A stretch of 64,000 bases of DNA. Source: an uncultured Alphaproteobacteria bacterium. Lineage in GTDB: Bacteria > Pseudomonadota > Alphaproteobacteria > UBA6615. The stretch is taken from contig CALSNJ010000002.1 of the NCBI GenBank assembly GCA_943787745.1, positions 756,125-820,124 on the forward strand, written 5' to 3'. This document shows positions 1-64,000 of the stretch, piece by piece. The position numbers and the translations under genes are program-made. The notes beneath the pieces are model-generated. The model was not told the DNA's origin. It did no database searches and worked only from the letters and a program-made list of their open reading frames with translations. Numbering within the stretch: position 1 is the first letter of the stretch; every line of letters starts with the position of its first letter.

Positions 1-183
1 AACAGCTTTTGCCATCGCGGCAGAGGCCTTGCCGGCACCGATCACAACCACCCGTCCCCGCGCAGGAATGTCCGGTAGAAAATCGGGTACGCAATGCATG
101 GGATTGGCGGCGCGTAACGCACATTCAAACAATTCACGCAAAATACTGCCCGGGGACCCTGCCTCCACATCAACTGCCTGCAT
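1..183 (-). CDS. Glycerate 2-kinase (MOFRL/TtuD family), N-terminal fragment
   Basis: The reverse strand encodes about 61 residues of an N-terminus that runs off the left edge. It has the leader ILRELFECALRAANP and then RVVVIGAGKASAAMAKAV, the nucleotide-binding start typical of TtuD/GckA glycerate kinases, which phosphorylate D-glycerate to 2-phosphoglycerate. The ATG at 183 is used here. In-frame GTG codons at 192 and 198 are alternatives, and a G-rich run (198-202) would serve as ribosome site for the GTG at 192. The gene diverges from amtB. The family call rests only on this short conserved start. Confidence 0.72.
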   Translation of the reverse strand, partial: MQAVDVEAGSPGSILRELFECALRAANPMHCVPDFLPDIPARGRVVVIGAGKASAAMAKAV

Positions 184-296
184 TTCGATCACTGACACCC
201 CCTTGCGAACACTTTTTAGGCAGATATTATCGGCGCCCTAGCCTACCGGCGGCAAAACAAGAAATAAGATCGCACAAAAGCCGTATAGGGGGGACT

Positions 297-310
297 GGCA
301 AAGTTGGGGC
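297..310 (+). promoter_or_regulatory. Weak sigma-54-like element upstream of amtB
   Basis: A GG-N10-GC element lies here with TGGCA in the -24 position but GGGC instead of TTGC at -12. Spacing matches sigma-54 promoters, and nitrogen-controlled amtB operons often use them. The -12 half is poor, so this is only a candidate. It sits about 108 bases before the amtB start. Confidence 0.22.
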
Positions 311-417
311 AGCGCATGCCGATCGCATGTGCACTGTACGATGCTGTTTGCGCCAACCAAGCCCTACCTCCGTCAAACAATAAAAACATATCAACAACCA
401 ATACTAGGAGTTGAATC

Positions 418-2040
<1,623 letters not shown>

Positions 2041-2042
<2 letters not shown>

Positions 2043-2157
2043 CATCCCTCAGGATGCTTCCGTGCGGTTGGCACGCTAGCTGCAACTGGTTTGATGTGAA
2101 GGTCCCCTGCCCGCGCGATTTCGCGCAATGCAGGGGACCGACATCAATGTTGCAGCT
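2041..2157 (+). terminator. Three consecutive inverted repeats after glnK, one about 80 bases long
   Basis: Hairpin 1: AGCATCC (2041-2047) pairs with GGATGCT (2052-2058). Hairpin 2: CGTGC (2061-2065) pairs with GCACG (2071-2075). Hairpin 3 is nested: AGCTGCAAC (2078-2086) with GTTGCAGCT (2149-2157), TTGATGT (2091-2097) with ACATCAA (2141-2147), GGTCCCCTGC (2101-2110) with GCAGGGGACC (2130-2139), and GCGCGA (2113-2118) with TCGCGC (2121-2126). No U-run follows, so it may be a non-canonical terminator, an RNA-stability element or part of a small RNA. Confidence 0.65.
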
Positions 2158-2172
2158 TAATGAGGCGCCGGG

Positions 2173-3180
2173 ATGCTAATTTATTCGCCACCAACCACTC
2201 TTTCAGCCGTCCCCATTATCGACCTGCACGGTGGACCTCATTCCCAAACACAGGATAAGGCAGCCATCGCCACCCAAATCCATGATGCCTGTCGAAATAT
2301 CGGGTTCTTCTACATCGTGAACCATGGGATCAGCCCCAAGCTGATCCAGGACCAGTTCGACTGGACGGCCCGCTTCTTTGCCCTTCCCATGGATGAGAAG
2401 ATGCCGCTGCATATGCGGAACTCACCCACAACGGCTGGCTATGAACCGGTCGCCGAGCAGCGTCTCGACAGTCAGGACCCAACCAGCGAAGCCGCCCCTC
2501 CGGACCTCAAGGAAAGCTACTATTGCGGCATGGAGGTCCCAAAAGACCATGCTTTCGCCAAGCGACGGGTACGTGGAATTGGACACAATCAGTGGCCCGA
2601 GACGCTGCCTGGCTTCAAAACACAAATGGTTGCCTACCATGATGCGCTGCGCACCCTGAGCAATCACCTGCTCGCGCTCGTCGCTCTTTCGCTGGAACTC
2701 GAAGAAAACTGGTTTGCCGAACATCACGACTGGCCCGGTTCCGTCCTGCGGCTCGTACGGTATCCCCCACAACCGGCATCAACCGAATTCAATCAGATTG
2801 GTGCCGGTGCTCACACGGACTGGGGCGGCATCACATTGCTGGCGCAGGACGATATTGGCGGACTTGAAGTTCAGAATGCAGAAGATGACTGGGTGGCCGC
2901 GCCACCAGTCCCCCAATCCTTCGTGGTCAATCTTGGCGACCTGATGTCGCGCTGGACCAATGGTGTTTACAGATCAAACATGCATCGCGTGTTGAACTCG
3001 AGCCGCAATCAGGACCGTTACTCGATCCCGTTTTTTCATTCTCCACGCTTTGATGCGGTCATCAAACCCGTGCCGACATGTGTCCATGACGAGCAGCCGC
3101 CACAGTTTGATCCCTGCACCACATCTGAACACATGGACGAGATGTTTCGGCTTTCATACGGTTACGCAGCAACATCCTGA
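2173..3180 (+). CDS. 2-oxoglutarate/Fe(II)-dependent oxygenase (isopenicillin N synthase-like)
   Basis: A 335-residue soluble dioxygenase. The N-terminal DIOX_N region contains VPIIDL and GFFYIVNHGI. The jelly-roll domain holds the iron triad H214-x-D216 (GAHTDWG) and H271 (NMHRVLN), plus the 2-oxoglutarate-binding R282-x-S284 (RYSIPFF). It should couple 2-oxoglutarate decarboxylation to substrate oxidation. Plant-type and bacterial members act on very varied small molecules, so the substrate is open. It stands alone on the plus strand, tail-to-tail with the dehydrogenase at 3203-4099. Confidence 0.88.
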   Translation: MLIYSPPTTLSAVPIIDLHGGPHSQTQDKAAIATQIHDACRNIGFFYIVNHGISPKLIQDQFDWTARFFALPMDEKMPLHMRNSPTTAGYEPVAEQRLDSQDPTSEAAPPDLKESYYCGMEVPKDHAFAKRRVRGIGHNQWPETLPGFKTQMVAYHDALRTLSNHLLALVALSLELEENWFAEHHDWPGSVLRLVRYPPQPASTEFNQIGAGAHTDWGGITLLAQDDIGGLEVQNAEDDWVAAPPVPQSFVVNLGDLMSRWTNGVYRSNMHRVLNSSRNQDRYSIPFFHSPRFDAVIKPVPTCVHDEQPPQFDPCTTSEHMDEMFRLSYGYAATS

Positions 3181-3202
3181 GACGCTGCAAAAACCCGGGG
3201 GC

Positions 3203-4099
3203 TCAAACTTCGCCGAGCCCGGCTTTGCTCTCAAGCATCTTGATGGCGGCGGTCAGGTTTTCAGCGCCGTAGCCTGCAGCAATCGTCTCTTCAAACATCG
3301 CCAGCATTGCGTCTCCAATCGCCATCGGGACACCCGTTGCTTTTCCTGCGTCGCAGATCAAACGGGAATCCTTGACCATCTGCTCGGTTGTGAAAAGCGC
3401 CGTGAAGTCGCGCGCCTTAAGCGGGGCCAGATTGTACTGAATATACGGAGATGCAGCAGCACTGACACCAATGACATCGAGCATCTGTCCCCACTCGAGT
3501 CCGCCCTTTCGCCCAAGAGTCAGTGCCTCGGCAAGAACCGCCCCTGTCGTTCCCACCAACAGGTTGACCACCAGCTTCAGGTATCGCGCCTGGTCACTGT
3601 TACCGAGATAGAAACTCTGGGCACCCATGGCGTCAAACAACGGCACACACAGCTCGTAGGCTCCGTGCGGGCCCGATGCCATGATCGTAAGATTTCCGGC
3701 TTCGGCAAGAGCTGTACTGCCTGATACCGGCGCCCGCAGATAAGCGATATCGGAAGCCTGCGCCGCGGCTTCAACTTCGGCAGATACTTCGGGAGACACA
3801 GTGCTCATATCCAAAAAGACGCTGCCCGCCTTCATCACTTCGAAAACGCCCTCGTCGCCGATTGTGATCGCGCGAAAGACAGCATCATTGGGGATCATCG
3901 AGACCACAACGTCTGACGCATCGGCAAGTGCACGATTTGATTCTCCCGCCTGCGCGCCGACAGCAACCACATCTGCAACATTCTCCGCCACAGGATCGAA
4001 GACGGTTACAGCGCCGCCAGCTGCAACCACATTCCGACTCATCGGCCCGCCCATTTTTCCGGCGCCAATCCAACCGATATTCAGTGTATCCAAACTCAT
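3203..4099 (-). CDS. NAD(P)-dependent 3-hydroxyisobutyrate dehydrogenase-family protein
   Basis: A 298-residue beta-hydroxyacid dehydrogenase. The Rossmann motif GWIGAGKMGGPM is at 9-20, the substrate-binding APVSGS at 123-128, and the catalytic lysine K175 lies in YLKLVVNL with N179. The start is fixed by a strong GAGGAGG ribosome site. It is the second gene after the intradiol dioxygenase, separated by 71 bases holding a strong hairpin. It may reduce or oxidise a 2- or 3-hydroxyacid arising from the same pathway. Glyoxylate/succinic-semialdehyde reductase or tartronate-semialdehyde reductase are alternatives. Confidence 0.87.
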   Translation of the reverse strand: MSLDTLNIGWIGAGKMGGPMSRNVVAAGGAVTVFDPVAENVADVVAVGAQAGESNRALADASDVVVSMIPNDAVFRAITIGDEGVFEVMKAGSVFLDMSTVSPEVSAEVEAAAQASDIAYLRAPVSGSTALAEAGNLTIMASGPHGAYELCVPLFDAMGAQSFYLGNSDQARYLKLVVNLLVGTTGAVLAEALTLGRKGGLEWGQMLDVIGVSAAASPYIQYNLAPLKARDFTALFTTEQMVKDSRLICDAGKATGVPMAIGDAMLAMFEETIAAGYGAENLTAAIKMLESKAGLGEV

Positions 4100-4122
4100 G
4101 GTTTTCCCTCCTCAAACGCAAA

Positions 4123-4150
4123 CCGGCGCCGCCTTGTCAGGCAGCGCCGG
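4123..4150 (-). terminator. Strong hairpin between the dioxygenase and dehydrogenase genes
   Basis: CCGGCGC (4123-4129) pairs with GCGCCGG (4144-4150). GCC (4131-4133) pairs with GGC (4140-4142) around a six-base loop. It lies right after the dioxygenase stop on the minus strand and just before the ribosome site of the next gene. Partial termination or 3'-end protection of the dioxygenase mRNA are both possible. Confidence 0.55.
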
Positions 4151-4170
4151 ATACGCAAGCTGGTTTTGAT

Positions 4171-5100
4171 CTAGGACGAGCTCATGCTCGCACGCTCGCT
4201 GTAGGCTGCTTCCGCATCCTTCACGCTGGCATCATCCTTCATGACAAAGTCAAAAAGACCCTCATAGAACGCACCCTTAAAACCGTATTCCTCAGATCGT
4301 ACAGGGTCTTCCACCTTGTTGTATGGAATAACCAGAGATTCCTTCACACCGAATACGGCATCTGAATCGAGATACTTGCTGTCACTGTTAAACATCTCTG
4401 TCTGGATGGTTTGAAAACCATCCTTGTAGATGAGGTAGTGCAGATGCGCCGGACGCCAGGAATGGCGTCCCGTGCCGTTCAGGATCAGACCAACCGGACC
4501 GTCTGTCGGGACCGGATAATCTACGGGCTTACGAGACCGGAACCAGTAGCGTCCATCTGCGCCGGTCTTGAACTTGCCGCGATAGGCATAGTCTTCATAA
4601 TCCTTCGGCTGACCAACCTGGGCTTCGTAGAACATATTCGGAGATGTCTGCCAGAGATCAAGGATCGCGCCCTCGATTGGGTTTCCTTCATTGTCGATGA
4701 CACGGCCTGCCAAATAGGCCGGCTCACCTTCGTCATCATCCAGGGAAATATCAAAGCCCATCTCACGAGCCGGCGCGCCTTCGCGGTAGAACGGTCCAAG
4801 GAGACTGGATTCCGTCGCACCGGTGCGCACGCGGTCGCCGAGGATTTCGACCAGAGCGGTCATGCCCAGAACGTCACCGAGCAAAACACCCTCTTCGCGC
4901 TTGTCGTCCGAAATATGACCGACGTTCTGGATGAAACGAGCAGCATAGAGCAGCTCGTCAGGTGTCAGATTCACTTCGCGGATAAAGTCATGCGAATGAC
5001 GCACCAACGCATCCATGATTTGCTTCAGGCGCGGATTGGTATCGTCTGCAACTGTGTTGAGGACCGCATCGGTCACATTGGCTTCTGTTAAATCTCGCAT
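4171..5100 (-). CDS. Intradiol ring-cleavage dioxygenase (catechol/hydroxyquinol 1,2-dioxygenase type)
   Basis: A 309-residue non-heme Fe(III) dioxygenase. An N-terminal dimerisation domain (about 1-100) is followed by the catalytic domain. Predicted iron ligands are Y158 (NMFYEA), Y185 (DGRYWFRS), H219 and H221 (RPAHLHY). The motif PVDYPVPTDGPVG at 192-204 favours the catechol/hydroxyquinol branch over protocatechuate dioxygenase. It would open an aromatic 1,2-diol to a cis,cis-muconate or maleylacetate. No muconate cycloisomerase or maleylacetate reductase lies nearby. A PcaR-like IclR regulator diverges from it across 225 bases. Confidence 0.9.
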   Translation of the reverse strand: MRDLTEANVTDAVLNTVADDTNPRLKQIMDALVRHSHDFIREVNLTPDELLYAARFIQNVGHISDDKREEGVLLGDVLGMTALVEILGDRVRTGATESSLLGPFYREGAPAREMGFDISLDDDEGEPAYLAGRVIDNEGNPIEGAILDLWQTSPNMFYEAQVGQPKDYEDYAYRGKFKTGADGRYWFRSRKPVDYPVPTDGPVGLILNGTGRHSWRPAHLHYLIYKDGFQTIQTEMFNSDSKYLDSDAVFGVKESLVIPYNKVEDPVRSEEYGFKGAFYEGLFDFVMKDDASVKDAEAAYSERASMSSS

Positions 5101-5228
5101 CTTCTCTCCTCGTGATCCGCTTTGTCCCGAAACGTCGGATTGCGGCCCTATTCAATACTTCAAGAATGCGCTCAAAAGCTTAGCTTTCGCAACCGCACCC
5201 GTGGTTTCGGTTCGGCGGGGGAAACGTC

Positions 5229-5242
5229 CGATATTCATATCG
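5229..5242. promoter_or_regulatory. Palindrome in the dioxygenase/IclR intergenic region
   Basis: CGATAT-TC-ATATCG, six-base arms with a two-base spacer. It lies between the divergent dioxygenase and IclR genes, so it may bind the regulator. Confidence 0.35.
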
Positions 5243-5269
5243 ACAATCTATCCGCAGTCTGATAAGTAC

Positions 5270-5295
5270 GTAATACGAACAATAGTTCGATATAC
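5270..5295. promoter_or_regulatory. Candidate IclR-family operator
   Basis: An extended inverted repeat: GTA-N3-CGAAC-AATA-GTTCG-N3-TAC. It ends about 30 bases before the IclR start, a position suited to autorepression and control of the divergent dioxygenase operon. Assignment is by position and symmetry only. Confidence 0.48.
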
Positions 5296-5325
5296 GCACT
5301 TTATAAGCAACCTCAAGCTGGGTCA

Positions 5326-6096
5326 ATGACCGAACGCGCCACAAACTCCGAATATGTCCAATCACTCGAGCGTGGATTGGCCGTCATCAAAGCCTTTGGT
5401 CCCGGCCATGCAGAGATGACAATTAGTGAAGTTGCCTCCGCAACAGGAACGACCCGCGCCACGGCACGTCGATTCCTGCTGACACTTGAGCAGCTTGGGC
5501 ATGTCCGCAGCGAAGGTCGGAAATTCTCGCTCACGCCCCATGTTCTGGGACTGGGATACGCCTATCTCTCCTCCCTCAACTGGTGGAAAATCGCGCAGAA
5601 TGCGATGGAAGATGTTGTGCAGGAGTTACAGGAATCCTGTTCGGCTTCTGTTCTTGACGGAAAGGATGTGATCTATGTTGCGCGCGTATCGGCTACCCGC
5701 ATCATGTCGATCAATCTGAGCATCGGGACGCGCCTGCCTGCCCATGTGACATCGCTTGGACGCGTACTGCTGTCACATCAGCCACCCGATGTACTGGACA
5801 AATACCTCGCAGAAATCGAGCCGCACAAATTTACCGAGCGGACAAAGACAGAGCCTGACGACCTGCGTGAAGCGATAGAGACGGCGCGCATGAAAGGGTA
5901 CGCCCTTGTCGATCAGGAGCTCGAGACCGGCCTGCGTTCACTCGCAGTTCCGATTTATGATCGTAACGGTCGTATTCTGGCAGCCCTGAATATCGGAACC
6001 CATGCGGCACGAACACGTCTCGATGAAATGACAGGTCGGTTCCTACCCGTTCTGCATGACGCATCCCGAAAAATCACAGCGCAGATGCCAAGCTAG
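5326..6096 (+). CDS. IclR-family transcriptional regulator (PcaR/PobR-like)
   Basis: A 256-residue regulator. The winged helix-turn-helix spans about 10-70 (YVQSLERGLAVIKAF, then ISEVASATGTTRATARRFLLTL), and the C-terminal effector domain spans about 85-250 with the LPAHVTSLGRVLL segment. The N-terminal sequence is of the PcaR/PobR kind that senses aromatic-acid pathway intermediates. It diverges from the intradiol dioxygenase, so control of that gene is the simplest reading. The ribosome site is weak. A bidirectional terminator follows. Confidence 0.9.
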   Translation: MTERATNSEYVQSLERGLAVIKAFGPGHAEMTISEVASATGTTRATARRFLLTLEQLGHVRSEGRKFSLTPHVLGLGYAYLSSLNWWKIAQNAMEDVVQELQESCSASVLDGKDVIYVARVSATRIMSINLSIGTRLPAHVTSLGRVLLSHQPPDVLDKYLAEIEPHKFTERTKTEPDDLREAIETARMKGYALVDQELETGLRSLAVPIYDRNGRILAALNIGTHAARTRLDEMTGRFLPVLHDASRKITAQMPS

Positions 6097-6106
6097 GCAC
6101 ATACAA

Positions 6107-6134
6107 AAACGGCGGCACCGAAGCACCGCCGTTT
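6107..6134. terminator. Bidirectional intrinsic terminator
   Basis: AAACGGCGG (6107-6115) pairs with CCGCCGTTT (6126-6134), with A- and T-tracts on both flanks. It sits between the convergent IclR and nitroreductase genes and can stop both transcripts. Confidence 0.8.
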
Positions 6135-6156
6135 AAAACGTGTTGATTGTGCGAAA

Positions 6157-6810
6157 TCAGATGATGTCGCAAACCTCGTCGAAACCGTAACGGAAGAGAC
6201 GCGGCCCCTTGATCCCGTCAAGATGACCATAGCCGATGCTGCACAGGAAATTGGCCTGTACGGGTGAGTCTTTGAAGAACTCCTCATTGACCTTCGCAAC
6301 GTCAAAACCGCCCATGGCGCCGGAATCCAACCCTACAGCTCGGACAGCCAGGATAAAGTAGGCCCCCTGCAAAGTTGCCTGCTGGAACGAGAAATGCTGA
6401 GCGACATCCGAGTTTTCCTTGTGACGTTCAGCCATCTCCGGACGGATCGGATAGAACTTCGGAAAATCCTTCCAGAAGGTATTGTCATAGCCAAGGATCG
6501 CCACAACCGGAGCCTTCATCGTCTTTTCGACGTTCGGACCGTTCAGCGCGGGCTTGAGGCGCTCCTTGGCCTCGTCCGAACGCAAAAACGTAATACGCAT
6601 CGGCTGTGTGTTTGCACTGGTCGGTGCGAACTTCACCAGATCGTAGATCTCGCGCAGTTGGGCATCGGACACGTCCTTGTCTTCCCACCAGTTGTGGTTG
6701 CGGGCTTCGCGAAACAGCAGATCGCGTGAATTGTCATCAAGACTGCTGATCCGGCTGCGGTAATCTTCAATTCGCGCGCGTGCCGCTGCGAGAGCTTCTT
6801 CTTCTGACAT
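6157..6810 (-). CDS. RutE-like nitroreductase-family NAD(P)H oxidoreductase
   Basis: A 217-residue FMN protein. LFREARNHNWWEDKDVSD followed by KFAPTSANTQPMR (60-72) and KERLKPAL closely follow RutE, the probable malonic-semialdehyde reductase of the Rut pyrimidine pathway, within the nitroreductase fold. No other rut genes are in the window, so a more general quinone, nitro or aldehyde reductase role is possible. The start is supported by a GGAGA ribosome site. It diverges from the CoA transferase gene. Confidence 0.82.
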   Translation of the reverse strand: MSEEEALAAARARIEDYRSRISSLDDNSRDLLFREARNHNWWEDKDVSDAQLREIYDLVKFAPTSANTQPMRITFLRSDEAKERLKPALNGPNVEKTMKAPVVAILGYDNTFWKDFPKFYPIRPEMAERHKENSDVAQHFSFQQATLQGAYFILAVRAVGLDSGAMGGFDVAKVNEEFFKDSPVQANFLCSIGYGHLDGIKGPRLFRYGFDEVCDII

Positions 6811-7037
6811 GATATCTCCGTATCTAGTGGCCCGTATTCCGCATTCGAACGACAGGCAATGTATTGGTCGCGCTTTAAATGTGCGCCAGCCTGCGAAAAG
6901 TCAATTCGCATCGACGCCATGGTTCGCAGGACGAACGCGCCCGCGTCGATATTGAGCCCGCGCATCGAATGCACTATTCAACGTCGTCAGAAAACGTCAC
7001 CCCCGATGCAACCATGTCGGATCACGGAGAAATCAAC

Positions 7038-8267
7038 ATGTCCGAAGCCAAAGGTGCCCTGTCCGGCATAACCGTTCTCGATCTCACGCGCGTCCTTGCC
7101 GGGCCCTACTGCACACAGATGCTCGGTGACCTGGGCGCGGACGTCATCAAGATCGAGCGCCCGGGTGCAGGAGATGACACCAGAAAATTCGCGCCGCCGT
7201 TCATGTCCGGTCCGGACGGGACTGACACCAGCGAAAGCGCCTACTTCATGAGCGCAAATCGCAACAAGCGTTCGGTTGAGATTGATCTCAGCAGCGAGAC
7301 CGGTCAGGCAATCGTCCGCGAGATTGCGCTGAAGGCTGATGTTCTTGTTGAAAACTTCAAGACGGGAAACCTGGCGCGCTACGGTCTTGGATATGACGAT
7401 CTCAAAGAAGCAAATCCCAAACTTGTCTATTGCTCGATCACCGGTTTTGGACAGACCGGCCCCTATTCATCACGACCGGGTTATGACTTCCTGATTCAGG
7501 GTATGGGCGGGATCATGTCGCTGACCGGTGAAGCCGACGGTGAACCCCAGAAAGTTGGCGTACCCATTGCCGATATAATGTCGGGCATGTTTGCCGCCGT
7601 CGCCGTGAACGGTGCCCTGCGTCACGCTGCGGTGACCGGCGAAGGTCAGTACATCGATATTGGGATGCTTGATACACAGGTCGCATGGCTGGTGAATCAG
7701 GGCATGAACTTCATTCACTCGGGCGAAGCCGAGCGTCTGGGCAATGCCCATCCGAATATTGTTCCCTATCAGGTGTTTGAGACTTCCGACGGCCATATCG
7801 TTGTTGCCGTGGGCAACGACAACCAGTTCAAGGTCTTTGCTGGCATCATTGGCGAGCCCGACCTGCCCGAAAACCCGATCTTTGCAACGAACGCCGCGCG
7901 GGTGGGCAACCGCACCGAAGTGGTCGCGCATCTACAGGCCATCATGAAGCAGAAATCCTCAGCCCACTGGTTGACAGAACTCGAAGCCAACAAGATTGGC
8001 TGCGGCCCGATCAATACACTCGATCAGGTATTCGATGACCCTCATGTGAAGGCTCGTGAAATGGTGGTGAATGTCCCCCATCCCCTCGCCGGTCCTGACG
8101 GTGCTGCGCTGATTGCCAGTCCGTTGAAGCTCTCGGGAACGCCCGTTGCGTATCGCCACCACCCGCCACTGCTCGGCCAGCACACCGATGAAGTGCTGGC
8201 AGAAGTGCTGGGCTATGACGAGGCCAAGATCATTGACCTGCGTAAGTCCGGGGCTATCGGATCGTAA
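7038..8267 (+). CDS. CaiB/BaiF class III CoA transferase
   Basis: A 409-residue family III CoA transferase (formyl-CoA transferase-like). The CoA-binding start GITVLDLTRVLAGPYC is at 10-25. The catalytic aspartate is D150 in RPGYDFLIQGMGG, after the family segment ITGFGQTGPYS. The ATG at 7038 is chosen for its GGAGA ribosome site and because earlier codons precede the conserved fold. It would move CoA from one acyl-CoA to an organic acid. The acceptor is unknown. It is tail-to-tail with an IclR gene only six bases away. Confidence 0.92.
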   Translation: MSEAKGALSGITVLDLTRVLAGPYCTQMLGDLGADVIKIERPGAGDDTRKFAPPFMSGPDGTDTSESAYFMSANRNKRSVEIDLSSETGQAIVREIALKADVLVENFKTGNLARYGLGYDDLKEANPKLVYCSITGFGQTGPYSSRPGYDFLIQGMGGIMSLTGEADGEPQKVGVPIADIMSGMFAAVAVNGALRHAAVTGEGQYIDIGMLDTQVAWLVNQGMNFIHSGEAERLGNAHPNIVPYQVFETSDGHIVVAVGNDNQFKVFAGIIGEPDLPENPIFATNAARVGNRTEVVAHLQAIMKQKSSAHWLTELEANKIGCGPINTLDQVFDDPHVKAREMVVNVPHPLAGPDGAALIASPLKLSGTPVAYRHHPPLLGQHTDEVLAEVLGYDEAKIIDLRKSGAIGS

Positions 8268-8273
8268 TTCTTC

Positions 8274-9044
8274 TTAATCACCCGCCAGCGGCGTTGTGAC
8301 CTGAATGGCAATCTCACGCGCCACTTCCTGAATACGCGCACCAATGCGAGGGATACGTGCATCTTCAAGGCGCGCCCTCGGACCGGTCACGGAAATCGCG
8401 AACATCGCACGTCCATGAGGGTTTATGAGCGGCGCCGCGACCGAACGGATACCGGGTGAGCGTTCTTCATTGTTGACCGCATAGCCGGTCTTCCGAATTT
8501 CTGCGAGCTCACGCATCAAACCCGGCAGGTCGGTAATTGTTGTGCCTGTATAGGCATTCAGACGCGTTGCCTTGTAATTGGCCTGAACATCTTCAGGCGG
8601 GCGTATGGACAGAAGCGCCTTTCCCAGGCTGGTCGCGTGGGCGTCAAAGTATCCGCCAATCTGCACATCCGAACGATGGGCGCGATCTGTGGTGACACGG
8701 TCAACGACAACGGCCTGGATACCTTCAAGAAACGCCAGATTGACGGTTTCATCAACCTCGTGCGCCAGCTTCACCAAATACGAATGTGCGTGATGGCTCA
8801 CACGGGCAACCACACTGGCCGGATGCCCGAAGACATGCATGGCGTAGCCAATCCAGTACCGACGATCTGAAGCCTTGTAGGCATAGCCAAGACCGCACAA
8901 TACCTCGAGCAACCGGTGGGCGGTCGCCCGGTGAAGTCCCGTCGCACGGGCCACTTCCGAAACAGCGCGCCCAGACGGACTGGAGTCCAGATATTCAAGA
9001 ATCTGGAACCCGCGCTCAAGCGATTGGTTTTTGTATTCTGCCAT
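8274..9044 (-). CDS. IclR-family transcriptional regulator
   Basis: A 256-residue IclR protein. The winged HTH (NQSLERGFQILEYL, VSEVARATGLHRATAHRLLEVL) covers about 5-65, and the effector domain includes GGYFDAHATSLGKALLS and ends near 250. It is the last gene of the minus-strand run 12807-8274 and lies 30 bases after a Gfo/Idh/MocA gene. It may therefore regulate that dehydrogenase/GMC operon, or the convergent CoA transferase. The effector is unknown. Confidence 0.9.
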   Translation of the reverse strand: MAEYKNQSLERGFQILEYLDSSPSGRAVSEVARATGLHRATAHRLLEVLCGLGYAYKASDRRYWIGYAMHVFGHPASVVARVSHHAHSYLVKLAHEVDETVNLAFLEGIQAVVVDRVTTDRAHRSDVQIGGYFDAHATSLGKALLSIRPPEDVQANYKATRLNAYTGTTITDLPGLMRELAEIRKTGYAVNNEERSPGIRSVAAPLINPHGRAMFAISVTGPRARLEDARIPRIGARIQEVAREIAIQVTTPLAGD

Positions 9045-9074
9045 GAAATCTCTCTTAGTGAGACAAACCAGACA

Positions 9075-10121
9075 TTAAGAGAAATCGGCACGGGTTGGCA
9101 ACTCAACGACCTGGCCGGTTTCAGCCGAAAGATCGGCAGCCATTGTGACATCCATGACCAGTCGAGCCTCACGCGCTGTTACCAACGCCTGACGCCCATG
9201 CGCTATGGCTTCGACAAAGTGGATGGTCTCATCCACCATCGCCCCCGCAAACACGTGATCCACGGGTTCTCCAGGCATTGAAGACAACGGATAACGAATA
9301 CCCTCGGCGACCGTGTTCAAGGTGATGTCCCGATGGGTGTCATCGACCGTGAGTGCCCCCTCGGTCCCGATCACCTCAATCCAGCTTTGCGAATATTGCG
9401 GGTAACCCAGCGGTAAGACCCAACCCGATCCAGCACTGATTGTCGTACCGTCATCCATTGTCACCATGATCCATTGGTGATCCGGCGTGTCGCTGACCTG
9501 ACTGAAGAGCTTCCCAGACTGCTGGGAATACACGCGTACCGGCAATCGTGGCTGCAGGCACCAGAGCAGAAAATCTATTGAGTGTGTGCCTCCCATTGCG
9601 GCCGGAGACATCCTGGACCGGCCTTTGATTTTCGCGCCAATCTCACGGGTGATGTTGCGACTGACGAGGCACGTCACGGGATCACCAATCTGTCCTCGTT
9701 TTATGGCCGCGTTCACAAAGGCATATTTGGGATCGAAACGCCGGGTGTATCCGACAGACAATTGCACGCCGTGCGCATCTGCCAGAGCAATGGCCTCATC
9801 CGTTTCTTCGGGACCCGGCGCAATCGGTTTCTCGACCAAAACATGCTTTCCCGCTTTTAGCGCAGCACGAACAATCGGGAACCGCGCGGATTCAGGTGTC
9901 GAAGCTATGATGATGGCATCGAGTGAATCGGTGGCAACCAACTGACGCCAATCGTCCGTTACCAGAGCAGCGCCTGTCTCGGTCTCTATTTCGGCGGCCC
10001 GCATCGGGTTGGTTTCCGCGATATGCAACTCACCCACCAGAGCGGTTTGGGCGCAGGCATTCGCGCGAATTCCGCCGACCCAACCAGCGCCGATCACACC
10101 CACACCGATCTGTCTGCTCAT
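9075..10121 (-). CDS. Gfo/Idh/MocA-family NAD(P)-dependent oxidoreductase
   Basis: A 348-residue two-domain oxidoreductase. The N-terminal Rossmann start is [14 protein letters not shown]. The EKPIA motif in [14 protein letters not shown] supplies the family lysine. The C-terminal alpha/beta sheet domain begins with [10 protein letters not shown] and has [12 protein letters not shown]. Such enzymes oxidise or reduce sugars and cyclitols such as myo-inositol. Its start overlaps the GMC oxidoreductase stop by four bases, so the two are co-translated. A similar paralogue lies on the other side of the GMC gene. Confidence 0.9.
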
Positions 10122-11722
10122 CTCGCATCCTCCAAAATCATGTCCGAGGCCTTCTCGCCAATCATGATCGTGGGCGCATTGGTATTGCCCGACACGATGC
10201 GTGGCATGATCGAGGCATCAACCACGCGCAGCCCTTCAACACCCCTCACCCTGAGACGGGCATCCACAACAGCGGTCTGATCTGTGCCCATCCGGCAGGT
10301 TCCAACGGGGTGATAACTCGTGCCGCCGCGGTGACGCACAAAGTCACGCATCTCAGCTTCGGTTCGACATTCAGGACCCGGCAGATATTCAGCAGCAACA
10401 AATGGTTTCAGTGCGGGCATCTCTGACAATTCTCGCATGGCCAGCAGGCCTCCAACCAAAAGGTCTTCATCGCGAGGCGCCGAGAGATAATCTGGCCTTA
10501 TCGCGGGGGCGTCGAAGGGGTCGGCGTTTTTGATCATCACCTCACCCCGACTTTCGGGTCGCAACAGCCTCACTATAATTGAGAAACCGGAAAACGGGTG
10601 CAGTCCCGTCCCGGCCTTATCCGTGCTGAACAGCGCAATCCCAGCCTGAATATCGGGCGCAACTGCCGCCGGATCCATACGAAAAAACCCAGCCGCAGAA
10701 GACGCGCCGATAGTCAGGAAGCCTTTGCGAAGAAACGCGTAGCGCAAGCCGGTCATGACGCTGCGCATCGGGTTCCCAACCACGTCGTTCAGGGTGATCG
10801 GCTGGGTGGACTTATAGACCAGTCGCGCATTGTAGTGGTCCTGCAGATTGGCGCCCACATCGGGACTGTCCGCGACACTATCGATCCCGTGAGAGCGCAG
10901 ATGTCCGGCCGGGCCTATGCCCGAGAGCTGGAGCAATTGCGGAGAATTGATCGCCCCACCGGCCAGAATAATTTCCCGCGATGCATTGGCCGTCGTGCTC
11001 TTGCCATTACGCATAAATTCGACGCTGGTCGCACGCCGACCTTCAAAGAGAATTCTGGTCGCGTGGGCATGGGTCGTGACCTGCAGATTTCTACGCCGTC
11101 GGATCGGTCGAAGATAGGCTGTGGCCGCACTGGCGCGTCGACCACGCTTCAGATTGACCTGCAGATAACCAAACCCTTCAAGCTGCGCCCCGTTAAAGTC
11201 ATCGTTGCGAGAATAGCCACACTGCTCGCCAGCCGCGATAAAGGCCTCGCACAGAGGATGCCTGTCCGTTGGGTCAGACACCGTCAGCGGACCACCAACA
11301 CCATGATAGGAATCCGCGCCACGCTGTTGGTCCTCCGCCTTCCGGAAATACGGCAGGACATCATCGAATCCCCAACCAGCGTTTCCCAATTGCCGCCACA
11401 GGTCATAATCCGTGTGATCACCCCGCACATAGACCAGCCCGTTGATGGAACTGGACCCTCCAAGCACCTTCCCGCGCGGTTCGGGCAACGCCCGATTGCC
11501 CGTCGCGGGATGCGGTTCACTCTCATAGAGCCAATTCACATCGGGGTTGGTGAAATGCTTCCCGTAACCCAGCGGAACATGAATCCACGGGCTGCTGTCC
11601 TTGCCACCCGCTTCGAGCAACAGGACCGAATAGCGACCGTTCTCGGTCAGACGATTGGCCAGAACGCATCCCGCACTGCCCGCGCCCACGATAATAAAAT
11701 CAAATCGCTCTTCGTCGGCCAT
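10118..11722 (-). CDS. GMC-family FAD oxidoreductase (choline/alcohol dehydrogenase type)
   Basis: A 534-residue flavoprotein. FAD-binding [15 protein letters not shown] is at the N-terminus. GMC signature 1 is [18 protein letters not shown], and signature 2 is [16 protein letters not shown]. The catalytic histidine is in [12 protein letters not shown] and the second active-site residue in [17 protein letters not shown]. It would oxidise an alcohol or sugar hydroxyl with FAD. BetA-like choline oxidation is possible but not indicated by neighbours. Two flanking Gfo/Idh/MocA enzymes instead suggest a polyol or sugar derivative. Confidence 0.92.
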
Positions 11723-11730
11723 GCAAGCGC

Positions 11731-12807
11731 CTACGCGTCCAGTGTGACGGACGAGCCGGTTGCTGCGGCTTCCTCGATGGCCAAAGTGAGGGCCAGAGTG
11801 CGGCGTGCTTCACGCGGGGTCGTGTGCGGGCTCGCGCGCCCGGTCATCAGGTGGTCGAGCCAGGATCGGGTCTCACTGGCCACAGCACCCCAGTAGTCGC
11901 CAACGGCAAAATCGGCCGCTGAAGTGGTCTGCATAAACATCATGTTGATGTTGTGGTCCGGCACATAGGTGTGTGGCGCCCCGCGATCGGTGTAGAGCAG
12001 GCTATCCTTGTTGTCGGCATCGAGCAGCACCACACCTTCGTCACCTATGATTTCAAATCGCGAACTCTGGCCGATGGTCGGATAAGTCGCAGGCAAGGCA
12101 TAGCTGACGCCGAGATTGACCACGGCACCGTTCTCAAAGGTGATGATTGCCCATGTGACGTCAGCCGCGTTGTAGCCGAGATTCTTGAATATCTTGAACT
12201 TGCTTCGCGCCACCACTTCGACCGGACGAATTCCTTCCAGAAACCAGCACGCCATGTCCACGTAATAGGTCAGCACATCGGTGACCGGTGTGGCATCGGG
12301 TGACCGTTTAAGTATCTCCATGAGTTGAGCACGGGTGTTGTAGACCCGGGATTGCATCCCGAGTATTTCACCGAGCCGCCCTTGCAGAATTTGCTCCTTG
12401 GTCATCATCCAGCGCCGGTCGTGTCGCCGGGAGTAGCCGACCCGGAGCTCGCTGCCAGTGCGTTCAGCAGCCGCGATGATGATATCGGCATCTTCCAGGG
12501 TCAGCGCGATTGGTTTTTCGACAAAGACAGCCTTCCCGGCTTCCAGAGCGGCGACGATCGAATCCCGATGGTCGTGCTCGGGCGTAGAGACAAAGACAGC
12601 GTCCACGCGCTCGTCGGTGATCGCTGCCAGATTGTCAGTGGTCACGAAGTCTGCACCGGTGCGCTGGGCCAGCACATCGGCCTGTTTTTGTTCGCGATCA
12701 GACAATGCCAGAAAATTCACACTCGGATGGGTCGAGGACAGGCTCGCACGCAGGCCGCCGATACGCCCGCAACCGATGACCGCAATGCCCAGTTTGTCTC
12801 GAATCAT
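11731..12807 (-). CDS. Gfo/Idh/MocA-family NAD(P)-dependent oxidoreductase
   Basis: A 358-residue dehydrogenase. The Rossmann motif GIAVIGCGRIGGLRAS lies near the start, the EKPIA segment is in AVFVEKPIALTLED, and the substrate domain begins GYSRRHDRRWM. The ATG at 12807 has a GGGGGAGGA ribosome site, and longer in-frame starts lack the family fold. Eight bases separate it from the GMC gene. It is a paralogue of the enzyme at 9075-10121, but the C-terminal halves differ enough to suggest a different step of the same pathway. Confidence 0.91.
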   Translation of the reverse strand: MIRDKLGIAVIGCGRIGGLRASLSSTHPSVNFLALSDREQKQADVLAQRTGADFVTTDNLAAITDERVDAVFVSTPEHDHRDSIVAALEAGKAVFVEKPIALTLEDADIIIAAAERTGSELRVGYSRRHDRRWMMTKEQILQGRLGEILGMQSRVYNTRAQLMEILKRSPDATPVTDVLTYYVDMACWFLEGIRPVEVVARSKFKIFKNLGYNAADVTWAIITFENGAVVNLGVSYALPATYPTIGQSSRFEIIGDEGVVLLDADNKDSLLYTDRGAPHTYVPDHNINMMFMQTTSAADFAVGDYWGAVASETRSWLDHLMTGRASPHTTPREARRTLALTLAIEEAAATGSSVTLDA

Positions 12808-12861
12808 GGTTGATCCTCCCCCGCTCAGAATTGTCCTTCCTCGCGGTTCGGTCAATGAAAA

Positions 12862-12887
12862 GGCCGCACCGGTTTCCCGGCGCGGCC
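12862..12887 (-). terminator. Intrinsic terminator after the luciferase-like monooxygenase
   Basis: GGCCGCACCGG (12862-12872) pairs with CCGGCGCGGCC (12877-12887) with one mismatch. On the minus strand it is followed by a short T-run. It separates the monooxygenase transcript from the Gfo/Idh/MocA-GMC operon. Confidence 0.72.
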
Positions 12888-12910
12888 CCATCAATTCAAT
12901 GGATGAACCG

Positions 12911-14146
12911 TTACTCGGCTGCTTGTGTCACGGGCTGGAAGTCCGGAACATCAAGCTCAGGCACAACCTTGTCCAGGAAGGTCTGAAGCTCTTCAAGCAT
13001 GTCGTCCTTAGGCTGCTGAGCCCAATGCCAGATCAGCGTGATGTATTCACACGGAACCTGCTCATAGATGCCCTTCCACTCCGCGATGCATTCATCGACA
13101 GTACCGCCGATGAAAATACCGGAGTCCTTCATACCCTGCAGGAGTTCATCTTCCGTGCCCTGCGGGAACTGCGGGAAGAACGGACCGTAGAAGTTCTTGT
13201 AGATGTCCAGGTCATACTCACGCAGCTTCTTGTCATAACCCGCAGCGTCAGCAGCAAAGTGCGGCCAGCGCACGATGTTCTGGTTCTGCCCCAGTTGCAC
13301 ATTGTAGCCGTTCTCGTTGGCCACTCTGTTGTAGTACTGCGAGAGCTCCACCACACCCTTGGTCGGCATGAAGTAAGTTGGGATAAACCCGTTACGTGCG
13401 CAGAAATCGATCGAGGCCTGGCTCTTGGAAGCCGCCACGAAGATCGGCGGATGGGGCTTCTGATAGGGCTTGGGCACGACACAGACGCGCTGCACGCTGC
13501 CATCGGGGCCAATCTCACCTTCAGCGCCGGCATCGCGCGCAATTTCCCAGGCCGGATAGCCTTCAACGCCTGTCTCATAGGGATAGGGAGCTTCGTAGAA
13601 CTCGCCCTTTACCCGGACACTTTCCTGCGTCCACGCATCGATCACCATGCCGACACGCTCTTCAAAGATTTCCCGGTTGCGATCATCCGCAGCACTGCCG
13701 TCCGACACTGTTGCCGGTGACTCGGTGTACTGCCCCATCACATTGGCCCAGCGAGACTGATAACCACGCGCAAATCCGACGAAGAATTTGCCCTTGGTCA
13801 GATGGTCGATGATGGCTGTCTCTTCAGCCACGCGCAGCGGATCCTGAGTTGCGGCCACATAGCCCATCGCGCCCACATGCGCGTTCTTCACATGGCTGGC
13901 CCAATACGCATTCAGGATGCCCGGGTTCGGTCCGACTTCGTAGCCTTCGGAATGGAAGTGATGCTCGATCGTGCCAATGCCCCAAACGCCCATCTCATCG
14001 GCCGCTTTCACGATGTCCGTCCATTCGTGGACGATCTTGTGATACATGTCGCTGTCGTTGCCGAGCGGACGCTTGGCCTTACGGTCTTCCTCACCGTCAG
14101 CGGGGAACATCGGATAAAGCTGCAATATGACTTTGGGTTTGGCCAT
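12911..14146 (-). CDS. Luciferase-like flavin-dependent monooxygenase (LLM family)
   Basis: A 411-residue protein with the bacterial-luciferase TIM-barrel fold. GTIEHHFHSEGYEVGPNP near 60-75 is the EHHF-type motif, VGAMGYVAATQDPLRVAEE gives the second strand, and KFFVGFARGYQ the third. It would use FMNH2 from a separate reductase and O2. The start at 14146 is set by AAAGGAG. It diverges from a LysR gene 139 bases away, its probable regulator. The substrate is unknown. Alkanal, alkanesulfonate or nitrilotriacetate-type activities all occur in this family. Confidence 0.87.
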   Translation of the reverse strand: MAKPKVILQLYPMFPADGEEDRKAKRPLGNDSDMYHKIVHEWTDIVKAADEMGVWGIGTIEHHFHSEGYEVGPNPGILNAYWASHVKNAHVGAMGYVAATQDPLRVAEETAIIDHLTKGKFFVGFARGYQSRWANVMGQYTESPATVSDGSAADDRNREIFEERVGMVIDAWTQESVRVKGEFYEAPYPYETGVEGYPAWEIARDAGAEGEIGPDGSVQRVCVVPKPYQKPHPPIFVAASKSQASIDFCARNGFIPTYFMPTKGVVELSQYYNRVANENGYNVQLGQNQNIVRWPHFAADAAGYDKKLREYDLDIYKNFYGPFFPQFPQGTEDELLQGMKDSGIFIGGTVDECIAEWKGIYEQVPCEYITLIWHWAQQPKDDMLEELQTFLDKVVPELDVPDFQPVTQAAE

Positions 14147-14285
14147 TTCTGGCTCCTTTTCAAAGGGCGTTTCCTGTTGCGAGAAACAATAGGGCAGCGC
14201 TAGCCATACCAACAAATACTAAGTTACAATGCGAGATATAGTGATTTCGTATACATAGAACCGCACTCTTTCAGGGTTTTTCGGC

Positions 14286-15224
14286 ATGGATCTCAAGCAA
14301 ATTCGCACCTTTGTGGCGGTCTATGAGGGCGGCAGCATCAACAGCGCGGCCGATCGCCTGCGGGTCGCCCAGCCCAGCCTGAGCTTGCAGGTTAAAAACC
14401 TTGAGGAATCGGTCGGCGTTGCACTGTTTGAGCGCCATGCACGCGGGGTACGCCCGACGGCAGCCGGCGAGCGATTTTATGAAGATTGCCGCCGCATTCT
14501 GGGTAATGTCGAAAGTGCCGCACAGAACATGCGTGAATTTGCGACGGGCGTTTCAGGTGCGCTCGACGTTGGCCTGATTCCGACGATCACCAAAGGCGCA
14601 CTTGCCGAGCTGTTGCCCCCCTTCGCAGAAGACCTGCCCAATGTGGATATTCGGGTCGTCGAAGCCTTCAGCGGAACCCTGACAGACTGGGTGATGTCGG
14701 GAGAACTCGACTTTGCCGTGGTGACCGAGCCACCGCGGCATGACGGTCTGGAAATGCGGGTCCTCTCATCAGAGCCGCTCGCCATGATCTCGGGCCGGGA
14801 CACAGGACGCCGACATCTCGAACCTGTCAGCCTCTCGGAGTTGCCGCCGATCAAACTTGTTATGCCCTCACGCCAGCACAGCCTGCGCACCATGGTCGAG
14901 CGCTATATCAAGGTTGGCAATATCAAGATCGAGCGGGTGATCGAGATTGACGGTCTGTTCGGGACACTTGAATTCATCCGAAATTCGGATTTCTCAGGCA
15001 TTTTTCCGGTCACCACGATCGTCAGAGATCTTCACAAGGGGGAATATATCGTCAATCCCCTGGAAGACCTGCAGACCACGCTGGAATATTTCCTCGTGCA
15101 CCAAACACAAAGGCCACTATCACCCGCGGCTCGTGAACTCGTGATTCGATTGGAAGCCGCCCTGCACAAAACCTCAGATGCCTGGGCCAAAGTCGTCGCA
15201 AAATCAGCCGATGTCGCTGCCTAA
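14286..15224 (+). CDS. LysR-family transcriptional regulator
   Basis: A 312-residue LTTR. The N-terminal HTH starts MDLKQIRTFVAVYEGGSINS and includes QPSLSLQVKNLEESVGVALFER. A periplasmic-binding-type effector domain follows from about residue 90. It diverges from the luciferase-like monooxygenase and is followed by a second, clearly related LysR gene. No strong ribosome site is seen before the ATG. Confidence 0.92.
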   Translation: MDLKQIRTFVAVYEGGSINSAADRLRVAQPSLSLQVKNLEESVGVALFERHARGVRPTAAGERFYEDCRRILGNVESAAQNMREFATGVSGALDVGLIPTITKGALAELLPPFAEDLPNVDIRVVEAFSGTLTDWVMSGELDFAVVTEPPRHDGLEMRVLSSEPLAMISGRDTGRRHLEPVSLSELPPIKLVMPSRQHSLRTMVERYIKVGNIKIERVIEIDGLFGTLEFIRNSDFSGIFPVTTIVRDLHKGEYIVNPLEDLQTTLEYFLVHQTQRPLSPAARELVIRLEAALHKTSDAWAKVVAKSADVAA

Positions 15225-15264
15225 TTTATAGGTTCTGCCAATAGCAATAGTTTTACCTTATAAA
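15225..15264. promoter_or_regulatory. AT-rich dyad between the two LysR genes
   Basis: TTTATAGGT (15225-15233) and ACCTTATAAA (15255-15264) form inverted arms differing by one inserted base. The dyad ends six bases before the second LysR start and includes ATAGTTTTA, which recurs before the downstream SDR gene. It is a possible LysR binding site. Confidence 0.35.
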
Positions 15265-15269
15265 CCAGT

Positions 15270-16193
15270 ATGGATATCCGCCAGCTAGAGCAGTTCGTCG
15301 CCGTCTACGAAGAAGGCAGTTTTTCAAGTGCGGCCCGACGTGAAAACTGCACACAGCCCGCGCTTTCCGTGCAGATTCGGAATCTGGAAGAAGAATTCGG
15401 GGTCGCGCTGTTTACCCGCAGCCGGCGCGGTGTAACACCAACTGTCGCCGGAAAACGCCTTTACTCCCGCGGGCTGGCAATTCTCAGCGCAGTCGCCGAT
15501 ACGCGCATCGCTGTCCGTGAACTCTCCGGCGATATTACGGGCTCCATTACCATCGGCACCGTACCGTCAGTATCACGAAGCGCCCTGCCCGCTGCGCTGT
15601 CACGGTTCACCGAGGCGCACCCGAATGTAGAGCTGACACTCGACGAAGCCTATGGCGGCACCCTGACTGAAAGGGTCGCGGCCGGAGAACTGGATTTCGC
15701 CGTTGTAACGAGTGCTGTCAGTCATGAGGGGATCGAGGCGACACTCCTTGCCGAGCACGAAATGGCGCTTGTCTCCGGTCCAAGCTCAGGTTTCAAACCT
15801 TTCGACCGCGTTCGACTGAAAGATCTCCCACCCCTGCGGATGGTTCTTCCGACCCGGCGCCACGCCATTCGTCAGTTGATCGACACACATATTGCCCGGG
15901 CCGAACTGGTCATTGAATCCAGCATTGAATCCGACGGACTGAATACGACCCTGGAATATGTCCGACATTCAGGTTGGTCCACGCTCACAGCGGTGGCATC
16001 CGTAATCGATACGGTGGAATCAGGAACGTTGATCATCAATCCGATTGTGCGCCCGCGCGCTGATCTCGACTACTACCTCATCCGCCAGATGCGCCAACCG
16101 CTGACCGGTGCTGCAGACCGATTGGTCAACCTGCTTCGCGAGGAACTGGCAGGGATCACAAAACGCTGGAGAACGCTTTCAAATAATTCGTAA
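15270..16193 (+). CDS. LysR-family transcriptional regulator (tandem paralogue)
   Basis: A 307-residue LTTR. The HTH begins MDIRQLEQFVAVYEEGSFSS, with QPALSVQIRNLEEEFGVALFTR, closely parallel to the preceding LysR. The effector domain shares the GTLT-x6-GELDFAVVT segment with its neighbour. Tandem duplication and divergence are likely. It lies 49 bases before an SDR gene that it may control. Confidence 0.92.
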   Translation: MDIRQLEQFVAVYEEGSFSSAARRENCTQPALSVQIRNLEEEFGVALFTRSRRGVTPTVAGKRLYSRGLAILSAVADTRIAVRELSGDITGSITIGTVPSVSRSALPAALSRFTEAHPNVELTLDEAYGGTLTERVAAGELDFAVVTSAVSHEGIEATLLAEHEMALVSGPSSGFKPFDRVRLKDLPPLRMVLPTRRHAIRQLIDTHIARAELVIESSIESDGLNTTLEYVRHSGWSTLTAVASVIDTVESGTLIINPIVRPRADLDYYLIRQMRQPLTGAADRLVNLLREELAGITKRWRTLSNNS

Positions 16194-16198
16194 TATTG

Positions 16199-16212
16199 TT
16201 ATAGTTTTATAA
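16199..16212. promoter_or_regulatory. Short AT-rich palindrome before the SDR gene
   Basis: TTATA-GTTT-TATAA, perfect five-base arms about 30 bases before the SDR start. It shares ATAGTTTTA with the region before the second LysR gene. Confidence 0.32.
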
Positions 16213-16242
16213 TATAATTCAGTTACTTGCGGGAATTTTTTC

Positions 16243-17019
16243 ATGTCACATAATGGGATGCAACAACGGGTCATCGTCACAGCTGGCGGATCGGGAATCG
16301 GACGCGCAATTGTTGATCGTTTTGTCGCTTCCGGCGCTCTTGTTCACACGTGCGATGTCGTGCCCGAACTTCTCGAAGAGGTCATTGCAGGCAGCGATTG
16401 CGTGTCCGGCACGCTTGCCGATGTGGGAAAACCGACGGACGTCGAAAACCTTGTGGCTGAAGCGGTCTCTGCCATGGGCGGCATCGATGTTCTGGTCAAC
16501 AATGCCGGGATTGGCGGCCCGCGTGCGGCGCTTGAGGATGTTTCCTACGAAGACTGGGATCGCACCATCGGGGTCAACCTCAATGGCATGTTCTACTGCA
16601 TCAAGAACGTCGCCCCGCATATGAAAGCTCAGAATTCGGGCTGCATTGTGAATATTTCAACGGCGTCTGCAAAAGTCGCACTGCCGATGCGTTCACCTTA
16701 TGTGGCGTCCAAAGTGGGCGTGCTGGGCCTGACCCACACAGTGGCGCGCGAATATGGGCCCTTCGGTATCCGCTGTAACAGTATTCTTCCGGGTTTGATC
16801 GACAACGAACGCGGGCGCGGCATCGTCGCGACCCAGGCCAAAGAGCGTGGTATTACGCCCGCCGAACGCGAAGCCGAGTTTCTGGAGTTTATCTCCCTGA
16901 AATGCTGGATCGACCCCACCGAAGTCGGTGATCTGGCCGTCTTCCTCGCGTCCCCAGCTGGCCGCCACATTACCGGGCAAGACATTGGCATGGATGGCAA
17001 TGTCGAGTGGGAAATCTAG
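16243..17019 (+). CDS. Short-chain dehydrogenase/reductase (SDR)
   Basis: A 258-residue classical SDR. The cofactor motif is TAGGSGIG at 13-20, NNAG is in the fourth strand, and the active site is YVASK with a Thr/Ser pair at the usual serine position. A GHITGQDIGMDGN-type C-terminus is typical of NAD-dependent alcohol or 3-oxoacyl reductases. It follows the LysR pair and precedes a TauE/SafE permease by 18 bases. The substrate is unknown. Confidence 0.9.
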   Translation: MSHNGMQQRVIVTAGGSGIGRAIVDRFVASGALVHTCDVVPELLEEVIAGSDCVSGTLADVGKPTDVENLVAEAVSAMGGIDVLVNNAGIGGPRAALEDVSYEDWDRTIGVNLNGMFYCIKNVAPHMKAQNSGCIVNISTASAKVALPMRSPYVASKVGVLGLTHTVAREYGPFGIRCNSILPGLIDNERGRGIVATQAKERGITPAEREAEFLEFISLKCWIDPTEVGDLAVFLASPAGRHITGQDIGMDGNVEWEI

Positions 17020-17037
17020 CTTTAGAAAGCGTGGAAC

Positions 17038-17793
17038 TTGTTACTCGTTGAACTGACGCCATTTCAGTACGCCTTCGCCTTTTTCGCATTCTTTCTCGGC
17101 GGTCTCGTTAAGGGCACCGTCGGGATCGGGATGAAGGCGATCATCTTAGGTTTGCTTGCCACTGTCGTGCCGCTGCCTGTCGCGATCGCACTGCTAATCA
17201 TTCCGGGAGTTGCCGCAAATGCATGGCAGGTTCTGAGCGGCGGTTCAGTGATGGTCTCCCTCAAACGTATTTGGCCGCTCTTGCTTGCCTGTTGCGTGGG
17301 AGTTTGGCTGGGTGCCGGCATACTCGTTATCGCGGATACGCAACTTCTGACAATTGGGCTCGGTATCCTGCTGGGCACCTACGCAACCTATGCTCTCTTC
17401 GCCCCAAAAATCCCTTCTCCCGGGCGTCACGAGGGCTGGATGTCACCTTTGATCGGCGGGCTGAACGGGCTCGCAGCGGGAATGACAGGATCGGATGTGA
17501 TCCCGGGCGTGCCTTACCTGCAGGCGATGGGGCTGGCGCGTGACGAACTGGTACAGGCGATGGGCCTGCTATTCCTGACCGCATCCTTTGCGATCGCATT
17601 CTCGTTTCAGCAAAAGGGACTGCTCGACACGCAGCTCGCCTTTTCCTCCCTCGTCTCGGCGATCCCGGCACTGTCGGGCTATTACCTCGGTGAAAAAGTG
17701 CGCAAGCGCATTCCTGAAGCGCAGTTCCGGCAGCTGTTGCTGCTCTCTCTGCTCCTCCTCGGTCTTTATATTGTGATCCGAAACACGTTCTAG
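17038..17793 (+). CDS. TauE/SafE-family membrane transporter
   Basis: A 251-residue integral membrane protein with about seven or eight hydrophobic segments. It has the family N-terminal GGLVKGTVGIGMKAI and the repeat GGLNGLAAGMTGSDVIPGVPYL. TauE/SafE proteins export sulfite, sulfoacetate or other organic anions. The start is TTG at 17038 because no better in-frame ATG precedes TM1, so the exact start is uncertain. It follows the SDR by 18 bases, likely in the same transcript. Confidence 0.85.
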   Translation: MLLVELTPFQYAFAFFAFFLGGLVKGTVGIGMKAIILGLLATVVPLPVAIALLIIPGVAANAWQVLSGGSVMVSLKRIWPLLLACCVGVWLGAGILVIADTQLLTIGLGILLGTYATYALFAPKIPSPGRHEGWMSPLIGGLNGLAAGMTGSDVIPGVPYLQAMGLARDELVQAMGLLFLTASFAIAFSFQQKGLLDTQLAFSSLVSAIPALSGYYLGEKVRKRIPEAQFRQLLLLSLLLLGLYIVIRNTF

Positions 17794-17816
17794 GGCGTGA
17801 CCAAGGGCGGGCACCA

Positions 17817-18986
17817 TCAGGCGCCGGATGAGAACAGCCTATCGGGTGTGACATCATCAACTTCGGGACAGCCGAGCATCGCCATCGTGTAGGACAGCTC
17901 GTTGCTGAGAATTTCCATGGCCCGTTCCGCGCCGTTTCTGCCCCCGGCCGAAACGCCATAGAGGAACGCACGACCGAGAAAACAGAAATCCGCCCCGAGC
18001 GCGAGCGCCTTCATAATGTCCGAGCCACGGCGAATACCGCCATCGAGAAAGAGCGTGCCGCCCTCCGGCACCGCATGACGGGCCGCCTGCAGGCAGTCGA
18101 TAGTCGCCGGCATGATGTTCAGCTTGTTGCCCCCATGATTCGACAGGGACACAGCATCGGCCCCTACGTCATAGGCTTTCGCCACATCTGCGGGGTCCAT
18201 CAGCCCCTTGATGACCAGCTTTCCGGGCCAGACGGATCGAATCCGTTCGATGTCGTTCCATACGAGGTTTGGCGGCCAAACGCTCGCATAGAATTTCGCG
18301 ACGTCCTTCGCAGAACTCCCGGGCGGCGCATAGGGGCTCCAGCTTTGCATCTTCGGCATGCCACCGCTCATCAGGAAATCAGCAAACCAGCGCGGATGGG
18401 TCGCGAGATCGGAAAAAATCGCGGGGAGTTTCTGCCAGTTTATGCCGCCAACAGGCGTGACACCGCTGCGCGGCGGCACCTCGCTCTGGTTCTGGATGGG
18501 GTAGTCCACCGACACCACAAGAACGTCCACACCAGCATCCCCGGCGCGGCGGATGATACGCTCGGTAAGAGCAACGTCCCGCGATGCATAAAGCTGGAAC
18601 CAGACATTGTCCGGTGCGATACGCGCCACCGTTTCAATGGATTCAACGGAGACCCCCGAGAGCATAAAGGGAATGTTGAAATCACGCGCCACCTCAGCGA
18701 GGAAACGTTCCGCGCCGGGGCGAAACACGCCGATACCACCGACCGCAGAAACCCCGAAAGGCATAGCGTATCGTTTGCCAAAGATCGTCCGCCCGGTTTC
18801 CGGTGGCACGCATTTGACCAGCGCCCGTGACACCATCTGGTACTTATCAAAGGCGGACACATTCCGCGCCACACCAGCGCCATCGGCGTGCCCGTATTCC
18901 GCATAGTCAAAGAGGAAAGATGGCAGGCGCCGGCCGGCCATCTTCCGCAGATCCTCGATATTCAGCGCTTGAGATACATTCGTCAT
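17817..18986 (-). CDS. FMN-dependent alpha-hydroxy-acid dehydrogenase family protein with altered active site
   Basis: A 389-residue protein of the lactate dehydrogenase/glycolate oxidase fold (LldD). FMN-binding WFQLYASRD is at 129-137, lysine K260 in KLVIKGLMDP, and catalytic histidine H284 in SNHGG. The family motif SNHGGRQLD reads SNHGGNKLN here, so the arginine that binds the substrate carboxylate is N287. The loop DYPIQNQSEVPPRSG also departs from the usual DxPxxGxRxRDxRNG. It is the last gene of the HyuA/HyuB operon. A 2-hydroxyacid may not be the substrate. Confidence 0.87.
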   Translation of the reverse strand: MTNVSQALNIEDLRKMAGRRLPSFLFDYAEYGHADGAGVARNVSAFDKYQMVSRALVKCVPPETGRTIFGKRYAMPFGVSAVGGIGVFRPGAERFLAEVARDFNIPFMLSGVSVESIETVARIAPDNVWFQLYASRDVALTERIIRRAGDAGVDVLVVSVDYPIQNQSEVPPRSGVTPVGGINWQKLPAIFSDLATHPRWFADFLMSGGMPKMQSWSPYAPPGSSAKDVAKFYASVWPPNLVWNDIERIRSVWPGKLVIKGLMDPADVAKAYDVGADAVSLSNHGGNKLNIMPATIDCLQAARHAVPEGGTLFLDGGIRRGSDIMKALALGADFCFLGRAFLYGVSAGGRNGAERAMEILSNELSYTMAMLGCPEVDDVTPDRLFSSGA

Positions 18987-19034
18987 CGTCTCTGCCTAAC
19001 ACCCACAGATCGGAACAGGGGCAATCAGGAACAC

Positions 19035-19808
19035 CTAACTGGCCACAAACAGGCCAGCGGCAAACCCTTCATCGATGACAAAGTTCGCGCCATAGATGGC
19101 TCCGCCGGTTTTCGGCGATGCCAGGAACAACGCGGTGTTGGCAATATCACTCGGCTGGGAATAGGTCCGGCCCGACGGTGTCAGCATCTCCATGAAGTCG
19201 AGCACCGGCTTGAGTTCCGGATCGGTCCGGATATCCTCATTCATCGGGGATTCCGTATTGCCCGGCGAAATCGAATTCACATGAATGCCATCGCGCGAGA
19301 CTTCCGTTGCCAGCGCTCTGGTCATCATCACGATGCCCGCCTTGGTGGCGCAATACATGGCATAGGCCGGAAGTGCGCGGACACCCGCGACCGAAGCGAT
19401 ATTGATGATATTGCCCCGCTTGCGGCTCTTCATGTGGGGAACAACGGCGTTGGTGACGTTCCAGTTTCCCTTGAGATTGATATCCACCATGCGGTTCATG
19501 TCAGTGGATTTGGTCTCCCCGGCAGGGGTCGGATAGAACACACCCGCAGCGTTCACCAGAATGTCGATTTTCTTGAAGTCCTTGATGACCTTATCGACCA
19601 TCTTGTTGACTTCGGCCGGCTTGCTGACATCACAGGTATAGCCCCTGGACTTCCGCTTGATGTCCTTGGCCACTTTGTTGGCCTTGCGAATATTCGAACT
19701 TGCGATCACCGCGCAGGTCGCACCCTCTGCTGCAAACGTGCGGGCGATCTCTTCGCCAATACCCTGTGATCCGCCGGTGATCAGCGCCACCTTGTTTCTC
19801 AATTCCAT
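19035..19808 (-). CDS. Short-chain dehydrogenase/reductase (SDR)
   Basis: A 257-residue classical SDR. The cofactor motif is TGGSQGIG at 11-18, NAAG is in DILVNAAGVFYPTP, and the active site is Ser...YCATK. It shares the unusual NAAGVFYPT segment with the next SDR upstream (19841-20599), which points to a local duplication. It is the sixth gene of the minus-strand HyuA/HyuB operon. Reaction unknown; probably oxidation or reduction of a hydroxyl or keto intermediate. Confidence 0.9.
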   Translation of the reverse strand: MELRNKVALITGGSQGIGEEIARTFAAEGATCAVIASSNIRKANKVAKDIKRKSRGYTCDVSKPAEVNKMVDKVIKDFKKIDILVNAAGVFYPTPAGETKSTDMNRMVDINLKGNWNVTNAVVPHMKSRKRGNIINIASVAGVRALPAYAMYCATKAGIVMMTRALATEVSRDGIHVNSISPGNTESPMNEDIRTDPELKPVLDFMEMLTPSGRTYSQPSDIANTALFLASPKTGGAIYGANFVIDEGFAAGLFVAS

Positions 19809-19840
19809 ATCTGGCTCTCCTTGGTGTGTCTTTTTGGTGT

Positions 19841-20599
19841 CTAGTAGCCAGCCGAAAGGCCCTCATCCATGAGCAGCAGCGTGCCATGCGCCGCGCTCGC
19901 ATCCTGCGAACACAAAAACAGTACAGCGCCCGCCATTTCGCGAGGATCTGCGAATGGCCGGTTGCTGAGCGTCTTTTGTTTGATGGTTTCGTAAATCTCC
20001 GCGTATTCGGGTTCGGTTCTTACATTCTCGTTCATGGCCGTGGCCGTGTTTCCCGGTGCCAGACAATTCACATTGATGTCGTGGGGGGCGAGTGCGGCCG
20101 CCAAAGATCGGGTCATGTTGATCACAGCAGCTTTCACCGCCGAATAGACAATATAGTTGCTGCGCCCGGCGACGCCGGCAGCCGAACCAAGATTGACGAT
20201 CTTACCGCCCCCGGCCTCAATCATGTGCGGCGCAACCGTATCGCACATGAAGAAGCAGCCTTTCAGATTGGCATCCGCCATGCCGTCATACATGGCTTCG
20301 TCGGTCTCACCGATCCGTGTCGGGTAGAACACGCCCGCGGCATTCACGAGAATATCGATCTGGCCAAACTCGTCTTTCACATCGGCAACGAGTTTCGAAA
20401 TCTGACCGACATCGCTGACATCGCACGCAAATGGTCTGGCGTTCTCACCACACCGGTCGACCGTGGCTTGCGCCTTTTCCAGAGACGAACTGGCAACCAC
20501 GGCAACCCGCGCACCTTCTTCGGCGAACCGCACACAAATCTCGGCTCCGATTCCCGAAGACCCACCTGTGACCAGTGCAACCTTGTTTTCAAAACGCAT
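19841..20599 (-). CDS. Short-chain dehydrogenase/reductase (SDR)
   Basis: A 252-residue classical SDR. TGGSSGIG is at 11-18, NAAGVFYPTR in the fourth strand, and the active site is Ser...YSAVK. It is a paralogue of the SDR at 19035-19808 and lies 13 bases after the serine-hydrolase gene in the same operon. Two sister SDRs in one operon suggest two stereochemically distinct or sequential redox steps. Confidence 0.9.
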   Translation of the reverse strand: MRFENKVALVTGGSSGIGAEICVRFAEEGARVAVVASSSLEKAQATVDRCGENARPFACDVSDVGQISKLVADVKDEFGQIDILVNAAGVFYPTRIGETDEAMYDGMADANLKGCFFMCDTVAPHMIEAGGGKIVNLGSAAGVAGRSNYIVYSAVKAAVINMTRSLAAALAPHDINVNCLAPGNTATAMNENVRTEPEYAEIYETIKQKTLSNRPFADPREMAGAVLFLCSQDASAAHGTLLLMDEGLSAGY

Positions 20600-20612
20600 G
20601 AAATACTTCTCC

Positions 20613-21764
20613 CTATAACGCTGCGTAGACCGCCTCTATCATGGGACCAGCGAATGGCCCGGTATCAGCAATCGGCGTCATCCGATTGCCACAATAACTA
20701 AAGGCCAGATGGCGGTGCGGATCACCGAATCCGATGGCCCCGCCAATTCCGGTATGGCCGAAATTGTCACGATGCCCCCCGAACGGAAATGGTGGGCAAG
20801 ACAACATGAATCCACACCCAAACCGGAATGGCCGGTTGGTCATGCGGTCGAGATCGTCCCAATGCTCGCGGATCGCATCTGCAATCAGCTCTTCAGACAA
20901 CAACCGCTGGCCGTCGATGACGCCGCCATTCGACAGGCCGCCATAGAGCCGTGCGATCGCCCGTGCATTCCCGTGCCCACTGGCCGATGCGAACTGATTG
21001 TGAACCCAGTCACTCGAATTGAAATCTTCGGTCTTCGGCATCGGGTTCCAGGCGCGCAACAAAGGCGATTCTGCATCTCCCTTGATCCCATCGCGCGATG
21101 GTGTCCCCGGCGTCTCCACAAATTCAGCCCGCCGTCCTGCCTCTTCTGCATTCAAACCAATCTGGAAATCGATCCCGAAGGGAATCGCAACATCCTCGCG
21201 CCATACGGTGCCAACATCACGACCGTCAGCATGTCGGATAAGGCCGTTCAGCAAAGGCCCATAGGTAAAGGAGTGATAGGCGCCAACCGTGCCCGGTGGC
21301 CATTCTGGCGTCGCGGCTTCCAGGGCCTTCTCTACCGATCGTCCGTCCCAGAGCGATCCTGCCGGGGCCGCATCGGCATAGATCACACCGGACTGGTGGG
21401 AGATCAGCGTCCGCACGGTCATATCTTCCTTGCCGCCTCCCGAAAACTCTGGCCAGTAATGACTGACCTTCTCTTCCATCGCGACGGTTCCGCGTTCGAT
21501 CAGCGTCAGCAATGCAACAGCCGAACAGGCTTTGGTGACGGACATCATGCAGGTGGTCGTATCCGGGAGCCAGGGCTGCGTCCGCGCTGCATCACGATAG
21601 CCACCCCACAGATCAACAACGGCCTCACCCTCCACGACCACCGACACACAAGCGCCAAGCTCATCGCCGCAGACAGGATCGCCGTCTTGCATGTTTCTCC
21701 GGAACGCAGCTTCAACGGCAGCGAACTTCGGATCACAGGTGCCAGATACTGGAATTTCAGCCAT
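20613..21764 (-). CDS. Beta-lactamase-fold serine hydrolase (EstB/class C-like)
   Basis: A 383-residue serine hydrolase. The SxxK motif is S75-V-T-K78 in CMMSVTKACS, a Tyr motif is near 163 (GAYHSFTYG), and a KTG-like HTGIGG sits near the C-terminus. No signal peptide is seen, so it acts in the cytoplasm. That fits an esterase, lactonase or amide hydrolase rather than a drug-resistance enzyme. It is three bases from the HyuB stop in the same operon, so it may open or trim the same substrate. Confidence 0.88.
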   Translation of the reverse strand: MAEIPVSGTCDPKFAAVEAAFRRNMQDGDPVCGDELGACVSVVVEGEAVVDLWGGYRDAARTQPWLPDTTTCMMSVTKACSAVALLTLIERGTVAMEEKVSHYWPEFSGGGKEDMTVRTLISHQSGVIYADAAPAGSLWDGRSVEKALEAATPEWPPGTVGAYHSFTYGPLLNGLIRHADGRDVGTVWREDVAIPFGIDFQIGLNAEEAGRRAEFVETPGTPSRDGIKGDAESPLLRAWNPMPKTEDFNSSDWVHNQFASASGHGNARAIARLYGGLSNGGVIDGQRLLSEELIADAIREHWDDLDRMTNRPFRFGCGFMLSCPPFPFGGHRDNFGHTGIGGAIGFGDPHRHLAFSYCGNRMTPIADTGPFAGPMIEAVYAAL

Positions 21765-21767
21765 GCG

Positions 21768-23552
21768 CTACTCCGCTCCCGCGCGCAAATGCGTGGTTTC
21801 ATCGACAGCGAGCGAGCCGTCAGGGTTTACAACCACGCCATAAACATCCCGGGCTCTCTCAGCAGACAGAAACCCTTCGGCCACGTGCAATTGGACCGCG
21901 CCGGGATCCCGTTCGGAAGGCACACCGAACCCACCACCACCGCAGGAGCGGGATTCGATCATTTCACCGGCTTCAAGAATGACCTGGCCCACCCGTGGCA
22001 CCTCTTCCTGATCTCCGTTCGCGGTAATTTTATGCTGTCCGGCATTGGCCGCGTCCAGACCACCACGAACACCTTTGGGACCGTTGATCGAGCCATCCGA
22101 ATTGTAAATCAGGGACATGGCACCGACACGTGGACCAAACTGCGCAAACGCCTGTGGAGCGCCGCAATTGCGACCCGCACCCTCCGTATCGGGGACAAAA
22201 CCCCGCGCATGCACATAGATCGGCAAACGTAGCTCATCCAGTTCCACAGAATCCAGAAAACACATCCCGGCATTGCCGACATGGCCCACTGTCCACCAGG
22301 CATCCCCGTGCGCACTCGCAGCACCGCAGGTCCGGCCCAGAAAGACCTGATTGATATAGGGCTTCCCGGTTTCCGGATTGACGCCAGAGACAACCGCAGC
22401 GGCCGGCGGGCTGGAGGCACCACATTCGGCCAGACCGATATCCTCGGAAATCTTGGCCATTGAGGCCTGCACCGAATTCGACACGCGATCAGCAACATTG
22501 GTCGTGGCAGCCGAGCAGCTTGTCGGATGCTTTGGTATTCCCACGACGCAATTCTCGCGCAACTGGACGTGAATACGACGGAAGGACCCGGCATTCTTGG
22601 GCACCGTGTGCTCGATGGAATTGAAAACACCCACCATCGCAGCGGTCCGCGCACAAGCTTCAGAAAGGTTCAGGCCGCAAGGCATCGCATCAGGATTATC
22701 CCGCAGATCGACATCAACAATTGCAGCCTCGGAATCCACCTTCACCGTGACGTTGATCTTCACGCCCTCTTCGGGTGTTCCGGGGATCGGGTCATGGGTA
22801 CTGGAATGCTCTGCTTCGCCCGACGGCAAAGCCCGGATTGCGGTTTCCATACGCGCTTCAGAATAATCGAAGAACTGGGTGGCAAAGGTTTCCAGGCGGT
22901 CCCAGCCGACATCCTCACCCAGCGCAACAAGTTCGCGTTCACCAATGCGCGCGGCACCGACCATCGCCAGATAGTCACCCCACCACTGATCCGGCACACG
23001 AATACGCAGCTGGCACATGCGAACAATATCTTCGATATTGGCGTAGTCCTTTTGCACCTTTACGGCGGGGAAAATCAGCGCGCCTTCCTCGTAAACGTCT
23101 CGTGCGCGTGCGTGATAGGTGGTGGGTATCGAGTTTCCGATATCGGCCTGATGGGCTTTGGCCTCGACCGTAAAGCGATGTCGGCCATCGCTGTCCATCA
23201 CCGGAACAAGGATCGTGTGATCCGCTGGATGCGAACAGCCGTGATAAGGCGAATTGTGGAGATATGCGTCTCCAGCCTGAAAGTCGGGATGAAAATCCGC
23301 CATCGAGCGCGCCATGATATCCGGCCCCGAGAGCACATGGATCGGCAGGCTTTCCGTCGCGGTCAGAAGTTGATGATCGGCGGTGACAAGGCAGCATGAA
23401 AAATCCCGTGCCGTGTTCAGTACGCCTGATCGCCCCGTCCGTAATAGCGTATTGGCCATCTTTCGAACGATGCCATCGAGACGATTGGACAACAGCGCGA
23501 GCTGTACGCCATCAAGCGCCTCCTGGTTCTTTGCTGTCATTCCATTTCCCAT
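21768..23552 (-). CDS. Hydantoinase B/oxoprolinase-family subunit, copy 1
   Basis: A 594-residue HyuB-type protein. Diagnostic segments are GDAYLHNSPYHGCSHPADHTILVPV, KAHQADIGNSIPTTYH, CGLNLSEACARTAAMVGVFNS and the glycine-rich end SCGGGGFG. HyuB pairs with HyuA to hydrolyse or carboxylate cyclic amides or ketones with ATP. It begins six bases after the stop of a second, very similar HyuB gene. ATG 23552 is used; 23540 is an alternative. It is clearly paralogous to copy 2 over the full length. Confidence 0.92.
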   Translation of the reverse strand: MGNGMTAKNQEALDGVQLALLSNRLDGIVRKMANTLLRTGRSGVLNTARDFSCCLVTADHQLLTATESLPIHVLSGPDIMARSMADFHPDFQAGDAYLHNSPYHGCSHPADHTILVPVMDSDGRHRFTVEAKAHQADIGNSIPTTYHARARDVYEEGALIFPAVKVQKDYANIEDIVRMCQLRIRVPDQWWGDYLAMVGAARIGERELVALGEDVGWDRLETFATQFFDYSEARMETAIRALPSGEAEHSSTHDPIPGTPEEGVKINVTVKVDSEAAIVDVDLRDNPDAMPCGLNLSEACARTAAMVGVFNSIEHTVPKNAGSFRRIHVQLRENCVVGIPKHPTSCSAATTNVADRVSNSVQASMAKISEDIGLAECGASSPPAAAVVSGVNPETGKPYINQVFLGRTCGAASAHGDAWWTVGHVGNAGMCFLDSVELDELRLPIYVHARGFVPDTEGAGRNCGAPQAFAQFGPRVGAMSLIYNSDGSINGPKGVRGGLDAANAGQHKITANGDQEEVPRVGQVILEAGEMIESRSCGGGGFGVPSERDPGAVQLHVAEGFLSAERARDVYGVVVNPDGSLAVDETTHLRAGAE

Positions 23553-23557
23553 CAGGA

Positions 23558-25318
23558 CTACAAGCCTGCTCGCATTTTTTCGGTCGCCGCGACATCGAGG
23601 TTACCCATGTCATCCACCACAACGCCGTAAACTGATGCGGCACGTTCAACACTCACATAATCTTCGCGCACATCATGGGCGACCATCTCCGGCTCACGGT
23701 CCATGGGGTTTCCGTACCCCCCACCGCCACAGGATTGAGACCCGATCAATTCCCCGGCAACCAGATTGACGACATCACAATTGGCCAGCTCTTCCCGGTC
23801 CCCGTTGCGGGTAATTCGGAACTGGTCCGCGCATGCGCCGCCCAATCCGCCGCGCACACCTTTGGGTCCGTTGATGCCACCATCACTCACATAGGCCACA
23901 TCGAGATTCCCGACGCGCGGACCGAATTCCGTATAGACAGCCCGGGAACCGCAAAAGCGTCCCGCACCTTCTGTGTCAGGCGAAAACCCGCGTGCCTTTA
24001 CGAATAGCGGCTGACGCAGCTCATCAAGCTCGATCGAATCCTGATAACAAAGTCCGCCATTGCCCACATGACAGATCGTCTGCCAGGCATCGGCATCCGG
24101 CGCACCCGCCCCACCCGACAAACCAAGAAACACCTGGTTCACGAACGGCTCTCCGGTATCGGGATTGATCCCCGAAACCACACCGGTCGAAGGCGGAATG
24201 ATCGCGCCACATTCTGCCAGGCCAAACCCGTCGGCGATTTCAGCCATCGCAGCCTGAGTTGGGTTTGAAACCCTGTCGGCAACATTCGTGGTGGCCACCG
24301 AACAGCTCGTGGGATGCTTGGGGATGCCGCACACCGATCCCTCGCGCAGCAAGACCTCGATCCGTCCAAATGACCCGGCATTTTTGGGGACCGAATGATC
24401 AATCGAATTGAACACACCCACCATCGCAGAGGTACGCGCGCAAGCTTCCGAGAGATTGAGGCCACAAGGCTGCGCATCAATATTGTCGCGCAAATCAACC
24501 GTGACCTTCCCCGCATCAGGATCGATGGTGACAATGCTCTTGATCGTAATGCCATCCTCAGGCGTACCGGGAATCGCATCATGGGTTGAGGTGCGGGTCG
24601 CGGTCCCGGCGGGCAGTTGCTTGATCGCACCAACCATGCGTTCTGCCGAATAGTCGAACCATTGCTCGTTGAAGTTTTCCAACGTGTCCCAGCCAACCTC
24701 TTTGCCCAGCGCCAGAATTTCACGCTCACCAATCCGGGCGGCGCCCATCATCGCGAGGAAGTCACCCCACCACTGTTCCGGCACACGGATGCGCATCTGA
24801 CACATCCGAACAATATCCATGTTGTATTCGTAGTTTTCCTGAACCTTCACAGCCGGGAAGATCAGCGCACCTTCTTCATAAACATCCCGTGCGGTGCCGT
24901 GATAGGTCGTCGGAATGGAGTTTCCGATATCAGCCTGATGGGCTTTCGCCGCGACAGTGTAGCGATGGACGCCGTCATCATCGATAACCGGAATCAGAAT
25001 GGTGTGGTCCGCCGCGTGGGAACATCCGTGATAGGGCGAGTTATGCAGGAACGCGTCTCCCCGTTTCAGATCAGGATGATACTCCTTCATGGTCTTCGCC
25101 ATGATATCGGGCCCTGACAACACGTGGATCGGCAAGGCTTCAGCAACAGCTACCAGCTTGTCATCGCCGGTCAGAATGCAGCAGGAGAAATCCCGCGCAA
25201 TGTTCAAAACACCCGAACGCCCCGTACGCATCAGGGTGTTGCCCATCTTGCTCGAGATACCTTCGAGCCGGTTGGAGAGAAGAGCAAGTTGAACGCCGTC
25301 GATTTTGGTCTTTGCCAT
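23558..25318 (-). CDS. Hydantoinase B/oxoprolinase-family subunit, copy 2
   Basis: A 586-residue HyuB-type protein that aligns end to end with copy 1: GDAFLHNSPYHGCSHAADHT, KAHQADIGNSIPTTYHG, CGLNLSEACARTSAMVGVFNS, SCGGGGYGNP. The ATG at 25318 gives the same N-terminus as copy 1 (IDGVQLALLSNRLEG) and has an AGAGG ribosome site. It follows hyuA by 25 bases. The two B copies with one A suggest a heteromeric enzyme or two alternative A-B pairs. Confidence 0.92.
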   Translation of the reverse strand: MAKTKIDGVQLALLSNRLEGISSKMGNTLMRTGRSGVLNIARDFSCCILTGDDKLVAVAEALPIHVLSGPDIMAKTMKEYHPDLKRGDAFLHNSPYHGCSHAADHTILIPVIDDDGVHRYTVAAKAHQADIGNSIPTTYHGTARDVYEEGALIFPAVKVQENYEYNMDIVRMCQMRIRVPEQWWGDFLAMMGAARIGEREILALGKEVGWDTLENFNEQWFDYSAERMVGAIKQLPAGTATRTSTHDAIPGTPEDGITIKSIVTIDPDAGKVTVDLRDNIDAQPCGLNLSEACARTSAMVGVFNSIDHSVPKNAGSFGRIEVLLREGSVCGIPKHPTSCSVATTNVADRVSNPTQAAMAEIADGFGLAECGAIIPPSTGVVSGINPDTGEPFVNQVFLGLSGGAGAPDADAWQTICHVGNGGLCYQDSIELDELRQPLFVKARGFSPDTEGAGRFCGSRAVYTEFGPRVGNLDVAYVSDGGINGPKGVRGGLGGACADQFRITRNGDREELANCDVVNLVAGELIGSQSCGGGGYGNPMDREPEMVAHDVREDYVSVERAASVYGVVVDDMGNLDVAATEKMRAGL

Positions 25319-25343
25319 GATGACTATCCTCTCTGTCCGCGGC

Positions 25344-27422
25344 TCAGGCCGCAGCCTTTCCCGGTACAATCGAAACACTGCCCGACGCGCGCCGTTCTGC
25401 CGTCGCCCCCGGATCCACAACAACCGTCGTAAATGGTGATTCAATAATCGCCGGACCGGCGAGAACCTCTCCCTGCTTCATGGCCTCAAAACGACGCACC
25501 GTCGCATCAACATGGCCATGGCCCGAGAAATAGACTTTCCGTGTCCCATCGACCGATGTCTTGAGGTCCCGGGCGGCCAGAGAGCCGCTTTCGCCCTCAC
25601 GCAATCGACATTTGACCGATGCCGTCCAGCCCACGACTTCAACCCCAGAGTTGGGATCGTTGATCGCAAAGATGTCCTCGTGAACCTTGTGGAATTCCTG
25701 CACCAGCGCCTGAACATCAGCATCACTTTCAAAGCGACGTGACGCCAGAGGCACTTCGATTTCCCAAACCTGTTCCGGGTAGCGTGCTTCGGCAAAGAAT
25801 TCGATTGTCTGATCGATCGACCCCTGTCCAGGCCCGTCGATGAAGCTATTGCAGCTCGCCTCCAGTACATCGAGAATTCCGTTCACACCGTCTGCATCGA
25901 ACCCCTCAGAAGTCGCAAAGAATGTTCGCGTGTACTGGGCATGCAGGTCGGACATCATGGCACCCGCCGCGCTCAAAGCGGCCCCGACCTCGGGAATGAT
26001 GACCCGTTCGCTGCCAAGGCGCCTGCCAATCGCTGTTGAATTTATACCAGCAGCACCGCCTCCGCCGATCAGGATGGCATCGCGGGGGTCGATCCCCTGA
26101 TTGACCGTGATGTCGACAATCGCCTGAACCATGTTCTCGGTCGCAATCGAAATGACAGCAGCTGCGGCATCTTCAAGACTGAGGTTCATGGGCGTGGCGA
26201 CCTCGCGGATGATCGCATCCCGTGAGGCATCGAGATCCAACGACATGTTGCCACCAAGAAAGAACTCCGGATCCAGATAGCCGAGCACCAGCGACGCATC
26301 GGTCACGGTTGGCTTGTCGCCCCCCTGTCCATAACAAGCAGGTCCGGGCACAGCACCAGCGCTTTGCGGGCCGACATGGAGCATACCGCCATCATCGACC
26401 CAGGCGATGGAGCCACCACCGGCACCGATGGACTTCACATCGACGGAGGGAAAGCCCGTCATGTGGCCCCGATAGGGCTGGCCAATCCATGTTTCCCGTG
26501 TCCAAGGAATACGTCCGCGGCGGACCAGGCTGACATCGTAGGTTGTTCCACCTGTATCTGCGATCACCGCTGTATCCGACCCCTCGTCTTCGCGAGCGAA
26601 ATAGCGCCCGGACACAGGTGCCATCGACGGGCCGGAATTGATCAGGTGGATGGGCTGCTCGGCGATATCGCTGGCATCCATCATACCACCCTGAGACGTC
26701 ACAATCAGAGTGCGCCCATCGAAACCGGCCTCGGTCAGCCGACCTGTGAGGTTGCGCATATAGGCGCTCATCTGCGGCTTGAGGGAGGCATCGATCGCCG
26801 CCGAAGACGCGCGACGGTATTCGCGCAGGGAGGGATTGAGAACATGCGAAAGCGTGTAAGGAACGCCGGGAAGATGCTGCTCAATAAGTTCACCGACGCG
26901 ATCTTCATGGGCAGGGTTGATGATCGACCACAGAAGACAGACAGCGACAGCCTCAACCTCCTTTGCCTTGAGCTCATTCAGTATTTCAACGACACGGCCC
27001 TCATCGAGAGGTTTCTTTTCCGATGCATCGGCCAGGATTCGACCGGGCACCTCATAAGAGAGTGCGCGCGGGATATAGGGCTGGGGATACGGCACAGTGA
27101 AGTTGAACGGCTCCATGCGCCCGCCTTCACGAAACACCAGAATATCGCGATGACCTTCGGTCGTCAGGAAAGCCGTCTTTGCGGTGTTGCCGGTGACGAT
27201 CGCATTGATGGCGTGGGTTGTGCCGTGAATGAAGAGGTCAGCCTTCCCCAAAAGGTCGGCAAGACTGAGTTCGAAATCATCCGCTGCGACCTGCAAACTA
27301 TCAAGAACGCCCCGGATTGGATCGTCGGGTGTCGTTGATGCCTTGAACATATGCAAACCGTTCTCGTCGTCCTCGACGATCAGATCCGTGAATGTTCCTC
27401 CGGTATCGACTGCAAATCGCAT
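25344..27422 (-). CDS. Hydantoinase A/oxoprolinase-family ATPase subunit
   Basis: A 692-residue HyuA-type protein of the actin/ASKHA ATPase fold. The phosphate-binding motif MRFAVDTGGTFTDL is at the start and a second, VIADTGGTTYDVSLV, follows in the central domain. AILIGGGGAAGINSTAIGRRLG and VIIPEVGAALSAAGAMMSD are family landmarks. ATG 27422 has GGGGAGA upstream. It heads the seven-gene operon and diverges from a TetR gene. Possible products include an N-methylhydantoinase, oxoprolinase, caprolactamase or ketone/aryl-ketone carboxylase. The sequence alone does not decide. Confidence 0.93.
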   Translation of the reverse strand: MRFAVDTGGTFTDLIVEDDENGLHMFKASTTPDDPIRGVLDSLQVAADDFELSLADLLGKADLFIHGTTHAINAIVTGNTAKTAFLTTEGHRDILVFREGGRMEPFNFTVPYPQPYIPRALSYEVPGRILADASEKKPLDEGRVVEILNELKAKEVEAVAVCLLWSIINPAHEDRVGELIEQHLPGVPYTLSHVLNPSLREYRRASSAAIDASLKPQMSAYMRNLTGRLTEAGFDGRTLIVTSQGGMMDASDIAEQPIHLINSGPSMAPVSGRYFAREDEGSDTAVIADTGGTTYDVSLVRRGRIPWTRETWIGQPYRGHMTGFPSVDVKSIGAGGGSIAWVDDGGMLHVGPQSAGAVPGPACYGQGGDKPTVTDASLVLGYLDPEFFLGGNMSLDLDASRDAIIREVATPMNLSLEDAAAAVISIATENMVQAIVDITVNQGIDPRDAILIGGGGAAGINSTAIGRRLGSERVIIPEVGAALSAAGAMMSDLHAQYTRTFFATSEGFDADGVNGILDVLEASCNSFIDGPGQGSIDQTIEFFAEARYPEQVWEIEVPLASRRFESDADVQALVQEFHKVHEDIFAINDPNSGVEVVGWTASVKCRLREGESGSLAARDLKTSVDGTRKVYFSGHGHVDATVRRFEAMKQGEVLAGPAIIESPFTTVVVDPGATAERRASGSVSIVPGKAAA

Positions 27423-27490
27423 GGCTCTCCCCTTCCTCGCTACATACAAACGCTGCCAGAATAACAGCCCGGATGCACCCCAACCAATAT

Positions 27491-27508
27491 TTAATTAACG
27501 TTCATTAA
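27491..27508. promoter_or_regulatory. Candidate TetR operator between hyuA and tetR-type gene
   Basis: TTAATTAAC followed by GTTCATTAA forms an 18-base palindrome with one mismatched pair, centred on AACGTT. It lies 69 bases before hyuA and 35 before the TetR gene. That position suits repression of both directions. Confidence 0.6.
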
Positions 27509-27542
27509 GTGATAAGGTCACCCCGGTTGGGAGAGCACGAGC

Positions 27543-28169
27543 ATGACGGCAGCCCGAAAGCGTACACGCAGTGCAGATGAAACACGCGCACTGATCGTCA
27601 ACGAAGCGACCACGCTGTTCGCAACGCGTGGTTATGAGCGCACCAGCCTGAATGCGATTGCCAAAAGTATCGGGATCAGCGCACCAGCCCTCTACTACCA
27701 TTTCGATTCCAAGGACGAGATTCTCTTCGCGTCGCTGGAAGCAACCCTGCTCGACTTGTGCGCGATGTCCACCGAGGCCGTGGCGGCAACGGATGGGTCA
27801 CCAGCTGCGTGCCTGCGTGCGTTCGTCAGAGCACATGTGTTCCACGACGTCGGGAATGTCGACATCATGCCGATGCTCAATGCCGGCCTCTACAATGTCG
27901 ACAATCTGATTGAGGGACTCCCGACCACCAAACGTAGACGGCTGACCGTCCTCCAAAGAGAATTTCTGGACCGCCTGCGCGACATTCTGCGCGCCGGACA
28001 AGAAAAGAAGTCCTTCAGGGTCGACGATATCACCGCGACCGCTTTTGCGATTATCGGTATCGTCGATTTTGCCGTCTATTGGTTTCGGGCTGAAGGAAAA
28101 CTCACCGTCGAGCAACTCGCCGATCAGTACGGCGATCTGGCACTCCGAATGGCCGGCGTTCAGACCTAG
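27543..28169 (+). CDS. TetR/AcrR-family transcriptional regulator
   Basis: A 208-residue regulator. The HTH spans about 12-58 (TRALIVNEATTLFATRGYERTSLNAIAKSIG, ALYYHFDSKDEIL). The all-helical ligand domain follows. It diverges from hyuA with an 18-base palindrome between, so it is the likely repressor of that operon. Its stop codon overlaps that of the convergent alpha/beta-fold gene (shared CTAG at 28166-28169). Confidence 0.92.
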   Translation: MTAARKRTRSADETRALIVNEATTLFATRGYERTSLNAIAKSIGISAPALYYHFDSKDEILFASLEATLLDLCAMSTEAVAATDGSPAACLRAFVRAHVFHDVGNVDIMPMLNAGLYNVDNLIEGLPTTKRRRLTVLQREFLDRLRDILRAGQEKKSFRVDDITATAFAIIGIVDFAVYWFRAEGKLTVEQLADQYGDLALRMAGVQT

Positions 28170-28954
28170 CTGTCGAGGAACGTCGTGACCGCATGTATGA
28201 AGGTGTCACGCGCCTGAATCTGAGGGCAATGACCACAATCGGGAATCTCGACCAGTTGCGCCCCCGCGATACCCTTGTGCAAAGCATATGACAGTGCCGG
28301 CGGTGTCGTTTGATCGTCCAAGCCAATCATGACCAGAGTTTCGTTTGTGATCCCGCCAATTTCATCTGCCATTTCAACATTGGCAAGCGCACGCGCCGTC
28401 GCAGCAAAAGCCTTGGGGTTACAGGTTGCCAGAGCAGCCTTGCGTTCTGAAATGATGCCGGGATTTTCGGCGATGTAGCCCTCTGGGAACATTCGCAACA
28501 TGGCCGCGTCCAGAACCGCTTCCATGCCATCCGCTTCGACCTTGTCTGCAAGAAAACGCAGCGGTGCTTTGGCAGCCTCGGGGAACCCCGGACCAGTATC
28601 AGCCAGAATCAGTTTCCCAAACCTGTCGCCGTGATTGACGGCCAACGACACGGACATGAACCCGCCAGCACCATTGCCCAGGACTGATGTGTCATTTGGC
28701 AGGCCCACAGCATCCATAATTCCAACAATTCGATCCGCATAGTCACGAACCTGAGGTGACGGATTTTCGAGGGGCGGTGTACCGCCATATCCGGGCAGAT
28801 TGGGAATCGTTACGCGATACTTGGCGGCGAGTTCCGGGAGCGCACGATCAAAGACCGTGCGTTCGGCCAAAAGCGTGTGCAAGAGCAGAAGGTCTGGGCC
28901 TTGCCCAACCTGAATGACGTCCGTATCCGGAACATCGAGCTGACGTACTTCCAT
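28166..28954 (-). CDS. Alpha/beta-hydrolase-fold protein lacking the serine nucleophile
   Basis: A 262-residue alpha/beta-fold protein. LLLLHTLLAERTVFD replaces the usual LHG oxyanion segment. The nucleophile elbow, normally G-x-S-x-G, reads GNGAGG with G95 in the serine position. A possible acid residue is in GLDDQTTP and the histidine is in DCGHCPQ. The fold is clear but ester hydrolysis by the normal triad is not. It may act as a lyase, a cofactor-independent enzyme or a non-catalytic binder. The XRE-cupin regulator gene lies 30 bases upstream. Confidence 0.83.
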   Translation of the reverse strand: MEVRQLDVPDTDVIQVGQGPDLLLLHTLLAERTVFDRALPELAAKYRVTIPNLPGYGGTPPLENPSPQVRDYADRIVGIMDAVGLPNDTSVLGNGAGGFMSVSLAVNHGDRFGKLILADTGPGFPEAAKAPLRFLADKVEADGMEAVLDAAMLRMFPEGYIAENPGIISERKAALATCNPKAFAATARALANVEMADEIGGITNETLVMIGLDDQTTPPALSYALHKGIAGAQLVEIPDCGHCPQIQARDTFIHAVTTFLDS

Positions 28955-28984
28955 AATTTCCCCAATACCATTTTTGTTGTTCGA

Positions 28985-29644
28985 CTACTTTTTGGCGTCC
29001 TGACGCAAGATCGCTTCGGCCAGACTTGCGCCATCTTCATCCGGACTCGCATTCGGGCCAAGCCACACCATCAGGATATCGGCATCTCCCCCACCCACGG
29101 CCACCAGCGTGTGCGCCATGGAGCTATCAAGGTAAGCGCTGTCACCTTCTTCCAGCCGGACCGGATTGTAGTGTTCGGTGTGAATTTCAATCGCACCGTT
29201 GAGAACGAAGAAAAACTCTTCACCCGTATGTGCGATCATACCGTCGATCTTGCTCGGATCGTCCGCTTTCACGCGTTCGATCAACGGCGTCATACGTTTG
29301 TGACGCAAATCAGCACATAGGGCATACATGTCATATTTTGGTGTCGATCTGAATTTGGTGTCTGCCTTGCGACTGACGGTCATGCGCGCAGACACACTTT
29401 GTTGCTGATCGTCCAGCATCACAAGATCACTCAAGGATATGCCCAAGCCTTCTGCAAGACGCATCAAGTTGGCGAAAGTCGGTGAAACCTGATCGTTTTC
29501 AATCTTTGAGAGCGCAGAGATCGACAATCCTGTCGCGCTGGACACTTCTGAAAGCGTTTTGCGCTGATCCTTTCGAAGCGCGCGCACCTTCGGCCCCAAA
29601 GTCGGGACGGACGGCAACGCTGAGTCGATTCGAAGGTCATCCAT
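28985..29644 (-). CDS. XRE-family regulator with C-terminal cupin domain
   Basis: A 219-residue regulator. The HTH_XRE covers about 18-72 (KVRALRKDQRKTLSEVSSATGLSISALSKIENDQVSPTFANLMRLAEGL, summarised by its SALSKIEN core). The cupin barrel covers about 130-205 with GEEFFFVLNGAIEIH and LEEGDSAYLDSSMAHT. GAGGAG precedes the ATG. This PuuR-like architecture commonly senses small amines or acids. It diverges from the CUT1-type ABC operon and is its probable regulator. Confidence 0.9.
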   Translation of the reverse strand: MDDLRIDSALPSVPTLGPKVRALRKDQRKTLSEVSSATGLSISALSKIENDQVSPTFANLMRLAEGLGISLSDLVMLDDQQQSVSARMTVSRKADTKFRSTPKYDMYALCADLRHKRMTPLIERVKADDPSKIDGMIAHTGEEFFFVLNGAIEIHTEHYNPVRLEEGDSAYLDSSMAHTLVAVGGGDADILMVWLGPNASPDEDGASLAEAILRQDAKK

Positions 29645-29767
29645 ACTGTCACTCCTCTAGCTAGCTCGCCCTCTATCAGCGCGACTCACTATCTCACAAG
29701 CTCTTCCGGCAATAATTGCGGTACTCAAGCATGCCAAACCACCTGAAAGACCGACTATCACTATTGT

Positions 29768-29784
29768 GAACAAGAATTATGTTC
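29768..29784. promoter_or_regulatory. Inverted repeat before the ABC operon
   Basis: GAACA-N7-TGTTC, perfect five-base arms in the 271-base region between the XRE-cupin gene and the ABC substrate-binding gene. Possible operator. Confidence 0.35.
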
Positions 29785-29812
29785 TGCCACTATCAGAAAA
29801 CTTTTCCTATAC

Positions 29813-29827
29813 TACAAAAGTGTTGTA
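29813..29827. promoter_or_regulatory. Second inverted repeat before the ABC operon
   Basis: TACAA-N5-TTGTA, perfect arms, 89 bases before the substrate-binding gene. Possible operator for the divergent XRE-cupin regulator. Confidence 0.35.
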
Positions 29828-29915
29828 ACGTTTTGGCACTGCCGTCGGAAAACGTCGGCTTTTGTAACCATGCCTGGGTCACCCCAATAACAAGGCAGGA
29901 ACTGGGAGGAACTAT

Positions 29916-31382
29916 ATGTTCGAGAAAATCAAATGGTCAGAGCTGTCGCGTCGCGAAGCTTTGAAGGCCGGTACCGCAGCAGCGGCCGTCGGCGCAGCAA
30001 CGCCCATGATGTCCGGAACGGCTTTCGCTGGCACCGAAGAAGACTCCATCGTAGCCGCAGCCAAAAAGGCCGTCCCGGGTGGACAGGACCTGACCGGTCT
30101 GATGTGGGGTCTCTACTCCAGTGGCGCCAAGCCCGTCATGGACGATTTCGCCGGACTGACAAACATCAAGATTTCAAAGTTGCAGGACATCAGCGCCTTT
30201 GAAATTCCGCAGCGTGCAATGGCAGAAGCACTCTCGAAATCACCTGAGTTCGACTTCTTCCATGTTGACACCAACATGATTCCCTCACTGGCCTCCGCAG
30301 GCCTTCTGGAACCACTTGACGACTACATGGCGGCCGCCAACTTCAAGGTCAATGCTGTCGGCGACTTCGGCAAGTTCCTGACCTACAAAGGCAAGACCTA
30401 CGGCATCACGACCGACGGCAACGTCCACACGCAGTTCATCCGCAAGGATCTCTTCGAAAATCCAGATGAGCGCAAGGCATTCGCCGACAAGCACGGCAAG
30501 GAAATGGCCTGGCCAGAAACCTGGGAAGACGATCTGGAACTGATGAAATTCTTCCATCGTCCCGAGCAGGACCTTTGGGGCAGCGCCAATCTGCGTGATC
30601 GCGGTTCATCAGTCGCATGGTGGTACATGTACCTCTACAGCGCCGGTGGGTTCCCCTTCACCGACGATATGGAGCCGAACATCGACAACGATGCCGGTGA
30701 ATATGCGTTCAAAACATATCTGGACGTGAAAGAAGTCTCGCACCCTGAAGCATCGGGTTGGGGCACCCCGCAGATGATCCCGCGGATCATCAACGGCAAC
30801 GCCTTCTCCTGTCAGTATTGGGACGGCATCATTGCTCTGGCAGAGAACCCCAGCAAGTCGAAGACGTCTGGCATGTGGTCCTATGGTCCGGTTCCGGGCT
30901 CCAAGTTCAGCGGCAAGCTGATCAAGCGCTCGATCTCGACCCCGAATGTCGGTGTCTTGGTCAACCGCCACAGCCCGCGCAAAGAAGCCATGGCGTATAT
31001 GGCCTTGTTCATGGGTACAGCCGAAAACAGCGCACGCATCGTGGGTGATCCGGCCAACACATTCCACGATCCGTGGCATGTGGACCATTTCAAGCCAGGC
31101 TCCCTGCCGGAGAAGGTCTACACGAAGGGCGGCATGGACGCGATCAAGCAGAACCTGCAGATCGTGACACCGCCAATCTTCCTGACGGGCCTGCTGGAGT
31201 TCGAGACCGAACTCAAGCGGAACCTTTCGGAGATGTATGCCGGCGACAAGACCGCCAAAAAGGCGGCTTCGGATACCTCGGAAGCATGGGCACGCTCAAT
31301 CCGCCGCATTGGCAAGCGCCGTCTGCGGGACGAACTGGAGACCTACAAGTCTCTGTTCCCGTCGATCGACGTACCGTCCTAG
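29916..31382 (+). CDS. ABC transporter substrate-binding protein (CUT1 type, Tat-exported)
   Basis: A 488-residue periplasmic solute-binding protein of the family 1 (sugar-type) group. A twin-arginine signal SRREALKAG at 11-19 is followed by a hydrophobic AAAAVGAATPMMSG stretch and an AFA cleavage site near 38. GGAGG precedes the ATG. Two permeases and an ATPase follow, giving a complete importer. The ligand is unknown: CUT1 systems take sugars, polyols, glycerol-phosphate and some other solutes. Confidence 0.9.
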   Translation: MFEKIKWSELSRREALKAGTAAAAVGAATPMMSGTAFAGTEEDSIVAAAKKAVPGGQDLTGLMWGLYSSGAKPVMDDFAGLTNIKISKLQDISAFEIPQRAMAEALSKSPEFDFFHVDTNMIPSLASAGLLEPLDDYMAAANFKVNAVGDFGKFLTYKGKTYGITTDGNVHTQFIRKDLFENPDERKAFADKHGKEMAWPETWEDDLELMKFFHRPEQDLWGSANLRDRGSSVAWWYMYLYSAGGFPFTDDMEPNIDNDAGEYAFKTYLDVKEVSHPEASGWGTPQMIPRIINGNAFSCQYWDGIIALAENPSKSKTSGMWSYGPVPGSKFSGKLIKRSISTPNVGVLVNRHSPRKEAMAYMALFMGTAENSARIVGDPANTFHDPWHVDHFKPGSLPEKVYTKGGMDAIKQNLQIVTPPIFLTGLLEFETELKRNLSEMYAGDKTAKKAASDTSEAWARSIRRIGKRRLRDELETYKSLFPSIDVPS

Positions 31383-31423
31383 ACCCGTGTGGGCGTGTTC
31401 GCCCGCTCCAAACCATTAGATTT

Positions 31424-31448
31424 CCCGGGGCGCATAATGCGCCCCGGG
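31424..31448 (+). terminator. Perfect GC-rich hairpin between binding protein and permease genes
   Basis: CCCGGGGCGCAT (31424-31435) pairs fully with ATGCGCCCCGGG (31437-31448) around one base. No U-run follows. Such hairpins often protect the abundant binding-protein mRNA or cause partial termination before the permease genes. Confidence 0.7.
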
Positions 31449-31470
31449 ACCTCATGGGGTTTTTCTGACT

Positions 31471-32475
31471 ATGACTGCTGATTCGACACTTCCCAGCGAT
31501 ATGGCGCCGCAACTGAATTCGCGCGCAGCCACGCGTGCCCAAGGTGTGCGTCGCTTCAAATGGACCGTTCTCTCGCCGCTTATCGCGCTGATGGTCTTCA
31601 TTCTTCTGCCCGCATTCGTGCTGCAGGGGTATTTTTCGTTCTTCTCTTTCTCGATCTTCGATGCCGGTGACGACACGTCTTTCCTTTCCTACTTCCGCGC
31701 TTCGGAATGGGTTGGCCTCGACCTCTGGAAAGATGCGCTCACCGACGACAAGTTCGGCTTCGCGATTATCCGGTCTTTGCTGTTTGCCGTGGGCGTTACG
31801 GTCGGCTGCTTTGTGATCGGCTTTGCGCTTGCGCTGCTCATGTATCGCCCGTTCCGCGGTCAGGGCTTCTATTACATCTTCTTCATCCTGCCGATGCTGA
31901 CGGTGCCGATCGTCATCGCCTACACCGGTGAGATGATCTTGTATCAAAACGGCCCGCTCAACGACATCATCGGCATGGTGACCGGAACCCGCAGTGATGC
32001 CCAATTCCTGTACAAGCAGGAAGTCGCGCTGACCACCATTGCGGCGATGGAGATATGGAACTGGACGCCGTTCAGCTTCATTATCATGATGGCGGGATTG
32101 GCTTCCCTGCCCAAGGAACCGCAGGAAGCCGCTCAGATTCTGGGCGCGAGCAAATGGCGTATTTTCTGGGAAGTCCAGTTGCCGCTTTTGCGCCCGGTCA
32201 TTCTGCTTGCACTTATCCTGAGATTTCTGGAATCGATGGCCGAATTCCCCAAAACCTGGGGATTGCTGCAGGGTGGACCCGGTTCTGCGACAGAAACGAT
32301 CCCGGTCTATATTTTCATAACCGCGTGGCAGTTCTTCGACATCTCCTATGGTGCCGTTCTGTCCTATCTCGTCCTGTTCATGATGATGGCTATTGTCATG
32401 TCGGCAATCTGGCTCCTGCGTCGCGAGAAGAAGAGCCTTGATGCGATGTACGAAACCAAGCCGCAGGAGGGTTGA
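31471..32475 (+). CDS. ABC transporter permease (MalF/UgpA-like)
   Basis: A 334-residue inner-membrane permease with about six transmembrane segments. The ATPase-coupling EAA loop is present as EAAQILGASKWRIFWEVQLPLLRP near 219-242. It is the first permease of the CUT1-type importer and is followed after three bases by the second. The N-terminal 30 residues are hydrophilic and cytoplasmic. Confidence 0.92.
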   Translation: MTADSTLPSDMAPQLNSRAATRAQGVRRFKWTVLSPLIALMVFILLPAFVLQGYFSFFSFSIFDAGDDTSFLSYFRASEWVGLDLWKDALTDDKFGFAIIRSLLFAVGVTVGCFVIGFALALLMYRPFRGQGFYYIFFILPMLTVPIVIAYTGEMILYQNGPLNDIIGMVTGTRSDAQFLYKQEVALTTIAAMEIWNWTPFSFIIMMAGLASLPKEPQEAAQILGASKWRIFWEVQLPLLRPVILLALILRFLESMAEFPKTWGLLQGGPGSATETIPVYIFITAWQFFDISYGAVLSYLVLFMMMAIVMSAIWLLRREKKSLDAMYETKPQEG

Positions 32476-32478
32476 TCC

Positions 32479-33381
32479 ATGGCGATGACAAAATCCCAAC
32501 GACGAATCTCCTACGCGGCATTCCGGTATCTGGTCCTGACATTCTGGCTGCTGGTCGTGGCGTTTCCGATCTTCTGGATGGTCTCGACATCCTTCAAACC
32601 CGACCGCGAATGGTTTGCCTGGCCGCCGGTTTACATTTCCGAGAATGCCACGCTTCAGAACTATCTTGCGGTCTGGGGTGATGTCACAACCCATTCCGTC
32701 GACGAACAGACCGGTGAGATAAAGACCTACGCCCAGTCCCTCCAGCGCCCCTGGCAGGCATTGGGCAACAGCGCCCTAATCTCTGTTATCGCAACCACCC
32801 TGTCGGTTTTGTTCGGCTCGGTTCTGGCCTATGGCGTGTCGCGCTATCAGATACTCTCCGAAGGACGAATGTTCCAGTTACTGATGTTGCGAATGGTACC
32901 CCCCATCGTTTTGGTGGCACCCATTTCAATCTGGTACAGCGCGCTCGGACTTCTCGACACGATACTGGGACTGGTGATGTTGTATTTTCTCACCACCCTT
33001 CCCTACGCGGTCTGGATGTCCAAAAGCTTCATCGACGAAGTTCCGCGTGAAATGGAGCAGGCCGCAGAAATTCTGGGTGCGAGCCGCTGGCGAACAATCT
33101 GGGAAGTGGTCCTGCCGCTGGTCAGATCGGGTCTCGTCGCGACCTTCCTGTTCATCTTGATCCTGACCTGGAGCGAGTACTTACTGGCGCTGCTGCTTTC
33201 GAAGGCGCAGATCGTCACGCTTCCGGTTGAATTGTCCAAGTATCAGGGGTCGACCGAAGGCCGTGTTTATGGCCGCCAGGCCGCCCTGTCTGTTGGAATT
33301 ACGCTCCCACTCATCGTGGTGGGAATGATTATTCGCAAGCATCTTGCGCGCGGATTTAGCTTTGGAATGGTGAGGAGGTAA
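32479..33381 (+). CDS. ABC transporter permease (MalG/UgpE-like)
   Basis: A 300-residue inner-membrane permease with about six transmembrane segments. The EAA loop is AAEILGASRWRTIWEVVLPLVRSG. A GGAGG ribosome site lies inside the end of the upstream permease gene, so translation is coupled. It partners MalF-like 31471-32475 and the ATPase at 33389. Confidence 0.92.
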   Translation: MAMTKSQRRISYAAFRYLVLTFWLLVVAFPIFWMVSTSFKPDREWFAWPPVYISENATLQNYLAVWGDVTTHSVDEQTGEIKTYAQSLQRPWQALGNSALISVIATTLSVLFGSVLAYGVSRYQILSEGRMFQLLMLRMVPPIVLVAPISIWYSALGLLDTILGLVMLYFLTTLPYAVWMSKSFIDEVPREMEQAAEILGASRWRTIWEVVLPLVRSGLVATFLFILILTWSEYLLALLLSKAQIVTLPVELSKYQGSTEGRVYGRQAALSVGITLPLIVVGMIIRKHLARGFSFGMVRR

Positions 33382-33388
33382 GCGAGCC

Positions 33389-34465
33389 ATGTCACGTATA
33401 GAACTCGTCGACCTACGTAAGGAATACGGCAACGTCGTCGCCGTGAAGGCAATGGATCTGACAATCGAGGATGGTGAATTCATCGTCTTTGTGGGTCCGT
33501 CTGGCTGCGGAAAAACAACAACTCTTCGCATGATCGCCGGGTTCGAAGACCCGACAAACGGCGAAATTCGGATTGACGGAACAGTCGTCAATGAGAAGGA
33601 ACCCGGTGATCGCGATCTGGGCATGGTGTTCCAGAGCCACGCGCTCTTCCCGCATAAGAATGTTGCCGACAACATCGCCTTCGGCCTGCGCATGAAAAAG
33701 GTGCCGCAGGATGAACAGGCGGCAAAGGTGAAGGAAGTCTCCGAACTGGTGCGCATCACCCATCTGCTTGGCAAAATGCCCGCACAGTGTTCCGGTGGTG
33801 AGTCTCAGCGAATTGCGCTCGCGCGGACATTGGTGACAGAACCTTCGAACTTCCTGCTTGATGAACCGCTGTCCAGTCTCGATGCAAAACTGCGCCGCGA
33901 GTTGCGCGCCGAATGCGACCGTCTGCATGACGAACTGCAGAAGACATTCATCTACGTCACCCATGATCAGGAAGAAGCCATGACCTTGGCGGACCGGATC
34001 ATCGTGATGAATCAGGGTGAAATCGTGCAGCAAGGCACGCCAATGGAAATCTACAGCGACCCGGTTTCCTACTTTGTCGCAGACTTCTTTGGCAATCCGG
34101 CGATGAACCTGATTGATGGTGAATTCGTGAAAAATGGCGACTCACTGGAGTTCAAAAGCGCCCATTTCGACATTCCGCTACCTGCCAAGTTTGCCAATGC
34201 GACTCCCGGCAAGGGAACACTCGGCATTCGACCTGAGAATGTCGGCATTGGCGCGAACTCAGGCGGTGCAACAATCGAACGCGAGGTCGAACTCGTTGAG
34301 CCACTCGGCAAGGACACCCTCCTCTACTTCGAGACCGAGGAATCAAGACCATTCGTTGCCGTTGTGGAAGGGACCGAGGATGTGAAACGCCACGCAAGTG
34401 TCACGATCAACTTCCCTGATGACGCCATCTTCCTGTTCGGCGCCAATGGCGATCGCATTCGCTAG
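33389..34465 (+). CDS. ABC transporter ATP-binding protein (UgpC/MalK-like)
   Basis: A 358-residue ATPase. Walker A is GPSGCGKT at 36-43, Walker B FLLDEP at 155-160, D-loop SSLDAK at 162-167, and the switch histidine is in YVTHDQEEA. The regulatory C-terminal OB domain runs from about 240. The ABC signature reads CSGGE at 134-138 instead of the usual LSGGQ. A strong GAGGAGG site is eight bases upstream of the ATG. It ends the importer operon before a strong terminator. Confidence 0.94.
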   Translation: MSRIELVDLRKEYGNVVAVKAMDLTIEDGEFIVFVGPSGCGKTTTLRMIAGFEDPTNGEIRIDGTVVNEKEPGDRDLGMVFQSHALFPHKNVADNIAFGLRMKKVPQDEQAAKVKEVSELVRITHLLGKMPAQCSGGESQRIALARTLVTEPSNFLLDEPLSSLDAKLRRELRAECDRLHDELQKTFIYVTHDQEEAMTLADRIIVMNQGEIVQQGTPMEIYSDPVSYFVADFFGNPAMNLIDGEFVKNGDSLEFKSAHFDIPLPAKFANATPGKGTLGIRPENVGIGANSGGATIEREVELVEPLGKDTLLYFETEESRPFVAVVEGTEDVKRHASVTINFPDDAIFLFGANGDRIR

Positions 34466-34488
34466 GCCGACACCAGAATCGTAACATC

Positions 34489-34523
34489 AAACGCCGCGCT
34501 CCATATTTTGGTTCGCGGCGTTT
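34489..34523 (+). terminator. Intrinsic terminator of the ABC operon
   Basis: AAACGCCGCG (34489-34498) pairs with CGCGGCGTTT (34514-34523), followed by GTATTTTT. A classic Rho-independent terminator just before the tandem hydrolase genes. Confidence 0.88.
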
Positions 34524-34545
34524 GTATTTTTGAGGAAAGTTGAAC

Positions 34546-35346
34546 ATGCCCGTTGTGAACACCGGACGATACGACATCAATTATGTTGAAGAAGGCGAAG
34601 GTTTCCCCGTGCTGCTGATCCACGGCCTCGCCGGAGACCACACCGCATGGCTGCCGCAGATCGCTGCGTGGAAGGACAAGTATCGAGTGATTGCATTCGA
34701 CAATCCGGGCTCGGGTGACAGCTCTCTCGTTTCCGACCCGGCAGGCACCGCCGACCTCGCAGACGCGACCCTTGGCCTGATGGACAAGCTCGGGATCGAA
34801 AAAGCGCATGTGGTTGGGCGCTCCATGGGCGGGGCCGTGGCGCAACACATGGCTTTGAAGTCTCCAGAGCGCCTGCAATCCATGGCACTGGCCGCGTCCT
34901 TCGCACGGCTCGACCCGCTGGGCTCACAAGTCATCGCGAACCTGCAGCAACTCCTCACATGGCGGAAAAGCTGGGCCGAATGGGCGCCGCACGCGGTCTA
35001 TCTGTTTGTCGCGCCGGGGTTCTACAACGCGAATGCCGAACTGATGGCCAAGATCACGGCCTTGGTTAGTGGCGAGGATCGCGACATGGTTTCCTACGAC
35101 AATCTGGCCACGGCCTGCATCGAACATGATGTGCTCGACCGGCTCTCAGAGATACAGACCCCCACCCTTGTCATGGGCGGACGCTTTGATCCGATTTGCT
35201 CGATGACGGCGCAAAACTGGATGATGGACCAGTTGCCCAATGCCGAGCTCGAAGTTTTCGAGAATTCGAGCCATTTCTTCCTGATGGAAGAAGCCGAAAA
35301 GGCAATGACAACGATCGCAGCCTGGTTCGAGAAAAACGCAGCCTGA
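34546..35346 (+). CDS. Alpha/beta hydrolase, tandem copy A
   Basis: A 266-residue alpha/beta hydrolase. The oxyanion segment is LLIHGLAGDHTAW. The nucleophile elbow is VVGRSMGG with serine near 88, the acid is in GGRFDPICS, and the histidine is in SSHFFLMEE. ATG 34546 is chosen for its GAGGA site; a TTG six bases upstream is in frame. It belongs to the group of haloperoxidase-like, enol-lactone and meta-cleavage hydrolases. A close paralogue follows after 24 bases. Confidence 0.92.
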   Translation: MPVVNTGRYDINYVEEGEGFPVLLIHGLAGDHTAWLPQIAAWKDKYRVIAFDNPGSGDSSLVSDPAGTADLADATLGLMDKLGIEKAHVVGRSMGGAVAQHMALKSPERLQSMALAASFARLDPLGSQVIANLQQLLTWRKSWAEWAPHAVYLFVAPGFYNANAELMAKITALVSGEDRDMVSYDNLATACIEHDVLDRLSEIQTPTLVMGGRFDPICSMTAQNWMMDQLPNAELEVFENSSHFFLMEEAEKAMTTIAAWFEKNAA

Positions 35347-35370
35347 GACAGCTTTGAGGAGGGTTTAGAG

Positions 35371-36171
35371 ATGCCCAAAGTAAATTGTGGTCGGTTCGAC
35401 GTGAACTACATCGAGGATGGCGACGGATTTCCGGTCGTTCTCATCCATGGTCTGGCCGGCGATCACACGGCATGGCTGCCCCAGATCGATATGTTCAAGG
35501 ATCGCTACCGGGTCGTCGCTATGGACAATCCGGGCTCGGGTGACAGTTCACCCGTTGATAGCCCCACCAGCACCGAAGAACTTGCCGATACGATGATTGC
35601 CCTGATGGACAATCTCGGGATCGAAAAAGCCCATGTGGTCGGGCGTTCGCTTGGCGGGTTAATCGGCCAGCACATGATGTTGCGGGCACCGGATCGCATT
35701 CAGAGCATGGTTCTGGCGGCTTCTACCCCCAAGGTCGACCGGATCGGCAGACGCATCCTCGAAAACATGCGGGAAGTTCTGGAATGGCGGGACAACTGGG
35801 TCGACTGGGCCCGGCACTCAGCTCATGTGTTCGTCGCCCCGGCCTTCTACAACGACAATCCCGAAGCGATTGCCCGGATTGAAGCTCTGGTCGGCAATGA
35901 GACACGCAGCAAGGTTTCCTATGTGAACCTCAACAATACGGCCCTTGCCCATGACACGGCAGACAGGCTGGGGGAAATCTCCTGTCCAACGCTTATTATG
36001 GCCGGCCGTCAGGACCCCATCTGTTCAATGCAGGGCACCGACGAGCTTTCAGCCGGGATCGTCGGCTCGGAAACCGTTGTGTTTGAGAAATCGAGCCACT
36101 TCTTCCTGATGGAAGAATACGAGAAGTCGATGAGTACTCTGGAAACCTGGTTCGCCAAACACACGCCCTGA
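35371..36171 (+). CDS. Alpha/beta hydrolase, tandem copy B
   Basis: A 266-residue hydrolase closely matching copy A: VLIHGLAGDHTAWLPQI, DNPGSGDSS, VVGRSLGG with the nucleophile serine, GRQDPICSM and SSHFFLMEE. Equal length and shared unusual segments (GRFDVNYIEDGDGFP) show a recent duplication. It is tail-to-tail with the class IV aminotransferase. Substrate unknown. Confidence 0.92.
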   Translation: MPKVNCGRFDVNYIEDGDGFPVVLIHGLAGDHTAWLPQIDMFKDRYRVVAMDNPGSGDSSPVDSPTSTEELADTMIALMDNLGIEKAHVVGRSLGGLIGQHMMLRAPDRIQSMVLAASTPKVDRIGRRILENMREVLEWRDNWVDWARHSAHVFVAPAFYNDNPEAIARIEALVGNETRSKVSYVNLNNTALAHDTADRLGEISCPTLIMAGRQDPICSMQGTDELSAGIVGSETVVFEKSSHFFLMEEYEKSMSTLETWFAKHTP

Positions 36172-36177
36172 TCCCGA

Positions 36178-37125
36178 TCAGAGGCGCGTGGCCTCAACGA
36201 TCGGGTAACGCGTGTACTGGCTGACCCAGTCAAAGCCGACAAACTCCACATAGGCGTCCATCAAGCGTTTGGTGATCGGTCCGGGTATGGCGCCGTCTCC
36301 GAACACACGGCCACTGACACTGCGGCAGGGACAGATGCAAAAGCTGGTCGAGGTAATAAAGGCTTCGTCCGCGTTGTAGGCATCGTAAAGGTCGTAATCT
36401 TTTTCCGAGCAGGGAATGCCGATCTTCTCGGCCAGTTCCATGACTGTCTGACGGCTGATACCCGGCAGCACATAGCGCTCATGGGGCGTTACCAGCTTGC
36501 CGTCCGAGACAAAGAACACATTGCTGCCCCGCCCCTCGGCGATATTGCCATTGTGATCGAGCATCAAGGCATAGGCTTCGGGATTCTGCGCCGAAACCTC
36601 CTCATCTGCCATGATCAGGTTGAGGTAATTATGAGTTTTGGCACGCGGGCTCAGCATGTCCGGCGCGGTCCGGCGCACCGATGACACAATCATGTCGATC
36701 CCGTCCCGATAAAGCTTGGCCCGGTTGGCCAGCGGCAAGGGCAGGCTTTCAACGATAACCGTTGGCCCGATGTAGTCCGGCCAGGCTGAGCGTTCATTCG
36801 GATCGACAATCCCGCGCGTAATGCGCTGTGACACCCATAGGTCTTCATCCGCACCGATCGTGGGCAGGTTACGCTTAACGATCTCTTCGGTAATTTCCGC
36901 CATCTGATCGAGTGAAAGCCCCGGATCGATCCCCACATAGCGCAACGAGCGGTACAGGCGCTCAAGATGCTCACGCACTTTGAAGACCTCATGGCCAAAG
37001 GTTCGTGTCGTGTCGAAGACCGCATCTCCGTATTTCACACCCCGGTCACGAAAGGGCAGCTTCGCCTCGCTTTCGGGAATGAACTCCCCGTTCAGATAGA
37101 CGGTACGCTGGTTGGGTATGGACAT
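36178..37125 (-). CDS. Class IV PLP-dependent aminotransferase (branched-chain/D-amino acid type)
   Basis: A 315-residue aminotransferase. The N-terminal VYLNGEFIPESEAKLPFRDRGV is typical. The PLP lysine is K163 in SPRAKTHNYLNLI, and NIAEGRGSNVFFV binds cofactor phosphate. ATG 37125 has GGAG upstream. It could be a branched-chain aminotransferase, D-amino-acid transaminase or (R)-amine transaminase. A Liv-type importer lies about 4 kb away. It diverges from the molybdenum hydroxylase gene. Confidence 0.88.
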   Translation of the reverse strand: MSIPNQRTVYLNGEFIPESEAKLPFRDRGVKYGDAVFDTTRTFGHEVFKVREHLERLYRSLRYVGIDPGLSLDQMAEITEEIVKRNLPTIGADEDLWVSQRITRGIVDPNERSAWPDYIGPTVIVESLPLPLANRAKLYRDGIDMIVSSVRRTAPDMLSPRAKTHNYLNLIMADEEVSAQNPEAYALMLDHNGNIAEGRGSNVFFVSDGKLVTPHERYVLPGISRQTVMELAEKIGIPCSEKDYDLYDAYNADEAFITSTSFCICPCRSVSGRVFGDGAIPGPITKRLMDAYVEFVGFDWVSQYTRYPIVEATRL

Positions 37126-37223
37126 TGATGTTTCTCCGCGAAAACCGCCCTTACGCGTTGCGCCGGGGGGCCTGTTCGTTCCAAGATGATATGCATAATA
37201 CAATGAATACTGAGGGAAATGTC

Positions 37224-39563
37224 ATGGCGAAATACGGCGTTGGTCAACCTGTTCGACGAAACGAAGACCCGCGTCTGCTGACAGGACGCGGCAAGTTCAA
37301 CGATGATCTGCCACGTGAGGGAGAAGCTGTCGGGTATGTCCTGCGATCCCCCCATGCCCACGCTGATATTCGCTCGATCGACACCGCACGTGCCAGCGGA
37401 ATGCCTGGTGTTCTGGGTGTTTTGACAGGTCAGGACCTGGCCGATGATGGCATTGGCGCATTTCCCGGACCCCCGCCCTTCTTTGCCTCGCTGACCAAGC
37501 CCGATGGTTCACCGCTTATTTATCCGCCGCAATACGCCCTGACCTCGGATCGGGCCCGTTATGTTGGTGACCCGGTCGCATTTGTGATTGCCGAAACTCT
37601 CGATCAGGCCAAAGATGCCGCCGAGGCTATTGAGGTCGACTACGCCCCTCTGCCCTCAGTTGTCGGAACCGACAAAGCCATGGATGACGGGGTAGTGCAG
37701 CTCTTCGATGATGTCCCGAAGAACTTCCTGTTCCAGGCGCAGATCGGCGATAGCGAAGCCACAAGCAAAGCCTTTGCAGAAGCCGCCCATGTCTCCACCG
37801 TGCGTCTGGTCAATCAGCGCATTGTGCAGAATTCCATGGAAGTTCGCGGCGCCGTCGGCAGCTATGACACCAGTACCGGCCGATACACCCTCTACACCTC
37901 AAACCAGAATCGCCACATGTTGCGTGACTGGATCGCAAATTCATTCCTCAAATGCGACCCCTCCATGGTCCGCGTCCTCGTTGACGACGTGGGCGGCGGG
38001 TTCGGCATGAAGACCCATCCCTACCCTGAACAGGTTCTGGTGCTGGTTGCCGCCAAACGTCTGGGACGCACCGTGCGCTGGATCAGCGACCGCACCGAAG
38101 CCTTCCTGAGTGACCTGCACGGACGTGACCATATCTCTGACAGTGAACTGGCCCTCGACAAGGACGGCAAGTTCCTCGCCGTGCGCGTTAAGACCGTGGC
38201 CAATATCGGGGCCTATTCCTGTTCGGCTGGCGTTTCGGTGCCAACCCAGATCGGGCCAAAGATTCTGACCAGTGTCTATGATGTACCGCTGGCCGATGTG
38301 GAGGTGAAATGCGTCGTCACCAACACGGCGCCTGTCGGACCCTATCGCGGTGCCGGACGCCCGGAGGCCATCTATGTGATGGAGCGTTTGGTGGACGTGG
38401 CGGCTCATGACCTTGGGATTGACCCGGTCGAACTGCGTCGTCGCAACCTCATCGGCAAGGATCGCTTCCCCTATACCAACGCAGTGGGCACCACATATGA
38501 CAGCGGTGCTTTTGAAGACAATATGGATATGGCTGCCAAAATGGCGGACTGGGACGGACACGAGGCACGTCGTGCAGAAGCGCGTAAGCGTGGGCGTTTG
38601 AGCGGCATTGCCGTCAGCCAGTATCTCGAGACCACCGCTGGCAACCCGACGGAGTCTGCCGAAGTTGAAGTGACGGATGACACGGTGATCGTGAAGGTTG
38701 GGACCCAGCCAATGGGCCAGGGCCACGACACTTCGTTCATGCAGATCATCTCAGAGAAACTGGGTGTTGAATTTGATCAGGTCCATATCGACACCAGCGA
38801 CAGTGACAACCTTCCCAGCGGTGGTGGCAGCCATGGTTCGCGCACCAGCCATGTCGGAAGTGTCGCTGCCATCAACTCGTCGGACGACATGATCCGCAAA
38901 GGGACGCTGATCGCGTCCGAGATGCTGGAAACAGCGGCTGTTGATGTGGAATATGCCGACGGCACATTCCGTGTGGCTGGTACCGACCGAACCGTCACGC
39001 TGTTCGATGTCGCCAAACACGCCCGAACATCAACCTCCATTCCCGAGGAGCTGCAGGGCCCCCTTACCGGGACCGACACTCACACGATTGAAAACTGGAG
39101 CTATCCCAATGGCTGCCATGTCTGTGAGATCGAAATCGAAGAAGATACCGGTGTCGTGCATGTGATCCGCTACAGCGCGATGGATGATGTGGGCGTCGTG
39201 ATCAATCCCATGCTCGTGGCTGGACAGGTCCATGGTGGCGTAGCGCAAGGGATCGGTCAGGCCATTCTTGAAAACACAGTCTATGATCCCGAAACGGGCC
39301 AAATGATCAGCAGCTCGTTCATGGATTACACCATGCCCCGTGCTGACGACATTCCGATGATCGCACTCGACACCAACGAGGTTCCCTGTACGACCAATAT
39401 GCTGGGTGTGAAGGGAGCAGGTGAAGCCGGTGCCCTCGTCGCACCACCGGTGCTGATCGCAGCCATCACCGATGCTTTACGGGACTACAATGTATCCCAT
39501 ATTGATATGCCGGCCACTCCGGAGCGCATCTGGCAGATTATGCAGGGGAACAAAGCGGCTTAA
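37224..39563 (+). CDS. Xanthine dehydrogenase-family molybdenum subunit (CoxL-like, form II)
   Basis: A 779-residue molybdopterin cytosine dinucleotide-type large subunit. It begins VGQPVRRNEDPRLLTGRGKFNDD. The active-site region PYRGAGRPEA marks the form II group rather than true CO dehydrogenase, which has a Cys-containing loop. GQGHDT binds the cofactor, and the catalytic glutamate is E734 in KGAGEAGALV. The ATG at 37224 has GAGGGA. No FAD (CoxM) or [2Fe-2S] (CoxS) subunit gene is nearby, so it is an orphan. Aldehydes, purines or N-heterocycles are plausible substrates. Confidence 0.91.
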   Translation: MAKYGVGQPVRRNEDPRLLTGRGKFNDDLPREGEAVGYVLRSPHAHADIRSIDTARASGMPGVLGVLTGQDLADDGIGAFPGPPPFFASLTKPDGSPLIYPPQYALTSDRARYVGDPVAFVIAETLDQAKDAAEAIEVDYAPLPSVVGTDKAMDDGVVQLFDDVPKNFLFQAQIGDSEATSKAFAEAAHVSTVRLVNQRIVQNSMEVRGAVGSYDTSTGRYTLYTSNQNRHMLRDWIANSFLKCDPSMVRVLVDDVGGGFGMKTHPYPEQVLVLVAAKRLGRTVRWISDRTEAFLSDLHGRDHISDSELALDKDGKFLAVRVKTVANIGAYSCSAGVSVPTQIGPKILTSVYDVPLADVEVKCVVTNTAPVGPYRGAGRPEAIYVMERLVDVAAHDLGIDPVELRRRNLIGKDRFPYTNAVGTTYDSGAFEDNMDMAAKMADWDGHEARRAEARKRGRLSGIAVSQYLETTAGNPTESAEVEVTDDTVIVKVGTQPMGQGHDTSFMQIISEKLGVEFDQVHIDTSDSDNLPSGGGSHGSRTSHVGSVAAINSSDDMIRKGTLIASEMLETAAVDVEYADGTFRVAGTDRTVTLFDVAKHARTSTSIPEELQGPLTGTDTHTIENWSYPNGCHVCEIEIEEDTGVVHVIRYSAMDDVGVVINPMLVAGQVHGGVAQGIGQAILENTVYDPETGQMISSSFMDYTMPRADDIPMIALDTNEVPCTTNMLGVKGAGEAGALVAPPVLIAAITDALRDYNVSHIDMPATPERIWQIMQGNKAA

Positions 39564-39615
39564 GAACCGCTGACTTCCTGCTGCATCATTCAACAAACGA
39601 GCGCCGGTTACTTCC

Positions 39616-40839
39616 ATGGCCTTTGACTACTCACACCTGTTTCGTTCCGGTCTCCCCGCGCCTGCAGCAAAGTGGAACGGATTTCCGCGATACAACTTCA
39701 TCGGGGGGCACAATGACGCCGACGCGGTTCCTGTTGATGACTTCATCGCAGCGTCGCGGGACGTTCTTACCAAAGACGGCCAAACCCTCTCGACCTATGG
39801 TCTTGCCAGCGGCCCGCAGGGCTATCAGCCGCTCCGGGAGTTTCTCGCAAAATCCCTGAACCAGCGCACAGGCATGACCGAATCCGCCGACAACATCCTC
39901 GTTGTGTCCGGCTCCCTTCAGGCGCTCGACCTCGTCAATGATGTTCTGCTTGAACCCGGTGACACCGTGATTGTCGAGGAAGCGACTTATCAAGGTACCT
40001 TGCAACGCTTTGATAGATTGGGGGTCCGACATATCGGCGCCCCTCTCGATGCTGACGGCATTCAGATGGACGCGCTGGAGCGAATCCTTGAAGGTCTGAA
40101 GGCCGAAGGCACTTCGGCAAAATATATCTACACGATCCCCACAGTGCAGAACCCGACCGGATCGGTGATGCCGGAATTCCGGCGCCTTGAACTTCTGGCA
40201 CTTGCCAGACGGTTCGACGTCCCGATTTTCGAAGACGATTGCTATGCCGACCTCACCTTTGATGGTGCGCGCCCAAAGGCCATTCGGGCTCTCGATACCG
40301 AGGGGCAGGTTATCTATTGTGGTTCTTTCTCAAAGACGATCGCACCGGCGCTTCGCGTCGGCTATCTGGTTGCTGACTGGGCCGTGCTTTCTAATTTGAT
40401 CGCGGCGAAACACGACGCAGGATCCGGCGCTCTGGAACAAATGGTTCTGGCCGAATACTGCGCCACCCATTTCGATGCGCATGTCGGCCATATGCAGGAA
40501 ATTCTGAGCGCCAAATGCGACACGATCGTCGAGGCGTTGGACGCCGAGTTCGGAACGTCAGCAGAATACCTGCTTCCCAAAGGCGGCATCTTCATCTGGG
40601 TGACACTGCCTGATGCGGTGGACACGACAAAACTGGCCGAAGTCGCGCTTGCCGAAGGCGTTGCGCTCAACCCGGGGGCCGGATGGTCATCCGATCCGGA
40701 ATCCGGACGCCATCGCTTGCGGCTCTGCTTTGGCCATCCCTCGCATGAGGACATTCGTGAAGGCGTCGCCCGCCTCGCAGAGATTTGCCACCGCGAAACC
40801 GGAATTCCGGTTCGCAGTGCAAATACTCAGAGGGATTAG
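39616..40839 (+). CDS. Class I/II PLP-dependent aminotransferase (2-aminoadipate/valine-pyruvate type)
   Basis: A 407-residue fold-type I aminotransferase without an HTH domain. YGLASGPQGYQPLREFLA is typical of the MocR-related/LysN branch, NPTG is at 179-182 and the PLP lysine K240 is in GSFSKTIAPALRVGY. It follows the molybdenum subunit by 52 bases and faces the Liv operon. Together with the neighbouring Liv importer it suggests amino-acid catabolism. Confidence 0.9.
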   Translation: MAFDYSHLFRSGLPAPAAKWNGFPRYNFIGGHNDADAVPVDDFIAASRDVLTKDGQTLSTYGLASGPQGYQPLREFLAKSLNQRTGMTESADNILVVSGSLQALDLVNDVLLEPGDTVIVEEATYQGTLQRFDRLGVRHIGAPLDADGIQMDALERILEGLKAEGTSAKYIYTIPTVQNPTGSVMPEFRRLELLALARRFDVPIFEDDCYADLTFDGARPKAIRALDTEGQVIYCGSFSKTIAPALRVGYLVADWAVLSNLIAAKHDAGSGALEQMVLAEYCATHFDAHVGHMQEILSAKCDTIVEALDAEFGTSAEYLLPKGGIFIWVTLPDAVDTTKLAEVALAEGVALNPGAGWSSDPESGRHRLRLCFGHPSHEDIREGVARLAEICHRETGIPVRSANTQRD

Positions 40840-40865
40840 GCTTACGTCTGCCGCATGAGGCAGGA

Positions 40866-41597
40866 TCAAGCGCCGAGGTAGTAGCTCTTCACCATGTCGT
40901 TCTCGCGCAGATCGGTGGCATCCTTGCTCGCAAACGCAATTTCGCCATGCACGATGATGTACCCCTTGTCTGCGATCTTGATCGCCTGATTGAAGTTCTG
41001 CTCGGCCATCAAAATGGTCAGACCGCGGCTTTCGCCCAACTCACCGATCTTCTCGATCATCTGACTAACCAGAATCGGCGCCAGGCCAACCGAGGGCTCA
41101 TCAATGAGCAGAACCCTTGGATCACTCATCAGGGCGCGCGCGACGGCAAGCATCTGTTGTTCCCCACCACTCATACTGCCGGCCAACTGCGTCTTGCGTT
41201 CAGCCAGTCGCGGGAACAACGCAAAAGCGTAGTCCAGATTGGTCGAGAGCGTTGCCCGCGCCGCCTGTCGATAGGCACCGAGAGTCAGATTTTCCTCAAC
41301 CGTCAAATCCGGGAAAAGCCGCCGCCCTTCGGGAACCTGAGCGACTCCCGCATCGACAATCTCCTGCGGCGTGGCTTCGGTCAGATCGATGACGCTTCCA
41401 TCTTCTTCCCGAAGTTCAATCGAGCCCGCCGTGGGTTTGATCAAACCCGAAATGCAACGCATCAGAGTCGATTTTCCGTTGCCGTTTGTTCCCAGCAAGG
41501 CGACGGTTTTGCCATCCGGGACATCGATCGAGACATTGCTCAGAACGTTCACGGCTCCGTAGCCGGCATTCAGATTCTTGATGACAAGCTCAACCAT
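40866..41597 (-). CDS. livF: Branched-chain amino acid-type ABC transporter ATPase LivF
   Basis: A 243-residue ATPase. Walker A is GTNGNGKS at 36-43, signature MSGGEQQMLAVARALM, and Walker B VLLIDEPSVGLAP. It is the last gene of the Liv operon, overlapping livG by eight bases. The symbol marks the family, since such HAAT systems also carry urea, amides and aromatic acids. Confidence 0.93.
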   Translation of the reverse strand: MVELVIKNLNAGYGAVNVLSNVSIDVPDGKTVALLGTNGNGKSTLMRCISGLIKPTAGSIELREEDGSVIDLTEATPQEIVDAGVAQVPEGRRLFPDLTVEENLTLGAYRQAARATLSTNLDYAFALFPRLAERKTQLAGSMSGGEQQMLAVARALMSDPRVLLIDEPSVGLAPILVSQMIEKIGELGESRGLTILMAEQNFNQAIKIADKGYIIVHGEIAFASKDATDLRENDMVKSYYLGA

Positions 41598-42327
41598 CGT
41601 CGGTGCTCCCCAGATACGCCCGTTCGACGCCCTTGTCCTTCACAATTTCTTCCGGCGTTCCCTCGGCAATCAGCTGTCCCGCATCGAGGCAGATAATCCG
41701 TTGAGAGAAACGCATCACAGCCCGCATGATGTGTTCGATCATGATGATCGTGATGCCGCGCTCGTTCATCTTGAACAGAATGTCGATGACTTCATCGACC
41801 TCCTGCCCCGTCAGACCTGCCATGGCTTCATCCGAAATCAAAAGCTTCGGCTTGGCGGCCATCGCACGCGCAAGTTCGAGCTTGCGAAGCTCGATCTGCG
41901 TGAGATCCGTGGTCGGGTCCTCTGCCTTGTCGGCCATCCCCATGGTCTCGAGGATTTCCATGGCTTCGGCACGGTCATCGGTTTTCTCACCCCGGTGATG
42001 TCCCACAAACTCTGCCGGGATCATCAGGTTCTCGATCACCGACATGGTGTGGAAGGGCCGCGGAATCTGGAAACTGCGTGCGATGCCCGCGCCCGTCCGC
42101 TTGTGCGGCTTGAGGTCCGTGACATCCTTCCCATCGAAGATGATCTTGCCTTCCTCGTTGCGCAGCAACCCGGAGACACAGTTGATCATCGTGGTTTTGC
42201 CCGAACCATTCGGACCAATCAGACCGAAACGTTCACCCGGGTTCACATGGGTGGTGACATTGTTCAGCGCCGTGAAGCCACCGAAGTGCTTCGAAACGCC
42301 CTCAATCCTGAGAAGTGGATCGCTCAT
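41590..42327 (-). CDS. livG: Branched-chain amino acid-type ABC transporter ATPase LivG
   Basis: A 245-residue ATPase. Walker A is GPNGSGKT at 38-45. The signature region DLTQIELRKLELARAMA and Walker B LLISDEAMAGL follow the LivG pattern. The extended C-terminus GTPEEIVKDKGVERAYLG is typical. It overlaps livM by four bases and livF by eight, so the operon is translationally coupled. Confidence 0.93.
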   Translation of the reverse strand: MSDPLLRIEGVSKHFGGFTALNNVTTHVNPGERFGLIGPNGSGKTTMINCVSGLLRNEEGKIIFDGKDVTDLKPHKRTGAGIARSFQIPRPFHTMSVIENLMIPAEFVGHHRGEKTDDRAEAMEILETMGMADKAEDPTTDLTQIELRKLELARAMAAKPKLLISDEAMAGLTGQEVDEVIDILFKMNERGITIIMIEHIMRAVMRFSQRIICLDAGQLIAEGTPEEIVKDKGVERAYLGSTDDG

Positions 42328-43301
42328 CCTCGTGACCCCTTACGTGATTTCCTAAACCAGCCGACGATGCCTTCCGGCGCGATGATCACGAAGATCACAA
42401 GCAGGACGCCAACAATGAGCAGATTAAGTTCCGACTGAATCCAGAGCGACGAAACCTGCTGCGCCGTACCAAGGAGCAACGCCCCGATCACCGGCCCCAT
42501 CCAGCTGACAGTACCCCCAATCATCGGCATTGCGATGGCGTTCACCGCATACTCCAGATTGAAGGCCGAGAGTGGATCAATAAAGGTCAGGTAGCTTGCG
42601 AGCGGCGCCCCGGCCACCCCCATCATCGCACCACTGATCGTGGTCGCAATGAGCTTGAGGCGCAGCGTGGGAACACCCATACATTCAGCCGCTTCTTCGC
42701 TGTCCTTGATCGCATTCAGCCCGCGTCCAAGCTTGCTGTTCTCGATATACCGCGCGATCCAGACACTGATGATCGCAACAGTCCCCATCAGGAAGAACAG
42801 GAACTCTTTGTAATTGGCGAAGATGCCTGTTTTCCGATCCACAACCATAATGTCGAAGAGTTCCGGCTTGCGCTTCGGCAGGATCGACGTGCCAGCCGCA
42901 CCACCAACATAGTCCCAATGGGCCACGACTGTTTCCAGAATAATGGCAAGTGCGAGGGTCGCGATCGCGAAATAGACACCCCGCAATCGCAAGGTCAGAT
43001 ACCCGGTCACAAATCCAAGCAATCCGGCGATCGCGCCACCGGCGATGATCTGCTCAACCAAACCAATATCGAGAAAATTGATCAACGCGACGGATGTGTA
43101 TGCGCCCGTTGCCAGAAACCCGGCGCTGCCAAAGTTCACGTAACCGCCATAGCCGCCAAGGATGTTCCACGCTGTCGCCAGAACCATATATTGGAGGATG
43201 ACGAACCCGATGAAGAAGTAGAACTGGTTGCCCACGACCTGCGTCAGGACGAAAATCCCGATGATCAGCAGAACGCAGACGATCTCAAAAAGGTACTTCA
43301 T
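42324..43301 (-). CDS. livM: Branched-chain amino acid-type ABC transporter permease LivM
   Basis: A 325-residue permease with about ten hydrophobic segments. The family landmarks are NILGGYGGYVNFGSAGFLATGAYT and LRLRGVYFAIATLALAIILE, and the coupling loop GRGLNAIKDSEEAAECMGV. It shares its first base with the end of livH. Confidence 0.93.
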   Translation of the reverse strand: MKYLFEIVCVLLIIGIFVLTQVVGNQFYFFIGFVILQYMVLATAWNILGGYGGYVNFGSAGFLATGAYTSVALINFLDIGLVEQIIAGGAIAGLLGFVTGYLTLRLRGVYFAIATLALAIILETVVAHWDYVGGAAGTSILPKRKPELFDIMVVDRKTGIFANYKEFLFFLMGTVAIISVWIARYIENSKLGRGLNAIKDSEEAAECMGVPTLRLKLIATTISGAMMGVAGAPLASYLTFIDPLSAFNLEYAVNAIAMPMIGGTVSWMGPVIGALLLGTAQQVSSLWIQSELNLLIVGVLLVIFVIIAPEGIVGWFRKSRKGSRG

Positions 43302-44206
43302 CAGTGCGCCCCCGCCGTCTTGCCAAACAAGCCTTCAGGCCTCAACGCGAGAACCGCCAGCAGAATTCCGAAGGACACCGCCGGTGACCAGGATGGTCCG
43401 AAAAATGTCGCCACGATACTTTCTGCAATGCCGATGATGATCGCAGCCAGCAGCGTACCGCTGATCGACCCCAACCCGCCGAGCACCACAATGGCAAAGA
43501 CATTGCCGATATAGAGACGTCCGACTGACGGTTCGATTGGCAGTACGATGATCATCAGAGCGCCACCAATACCCGCAGTCGCGACACCCATCGCAAAGGC
43601 AATGCGCTTCACCTTGATCGGATCCACGCCCATGAGGCGCAAGGCCATCATGTCTTGCGCAACAGCACGTACCGCACGCCCAAAGAAGGTCCGCGTCAGG
43701 TAAACCTGAATGGCAAGGGTTGCAGCCACAGCAACAACGAAAGCGACAAGAAGCCGATACGGGATCGCAACATCAATCTCTGAACCAATCACAATGTTGG
43801 CGGATTCACCGATGTACCAGGCTTCGACCAGACGATGATCAACACCGAACTGAATAATCAGGCCAACCTCGATGATGAACAGCAATCCAAAGAAAAATGC
43901 CAGGCCACGAAGTGACTCCGCACCGGATTTCTCAAAGGCGTTGTAATAGATCTGATAGATCACCCATCCGATTGCGAAGAACAAAGGGGTCGCAATCAGC
44001 CCTGCCAGGACCGGATCGATTCCCCAGGTTGAATTCAGGAAAAATGCGATGAATGCCCCGAGGATCAGCAAGGTCGGATGGGCGATATTCACCACATCAA
44101 GCAGACCGAAGGTGATCGAAAGACCGATCGACAACGCGGCGTAGAAACCGCCAAGCAGGATGCCGATCACAAGTGCATTCAGCAGAAGATCAATAAAGAT
44201 AGCCAT
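43301..44206 (-). CDS. livH: Branched-chain amino acid-type ABC transporter permease LivH
   Basis: A 301-residue permease with about eight hydrophobic segments. FYAALSIGLSITFGLLDVVNIAHP at the N-terminus is the LivH landmark, and GRAVRAVAQDMMALRLMGVD the coupling loop. It is the first permease after the binding-protein gene, separated by 93 bases that contain a hairpin. Confidence 0.93.
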   Translation of the reverse strand: MAIFIDLLLNALVIGILLGGFYAALSIGLSITFGLLDVVNIAHPTLLILGAFIAFFLNSTWGIDPVLAGLIATPLFFAIGWVIYQIYYNAFEKSGAESLRGLAFFFGLLFIIEVGLIIQFGVDHRLVEAWYIGESANIVIGSEIDVAIPYRLLVAFVVAVAATLAIQVYLTRTFFGRAVRAVAQDMMALRLMGVDPIKVKRIAFAMGVATAGIGGALMIIVLPIEPSVGRLYIGNVFAIVVLGGLGSISGTLLAAIIIGIAESIVATFFGPSWSPAVSFGILLAVLALRPEGLFGKTAGAH

Positions 44207-44254
44207 GGCCGGACTCCGCAGCCCCCAACGGGCGCCGGTTGGAAGAAGAAAAGA

Positions 44255-44289
44255 CAGGGCAGCACGACCACATAGATCGCACTGCCCTG
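44255..44289 (-). terminator. Hairpin between livK-type gene and livH
   Basis: CAGGGCAG (44255-44262) pairs with CTGCCCTG (44282-44289). On the minus strand it is followed by a pyrimidine-rich TCTTTTCTTCTTCC tract. Partial termination here would raise binding protein over permease levels. Confidence 0.62.
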
Positions 44290-44299
44290 CTCCTATGTC

Positions 44300-45586
44300 T
44301 TATTTGCGCAGATCGTTGAACGGCTGCAATTCACCGGTCGAGATGTCTGCTGGCAGCATAATTTTACGCGTGCCTGCCTTGGAAAACTGGCTCAGATCAT
44401 TGTTGGTAATGTCCTGATACTGGACAACCAGCGTACGGGGACGATCCCATTCACCGTTCTTGCCGAACTTGACCTTGCCAACCACGGACGTGAACTCGTT
44501 GTCACGGATGTAATCAGCGATCGCATCCTGATCGAGCGAACCGACCGCTTGGACGGCCTGACCGAGAATATCCACATTGGCATAGGCCCATGGCACCAGA
44601 TAGTAGCCAAGCGCATCAACCTTCAGGTTCTCCGCCTTGACCTTCGCCTGGTAGCGATCAATCAGATCACTCGCACCCGGATACAGGTTCATCGTGGGCT
44701 CCGGCACGAAGAAGTCGTAGTTCGCGATGCCGTTGAGCATCGGACCAAGACCCGCCATGATTCCGGCAAACTGCAGTCCCACCATGCCACCACCGACAGC
44801 TTTCGCATCGGTACCAACTTCGGCTAAAGCGCGCACCAGACCAGCCGAACCGTTCGGATAGGAGGCGATGTAGATCGCATCCGGCTTCTTGGCGTTTGCC
44901 GCACGAAGAATCGGTGTGAAGTCAGGTGTCTTCGGGTTGTAGTTTTCCTCGTAGACGATCTCCATGCCGAAGGCTTTCGCGTTGCGAACAGCACCTTCCT
45001 TGAGGTTCTGTGCAAACTCGGCATCTGCCGCGATCACGGCAATGGTCTTTGGCTGGAACTTCTTCTGAACCGCCTGGAACCAGACTTCGGAGAAGCCGAC
45101 AGCGGGATCAGGACCAGCGGGCAGGATTGAGAAGTACTTCTCATATTCCCACTTTGCATTGGCGTTCATGCCGAACAGACCCATGAATGTCATTTCACGC
45201 TCAATTGCGATCGGCATGGCCGGTGCAATCAAGTTGGTGCCGTAACCGCTGACAATCAGGTCAACCTTGTCGATGTCGAGCAGCTTGGAATAGATGCCGG
45301 GAACATTTTTCGGGTTTGTCTGGTCATCATAGAAGACCAACTCAACCGGACGGCCAAGCAGGCCCCCCTTCTTGTTCATGTCTTCGGCCCAGAGCTGGAT
45401 CGCAACCAATGACTGCTGCCCACCACCGGCGAGTGCACCACTGAGAGCCATGCTAAAGCCGACTTTGATCGGATCTTTGCTCTGCGCTTCTGCTGTCGTC
45501 GCCAGTGGCGCCGAGAACACAAACGCAGCCGCCATCAAGCCGCCAAGCAGCCAAACGCGTACGCGATTTGCGAGAATTCGGGTCAT
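44300..45586 (-). CDS. Branched-chain amino acid-type ABC substrate-binding protein
   Basis: A 428-residue periplasmic-binding protein of the HAAT/LivK type. A Sec signal peptide (VRVWLLGGLMAAAFVFSAPLA, cleavage near TAEA-QS at about 34) precedes KDPIKVGFSMALSGALAGGG. VGRPVELVFYDDQTNP and YFSILPAGPDPA are family segments. AAGGGAGGGG precedes the ATG. It heads the Liv operon. The ligand could be a branched-chain amino acid, amide or aromatic acid. Confidence 0.92.
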   Translation of the reverse strand: MTRILANRVRVWLLGGLMAAAFVFSAPLATTAEAQSKDPIKVGFSMALSGALAGGGQQSLVAIQLWAEDMNKKGGLLGRPVELVFYDDQTNPKNVPGIYSKLLDIDKVDLIVSGYGTNLIAPAMPIAIEREMTFMGLFGMNANAKWEYEKYFSILPAGPDPAVGFSEVWFQAVQKKFQPKTIAVIAADAEFAQNLKEGAVRNAKAFGMEIVYEENYNPKTPDFTPILRAANAKKPDAIYIASYPNGSAGLVRALAEVGTDAKAVGGGMVGLQFAGIMAGLGPMLNGIANYDFFVPEPTMNLYPGASDLIDRYQAKVKAENLKVDALGYYLVPWAYANVDILGQAVQAVGSLDQDAIADYIRDNEFTSVVGKVKFGKNGEWDRPRTLVVQYQDITNNDLSQFSKAGTRKIMLPADISTGELQPFNDLRK

Positions 45587-45973
45587 AAATGCCCCTCCCT
45601 TAAATGCGTTCTCCAGACCTGTCGGAAAGCAAAATGTCAGATTTGAAAAACATAGTGTTTAGTGCCGTTCCTCCTCAGGAAGCAGCACAAGGCGTTTTCA
45701 AGTTCTTCTTCCGGATGTCTTGCGCACCCGACGGGAAATCATTGTCTCCCGATGACTCACGTTTTCGTGAGCACTCGATTCATAACAGCGAAATCATCAA
45801 CATGACAAGTATCCTTTGACTGAAAACACCAAGATTCATTCCGTTTTGGAACAAGTTATCGCATACGAAAATTATTCAGCCTCTAAGACAAGCTCTCATC
45901 CAAAGTTGCGTGTCGTGTCTTCACCCCATAAATTCCGCAAAATTCAGTCCAACGAACAAGATGTGGGGAACAA
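45587..45973. other. 387-base intergenic region upstream of the Liv operon and SDR
   Basis: No convincing gene is present. It must hold the divergent promoters for the Liv operon and the SDR/MFS pair. Visible dyads are CTCACG-TTTT-CGTGAG (45756-45771) and TTCC-GTTTT-GGAA (45839-45851). The last 150 bases are AT-rich compared with the flanks. Confidence 0.6.
45756..45771. promoter_or_regulatory. Perfect dyad in the Liv/SDR intergenic region
   Basis: CTCACG-TTTT-CGTGAG, six-base perfect arms, about 170 bases before the Liv binding-protein start. Possible operator; no regulator gene is adjacent. Confidence 0.38.
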
Positions 45974-46840
45974 ATGGCGGAGTACGATCTGAACGGACGA
46001 AATGTGATCATGACCGGGGCCGGACGCGGCCTTGGTCGCGCCATGACCGAAGCCCTCACGGAGGCCGGCGCCAATGTGGTGGCAGCAGCCCACATTGCCG
46101 ACGACTTTGCCGAACTCGAAGCCGCTTGCGCCGGACATTCCGGCAAGCTGCATTGCGTGACGGCCGATATCACCAAACCCGAGGATTGTGATCGCATCGT
46201 CAAAGAAGCACTCAATGCCTTTGGCCCCATCCATGGTCTCGTCAACAATGCGGGCCTGACTTTCACCTATATCTGGCCCGACGGACACAAGACCGAAGCA
46301 TGGCGGGCCACCGGCGAAATGCCAAAATTCTGGGAAGCCAGTGACGAGGTTATCCAGAACGTCATCAACGCCAATTTTGTGGGCGCCGACAAACTTGCGC
46401 GGCGCATCGCACCATTGATGGTGGATCAGGGCTGGGGGCGCATCGTCAATGTGACAACCATGTATCGCACCATGACCAAGCAGGGTTCTTCCCCTTACGG
46501 CCCCTCCAAAGCAGCTCTCGAAGTTGCGACGGAAATCTGGAACAAGGATCTCGGTGGCACAGGCGTCACAGTGAATATCCTCAACCCGGGTGCCGGCGCA
46601 GCAACACCGGGTATGTCGGACGAGATGAAGAAGCGCGATGAGACTCTTGAGAATCCGGTTCTGATTGAAGCGGATCTGATGAAAGCGCCCATCGTCTGGC
46701 TGATGTCTGATGTTACAAACGACATCAGCGGTATGCGCTACGACGCCAAACCATGGGATCCTTCAAAACCCGCTGCTGAGGAGGCCGAACGGATCGGTGC
46801 CAAGGCAGGTGTCCTGCTCTACTCCATGCCGGACTACTAA
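45974..46840 (+). CDS. Short-chain dehydrogenase/reductase (SDR)
   Basis: A 288-residue SDR. The cofactor motif is TGAGRGLG at 14-21, NNAG is present, and the catalytic YGPSK occurs, with Thr rather than Ser at the usual position 13 residues before the tyrosine. The insert YIWPDGHKTEAWRATGEMPKFWE after NNAG is unusual for the family. It is followed by an overlapping MFS gene, so the two are probably coupled. Confidence 0.88.
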   Translation: MAEYDLNGRNVIMTGAGRGLGRAMTEALTEAGANVVAAAHIADDFAELEAACAGHSGKLHCVTADITKPEDCDRIVKEALNAFGPIHGLVNNAGLTFTYIWPDGHKTEAWRATGEMPKFWEASDEVIQNVINANFVGADKLARRIAPLMVDQGWGRIVNVTTMYRTMTKQGSSPYGPSKAALEVATEIWNKDLGGTGVTVNILNPGAGAATPGMSDEMKKRDETLENPVLIEADLMKAPIVWLMSDVTNDISGMRYDAKPWDPSKPAAEEAERIGAKAGVLLYSMPDY

Positions 46841-48056
46841 GCTGACCCCGTCCTCTGCGCGTGACGGTGGCGGGTATATCGGCCCGACCATCCTGTTGAC
46901 ACTGATCCAGATAATGATCTCCTGGGCGGTGTTCGCGCCCCCCGTCCTCGCCAAACAGGCATTACCGGACATGGGCCTCGATCCTGCCTGGATCGGGATG
47001 CAGCCGACGATTCTGTTCACTGCCGCAACATTCAGCTCCATGATGTCGGCTGGACTTGTCGCGCGCTACAACCCGATGCGCGCTTCCCAGATCATGGTTT
47101 TGCTCTGCGCCGCAGGCAGTATCTGCATTGCGACCGGAAATCTTTGGCTTGTCGCCATCGGAAGTGTGCTTATCGGCGCCGCGCTGGGTCCGACCACACC
47201 AGCAAGTTCACATATTCTTTCGCGCGTCACGCCGCGACATCTGCAACCGCTGGTGTTCTCGATCAAACAGACCGGCGTCCCCTTGGGCGGGGTGCTGGCC
47301 GGGTTCGTGGGACCACCCCTGACGATTATGTGGGACTGGCACGTCGCCATCATGGTCGTTGCCGGCGCATGCCTAGCGACCGCCGTCATCACAGAAATCT
47401 GGATTCGCGGCTATGCCCGCTTTGCCGACCCGGCCATTCAGCTTCGCCTGGAGCTCATCGGGCCGCTGCGGCTGCTGCTCAAAAGCCCAATTCTTCGCTG
47501 GATGCTTGCGGGCTGCGTTCCCTTGGTCATTGCACAATACGCGTTGACGACATTCATCGTGCTGTACCTGCAGGAAGATATTGGCCTGTCGGTTATCACG
47601 GCTGGTGCAATTCTGGCAGTTGCTCAGGCAAGCGGCGGCACGGGCCGCATCATTTTCGGTGCGATTGCATCGCGCTGGACCACCCCCTTGGTCACCTTGT
47701 TGATGCTCGCTATGTTGGCTTCAGCAGCGGCCTTTCTGACCGCGTCCCTGACCTCTTCCTGGCCATTGGCTGTGATCTATGGCGTCGGCGTCCTGTTCGG
47801 TGCAGGTGCTGCTGGGTGGAACGGTGTCTATCTGGCAGAGGCCGCCCGTCGTGCACCGGGTGGCGAAGTCAGTCGCACAACCGGCGCCATCGGTTTTATT
47901 ATCTTTGGCGCTGTGGTGATTGGCCCTGCGGTATTCGGAGCAATTGTGGCGACAGTGTCCTATGAAGTCGCCTATGCCGGGATCGGCGTTCTGGCGCTTA
48001 CCAGCGTCTTCTCATTCCTGCGCACGATTAAACACATCCGTGCCGAGGCAGACTAG
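46809..48056 (+). CDS. MFS-type transporter
   Basis: About 415 residues with roughly twelve hydrophobic segments and an MFS layout: ALPDMGLDPAWIGMQPTILF after TM1, then PTTPASSHILSRVTPRHLQPLVFSIKQTGVPLGG, the CynX/NarK-like segment. No ATG lies before TM1. GTG 46809 inside the SDR gene is used, GTG 46797 and CTG 46842 are alternatives. Its stop overlaps that of the convergent dehydrogenase gene through a shared CTAG. Substrate unknown, probably an organic acid. Confidence 0.83.
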   Translation: MSCSTPCRTTKLTPSSARDGGGYIGPTILLTLIQIMISWAVFAPPVLAKQALPDMGLDPAWIGMQPTILFTAATFSSMMSAGLVARYNPMRASQIMVLLCAAGSICIATGNLWLVAIGSVLIGAALGPTTPASSHILSRVTPRHLQPLVFSIKQTGVPLGGVLAGFVGPPLTIMWDWHVAIMVVAGACLATAVITEIWIRGYARFADPAIQLRLELIGPLRLLLKSPILRWMLAGCVPLVIAQYALTTFIVLYLQEDIGLSVITAGAILAVAQASGGTGRIIFGAIASRWTTPLVTLLMLAMLASAAAFLTASLTSSWPLAVIYGVGVLFGAGAAGWNGVYLAEAARRAPGGEVSRTTGAIGFIIFGAVVIGPAVFGAIVATVSYEVAYAGIGVLALTSVFSFLRTIKHIRAEAD

Positions 48057-48934
48057 TTTTTCGGCTCGTTGTCGCTTTCCAGCGCCTCATAAATGATCGA
48101 AAGCTCCGCTTCGAGGAGCCCCATCTCAGCCACCTTTGCGTAATAGTCCCGGGTGAGACGTGCCACGGGCGCCGCCACACCCAGCGCTTCGGCGTGTTCA
48201 ACGATATAGCGCGTATCCTTTTCCACCAGCCGGGCCGGCGCAGGGGCCGGTTGCCATTGCCGCGCCGCCATCACTGGCGCGCGCAATTCGAACTGGGTGG
48301 ATGTGGCGACACTGGACGAGACCGCCTCGATGATCTGCTCCGGGTCGAGACCTGATGCAATGCCCATATTGAGCGCTTCAGCGGTGACCAGCACATGGTT
48401 GGTGACCATGGCGTTGAGGACAAATTTGAGCTTCATCCCATGGCCAAATGGCCCCACATAGGGGCACTTCGGCGCCAATACTTCCAACACCGGACGCACG
48501 TCCTCGCATGCAGTCTCGTCACCGCTCAGCATGATGACCGCCCGCCCGGCCTCAATGGCTTCTGGCGTACCGCTGATCGGGGTATCCAGCATGATCGTGC
48601 CCGACGGCGCGAGGGCATCGCGAATGCGTTCCTTCAAGGCCACGCCAAAGGTGCCCATATCAGCGACAATCAGCCCGTCCCGGCCGCCTTCGGCCAGCCC
48701 GCCGGGACCGAAAACGGCGGCTTCCACATCTTCCTCGCGCGCGAGCAACAAAATGACGATATCAGCGTTTGCACAGAGGGTTTTTGCATCAGTGACAAGC
48801 TTCCCACCGATATCCCGCAACCACTGGGCGCTGGGGCGATCCACAGCAGAAAGTTTGTGACCCTGTGCGGCGAGCATCCGCGCTGCAGTGCCCCCCATCT
48901 GTCCGAGACCCAGGATCGCGATCTTTTGGCTCAT
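48053..48934 (-). CDS. NAD(P)-dependent 3-hydroxyisobutyrate dehydrogenase-family protein
   Basis: A 293-residue beta-hydroxyacid dehydrogenase. The Rossmann motif ILGLGQMGG is at 8-16, TPISGTPEA is the substrate loop, and the catalytic lysine is in MKLKFVLNAM. The start is set by homology because no clear ribosome site is seen. It is the last gene of the SDR-Qor-ligase operon, 13 bases after the CoA ligase. A pathway through an acyl-CoA to a hydroxyacid is possible. Confidence 0.87.
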   Translation of the reverse strand: MSQKIAILGLGQMGGTAARMLAAQGHKLSAVDRPSAQWLRDIGGKLVTDAKTLCANADIVILLLAREEDVEAAVFGPGGLAEGGRDGLIVADMGTFGVALKERIRDALAPSGTIMLDTPISGTPEAIEAGRAVIMLSGDETACEDVRPVLEVLAPKCPYVGPFGHGMKLKFVLNAMVTNHVLVTAEALNMGIASGLDPEQIIEAVSSSVATSTQFELRAPVMAARQWQPAPAPARLVEKDTRYIVEHAEALGVAAPVARLTRDYYAKVAEMGLLEAELSIIYEALESDNEPKN

Positions 48935-48947
48935 GGGAGGGGAACGA

Positions 48948-50504
48948 TCATACCTGTCGGTCCTGTCCAACCCAGAACGTGTCACGTATGTCCTTCTTGC
49001 GGACTTTGCCAACTGGGGAACGGGGCAGCTCGTCCCAGAACTCAACGGATTTTGGAGCTTTCACGCTGCCGATCTCGTTCTTGCACAGGGCGATGATCTC
49101 TTCCGCACTTACAGTCTTGCCAGGCTTCAGTTCGATCACAGCCTTCACCGCCTCGCCCCATTTCTCATCGGGGACACCGACAACGGCACAATCCTGCACC
49201 GCGTCATGCCCCCAGACGACCTGCTCAATCTCGGAGGGATAGACGTTGAAACCACCAGAAATGATCATGTCCTTCTTGCGATCGACGATATAGATGAAGC
49301 CATCTTCGTCTTTCACGCCGATATCGCCGGTGCGGTGCCACCCATTGGAGGCTGAGACCTCATCTGTGGCGTCCTTGTTCTTGTAGTACCCCGCCATCAC
49401 CAGGGTTCCGCGGACGACAATCTCACCCCGCTCCCCAACCGGCAGGATGTTTTCCTCATCATCCATGATCTCGACCGGCGTCAGCAGACAGGGCTGTCCG
49501 CAGCTCGCAAGCCGATGCGCCTTATTGGTCGTGAGTGCCTCGATATGCTGTTCGGGGGACATATAGGTACAAATCATGGGCGCTTCGGCCTGGCCGTAGC
49601 TCTGGGCCATAACCGGTCCAAACACATCAATTGCCTCTTTCAGCTTGTCGACGGACATGGGAGCTGCCGCATAGAGAAAATAGTCCAGCGAGGAATAGTC
49701 GTAATTGCGCACCTCGGGGTGGGCGAGCATCACGTAGATCGCGGTGGGGGGCAGAAACAGGTTGGTAACGCCGTATTTTTCGATGTTCTCCATAACCTCG
49801 GGGAGTTGCACCCCGTTCATGATGATATTGGTGGCGCCCAGCCCCATCAGGGACATTGCCGTCACACCTGCTGCATGCGTCATGGGCGCGGCACATAAAT
49901 GCACCGGCGGCTTCTTTGGCGGCATATGCACAGCCATCGCCCCGACCATGGTTTCGAAGGTCTGATTGGTCCACAAAATCCCCTTCGGCCGGCCCGTGGT
50001 GCCGCCGGATGGGAAAATTCCGCAGATGTCGTCAGGATTGTCGGGGAAGTCAGGCGCCACCCCTTCATGGCCATCGATGAAGTCTGCATATGACGGCGCA
50101 TCAATTCCCGATCGGTCCAGACAAACATAGTTTTTGATCCCCGGGCACTCCTCCCGAAGAACTTTAATATTATCTTCAAAGTCACTGTGATAAAACAGAA
50201 ACTCTGCGTCATTGTTGTTAAGAATATACGCGTTTTCGGCGATCGCGTTGCGGGCATTGATCGGCACCCAGACCCCACCAGCACGATACAGACCCAACAA
50301 TGCATCAAACGCGCCGGGGTGGTTTGGACTGTAGATCGCGGCGTGTTTGGCGTAGTCGAACCCCGCGGCGTTCATCGCAAGTGCGGTCCGGTGCGAACGG
50401 TCCTGGGCCTCGCGATGGGTTGTTGTCGCGCCATCCTCGGCGATCATGAAGGCACGATCCGGGTGGAGCAGTACCCCACGGTCGAAAAAATCGATTACAC
50501 GCAT
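48948..50504 (-). CDS. AMP-dependent acyl-CoA synthetase/ligase
   Basis: A 518-residue ANL-family adenylate-forming enzyme. The P-loop-like A3 motif SGGTTGRPKG is at 166-175, then SYGQAEAP, GWHRTGDIG and VDRKKDMIISGGFNVYPSEIE. The catalytic lysine is in PRSPVGKVRKKD near the C-terminus. It would activate a fatty or aromatic acid to its CoA ester with ATP. It lies in an operon with a quinone oxidoreductase and two dehydrogenases. Confidence 0.93.
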   Translation of the reverse strand: MRVIDFFDRGVLLHPDRAFMIAEDGATTTHREAQDRSHRTALAMNAAGFDYAKHAAIYSPNHPGAFDALLGLYRAGGVWVPINARNAIAENAYILNNNDAEFLFYHSDFEDNIKVLREECPGIKNYVCLDRSGIDAPSYADFIDGHEGVAPDFPDNPDDICGIFPSGGTTGRPKGILWTNQTFETMVGAMAVHMPPKKPPVHLCAAPMTHAAGVTAMSLMGLGATNIIMNGVQLPEVMENIEKYGVTNLFLPPTAIYVMLAHPEVRNYDYSSLDYFLYAAAPMSVDKLKEAIDVFGPVMAQSYGQAEAPMICTYMSPEQHIEALTTNKAHRLASCGQPCLLTPVEIMDDEENILPVGERGEIVVRGTLVMAGYYKNKDATDEVSASNGWHRTGDIGVKDEDGFIYIVDRKKDMIISGGFNVYPSEIEQVVWGHDAVQDCAVVGVPDEKWGEAVKAVIELKPGKTVSAEEIIALCKNEIGSVKAPKSVEFWDELPRSPVGKVRKKDIRDTFWVGQDRQV

Positions 50505-50547
50505 TGTTTACGTCTCCACCCGTCGTTCTGAAGCTTGTTGTCCCGAC

Positions 50548-51525
50548 CTAGGGAACCAGCATGCTGATCCCGGTCAATTTGCGGGATTCAATGTCCTTGT
50601 GCAGCTTCGGCGCATCTTTCAACGGATAACGCTGATTGATCTTCACCTTCACCTTTTTGGACCGGATCATCGAAAACACACGCTTGGAACTGTGCAACAG
50701 ATCATCACGATTGGCTGTCCAATTGAACAGGGAGGCCCGGGTCAGGGTCCAAGCCCGCGCCATGTAGCGGAACTCATTCAGATCAACCAGCGGTACCGGC
50801 CCGGAAGCCCCACCAAAGCTGGCCAGCAGGCCACGGTCCTTCAGACAGCCCAGCGAGATCTCATAAGTGTCCTTGCCGACCGGATCAAAGATCGTGTCGA
50901 CCCCCGCCCCCTTGGTGATCTTGGCGACTTCCTTGACCACATCCTTTTTCGACGTATCGATGGCGTACTTGGCGCCTGCTTTCAGGATTTCCTTGCACTT
51001 CGACGCAGAAGACGCCGTGCCGATGACAGTCGCACCGCGGGCCTTGGCCCACTGACACAGCAACAGGCCAACGCCGCCGGATGCCGAATGCATCATGACA
51101 ATATCGCCCTTTTTCACTTTGCCGACGCGCTCGACGAGCATTTCAACCGTCATACCCTTGAGATGGGTGGCGGCGGCAATCTCATCTGTGATGTCACGCG
51201 GAATCGGCACACAGATGCCAGCGGGAACGTTCTGAGCCTCTGCATAGGTGCCAACAGCACCGATATAGACCACACGCTGGCCAACCTTGAGGTCCTTTAC
51301 GCCGGCACCGATGGCCTCGATGACGCCAGCTGCTTCCGAGCCAATCCCTGTCGGCAGTTCCAACGGATAACGACCGGTACGGTGGTTTATATCAATAAAA
51401 TTGAAGCCGACGGCTGTGTGACGAACCGTGACCTGCCCTTTCTTCGGCTTGGGCACGTTAACGGTTTTCCATTTCATGACCGACGGACCCCCGGTCTTCT
51501 CAATCACAATGCCTTTGACGTCCAT
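50548..51525 (-). CDS. Zinc-independent quinone oxidoreductase (MDR family, Qor-like)
   Basis: A 325-residue medium-chain reductase. VGFNFIDINHRTGRYP and GSEAAGVIEAIGAGV mark the Qor branch, and SASGGVGLLLCQWAKARGATVIGT binds NADPH. The zinc-ligand residues of alcohol dehydrogenases are absent. It reduces quinones or enones (crotonyl-CoA reductase-like chemistry is possible). It sits between the SDR and the CoA ligase. Confidence 0.9.
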   Translation of the reverse strand: MDVKGIVIEKTGGPSVMKWKTVNVPKPKKGQVTVRHTAVGFNFIDINHRTGRYPLELPTGIGSEAAGVIEAIGAGVKDLKVGQRVVYIGAVGTYAEAQNVPAGICVPIPRDITDEIAAATHLKGMTVEMLVERVGKVKKGDIVMMHSASGGVGLLLCQWAKARGATVIGTASSASKCKEILKAGAKYAIDTSKKDVVKEVAKITKGAGVDTIFDPVGKDTYEISLGCLKDRGLLASFGGASGPVPLVDLNEFRYMARAWTLTRASLFNWTANRDDLLHSSKRVFSMIRSKKVKVKINQRYPLKDAPKLHKDIESRKLTGISMLVP

Positions 51526-51555
51526 AGAACTTCCTTTCGGTTAAATTCAGAATTG

Positions 51556-52308
51556 CTAGGCCGAGGTTCGGCCTGCATCAACTTTCAGCAGAGTACCTGT
51601 CATATGCGGCGCCTCGTCAGAGAGCGCGAAGGCAACCAGTGCTGCAATTTCTTCAGGTTCAACAATTTCGCCCATCGGAATGGCCTTCAGTCCGGCATCA
51701 ATATAGCCGTCGACATTCTCGACCGGGGGCGTCCGCGCCATGCCAGGAACGATGGTGTTAACCCGGATTTTATGGGGTGCAAGCTCGACAGCCAGCGCCC
51801 GCATCATCTGGTGGACGCCGCCTTTGCTCGACACATACGGCAAAAGATTTGGGGCCGGGCGGATCGCTGTCGATGAGCCCGTCGCCAGAAGTGAACCGCC
51901 TTCACCCTGTGCCAGCAAGACTTTTGCGGCAGCCTGAAGTGTCAGAAAAACACCGGTCAGATTGACCGCCAGCACCCGATTCCAGTCGGCGAGGTCCCAA
52001 TCCTGAAAGTTCGTCCACTCATTGAAAGCGCCCGCATTTGCGATGGCGCCGTCCAGACGGCCAAACTCGCCAACCGTGCCATCCACCAATGCCGTGATCT
52101 GCTCTGGTTGGGTCACATCGGTCGGGATCGCAATGCCGGTTCCCTCGAAGTTGGACATTGAGGCCACGGTTTCATCAAGCCCTTTTGCGTCCAGCCCGGC
52201 TACGGCGACCTTCGCGCCTTCGCTCGCAGCGCGCAACGCCATCGCCCGGCCCAGGCCGGACTCAGCGCCCGTTATTGCAAAAACCTTGTCTGCCAAACGA
52301 CCCGACAT
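51556..52308 (-). CDS. Short-chain dehydrogenase/reductase (SDR)
   Basis: A 250-residue SDR. The cofactor motif TGAESGLG follows KVFAI, NAGAFNEW replaces NNAG, and the active site is Ser...YVSSK. ATG 52308 has GGGGGAG upstream. It is the first gene of the minus-strand operon SDR-Qor-ligase-HIBADH and diverges from the rhodanese operon across 143 bases. Confidence 0.9.
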   Translation of the reverse strand: MSGRLADKVFAITGAESGLGRAMALRAASEGAKVAVAGLDAKGLDETVASMSNFEGTGIAIPTDVTQPEQITALVDGTVGEFGRLDGAIANAGAFNEWTNFQDWDLADWNRVLAVNLTGVFLTLQAAAKVLLAQGEGGSLLATGSSTAIRPAPNLLPYVSSKGGVHQMMRALAVELAPHKIRVNTIVPGMARTPPVENVDGYIDAGLKAIPMGEIVEPEEIAALVAFALSDEAPHMTGTLLKVDAGRTSA

Positions 52309-52451
52309 AGCTCCCCCGTAAATCAATGTTGTCCCCCACCCTTGCATGGGCGGGCATGTTTTCTCGAATGTATTACATCGTGAGCATATGCGCGACTGAT
52401 GCGTGCACCTTCGTGCAAGCACTGTAAGATAGTGGATGGGGGAGATTAGCA

Positions 52452-53324
52452 ATGACCGATAACAAACTGGATCCAGGCCTTTTGGTCGACAGCAACTGGC
52501 TCGCCGCCAATCTCGACGATCCAGACCTACTTGTATTCGACACCACGACCGTGCTTGTCCCGGATCCCGAACTGGAATATCGCGTGGAAGGTGACAAAGC
52601 CGGATGGGAAGCCGGACACATTCCCGGCGCAGGCTACCTGAACTGCCAGGACGACCTGTCCGTTACCCCCCATGAATTCCGGTTTACGCTCCCTGCCCCC
52701 GATGATTTTGCGCGCCGCGTCGGCGCGCTTGGGATCAGCAACGACAAGCGCCTTGTGCTTTACAGCCGAACCCAGCCTTTTTGGTCTACGCGCGCGTGGT
52801 GGTCGTTCTACGCCATGGGGTTTGACGCCATGGTGCTCGATGGTGGCTACAACTCTTGGGTCACGGGCGGCTACCCGGTATCCACAGACCCGGTGCAATT
52901 TGAGCCAGTCACTTTCACGGCAAATCCGCGCCCCGAAGTGGCCTTCGGCAAGGAAGATGTCCTCGCCGTACTCGACAAACCTGATGTTGCCGTCGTCAAC
53001 GCACTTTCCGCCGAACAATTCACCGGCAGCGGCGGGATGACATTCGGTCGGGCCGGACGCATCACCAACAGCGTAAACGCGCCCTATGCACAGGTTTGCG
53101 ATATGACCACCGGCGTGTTTTCGGATGCCGCGACACTGCGCAGCCTTTTCGAAAGCGCGGGCGCCACACCCGACAAAAAGATTGTGAATTATTGCGGTGG
53201 CGGCATTTCAGCCACACTCGGCTTCTTCGCCCAAAAGGCTCTCGGATATGAAAACGTGGCGCTGTACGACGCCTCAATGCAGGAATGGGGCAAGGATGAA
53301 TCCCTTCCCATGGAAAAAGACTGA
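52452..53324 (+). CDS. Two-domain rhodanese/3-mercaptopyruvate-type sulfurtransferase
   Basis: A 290-residue protein with two rhodanese domains. The first, about 10-140, contains GWEAGHIPGAGYLN and ends with DGGYNSWV. The second, about 160-285, has the catalytic cysteine C248 in NYCGGGISAT. That loop differs from both the CRKGVT-type (thiosulfate) and CGSGVT-type (mercaptopyruvate) loops. It moves a sulfane sulfur to a nucleophile. It heads a plus-strand operon ending in a TauE/SafE permease, so sulfur-compound handling is likely. Confidence 0.9.
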   Translation: MTDNKLDPGLLVDSNWLAANLDDPDLLVFDTTTVLVPDPELEYRVEGDKAGWEAGHIPGAGYLNCQDDLSVTPHEFRFTLPAPDDFARRVGALGISNDKRLVLYSRTQPFWSTRAWWSFYAMGFDAMVLDGGYNSWVTGGYPVSTDPVQFEPVTFTANPRPEVAFGKEDVLAVLDKPDVAVVNALSAEQFTGSGGMTFGRAGRITNSVNAPYAQVCDMTTGVFSDAATLRSLFESAGATPDKKIVNYCGGGISATLGFFAQKALGYENVALYDASMQEWGKDESLPMEKD

Positions 53325-53340
53325 CCAAAGGACGTAACTG

Positions 53341-53997
53341 ATGTTTTTCAATCCTCTCGAAGTCGGCATGAAGCCGCCGCCCTTCAAGCACACCGTTTAC
53401 AACGCGCTGGTCGTGCCGCGCCCGATTGGCTGGATTTCGACCGTCAGCAAAGACGGCGTGATCAATCTTGCGCCCTACAGCTTTTTCAATGCGCTTAGCG
53501 GCGACCCGCCTTGCGTCATGTACTGCCCCAACGCGGTGAAGGCGAATTCCGGCGAGAAAAAAGATTCCTATACCAATGTGATTGAGACCGGTGAGTTCGT
53601 CTTCAATATGTGCACTTGGGGTTTGCGTGAAGAAATGATCGCCACCGCGATCACCGCGCCCGCAAGCTATGACGAAATGAAGGAAGCCGGGATTGAAGGC
53701 GCGCCTTGCGAAAACGTTGCACCGCCCCGGGTGAAAGCCTCTCCTGTCGCGCTGGAGTGCAAGCTGATCGAAGTGATCGACCTGCCAAAAGGCAAAAACT
53801 CCCAGAGCCATGTGGTGTTGGGCCAGGTCGTCGGGATTCATATCGACGATGACATCATCACCGACGGCATCGTCGACGTGCACAAAATGGAACTGATCGC
53901 GCGACTTGGCTATCTCGACTACGCCAAGATCGAATCCGAGAACATTGTCGCGCTGCCACGCCCCGACACCTTTCAGCACCCCAGCGACAAAGACTAA
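53341..53997 (+). CDS. Flavin reductase-like FMN-binding protein
   Basis: A 218-residue protein of the flavin-reductase-like split-barrel group. VPRPIGWISTVSKDGVINLAPYSFFNALS at 25-53 is the FMN-binding signature, followed by FVFNMCTWGL. It may supply reduced flavin to a monooxygenase or act as a flavoprotein itself. The luciferase-like monooxygenase at 12911-14146 is the only two-component partner seen, and it is far away. It lies 16 bases after the rhodanese gene. Confidence 0.88.
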   Translation: MFFNPLEVGMKPPPFKHTVYNALVVPRPIGWISTVSKDGVINLAPYSFFNALSGDPPCVMYCPNAVKANSGEKKDSYTNVIETGEFVFNMCTWGLREEMIATAITAPASYDEMKEAGIEGAPCENVAPPRVKASPVALECKLIEVIDLPKGKNSQSHVVLGQVVGIHIDDDIITDGIVDVHKMELIARLGYLDYAKIESENIVALPRPDTFQHPSDKD

Positions 53998-54011
53998 GAA
54001 CGAGGAACGTC

Positions 54012-54827
54012 ATGATGATCGTTGATTCTCAGGTTCATCTCTGGAGTTTCCGGCCCGAGGGCGCCAACCCCTGGCATCGGAAGGTCCCGCAATACACGGT
54101 GGAAGAATTGCTGGCTGAGATGGACGACGCCGGGATCGATCGCGCGGTGATCGTGCCGCCGATGTGGATGGGGGATGATAATTCCCAGGCCATCGCCGCT
54201 GCACAGGCCAATCCGGACCGGCTCGCAATTCTGGGCCGGTTTCCACTATTCGATCCGTCTGAAGCCAGTCAGCTGGCCGATTGGAATGACCAGCCCGGCA
54301 TGCTTGGCGTGCGTTTTACCTTCGGTAAGCCCGACGAACAGGAATTGCTGACATCGGGAAAACTCGACTGGCTGTGGAGCGCCGCCGAGGAACACGGTGT
54401 TCCGGTGATGTTCATGCTGTCGGGATTCATTTCCGAAGTCCCCAGAATTGCCGAATCCTATCCGAACCTGAAGCTGACCGTCGACCATCTGGGCTTTCCC
54501 GGTCAATCGGCCGATGACGTGGCTTTCGCCGTTCTGCCCGAGCTGATCGACATGGCCAAGTTCGACAATGTCTCCGTCAAGGCCACCACGCTGCCTGCAT
54601 ACTCATCGCAGGATTATCCCTATCCCAACACCCATGAGCCGCTGCAGCGCGTATTTGATGCCTTCGGCCCGCACCGCTTGTTCTGGGGCTCGGACCTGAC
54701 CCGCCTGCCCTGCACCTATCGTCAGTCTGTCACCCACTTCACCGAAGAATTGCCATGGCTGAAGGGGGACGACCTTGAACTGGTTATGGGCCGGGCACTA
54801 TGTGACTGGATCGGCTGGAAGTACTAA
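54012..54827 (+). CDS. Amidohydrolase 2-family metal-dependent hydrolase
   Basis: A 271-residue TIM-barrel protein. The N-terminal metal motif is DSQVHLW, with Gln replacing the first His as in many lactonases and decarboxylases of this group. HGVPVMFML, LTVDHLGFP and FWGSDLTRLP supply the later ligands. It could be a lactonase or decarboxylase (ACMSD-like). GAGGA precedes the ATG. It lies 14 bases after the flavin-reductase-like gene. Confidence 0.88.
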   Translation: MMIVDSQVHLWSFRPEGANPWHRKVPQYTVEELLAEMDDAGIDRAVIVPPMWMGDDNSQAIAAAQANPDRLAILGRFPLFDPSEASQLADWNDQPGMLGVRFTFGKPDEQELLTSGKLDWLWSAAEEHGVPVMFMLSGFISEVPRIAESYPNLKLTVDHLGFPGQSADDVAFAVLPELIDMAKFDNVSVKATTLPAYSSQDYPYPNTHEPLQRVFDAFGPHRLFWGSDLTRLPCTYRQSVTHFTEELPWLKGDDLELVMGRALCDWIGWKY

Positions 54828-54863
54828 GCCATAAAGACAAGATGTTTCTCAGGAGATAATGCC

Positions 54864-55445
54864 ATGAATGCCCCTGCCCCAAAGACCACACCCACAGCCG
54901 ACGAGATGCAAAAGCGCGTGGCGCGCTTCAGTGATCTGGTGCCCTACAAGGACACCATGAACGCGGCCCACGGCATTCCACCTGAAGCCATGCAGATGAT
55001 GTCTTCTGACAAGGTTTTTCCCGTCATGAGCCCCGAAGGCTGGGAAGGTCGCAGTAAAGTCGCCCCTATCAAGGGCGCTTCGGGTCTGACGGTGACCATT
55101 GCCGAGTGCCCGCCAGGAGATTCCTCCGGCCTGCACAAACACACGGCCACAGTCGAGAACTTCTTCTGTATTCAGGGCAGCTTCGACATCACCTGGGGTG
55201 ATGAAGGCGAGCACAGCATTCGTCTCGAGCCAATGGACTTCATCTCGGTCCCTGCTGGCGTCTATCGCGAGTTCAAAAATGTCGGTGATGATCTTGGGCG
55301 TCTGTTCGTCGCGATCCAGTCTCCCGAAGGCGAGAACAAAGACAAGGTGATCCATGCCGCTGCCGCCGGTGAGGAAATCGAACAGCGCTGGGGCAAAGAC
55401 ACTCGTGATGCCATGGCCGGGATCGGTATTCAGTTCGGGGAATAG
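54864..55445 (+). CDS. Cupin-domain protein
   Basis: A 193-residue protein with one cupin barrel (about 75-165). Motif 1 is H91-x-H93...E98 in GLHKHTATVENFF. In motif 2, PAGVYREF, the usual histidine is missing. The first half (to about 70) is outside the barrel. A metal-dependent oxygenase, isomerase or binding role is possible. It follows the amidohydrolase by 36 bases. Confidence 0.82.
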   Translation: MNAPAPKTTPTADEMQKRVARFSDLVPYKDTMNAAHGIPPEAMQMMSSDKVFPVMSPEGWEGRSKVAPIKGASGLTVTIAECPPGDSSGLHKHTATVENFFCIQGSFDITWGDEGEHSIRLEPMDFISVPAGVYREFKNVGDDLGRLFVAIQSPEGENKDKVIHAAAAGEEIEQRWGKDTRDAMAGIGIQFGE

Positions 55446-55488
55446 GTCAGCTAGTTCCAGTTCGGTCCCCACCTGAATCAAAATTCCC

Positions 55489-56241
55489 GTGATATCTGAA
55501 TTCCAGTTCCCACCCGAATATTTCGATATCCGGCTGCTCCTCGGAGCATTGGCTGTCTTCGCGGCTGGGTTGATTCGTGGGTTTTCGGGTTTCGGTTCAG
55601 CACTTATCAATGCACCGGTGCTCAGTTTGATCTGGGGGCCCACCATCGGCGTCCCCGTCGCAGCGCTGGTCGAAATCGCACCAGCAGTCCAGCTCACACC
55701 CAAGGCAATCAAGATCGCCCACTGGAAGACAGTTTGGGCGTTCAGTATTCCAGCCCTGATCCTGCTGCCGGCAGGAACGTTCATTCTGGTGTCGGTGCCT
55801 GCAGACGATATGCGGCGCGCCATCGGTGCCATCGTTTTGGTGGTCGCACTGATCCTCTGGTCGGGTTGGCGTTATCGCGGTCCGCGCGGAACCATCCCGT
55901 CCATGTGTGTCGGACTGGTGGGAGGCTCTTTGGCCGGCGCCACCGGCGTCGCCGGCCCGCCTGTCATTCTCTACCTTATGTCGAGCGATGACAGCCCGGC
56001 ACAGACCCGCGCGAACCTGATCGCCTATTTCACGATCATTCTGTTCGGGCTGGTTGCCACCTTTACACTGAAGGGGCTGGTCAGCACGGACATCCTCTGG
56101 CTCATCGCAGCGATGCTCCTGCCCTTCATCATTGGCACCGCGATTGGCACCAGGATGTTCCCGCTCGCAAGCGAGCGGGTGTTCCGAAACATCGCCCTGG
56201 CGACGCTGACCGTCTCATCACTCTATGTGCTGATCGCCTAG
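55489..56241 (+). CDS. TauE/SafE-family membrane transporter (second copy)
   Basis: A 250-residue membrane protein with about eight hydrophobic segments. GLIRGFSGFGSALINAPVLSLIWGP at 27-51 and GGSLAGATGVAGPPVILYLM are the TauE/SafE repeats. It starts at GTG 55489. It ends the rhodanese operon, and export of sulfite or an organosulfur anion is a reasonable role given the sulfurtransferase. It is not close in sequence to the TauE gene at 17038. Confidence 0.87.
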   Translation: MISEFQFPPEYFDIRLLLGALAVFAAGLIRGFSGFGSALINAPVLSLIWGPTIGVPVAALVEIAPAVQLTPKAIKIAHWKTVWAFSIPALILLPAGTFILVSVPADDMRRAIGAIVLVVALILWSGWRYRGPRGTIPSMCVGLVGGSLAGATGVAGPPVILYLMSSDDSPAQTRANLIAYFTIILFGLVATFTLKGLVSTDILWLIAAMLLPFIIGTAIGTRMFPLASERVFRNIALATLTVSSLYVLIA

Positions 56242-56265
56242 CACGCGACACAGAGGCCTGCGTGT

Positions 56266-57144
56266 CTAGAGACCGTTGGCCGCCATGACGTCCTGCATGC
56301 TCTTGCCCTCAGCCGCGCATGCCGCCTGGTGGGCCTTGGAAATTTCTAGCATCTCGGGCGGCGGTGCGACTTCGCGAGCAAACTCTTCGCGCGCGAGCAG
56401 CTTTTCATACCAGGCATTCAAATTCGGATAGCGGTCGGTCGGAAAGCCCAGCTTGGTGACGCGGAAAACCGTAATCCACCAGGCGATATCGAGGGCGGAG
56501 AACCCGCTGGCCAGCAGATACTCATGCTTACCAAGACGTTCATCGAGATCGGCGAAAACCGGCTTGAACTCGGACACTGCTTCGATGATCTGCGCGTCGG
56601 TGATGCCGTTATTGGCATTCATGTCGCGCCAGAATTTGACCTCAATGGCCTTCCGACCATCGACCTTGCCGCCGACGGTTTCGGCGCCTTCGGCTTCCAT
56701 CACATCAACGGCCTCATCGGATTTCTTCATCATCTCGACCGGCATCAGGTAGCGGAAGGTCAGTGCCCGGACACAGAGATGCAGGTCATCTTCCAGCTTC
56801 ATGGATTCTTCCATGAAGGCCTGCTCGTCAGGGTCTGTCGGATAAAGACGCGGTCCGTCGAAGGTTTCATCGACATATTTGATGATGTCGTTGCTTTCGA
56901 TATGGACGTCACCGTCATGCACAAGGGTCGGCATCAGGCCACGCGGGTTGATGCCCATGAACCACTCGGTGAAGTTCTCGAACTTGCCGATGTCCACATG
57001 ATGAGACTCCCACTCAACGCCCTTCATACCGAAGGAAATTCGGGTTTTCTGTGAACAGGAAGACCCCATGAAATGGAACAGGTGCAGCCCCTTCCAATCG
57101 AGAACTTCCTTCGTGAGAATGTCTGCTTCCGCGAGCTTGACCAT
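56266..57144 (-). CDS. Glutathione S-transferase-family protein
   Basis: A 292-residue GST-type protein, longer than most. The N-terminal thioredoxin fold begins LHLFHFMGSSCSQKTRISF, with Ser/Cys at the glutathione site, and continues INPRGLMPTLVHDG and ESNDIIKYVDETF, resembling LigE/LigF-type beta-etherases. A helical C-terminal domain follows (DIAWWITVFRV). ATG 57144 has GGGAG. It diverges from pyrC. The exact reaction is unknown. Confidence 0.85.
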   Translation of the reverse strand: MVKLAEADILTKEVLDWKGLHLFHFMGSSCSQKTRISFGMKGVEWESHHVDIGKFENFTEWFMGINPRGLMPTLVHDGDVHIESNDIIKYVDETFDGPRLYPTDPDEQAFMEESMKLEDDLHLCVRALTFRYLMPVEMMKKSDEAVDVMEAEGAETVGGKVDGRKAIEVKFWRDMNANNGITDAQIIEAVSEFKPVFADLDERLGKHEYLLASGFSALDIAWWITVFRVTKLGFPTDRYPNLNAWYEKLLAREEFAREVAPPPEMLEISKAHQAACAAEGKSMQDVMAANGL

Positions 57145-57313
57145 GATGTGTTTCTCCCAAGATAAATACTGTTGTTTGTTGTTGGCACGACTATACCCAC
57201 AACGGCGATAACGAAAACCTTCTACGGTCGCTTTCCGAACCCCGCGGGTCTGGTTCCGCCCGCGCTTCGGTGGCAATATCGGAAAAGCCCACACCACGCT
57301 CAGGAGTATGTAC

Positions 57314-58378
57314 ATGCCGACAAACGCGCTCGACCGATTGACCATCCGGCGGCCCGATGACTGGCACGTTCACTTGCGCGACGGGTCGATGCTTGATTCC
57401 GTTGTGAACCACACTGCGCGGCAATTCGCCCGGGCCATCGTCATGCCGAATCTGGTTCCCCCGGTGACCACCGTCGCGGCGGCAGAATCCTATCGGGGCC
57501 GGATCATGGCAGCCCTGGACCCGACGCTGGATTTCACCCCCCTGATGACCTGCTATCTGACCGATGATGCCGACCCTGAAGAGATCGAGCGCGGCTATGC
57601 CAGCGGCAATTTCACTGCCTGCAAGCTTTACCCCGCCAATGCCACGACAAATTCCAGCCATGGCGTAACCGATATCGCAAATATCCGAACGGTTCTGGCA
57701 ACGATGGAACGTATCGGCATGCCGCTGCTCGTTCATGGTGAGGTCACCGACCCGGAGATTGATATCTTCGACCGGGAAGCGGTGTTCATTGACCGAGTGC
57801 TAACCGGATTGATTTCGGACTTCCCCGCGCTAAAAGTCGTTTTCGAACACATCACCACGGCGGATGCGGTTGCCTTTGTGGAAGCAGGTGGCGACACTCT
57901 TGCCGCGACGGTTACGCCCCATCATCTGGACTTCAACCGTAACGCCATCTTCGTTGGCGGGATCCGTCCGCATTTCTATTGCCTGCCTGTCGCCAAGCGC
58001 GAAACCCATCGATTGGCCCTGCGCAAAGCCGCCACGTCGGGTTCACCGAAATTCTTTCTGGGTACGGATTCCGCGCCGCACCCCCTCGGTGACAAGGAAA
58101 CGGCATGCGGCTGTGCAGGTATCTTCAACGCGCCCTACGCCATCGAGAGCTATGCCCGCACCTTCGAAGCCGAAGATGCGCTGGACAAGCTGGAGGGTTT
58201 TGCGGCCGAGCACGGACCGAACTTCTACGGCCTGCCGCTCAACGACGGGCAGATCACACTCGAACGATCGCCTGCGACGGTCCCGGAGACCCTCGCTGCC
58301 GGCGAGACGACTCTGGTCCCGTTTCATGCCGGGGAAACCCTGGCCTGGCAGATTTCGGAGACCACCCAAAACGCCTGA
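57314..58378 (+). CDS. pyrC: Dihydroorotase, class II (PyrC)
   Basis: A 354-residue E. coli-type dihydroorotase that makes dihydroorotate from carbamoyl-aspartate in pyrimidine synthesis. Metal ligands: H18 and H20 in [10 protein letters not shown], carbamylated K104 in [15 protein letters not shown]141 in LVHGE, H179 in FEHITT and D252 in [11 protein letters not shown] 57314 has CAGGAG seven bases upstream; the ATG at 57308 is less well placed. No other pyr genes are near. It is followed by a cupin gene after 21 bases. Confidence 0.94.
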
Positions 58379-58399
58379 ACCAACCCCGGAGACACCGAC

Positions 58400-58774
58400 A
58401 TGCCCCAGAACCTGACCACACTTGTTCATCAGCTCGCCGACCTGCCGGTTCACAAGACGGATTTCGGAGAGATCAAGGTTCTCGGCGGCGAAAAGGTCAT
58501 GGGTTTTTGGGCCCGGCTCAACGCAGGCAGCCATATCCCGGCGCATTCGCACCCCAACGAACAGATCACCTGGCTGATGAAAGGCCGTTTTGACTGCAAG
58601 TTCGGCACCGGCGAGGAAGCCAGCTGCGAAGCCGGTTCGTTGGTGCTCATCCCCGGCGGGGTCGAGCACGAAGTCTGGTATCGCGAGGAATGCGAAATCG
58701 TCGAGTTCTTCTCCCCACCCCGCACGGACATGTTCCCGGGCCTGGAGAACAATCCATATGGATTGGTGGAGTAG
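58400..58774 (+). CDS. Cupin-domain protein
   Basis: A 124-residue single-barrel cupin. The metal site is classical: H49-x-H51 and Q55 in AHSHPNEQITWLMKG, with H90 in IPGGVEHEVWY. Small cupins of this kind are often isomerases, quercetinase-like or detoxifying. It is the second gene after pyrC. Its stop codon directly abuts the convergent stop at 58775. Confidence 0.86.
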   Translation: MPQNLTTLVHQLADLPVHKTDFGEIKVLGGEKVMGFWARLNAGSHIPAHSHPNEQITWLMKGRFDCKFGTGEEASCEAGSLVLIPGGVEHEVWYREECEIVEFFSPPRTDMFPGLENNPYGLVE

Positions 58775-59539
58775 CTAGTCCTTGCCGGTTATTCGGTCGC
58801 GCAGGGTCTCGAGGAACGGAATGTCCCGGTACTGGTCGGGCTGAACAACATCCCAGGCCACACCGGTCGGCTGGGGAAACGCCGTCTTCGTCTCAATCAG
58901 TTCCTGTTCCGTCGCGATCCAGTGCAGCGCCGAATCATGGGCGACCATGACCACACGTTCATCTTCGACCACCTGGCTGGAATGCACCGTGGTGGCGATC
59001 TGCGTGTCTGGTCTGATTTTTCCAAGCTCACGGAATATCCCGAGTTCCAGATCGGCAAATCCACCGCCCTTGCCTGTGCGTCCACCTTCGCGGGTCACAG
59101 CCACGCAGCCAACGACGACAAAATCGAGGACTTCCATCTCCTCGAATTCAACATGAACCCCGTATTGCTGAAACCCCTGACTGGTCGCGGCGACCTCAAA
59201 ACTGACTCCGGCTGAATCGAGCAGCGCGGGATCAAGCCGGACAAAGGGCAATCCCTCTGTCAGTTCAGGGACCGGCGCGTAGACGATTTTTCCTTCATAA
59301 AGCGCACGCAAACGGACGGGAATTTGTGGCGGGTCCGGATTGCATTTCACGATCCTGGCAGCCTGCCACGCCGGCACCCTGGACAGATTGAGTGCCGCCA
59401 GATCCGCGCCCGCAAAATTCGGGATACGGCTATGGGACGGGCCGATATTGACGCCGGTATCCACCAACGCGTTCCAGACGTCATCCCGAACGGTGTCCTT
59501 GGATGTATTCCGTCCGGCCCATCTTGCATTCTTCGTCAA
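58775..59539 (-). CDS. 5-formyltetrahydrofolate cyclo-ligase-like protein
   Basis: A 254-residue protein of the MTHFS/5-FCL family, which converts 5-formyl-THF to methenyl-THF with ATP. The family loop GRTGKGGGFADLELG near 155-170 corresponds to the GxGxGYYD region but lacks the double tyrosine. It is longer than true MTHFS (about 190 residues), so it may be a paralogue with another role. Its start overlaps the ABC ATPase stop by four bases. It is the last gene of the formamidase operon. Confidence 0.75.
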   Translation of the reverse strand: MTKNARWAGRNTSKDTVRDDVWNALVDTGVNIGPSHSRIPNFAGADLAALNLSRVPAWQAARIVKCNPDPPQIPVRLRALYEGKIVYAPVPELTEGLPFVRLDPALLDSAGVSFEVAATSQGFQQYGVHVEFEEMEVLDFVVVGCVAVTREGGRTGKGGGFADLELGIFRELGKIRPDTQIATTVHSSQVVEDERVVMVAHDSALHWIATEQELIETKTAFPQPTGVAWDVVQPDQYRDIPFLETLRDRITGKD

Positions 59540-61089
59540 TGTGCACCCGCCATGGCGTGACCAATCGCTCTGCGATCGGTATCTCCGATCGGGGACGTAT
59601 AAGCAATCTCACCTTCAAGCATAACCGCGACGGTATCCGCGAGTTCCAGAATTTCGTCGAGGTCCTCGGCGATCAGCAACACCGCAGCACCCTGATTACG
59701 CTGTTCCATGATCTGCGCCCGGATTTCAGCAACACTCGCAAAATCAAGACCGAAACAGGGATTGGCAACGATCAGGATATCAACATCGCCCGAGAGTTCA
59801 CGCGCCAGAACGGCGCGCTGCACATTGCCACCTGACAGGTTTTCGATTTGCTCTTCAGTCGATGGTGTCTTCACGCGATAGGCGGTGATCAGGCCACGTG
59901 CCTGGGACCGCATCTTCGCGGGATGCAACCATCCCCACAAAGATGCAATCGGCGACTTGTCGAACGACCGGAACGCAATATTTTCGGCCACGGTCATGGA
60001 GGGCACAGCCACATTGTGGAGCGGTTCTTCGGAAAGCCCGAACACCTTGAAGCGGTCCATCTTCTCGCGGACCGGCTCATAATTTGCGCCATAAACCTTG
60101 ATCTGACCCGCTGACCGATCGCGCTGCCCTGAAAGCACCTCGACCAATTCTGATTGTCCGTTCCCGGATACACCAGCAATGCCCACAACTTCCCCGGCAT
60201 GAACTTTCAGATTGATATCACTCAGCGCAGGCAATCCCTCGTCGTCATCGGCATTCAAGCCAGACAGTTCAACGACCAGCGCGGGAACAGATGTTTCGGC
60301 CCGCGCGGCGGCTTCACGCAGCTTGGTATCCCCGATCATCATGTGGCTCATATCTTCAACCGAAAGATCAGCGACCGCGCCTGAGCCGACCATCTGCCCG
60401 CCACGCAGAACGGTCACATCGTCGGCATATCCGGTGACCTCCCGAAATTTGTGGGTGATCATCAGGATGGTCAGTTCACCGGAATCGGTCAGTCCCTTGA
60501 GCAGTCCGAGAATTTCATCAGCCTCGTCGGGTGTGAGAACCGAGGTCGGCTCATCCAAAATCAGAAAGCGCTGGTTCAGATATAGCTGCTTGAGGATTTC
60601 GAGTTTTTGCTTTTCGCCCGCCGACAACCCGTTCACCGGGATGTCGAGCGGCACCTTGAACGGCGTGGTTTCAAGAAACGCCTCCAGATCGGCATGCTCG
60701 CGGGACCAGTTGACGATGCCGGGCACATTGGCACGGCTGATCACCAGGTTTTCTGCCGCGGTCAGCGAAGGCACAAGGGTGAAGTGCTGATAGACCATGC
60801 CCAGACCCAGCGCATGGGCCGCCCGTGGATTGGGGATCACGGCCTCCCTGCCATCGACCATGATCTGGCCGTTGGTCGGCCTATAAACGCCCATGATGCA
60901 TTTCACGAGCGTCGACTTGCCCGCGCCGTTCTCCCCGAGCAGCGCATGGAAACTGCCCGGGCGCACCTTGATCGAGACATCATCCAGCGCGACCAGAGAA
61001 CCAAAGCGTTTGGTCACGCCCAGCGTCTCGACGCCAATCCCCTTCGAGGATGGATCGTGTTGAGTCTGATCAGCAGCCGCGATGCTCAT
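59536..61089 (-). CDS. ABC transporter ATPase (BMP/nucleoside type, two domains)
   Basis: A 517-residue double-domain ATPase of the YufO/NupO/RbsA group. The first domain has Walker A GENGAGKST and signature LSAGEKQKLEIL with Walker B FLILDEPTSVLTP. The second has a degenerate Walker A (GVSGNGQSE) and LSGGNVQRAVLARELSG. It drives the importer whose permeases are at 62871 and 63791. It lies nine bases after the biuret hydrolase gene. The cargo is probably a small nitrogenous compound. Confidence 0.92.
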   Translation of the reverse strand: MSIAAADQTQHDPSSKGIGVETLGVTKRFGSLVALDDVSIKVRPGSFHALLGENGAGKSTLVKCIMGVYRPTNGQIMVDGREAVIPNPRAAHALGLGMVYQHFTLVPSLTAAENLVISRANVPGIVNWSREHADLEAFLETTPFKVPLDIPVNGLSAGEKQKLEILKQLYLNQRFLILDEPTSVLTPDEADEILGLLKGLTDSGELTILMITHKFREVTGYADDVTVLRGGQMVGSGAVADLSVEDMSHMMIGDTKLREAAARAETSVPALVVELSGLNADDDEGLPALSDINLKVHAGEVVGIAGVSGNGQSELVEVLSGQRDRSAGQIKVYGANYEPVREKMDRFKVFGLSEEPLHNVAVPSMTVAENIAFRSFDKSPIASLWGWLHPAKMRSQARGLITAYRVKTPSTEEQIENLSGGNVQRAVLARELSGDVDILIVANPCFGLDFASVAEIRAQIMEQRNQGAAVLLIAEDLDEILELADTVAVMLEGEIAYTSPIGDTDRRAIGHAMAGAH

Positions 61090-61098
61090 GGTGGCTCT

Positions 61099-61818
61099 CT
61101 AGGCTCCCGTGACTTTCGCCAACCCGGCAATGTATTCATCGCTCGACGCGACAGCGCCAAAGACGCCGCCCTGCATCTTCACCATCTCGATCGCCGCATC
61201 ATGGTTCGACCTGTCGGTCGCCCCACAGCAATCGGTCAGCAGCACACACTCAAAACCCCGGTCATTGCCCTCGCGCATGGTCGTATGGACACAGACATCC
61301 GTCGTGATGCCGGTCAGCACGATGTTGCGGATCCCGCGGGTGTGCAGAACCAGCTCCAGATCCGTCGCGTAGAACGCACCTTTGCCCGGCTTGTCGATCA
61401 CCACCTCGTCGGATAGCGGCGCCAATTCAGGAATAATTTCCCAGCCCGGCTCACCGCGAATCAAAATACGGCCGCAGGGTCCCGGATCGCCGATCCCCGC
61501 GCCAATCTGGCGCGAACGCCAGCGTTTGTTGGCTGGCAAATCCCCGAGGTCGGGGCGATGTCCTTCGCGCGTGTGGATCACATGACCGCCCGCTGAACGG
61601 GTCGCGGCGAGAACCTTCTTGATCGGCTCAATCGGGGCCTGGGTCAGGGACAAGTCGTAGCCCATGGAATCCACATAACCGCCCTTGCCGCAGAAATCGG
61701 TCTGCATATCGATAATCACCAGCGCGGTATTCTCCGGACGCAGATCACCATCAAAGGGCCAGGCATATGGCGCGGCGGCGACCGGACCGATTTTCTCAAC
61801 GTTTTCAGCTTCGCTCAT
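61099..61818 (-). CDS. biuH: Biuret amidohydrolase (isochorismatase-like cysteine hydrolase)
   Basis: A 239-residue cysteine hydrolase. The triad is D37 ([10 protein letters not shown]), K143 (IDKPGKG) and C176 ([14 protein letters not shown]), one residue offset from the Rhizobium leguminosarum BiuH numbering I recall. [27 protein letters not shown] also matches that enzyme closely. It hydrolyses biuret to allophanate and ammonia. RutB or triuret hydrolase are the nearest alternatives. The formamidase gene is four bases upstream. No allophanate hydrolase is in the window. Confidence 0.88.
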
Positions 61819-61822
61819 AACG

Positions 61823-62857
61823 TCATGCCTCCTTGCGTGGGGTCACAGGGTCGATTTCCTTGGGGCCGCTATAGTCACGGGTTGGCGCTTCGAACCCGCA
61901 GCTGGTGCCGTCGGTGACAGCGACATCATCTTCCCATGGCAGCGTATATTCGCCGTCCACCAGGTCCTGCATGAAGGTGTAGGGACAATCCTGCGCGCCG
62001 CCTTTGACGGCAACGAAACCGCGATGGCCCAGCTGGTAGATGTTGTTTTCCACGCCCCAGCCCGTGCGTGCCTCGCGCACCAGATCGGGACGGACTTCGG
62101 CGGTGATGATCTCATTGGCGCGGCCATTGGTGCCATGGGCGAGCACCGTCCCGTCAAAATTGACGATCATCCCCTCACCCATGGAATCGAAACTGCCATC
62201 GGTGCCGCACATACAGACATTCGCCGTCACCATCAGGTTCTGGAAGGAATTCGCCTGATTGGTAAACCGCCAGCTGTCCCGGATCGGTGCGGTGTAACCG
62301 GCTGTGCGGATCATGATCTCCGCGCCCTTGTAAGCGCATTCGCGCGCCATCTCCGGGAACATCCCGTCATGGCAGATGATCAGCGCCAGCTTGCAGCCCT
62401 TCGGGCCATCAATGACCGGAATGCCAAGGTCACCGGGCTCCCACGGTTCGACCGGCACCCACGGGTGGAGCTTGCGATAGTAGAGTTGCAGTTCACCGTG
62501 ATTGTCGATCACCAGACCGGAATTGTAAGGATTGCCGTCCGGGTTGAACTCCATGATGGAGAAGCAGCCCCAGATATCGTTTTCGACGCAGGCCGCCTTG
62601 AAGGCCGCAACTTCCGGCCCGTCCAGCGAACACATGATCTCGGGATTGGTGTCCATCGACAGGCCGTGCAGCGCGTATTCGGGAAACACGACGAGGTCCA
62701 TGGTCGACAGGTTGCGCCGGGCTTTGCCGACCATGTCGACGATCACCTGCGTCTGGGCCGCCAGATCGTCGGGCGTTTTCACGACGGGCAATTGCAGTTG
62801 CACCATGCCGAGGACAACGCCTTCGGCTGATTTGTTGAGTCCACCCAATCCGTTCAT
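61823..62857 (-). CDS. amiF: Formamidase (nitrilase superfamily)
   Basis: A 344-residue CN-hydrolase that splits formamide to formate and ammonia. The triad is E60 ([10 protein letters not shown]), K129 (YYRKLHPW) and C162 ([11 protein letters not shown]). The C-terminal segment [21 protein letters not shown] and LPWEDD match AmiF-type formamidases rather than broader aliphatic amidases. ATG 62857 has GGAGAG. It lies between the ABC permease (13 bases) and biuH (four bases). Confidence 0.9.
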
Positions 62858-62870
62858 GTGTGTCTCTCCG

Positions 62871-63791
62871 CTATTTGGTGATCGAGAGTTCCGCCGGCGC
62901 ACCCTTGAGGGAGCGCTTGGGCGAGACCGCCACGATCAGGATGCCCAGCGTCATGATGTATGGCGCGGCGTTGAAGAAGTGATAGCCCTGACTGATCCCA
63001 ACCGATTGCAGCGCCGGACCAAGCGCCCCGGCCGCACCGAACAGGATCGCCGCCTCGAAACAGGCCAGCGGGTTCCAGCGGGCAAAAATCACCAGCGCGA
63101 CAGCCATCAGCCCCTGCCCCGAAGACAGGCCTTCGGACCAGCTTCCCGGATAGGACAGCGAGAGAAACGAGCCGCCGACCCCGGCAAAGAACCCGCCGAC
63201 ACTGGTTGCGATCAGACGCACCCGGTCGACATTGATGCCCAGCGCGACGGCGGCGGCTGTGCTGTCGCCCGTCGTGCGGACGATCAGACCCCAGCGGGTG
63301 TTCTTGAAGGCCCACCACATGGCCACAGCCAGAAAGAATCCGATGATGAACAGCGGATTGATCTCGAGGGCCTGCTGCACCGCGCTGTCATCGGACCAGC
63401 CACCGAAGGAAATCGAAGGCAAGCGCGCGGCCTGGGGCTGGATATATGCTTTGCCAAAGAAGAACGCCGCGCCGGTGCCGAACAGCATCAGCGCAATGCC
63501 AATGGCGATGTCATTCACCTTCGGCAGCTTGCACAGATAGCCGTGGATCGCTCCGAACAGCACGCCGACGACACCCGCACCGAGAACACCAATCCACGGC
63601 GAGCCCGTGTGAAACGACAGCGCGTAACCGCTCATGGCGCCGAACACGAGAGTTCCTTCCAGTCCAAGATTGATCCGGCCGGATTTCTCGGTCAGGCATT
63701 CGCCCAGACTGACAAACAGAAACGGTGTGGAGACACGGATCGCGCCGGCAAACATCGCCAGCAGAACGGTCGCGAGTGAGCCGTCATCCAT
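62871..63791 (-). CDS. ABC transporter permease (BMP/nucleoside type, YufQ-like)
   Basis: A 306-residue inner-membrane permease with about eight hydrophobic segments. RVSTPFLFVSLGECLTEKSGRINLGLEG at the N-terminus and MALVIFARWNPLACFEAAILFGAAGAL near the end are landmarks of the BPD_transp_2 group. It overlaps the preceding permease stop by one base. It forms the channel with the partial permease at 63791. Confidence 0.92.
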   Translation of the reverse strand: MDDGSLATVLLAMFAGAIRVSTPFLFVSLGECLTEKSGRINLGLEGTLVFGAMSGYALSFHTGSPWIGVLGAGVVGVLFGAIHGYLCKLPKVNDIAIGIALMLFGTGAAFFFGKAYIQPQAARLPSISFGGWSDDSAVQQALEINPLFIIGFFLAVAMWWAFKNTRWGLIVRTTGDSTAAAVALGINVDRVRLIATSVGGFFAGVGGSFLSLSYPGSWSEGLSSGQGLMAVALVIFARWNPLACFEAAILFGAAGALGPALQSVGISQGYHFFNAAPYIMTLGILIVAVSPKRSLKGAPAELSITK

Positions 63792-64000
63792 TACGAGGTG
63801 GCCTCCTTCAACCGGAAGATCGCGAACCGGCCATACAGGGTTTCAGAGACCAGCAGGATAACGAAGATCAGCCCCTGCAAAACAAGCACCGTCGCGTCGG
63901 GCAAATCCATGCGCCGCTGGATCAACCCGCCCGAGGCGGCGATACCGCCCAGAAAGATCGCGACCGGGATAATCACCAGCGGATTGTGGCGGGCCAGAAA
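63791..64000 (-). CDS. ABC transporter permease (BMP/nucleoside type), C-terminal fragment
   Basis: The last 69 residues of a second permease, open past the right edge (FLARHNPLVIIPVAIFLGGIAASGGLIQ). The end, DATVLVLQGLIFVILLVSETLYGRF, is typical of YufP-like permeases. Its stop overlaps the next permease start (TAATG). The binding protein of the system must lie outside the window. Confidence 0.86.
   Translation of the reverse strand, partial: FLARHNPLVIIPVAIFLGGIAASGGLIQRRMDLPDATVLVLQGLIFVILLVSETLYGRFAIFRLKEATS

Follow-up and report, generated by a model that had tools for sequence, protein, structure and literature searches.

Which substrate is oxidised by an FMN-dependent dehydrogenase of the LldD/mandelate dehydrogenase type when the residues that hold a substrate carboxylate have been replaced? 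This question is raised by a gene in the window, by which we mean the whole 64,000-nucleotide stretch of DNA analysed here. The alpha-hydroxyacid oxidases and dehydrogenases are marked by two carboxylate-binding arginines, and at these two positions the product of this gene (hereafter the window protein) carries S168 and N287.

Both substrate arginines are replaced in the window protein

The FMN gene is an open reading frame with an ATG start, and its 389-residue product matches FMN_dh (PF01070, Pfam) over residues 17-384 with 354.3 bits against a cut-off of 24.9. The features on which the following argument depends are:

17817..18986, minus strand: FMN_dh LldD/mandelate dehydrogenase-like protein, 389 aa, both substrate arginines replaced
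18117..18143, minus strand: motif SNHGGNKLN, residues 282-290, with H284 kept, arginine replaced by N287, K288 gained, and N290
18207..18209, minus strand: codon of the active-site lysine K260, kept
18480..18509, minus strand: VDYPIQNQSE, residues 160-169, with D161 kept, Y162, and the substrate arginine replaced by S168 (from alignments)

Alignment places the FMN_dh catalytic set in the window protein, namely H284 within SNHGG, K260, Y133 and D161, the last two of which are the equivalents of Tyr129 and Asp157 in glycolate oxidase (GOX); Y28 is also kept. A preliminary description of this DNA had reported the motif SNHGGNKLN, with H284 and K260 retained and the arginine after HGG replaced by N287. 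Translation and alignment confirmed the motif and the numbering of K260, H284, N287 and N290, and the retention of the two catalytic residues beside N287 was borne out by the alignment. The arginine loss was real but understated, as the second lost arginine, at S168, and the gained K288 had been missed. In alignments with mandelate dehydrogenase and homologues, this second substrate arginine, which stands at the R163 position of p-hydroxymandelate oxidase (Hmo) just before a conserved glutamate, is S168; this is the position numbered R164 in GOX and R165 in mandelate dehydrogenase, the correspondence to the window protein being one of alignment.

The codons are AGC for S168 and AAC for both N287 and N290. 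A homologue of 75% identity differs from the FMN gene at 51% of third codon positions but at only 20% of first and 9.8% of second positions, a pattern of purifying selection, so that S168 and N287 are not sequence errors. A sequencing artefact is also ruled out because S168 and N287 occur as a pair in six intact homologues (the window protein included) and in a broken seventh copy.

Precedents for the loss of the arginines

The (S)-mandelate dehydrogenase (MDH) of Pseudomonas putida (6bfg, 1p4c) was both the best PDB sequence match (3e-61) and the best whole-chain fold match. It shares the catalytic Tyr, Asp, Lys and His with the window protein, as well as the glycine at position 83 (MDH G81), but has R165 and R277 where the window protein has S168 and N287. 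Among the NCBIfam models, that of the L-lactate dehydrogenase LldD ranked first with 250 bits, below both cut-offs (NF008398, 250.3 against 376; NF033901, 217.1 against 550), and LldD has both substrate arginines whereas the window protein has neither.

The importance of these two positions is evident from published variants. In Hmo, Arg163 and Arg255 are described as contacting the alpha-hydroxyacid carboxylate, and activity is lost in R163A, H252F and R255A (PMC6677016), while MDH R277G is reported with a kcat about 400-fold lower and a KM about 400-fold higher (PMC12018205). Positions 168 and 287 are thus the two that read out the carboxylate, and, given the cost of R277G, natural loss of both arginines, if uncompensated, would cripple an enzyme that acts on carboxylates. 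Three precedents show that the chemistry of the family can run on neutral alpha-substituted carbonyls. MftD, the pre-mycofactocin synthase, converts the lactam AHDP to an alpha-keto amide (PMC7491314); the L-pantolactone dehydrogenases of Nocardia and Amycolatopsis, which are FMN-dependent and membrane-bound, oxidise an alpha-hydroxylactone (PMC10384591); and the low-activity mutant Hmo R163L, in which the first carboxylate arginine is lost, oxidises (S)-mandelamide to the alpha-ketoamide (PMC6677016, PMC6778850; adduct structure 6a3t). Because Hmo R163L oxidises (S)-mandelamide, a neutral alpha-hydroxycarbonyl is the best reading of the substrate of the window protein. These precedents are inexact, since the first arginine is retained in MftD and is the sole one lost in R163L. 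Hmo R163L is moreover an engineered, single-loss variant of an oxidase with Ala79 and Phe24 (PMC6677016), unlike the window protein, and the pantolactone dehydrogenases are likened to it through their published description. No natural family without these arginines was found in the literature searched, which is weak evidence of absence.

Loss of the arginine after HGG, taken alone, is already natural in MftD. The four annotated MftDs examined (TIGR03966) all carry SNHGGNNLD, with the same arginine-to-asparagine change as in SNHGGNKLN, and their substrate is a neutral lactam (PMC7491314). The window protein could accordingly be an MftD-type enzyme of a mycofactocin-like pathway, sharing with MftD this asparagine, an aromatic residue after the D161 equivalent and a DGG-[IV]-RRGSD stretch. 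However, it scored only 199.6 bits against the MftD model (cut-off 470.85; a Mycolicibacterium MftD reached 710.9), shares 27-30% identity with MftD and falls in a separate clade. Its residues are also the reverse of those of MftD, which keeps the first arginine and is without the Y28 tyrosine, and none of the four matches in its own genome reached the MftD cut-off. We therefore rejected MftD orthology on score, tree and residues, and consider this explanation highly improbable. As for a mycofactocin context, no radical SAM match was found by Pfam among the 30 window ORFs between 418 and 34465. On a plasmid of Sphingopyxis macrogoltabida (L072), an MftD-like protein with SNYGGNNLD, its catalytic His replaced by Tyr, lies near a gene annotated as SMP-30/gluconolactonase family.

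The S168/N287 pair is confined to one conserved clade in the sample

Homologues were collected from the order (24 genomes), 95 relatives, 385 genomes of the class, plasmids (selected hits) and the best 80 of 588 relatives on named contigs; a scan of the named contigs with the window protein as single query found no relative, and the 588 were listed in another search. The resulting alignment had 143 rows, comprising the window protein and 142 unique homologues. Its counts leave out duplicates of loci already included (L004, L006, L037, L038, L042-L045), L005, ORFs below 250 aa, matches above E 1e-25 or spanning fewer than 230 query residues, and nine identical rows. The states at 168/287 were R/R in 111 rows, R/N in 9, S/N in 7, R/K in 7, R/I in 6, and M/K, H/R and V/L in 1 each, which are not family-wide frequencies because the sample was drawn mostly with the window protein as query. 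We rejected N287 as a unique feature because the arginine is also missing from five MftD or MftD-like rows, from four R/N rows that belong to another clade, from the six R/I rows and from the V/L row. The S/N pair was found in six intact proteins and one broken copy, listed here with their identity to the window protein:

Window protein: 100%, reference
G005: 75%
G019: 64%, contig identical to JABJEK010000130.1, 'Rhodospirillaceae bacterium SI074_bin10'
L077 and L078: 50 and 49%, uncultured Rhizobiales
L080: 47-48%, alphaproteobacterial MAG
Broken G008 copy: 56% over residues 112-386, one stop

Within the 80 named loci (the best 80 of 588 relatives), S/N was seen in 4 of 84 matches. A profile of the clade was searched against the class sample of 385 genomes (E up to 1e-110) and a phylum sample of 398 genomes (E up to 1e-100), thresholds that could miss more distant S/N proteins. 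The window gene scored 717 bits and the next best match in these samples 434. No further S/N protein was recovered, the 18 newly fetched loci all having R at 287 and the rest of the listed matches already having R.

A tree of 76 rows was computed with the columns around both traits excluded, using a quick search with SH-aLRT support, no bootstrap and a midpoint root. The S/N rows formed one alphaproteobacterial clade (SH-aLRT 99), the MftD and MftD-like rows a separate distant clade (SH-aLRT 97), and the R/I and R/N paralogues a third, which includes two paralogues from the window's own genome. A single event suffices for the S/N double change. A basic residue at 287 switches between presence and absence at least three times, and the direction of these changes is not fixed because the root is the midpoint. 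The two paralogues of the window's own genome, L001 (G000:C2:1512009-1513103) and L002 (G000:C2:943181-944299), have SNHGGIASD and SNHAGNTND, keep the first arginine and group with rows from further genomes of the family. Both arginines are lost in another way, as V/L, in a plasmid protein of Rhodococcus sp. JS3073 (L073:2218-3426), which groups with MftD on a long branch. This protein scored 283 bits against the MftD model, below the cut-off, and lies near two SDR-like ORFs and one cupin-like ORF, as judged by eye.

Y28, Y133, D161, K260 and H284 are kept in all six intact clade members, which span 47-100% identity. The clade-diagnostic columns, among them A81 (P elsewhere), Y162, S168, W237, N287 and K288, are invariant in these six and occur in fewer than 10% of rows elsewhere. 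The paired loss is real and conserved, and it probably has functional meaning. The asparagine ending the motif, which the preliminary description had also pointed out, does not belong to this set: at position 290 only the window protein and G005 have N, the other five of the seven clade members having D, so N290 was rejected as a functional sign. The suggestion of a different chemistry is unsupported because every catalytic residue checked is kept; judged by these residues, the flavin chemistry is most likely ordinary.

The changes in charge bear on whether the enzyme is still a 2-hydroxy-acid dehydrogenase, in which K288 and a rearranged pocket (A81, Y162, W237) would bind the carboxylate and stabilise the transition state of an atypical acid that may be bulky. 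Within the clade no basic column other than K288 is gained, and this residue directly follows the lost arginine; the column has K in six of six intact members, R in the broken copy, and R or K in 1% of the 130 other rows. Lysine at 287 itself is found in related proteins (seven R/K rows and one M/K row of 143). Against this single gain, three basic columns (168, 170 and 287) are lost in all six intact members and three more (18, 23 and 309) in part. The ligand-site residues listed for Hmo do not include the one that follows the canonical arginine (PMC6677016), and MftD has N at the K288 position, with no charge gained. We regard an acid substrate as possible but rather unlikely, and K288 as the main reason for caution, since it may be a shifted charge.

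Predicted structure and probable membrane association

The AlphaFold2 model, built from the window protein and 51 related proteins, had a pLDDT of 92.9 and a pTM of 0.92. Its best fold match was the full-length membrane-bound MDH 6bfg (6bfg_A; Z 53.0, rmsd 1.7, 373 of 373 residues, 32% identity). The soluble chimeras scored lower, with Z of 48.3-48.6 (1p4c, Z 48.6 over 343 aligned residues), and this better match of the full-length enzyme suggests that the predicted fold retains the membrane segment. G83 aligns with MDH G81, where an alanine would be oxidase-like, and so the window protein would be a quinone-coupled dehydrogenase. In Hmo this position is Ala79 (PMC6677016).

The same model bears on whether the window protein is catalytically degenerate or has a non-enzymatic role. 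Such a fate would suit the absence of two residues that Hmo needs for activity (PMC6677016), and the G008 copy is indeed interrupted by a stop, its match beginning only at residue 112. Yet all the checked catalytic residues persist in the six intact members across their 47-100% identity range, and the purifying selection and the confident full-length model also argue for a working enzyme, which makes degeneracy improbable.

The gene neighbourhood does not fix the substrate

The genes around the FMN gene are:

15270..16193, plus strand: LysR regulator
16243..17019, plus strand: SDR1
17038..17793, plus strand: TauE/SafE permease, convergent with the FMN gene, 23 bp apart
19035..19808, minus strand: SDR2, 48 bp upstream of the FMN gene, same strand
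19841..20599, minus strand: SDR3
20613..21764, minus strand: serine beta-lactamase/esterase-family protein, LipL-like, 203 bits, below the cut-off of 650
21768..23552, minus strand: Hydantoinase_B/oxoprolinase subunit (HydB1), CapB-like, 240 bits, below the cut-off of 1000
23558..25318, minus strand: second Hydantoinase_B subunit (HydB2), start set at the ATG of MAKTK
25344..27449, minus strand: Hydantoinase_A subunit (HydA), CapA-like, 571 bits to the caprolactamase alpha model, cut-off 1000
27543..28169, plus strand: TetR regulator, divergent

Along the minus strand, HydA is followed by HydB2, HydB1, beta-lactamase/esterase, SDR3, SDR2 and the FMN gene, and the gaps between them are 3-48 bp when HydB2 starts at its ATG. 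G005 shows the same order at 74-89% identity until its contig ends inside HydA. The FMN enzyme could therefore be the last gene of a HydA-HydB-esterase-SDR operon, acting on an intermediate such as a hydroxylated lactam, hydantoin or lactone, with which the likeness of HydA to the caprolactamase alpha subunit would agree. However, in all eight further family genomes examined (L174-L181) the operon has no adjoining FMN gene, G019 carries operon and FMN gene on different contigs, and operon genes are absent around the clade loci L038, L077, L078 and L080 within the stretches compared. Because the slot next to SDR2 is variable, a lactam pathway of the hydantoinase operon is kept only as a rival, which we consider unlikely, and the operon does not fix the substrate of the FMN enzyme.

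The HydA-HydB-HydB-esterase-SDR-SDR operon itself is syntenic in ten family genomes (window 19035-27449, L037, L174-L181), one of which, G006, is without the esterase in the stretch covered. The slot by SDR2 holds the FMN gene in two of the ten and DUF899-like and GFA-like genes in G009, G015, G004 and G019; it is empty in G002. On this side of SDR2, a 2OG-Fe(II) oxygenase is found in G011, G017 and G006, with other ORFs between in G011 and G017. Profile matches for DUF899, GFA and the oxygenase come from a single genome each, and the others were assigned by sequence likeness.

No window neighbour gene lies beside all clade members within the stretches compared. In L077 and L078, a gene of the PanE/ketopantoate reductase family (L077:3557-4588, L078:6957-7988; TIGR00745 over cut-off) precedes the FMN gene by 10 and 12 bp and itself follows a GMC oxidoreductase (profiled in L077); the PanE neighbour fits alpha-hydroxy/alpha-keto chemistry. 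The FMN gene of G019 has a 2OG-Fe(II) oxygenase neighbour. In L080 the FMN gene follows TRAP transporter genes, and as TRAP transporters mostly carry organic acids, this neighbour speaks for the acid substrate considered above. Elsewhere in the window, the stretch 418-11722 looks catabolic, with an ammonium transporter, a 2OG-Fe(II) oxygenase, a catechol-type dioxygenase, a CoA-transferase III and a GMC oxidoreductase (Pfam).

A neutral substrate is the favoured reading

We propose, at about even odds (probability roughly 0.5), that the window protein is a membrane-associated FMN dehydrogenase of the LldD/MDH fold that oxidises a neutral alpha-hydroxy, or possibly alpha-amino, carbonyl compound, that is, an amide, lactam, lactone or ester and not a carboxylate. 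In this mechanism, H284 paired with D161 would act on the substrate hydroxyl, Y133 would help to position the substrate, a hydride would pass to FMN N5, and the electrons would exit to the quinone pool. At the site where a carboxylate would otherwise be held by the two arginines, the neutral carbonyl would accept hydrogen bonds from S168 and N287, with a possible contribution from K288. The analysis establishes the fold family, the retained catalytic residues, the paired loss within a clade and an intact gene under selection; we infer the neutral substrate, the quinone acceptor, the membrane association and these single-residue roles.

A substrate without a carboxylate, as first suggested from N287, stands as the best reading and is strengthened by the joint loss of the two carboxylate arginines throughout a conserved clade, although the argument from N290 fails for the clade. 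It is favoured over a carboxylate assisted by K288. Slightly more tentatively, the clade may be a distinct LldD-like subfamily without carboxylate recognition, independent of MftD and acting on neutral alpha-hydroxy lactones, lactams or amides, in which the N-K pair and the aromatic residue after the catalytic Asp would form a new recognition set.

Significance

In the three clade members scanned with NCBIfam (the window protein, L077 and L080), the best score was to an L-lactate dehydrogenase model, below its cut-off, and such an assignment probably gives the clade the wrong substrate class. If the neutral-substrate reading is true, positions 168 and 287 would offer a simple sequence test that tells acid enzymes apart from dehydrogenases of neutral substrates across a large family. 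For pantolactone, enzyme resources are described as relatively limited (PMC10384591), and the clade would then supply natural candidates for making alpha-keto amides and lactones.
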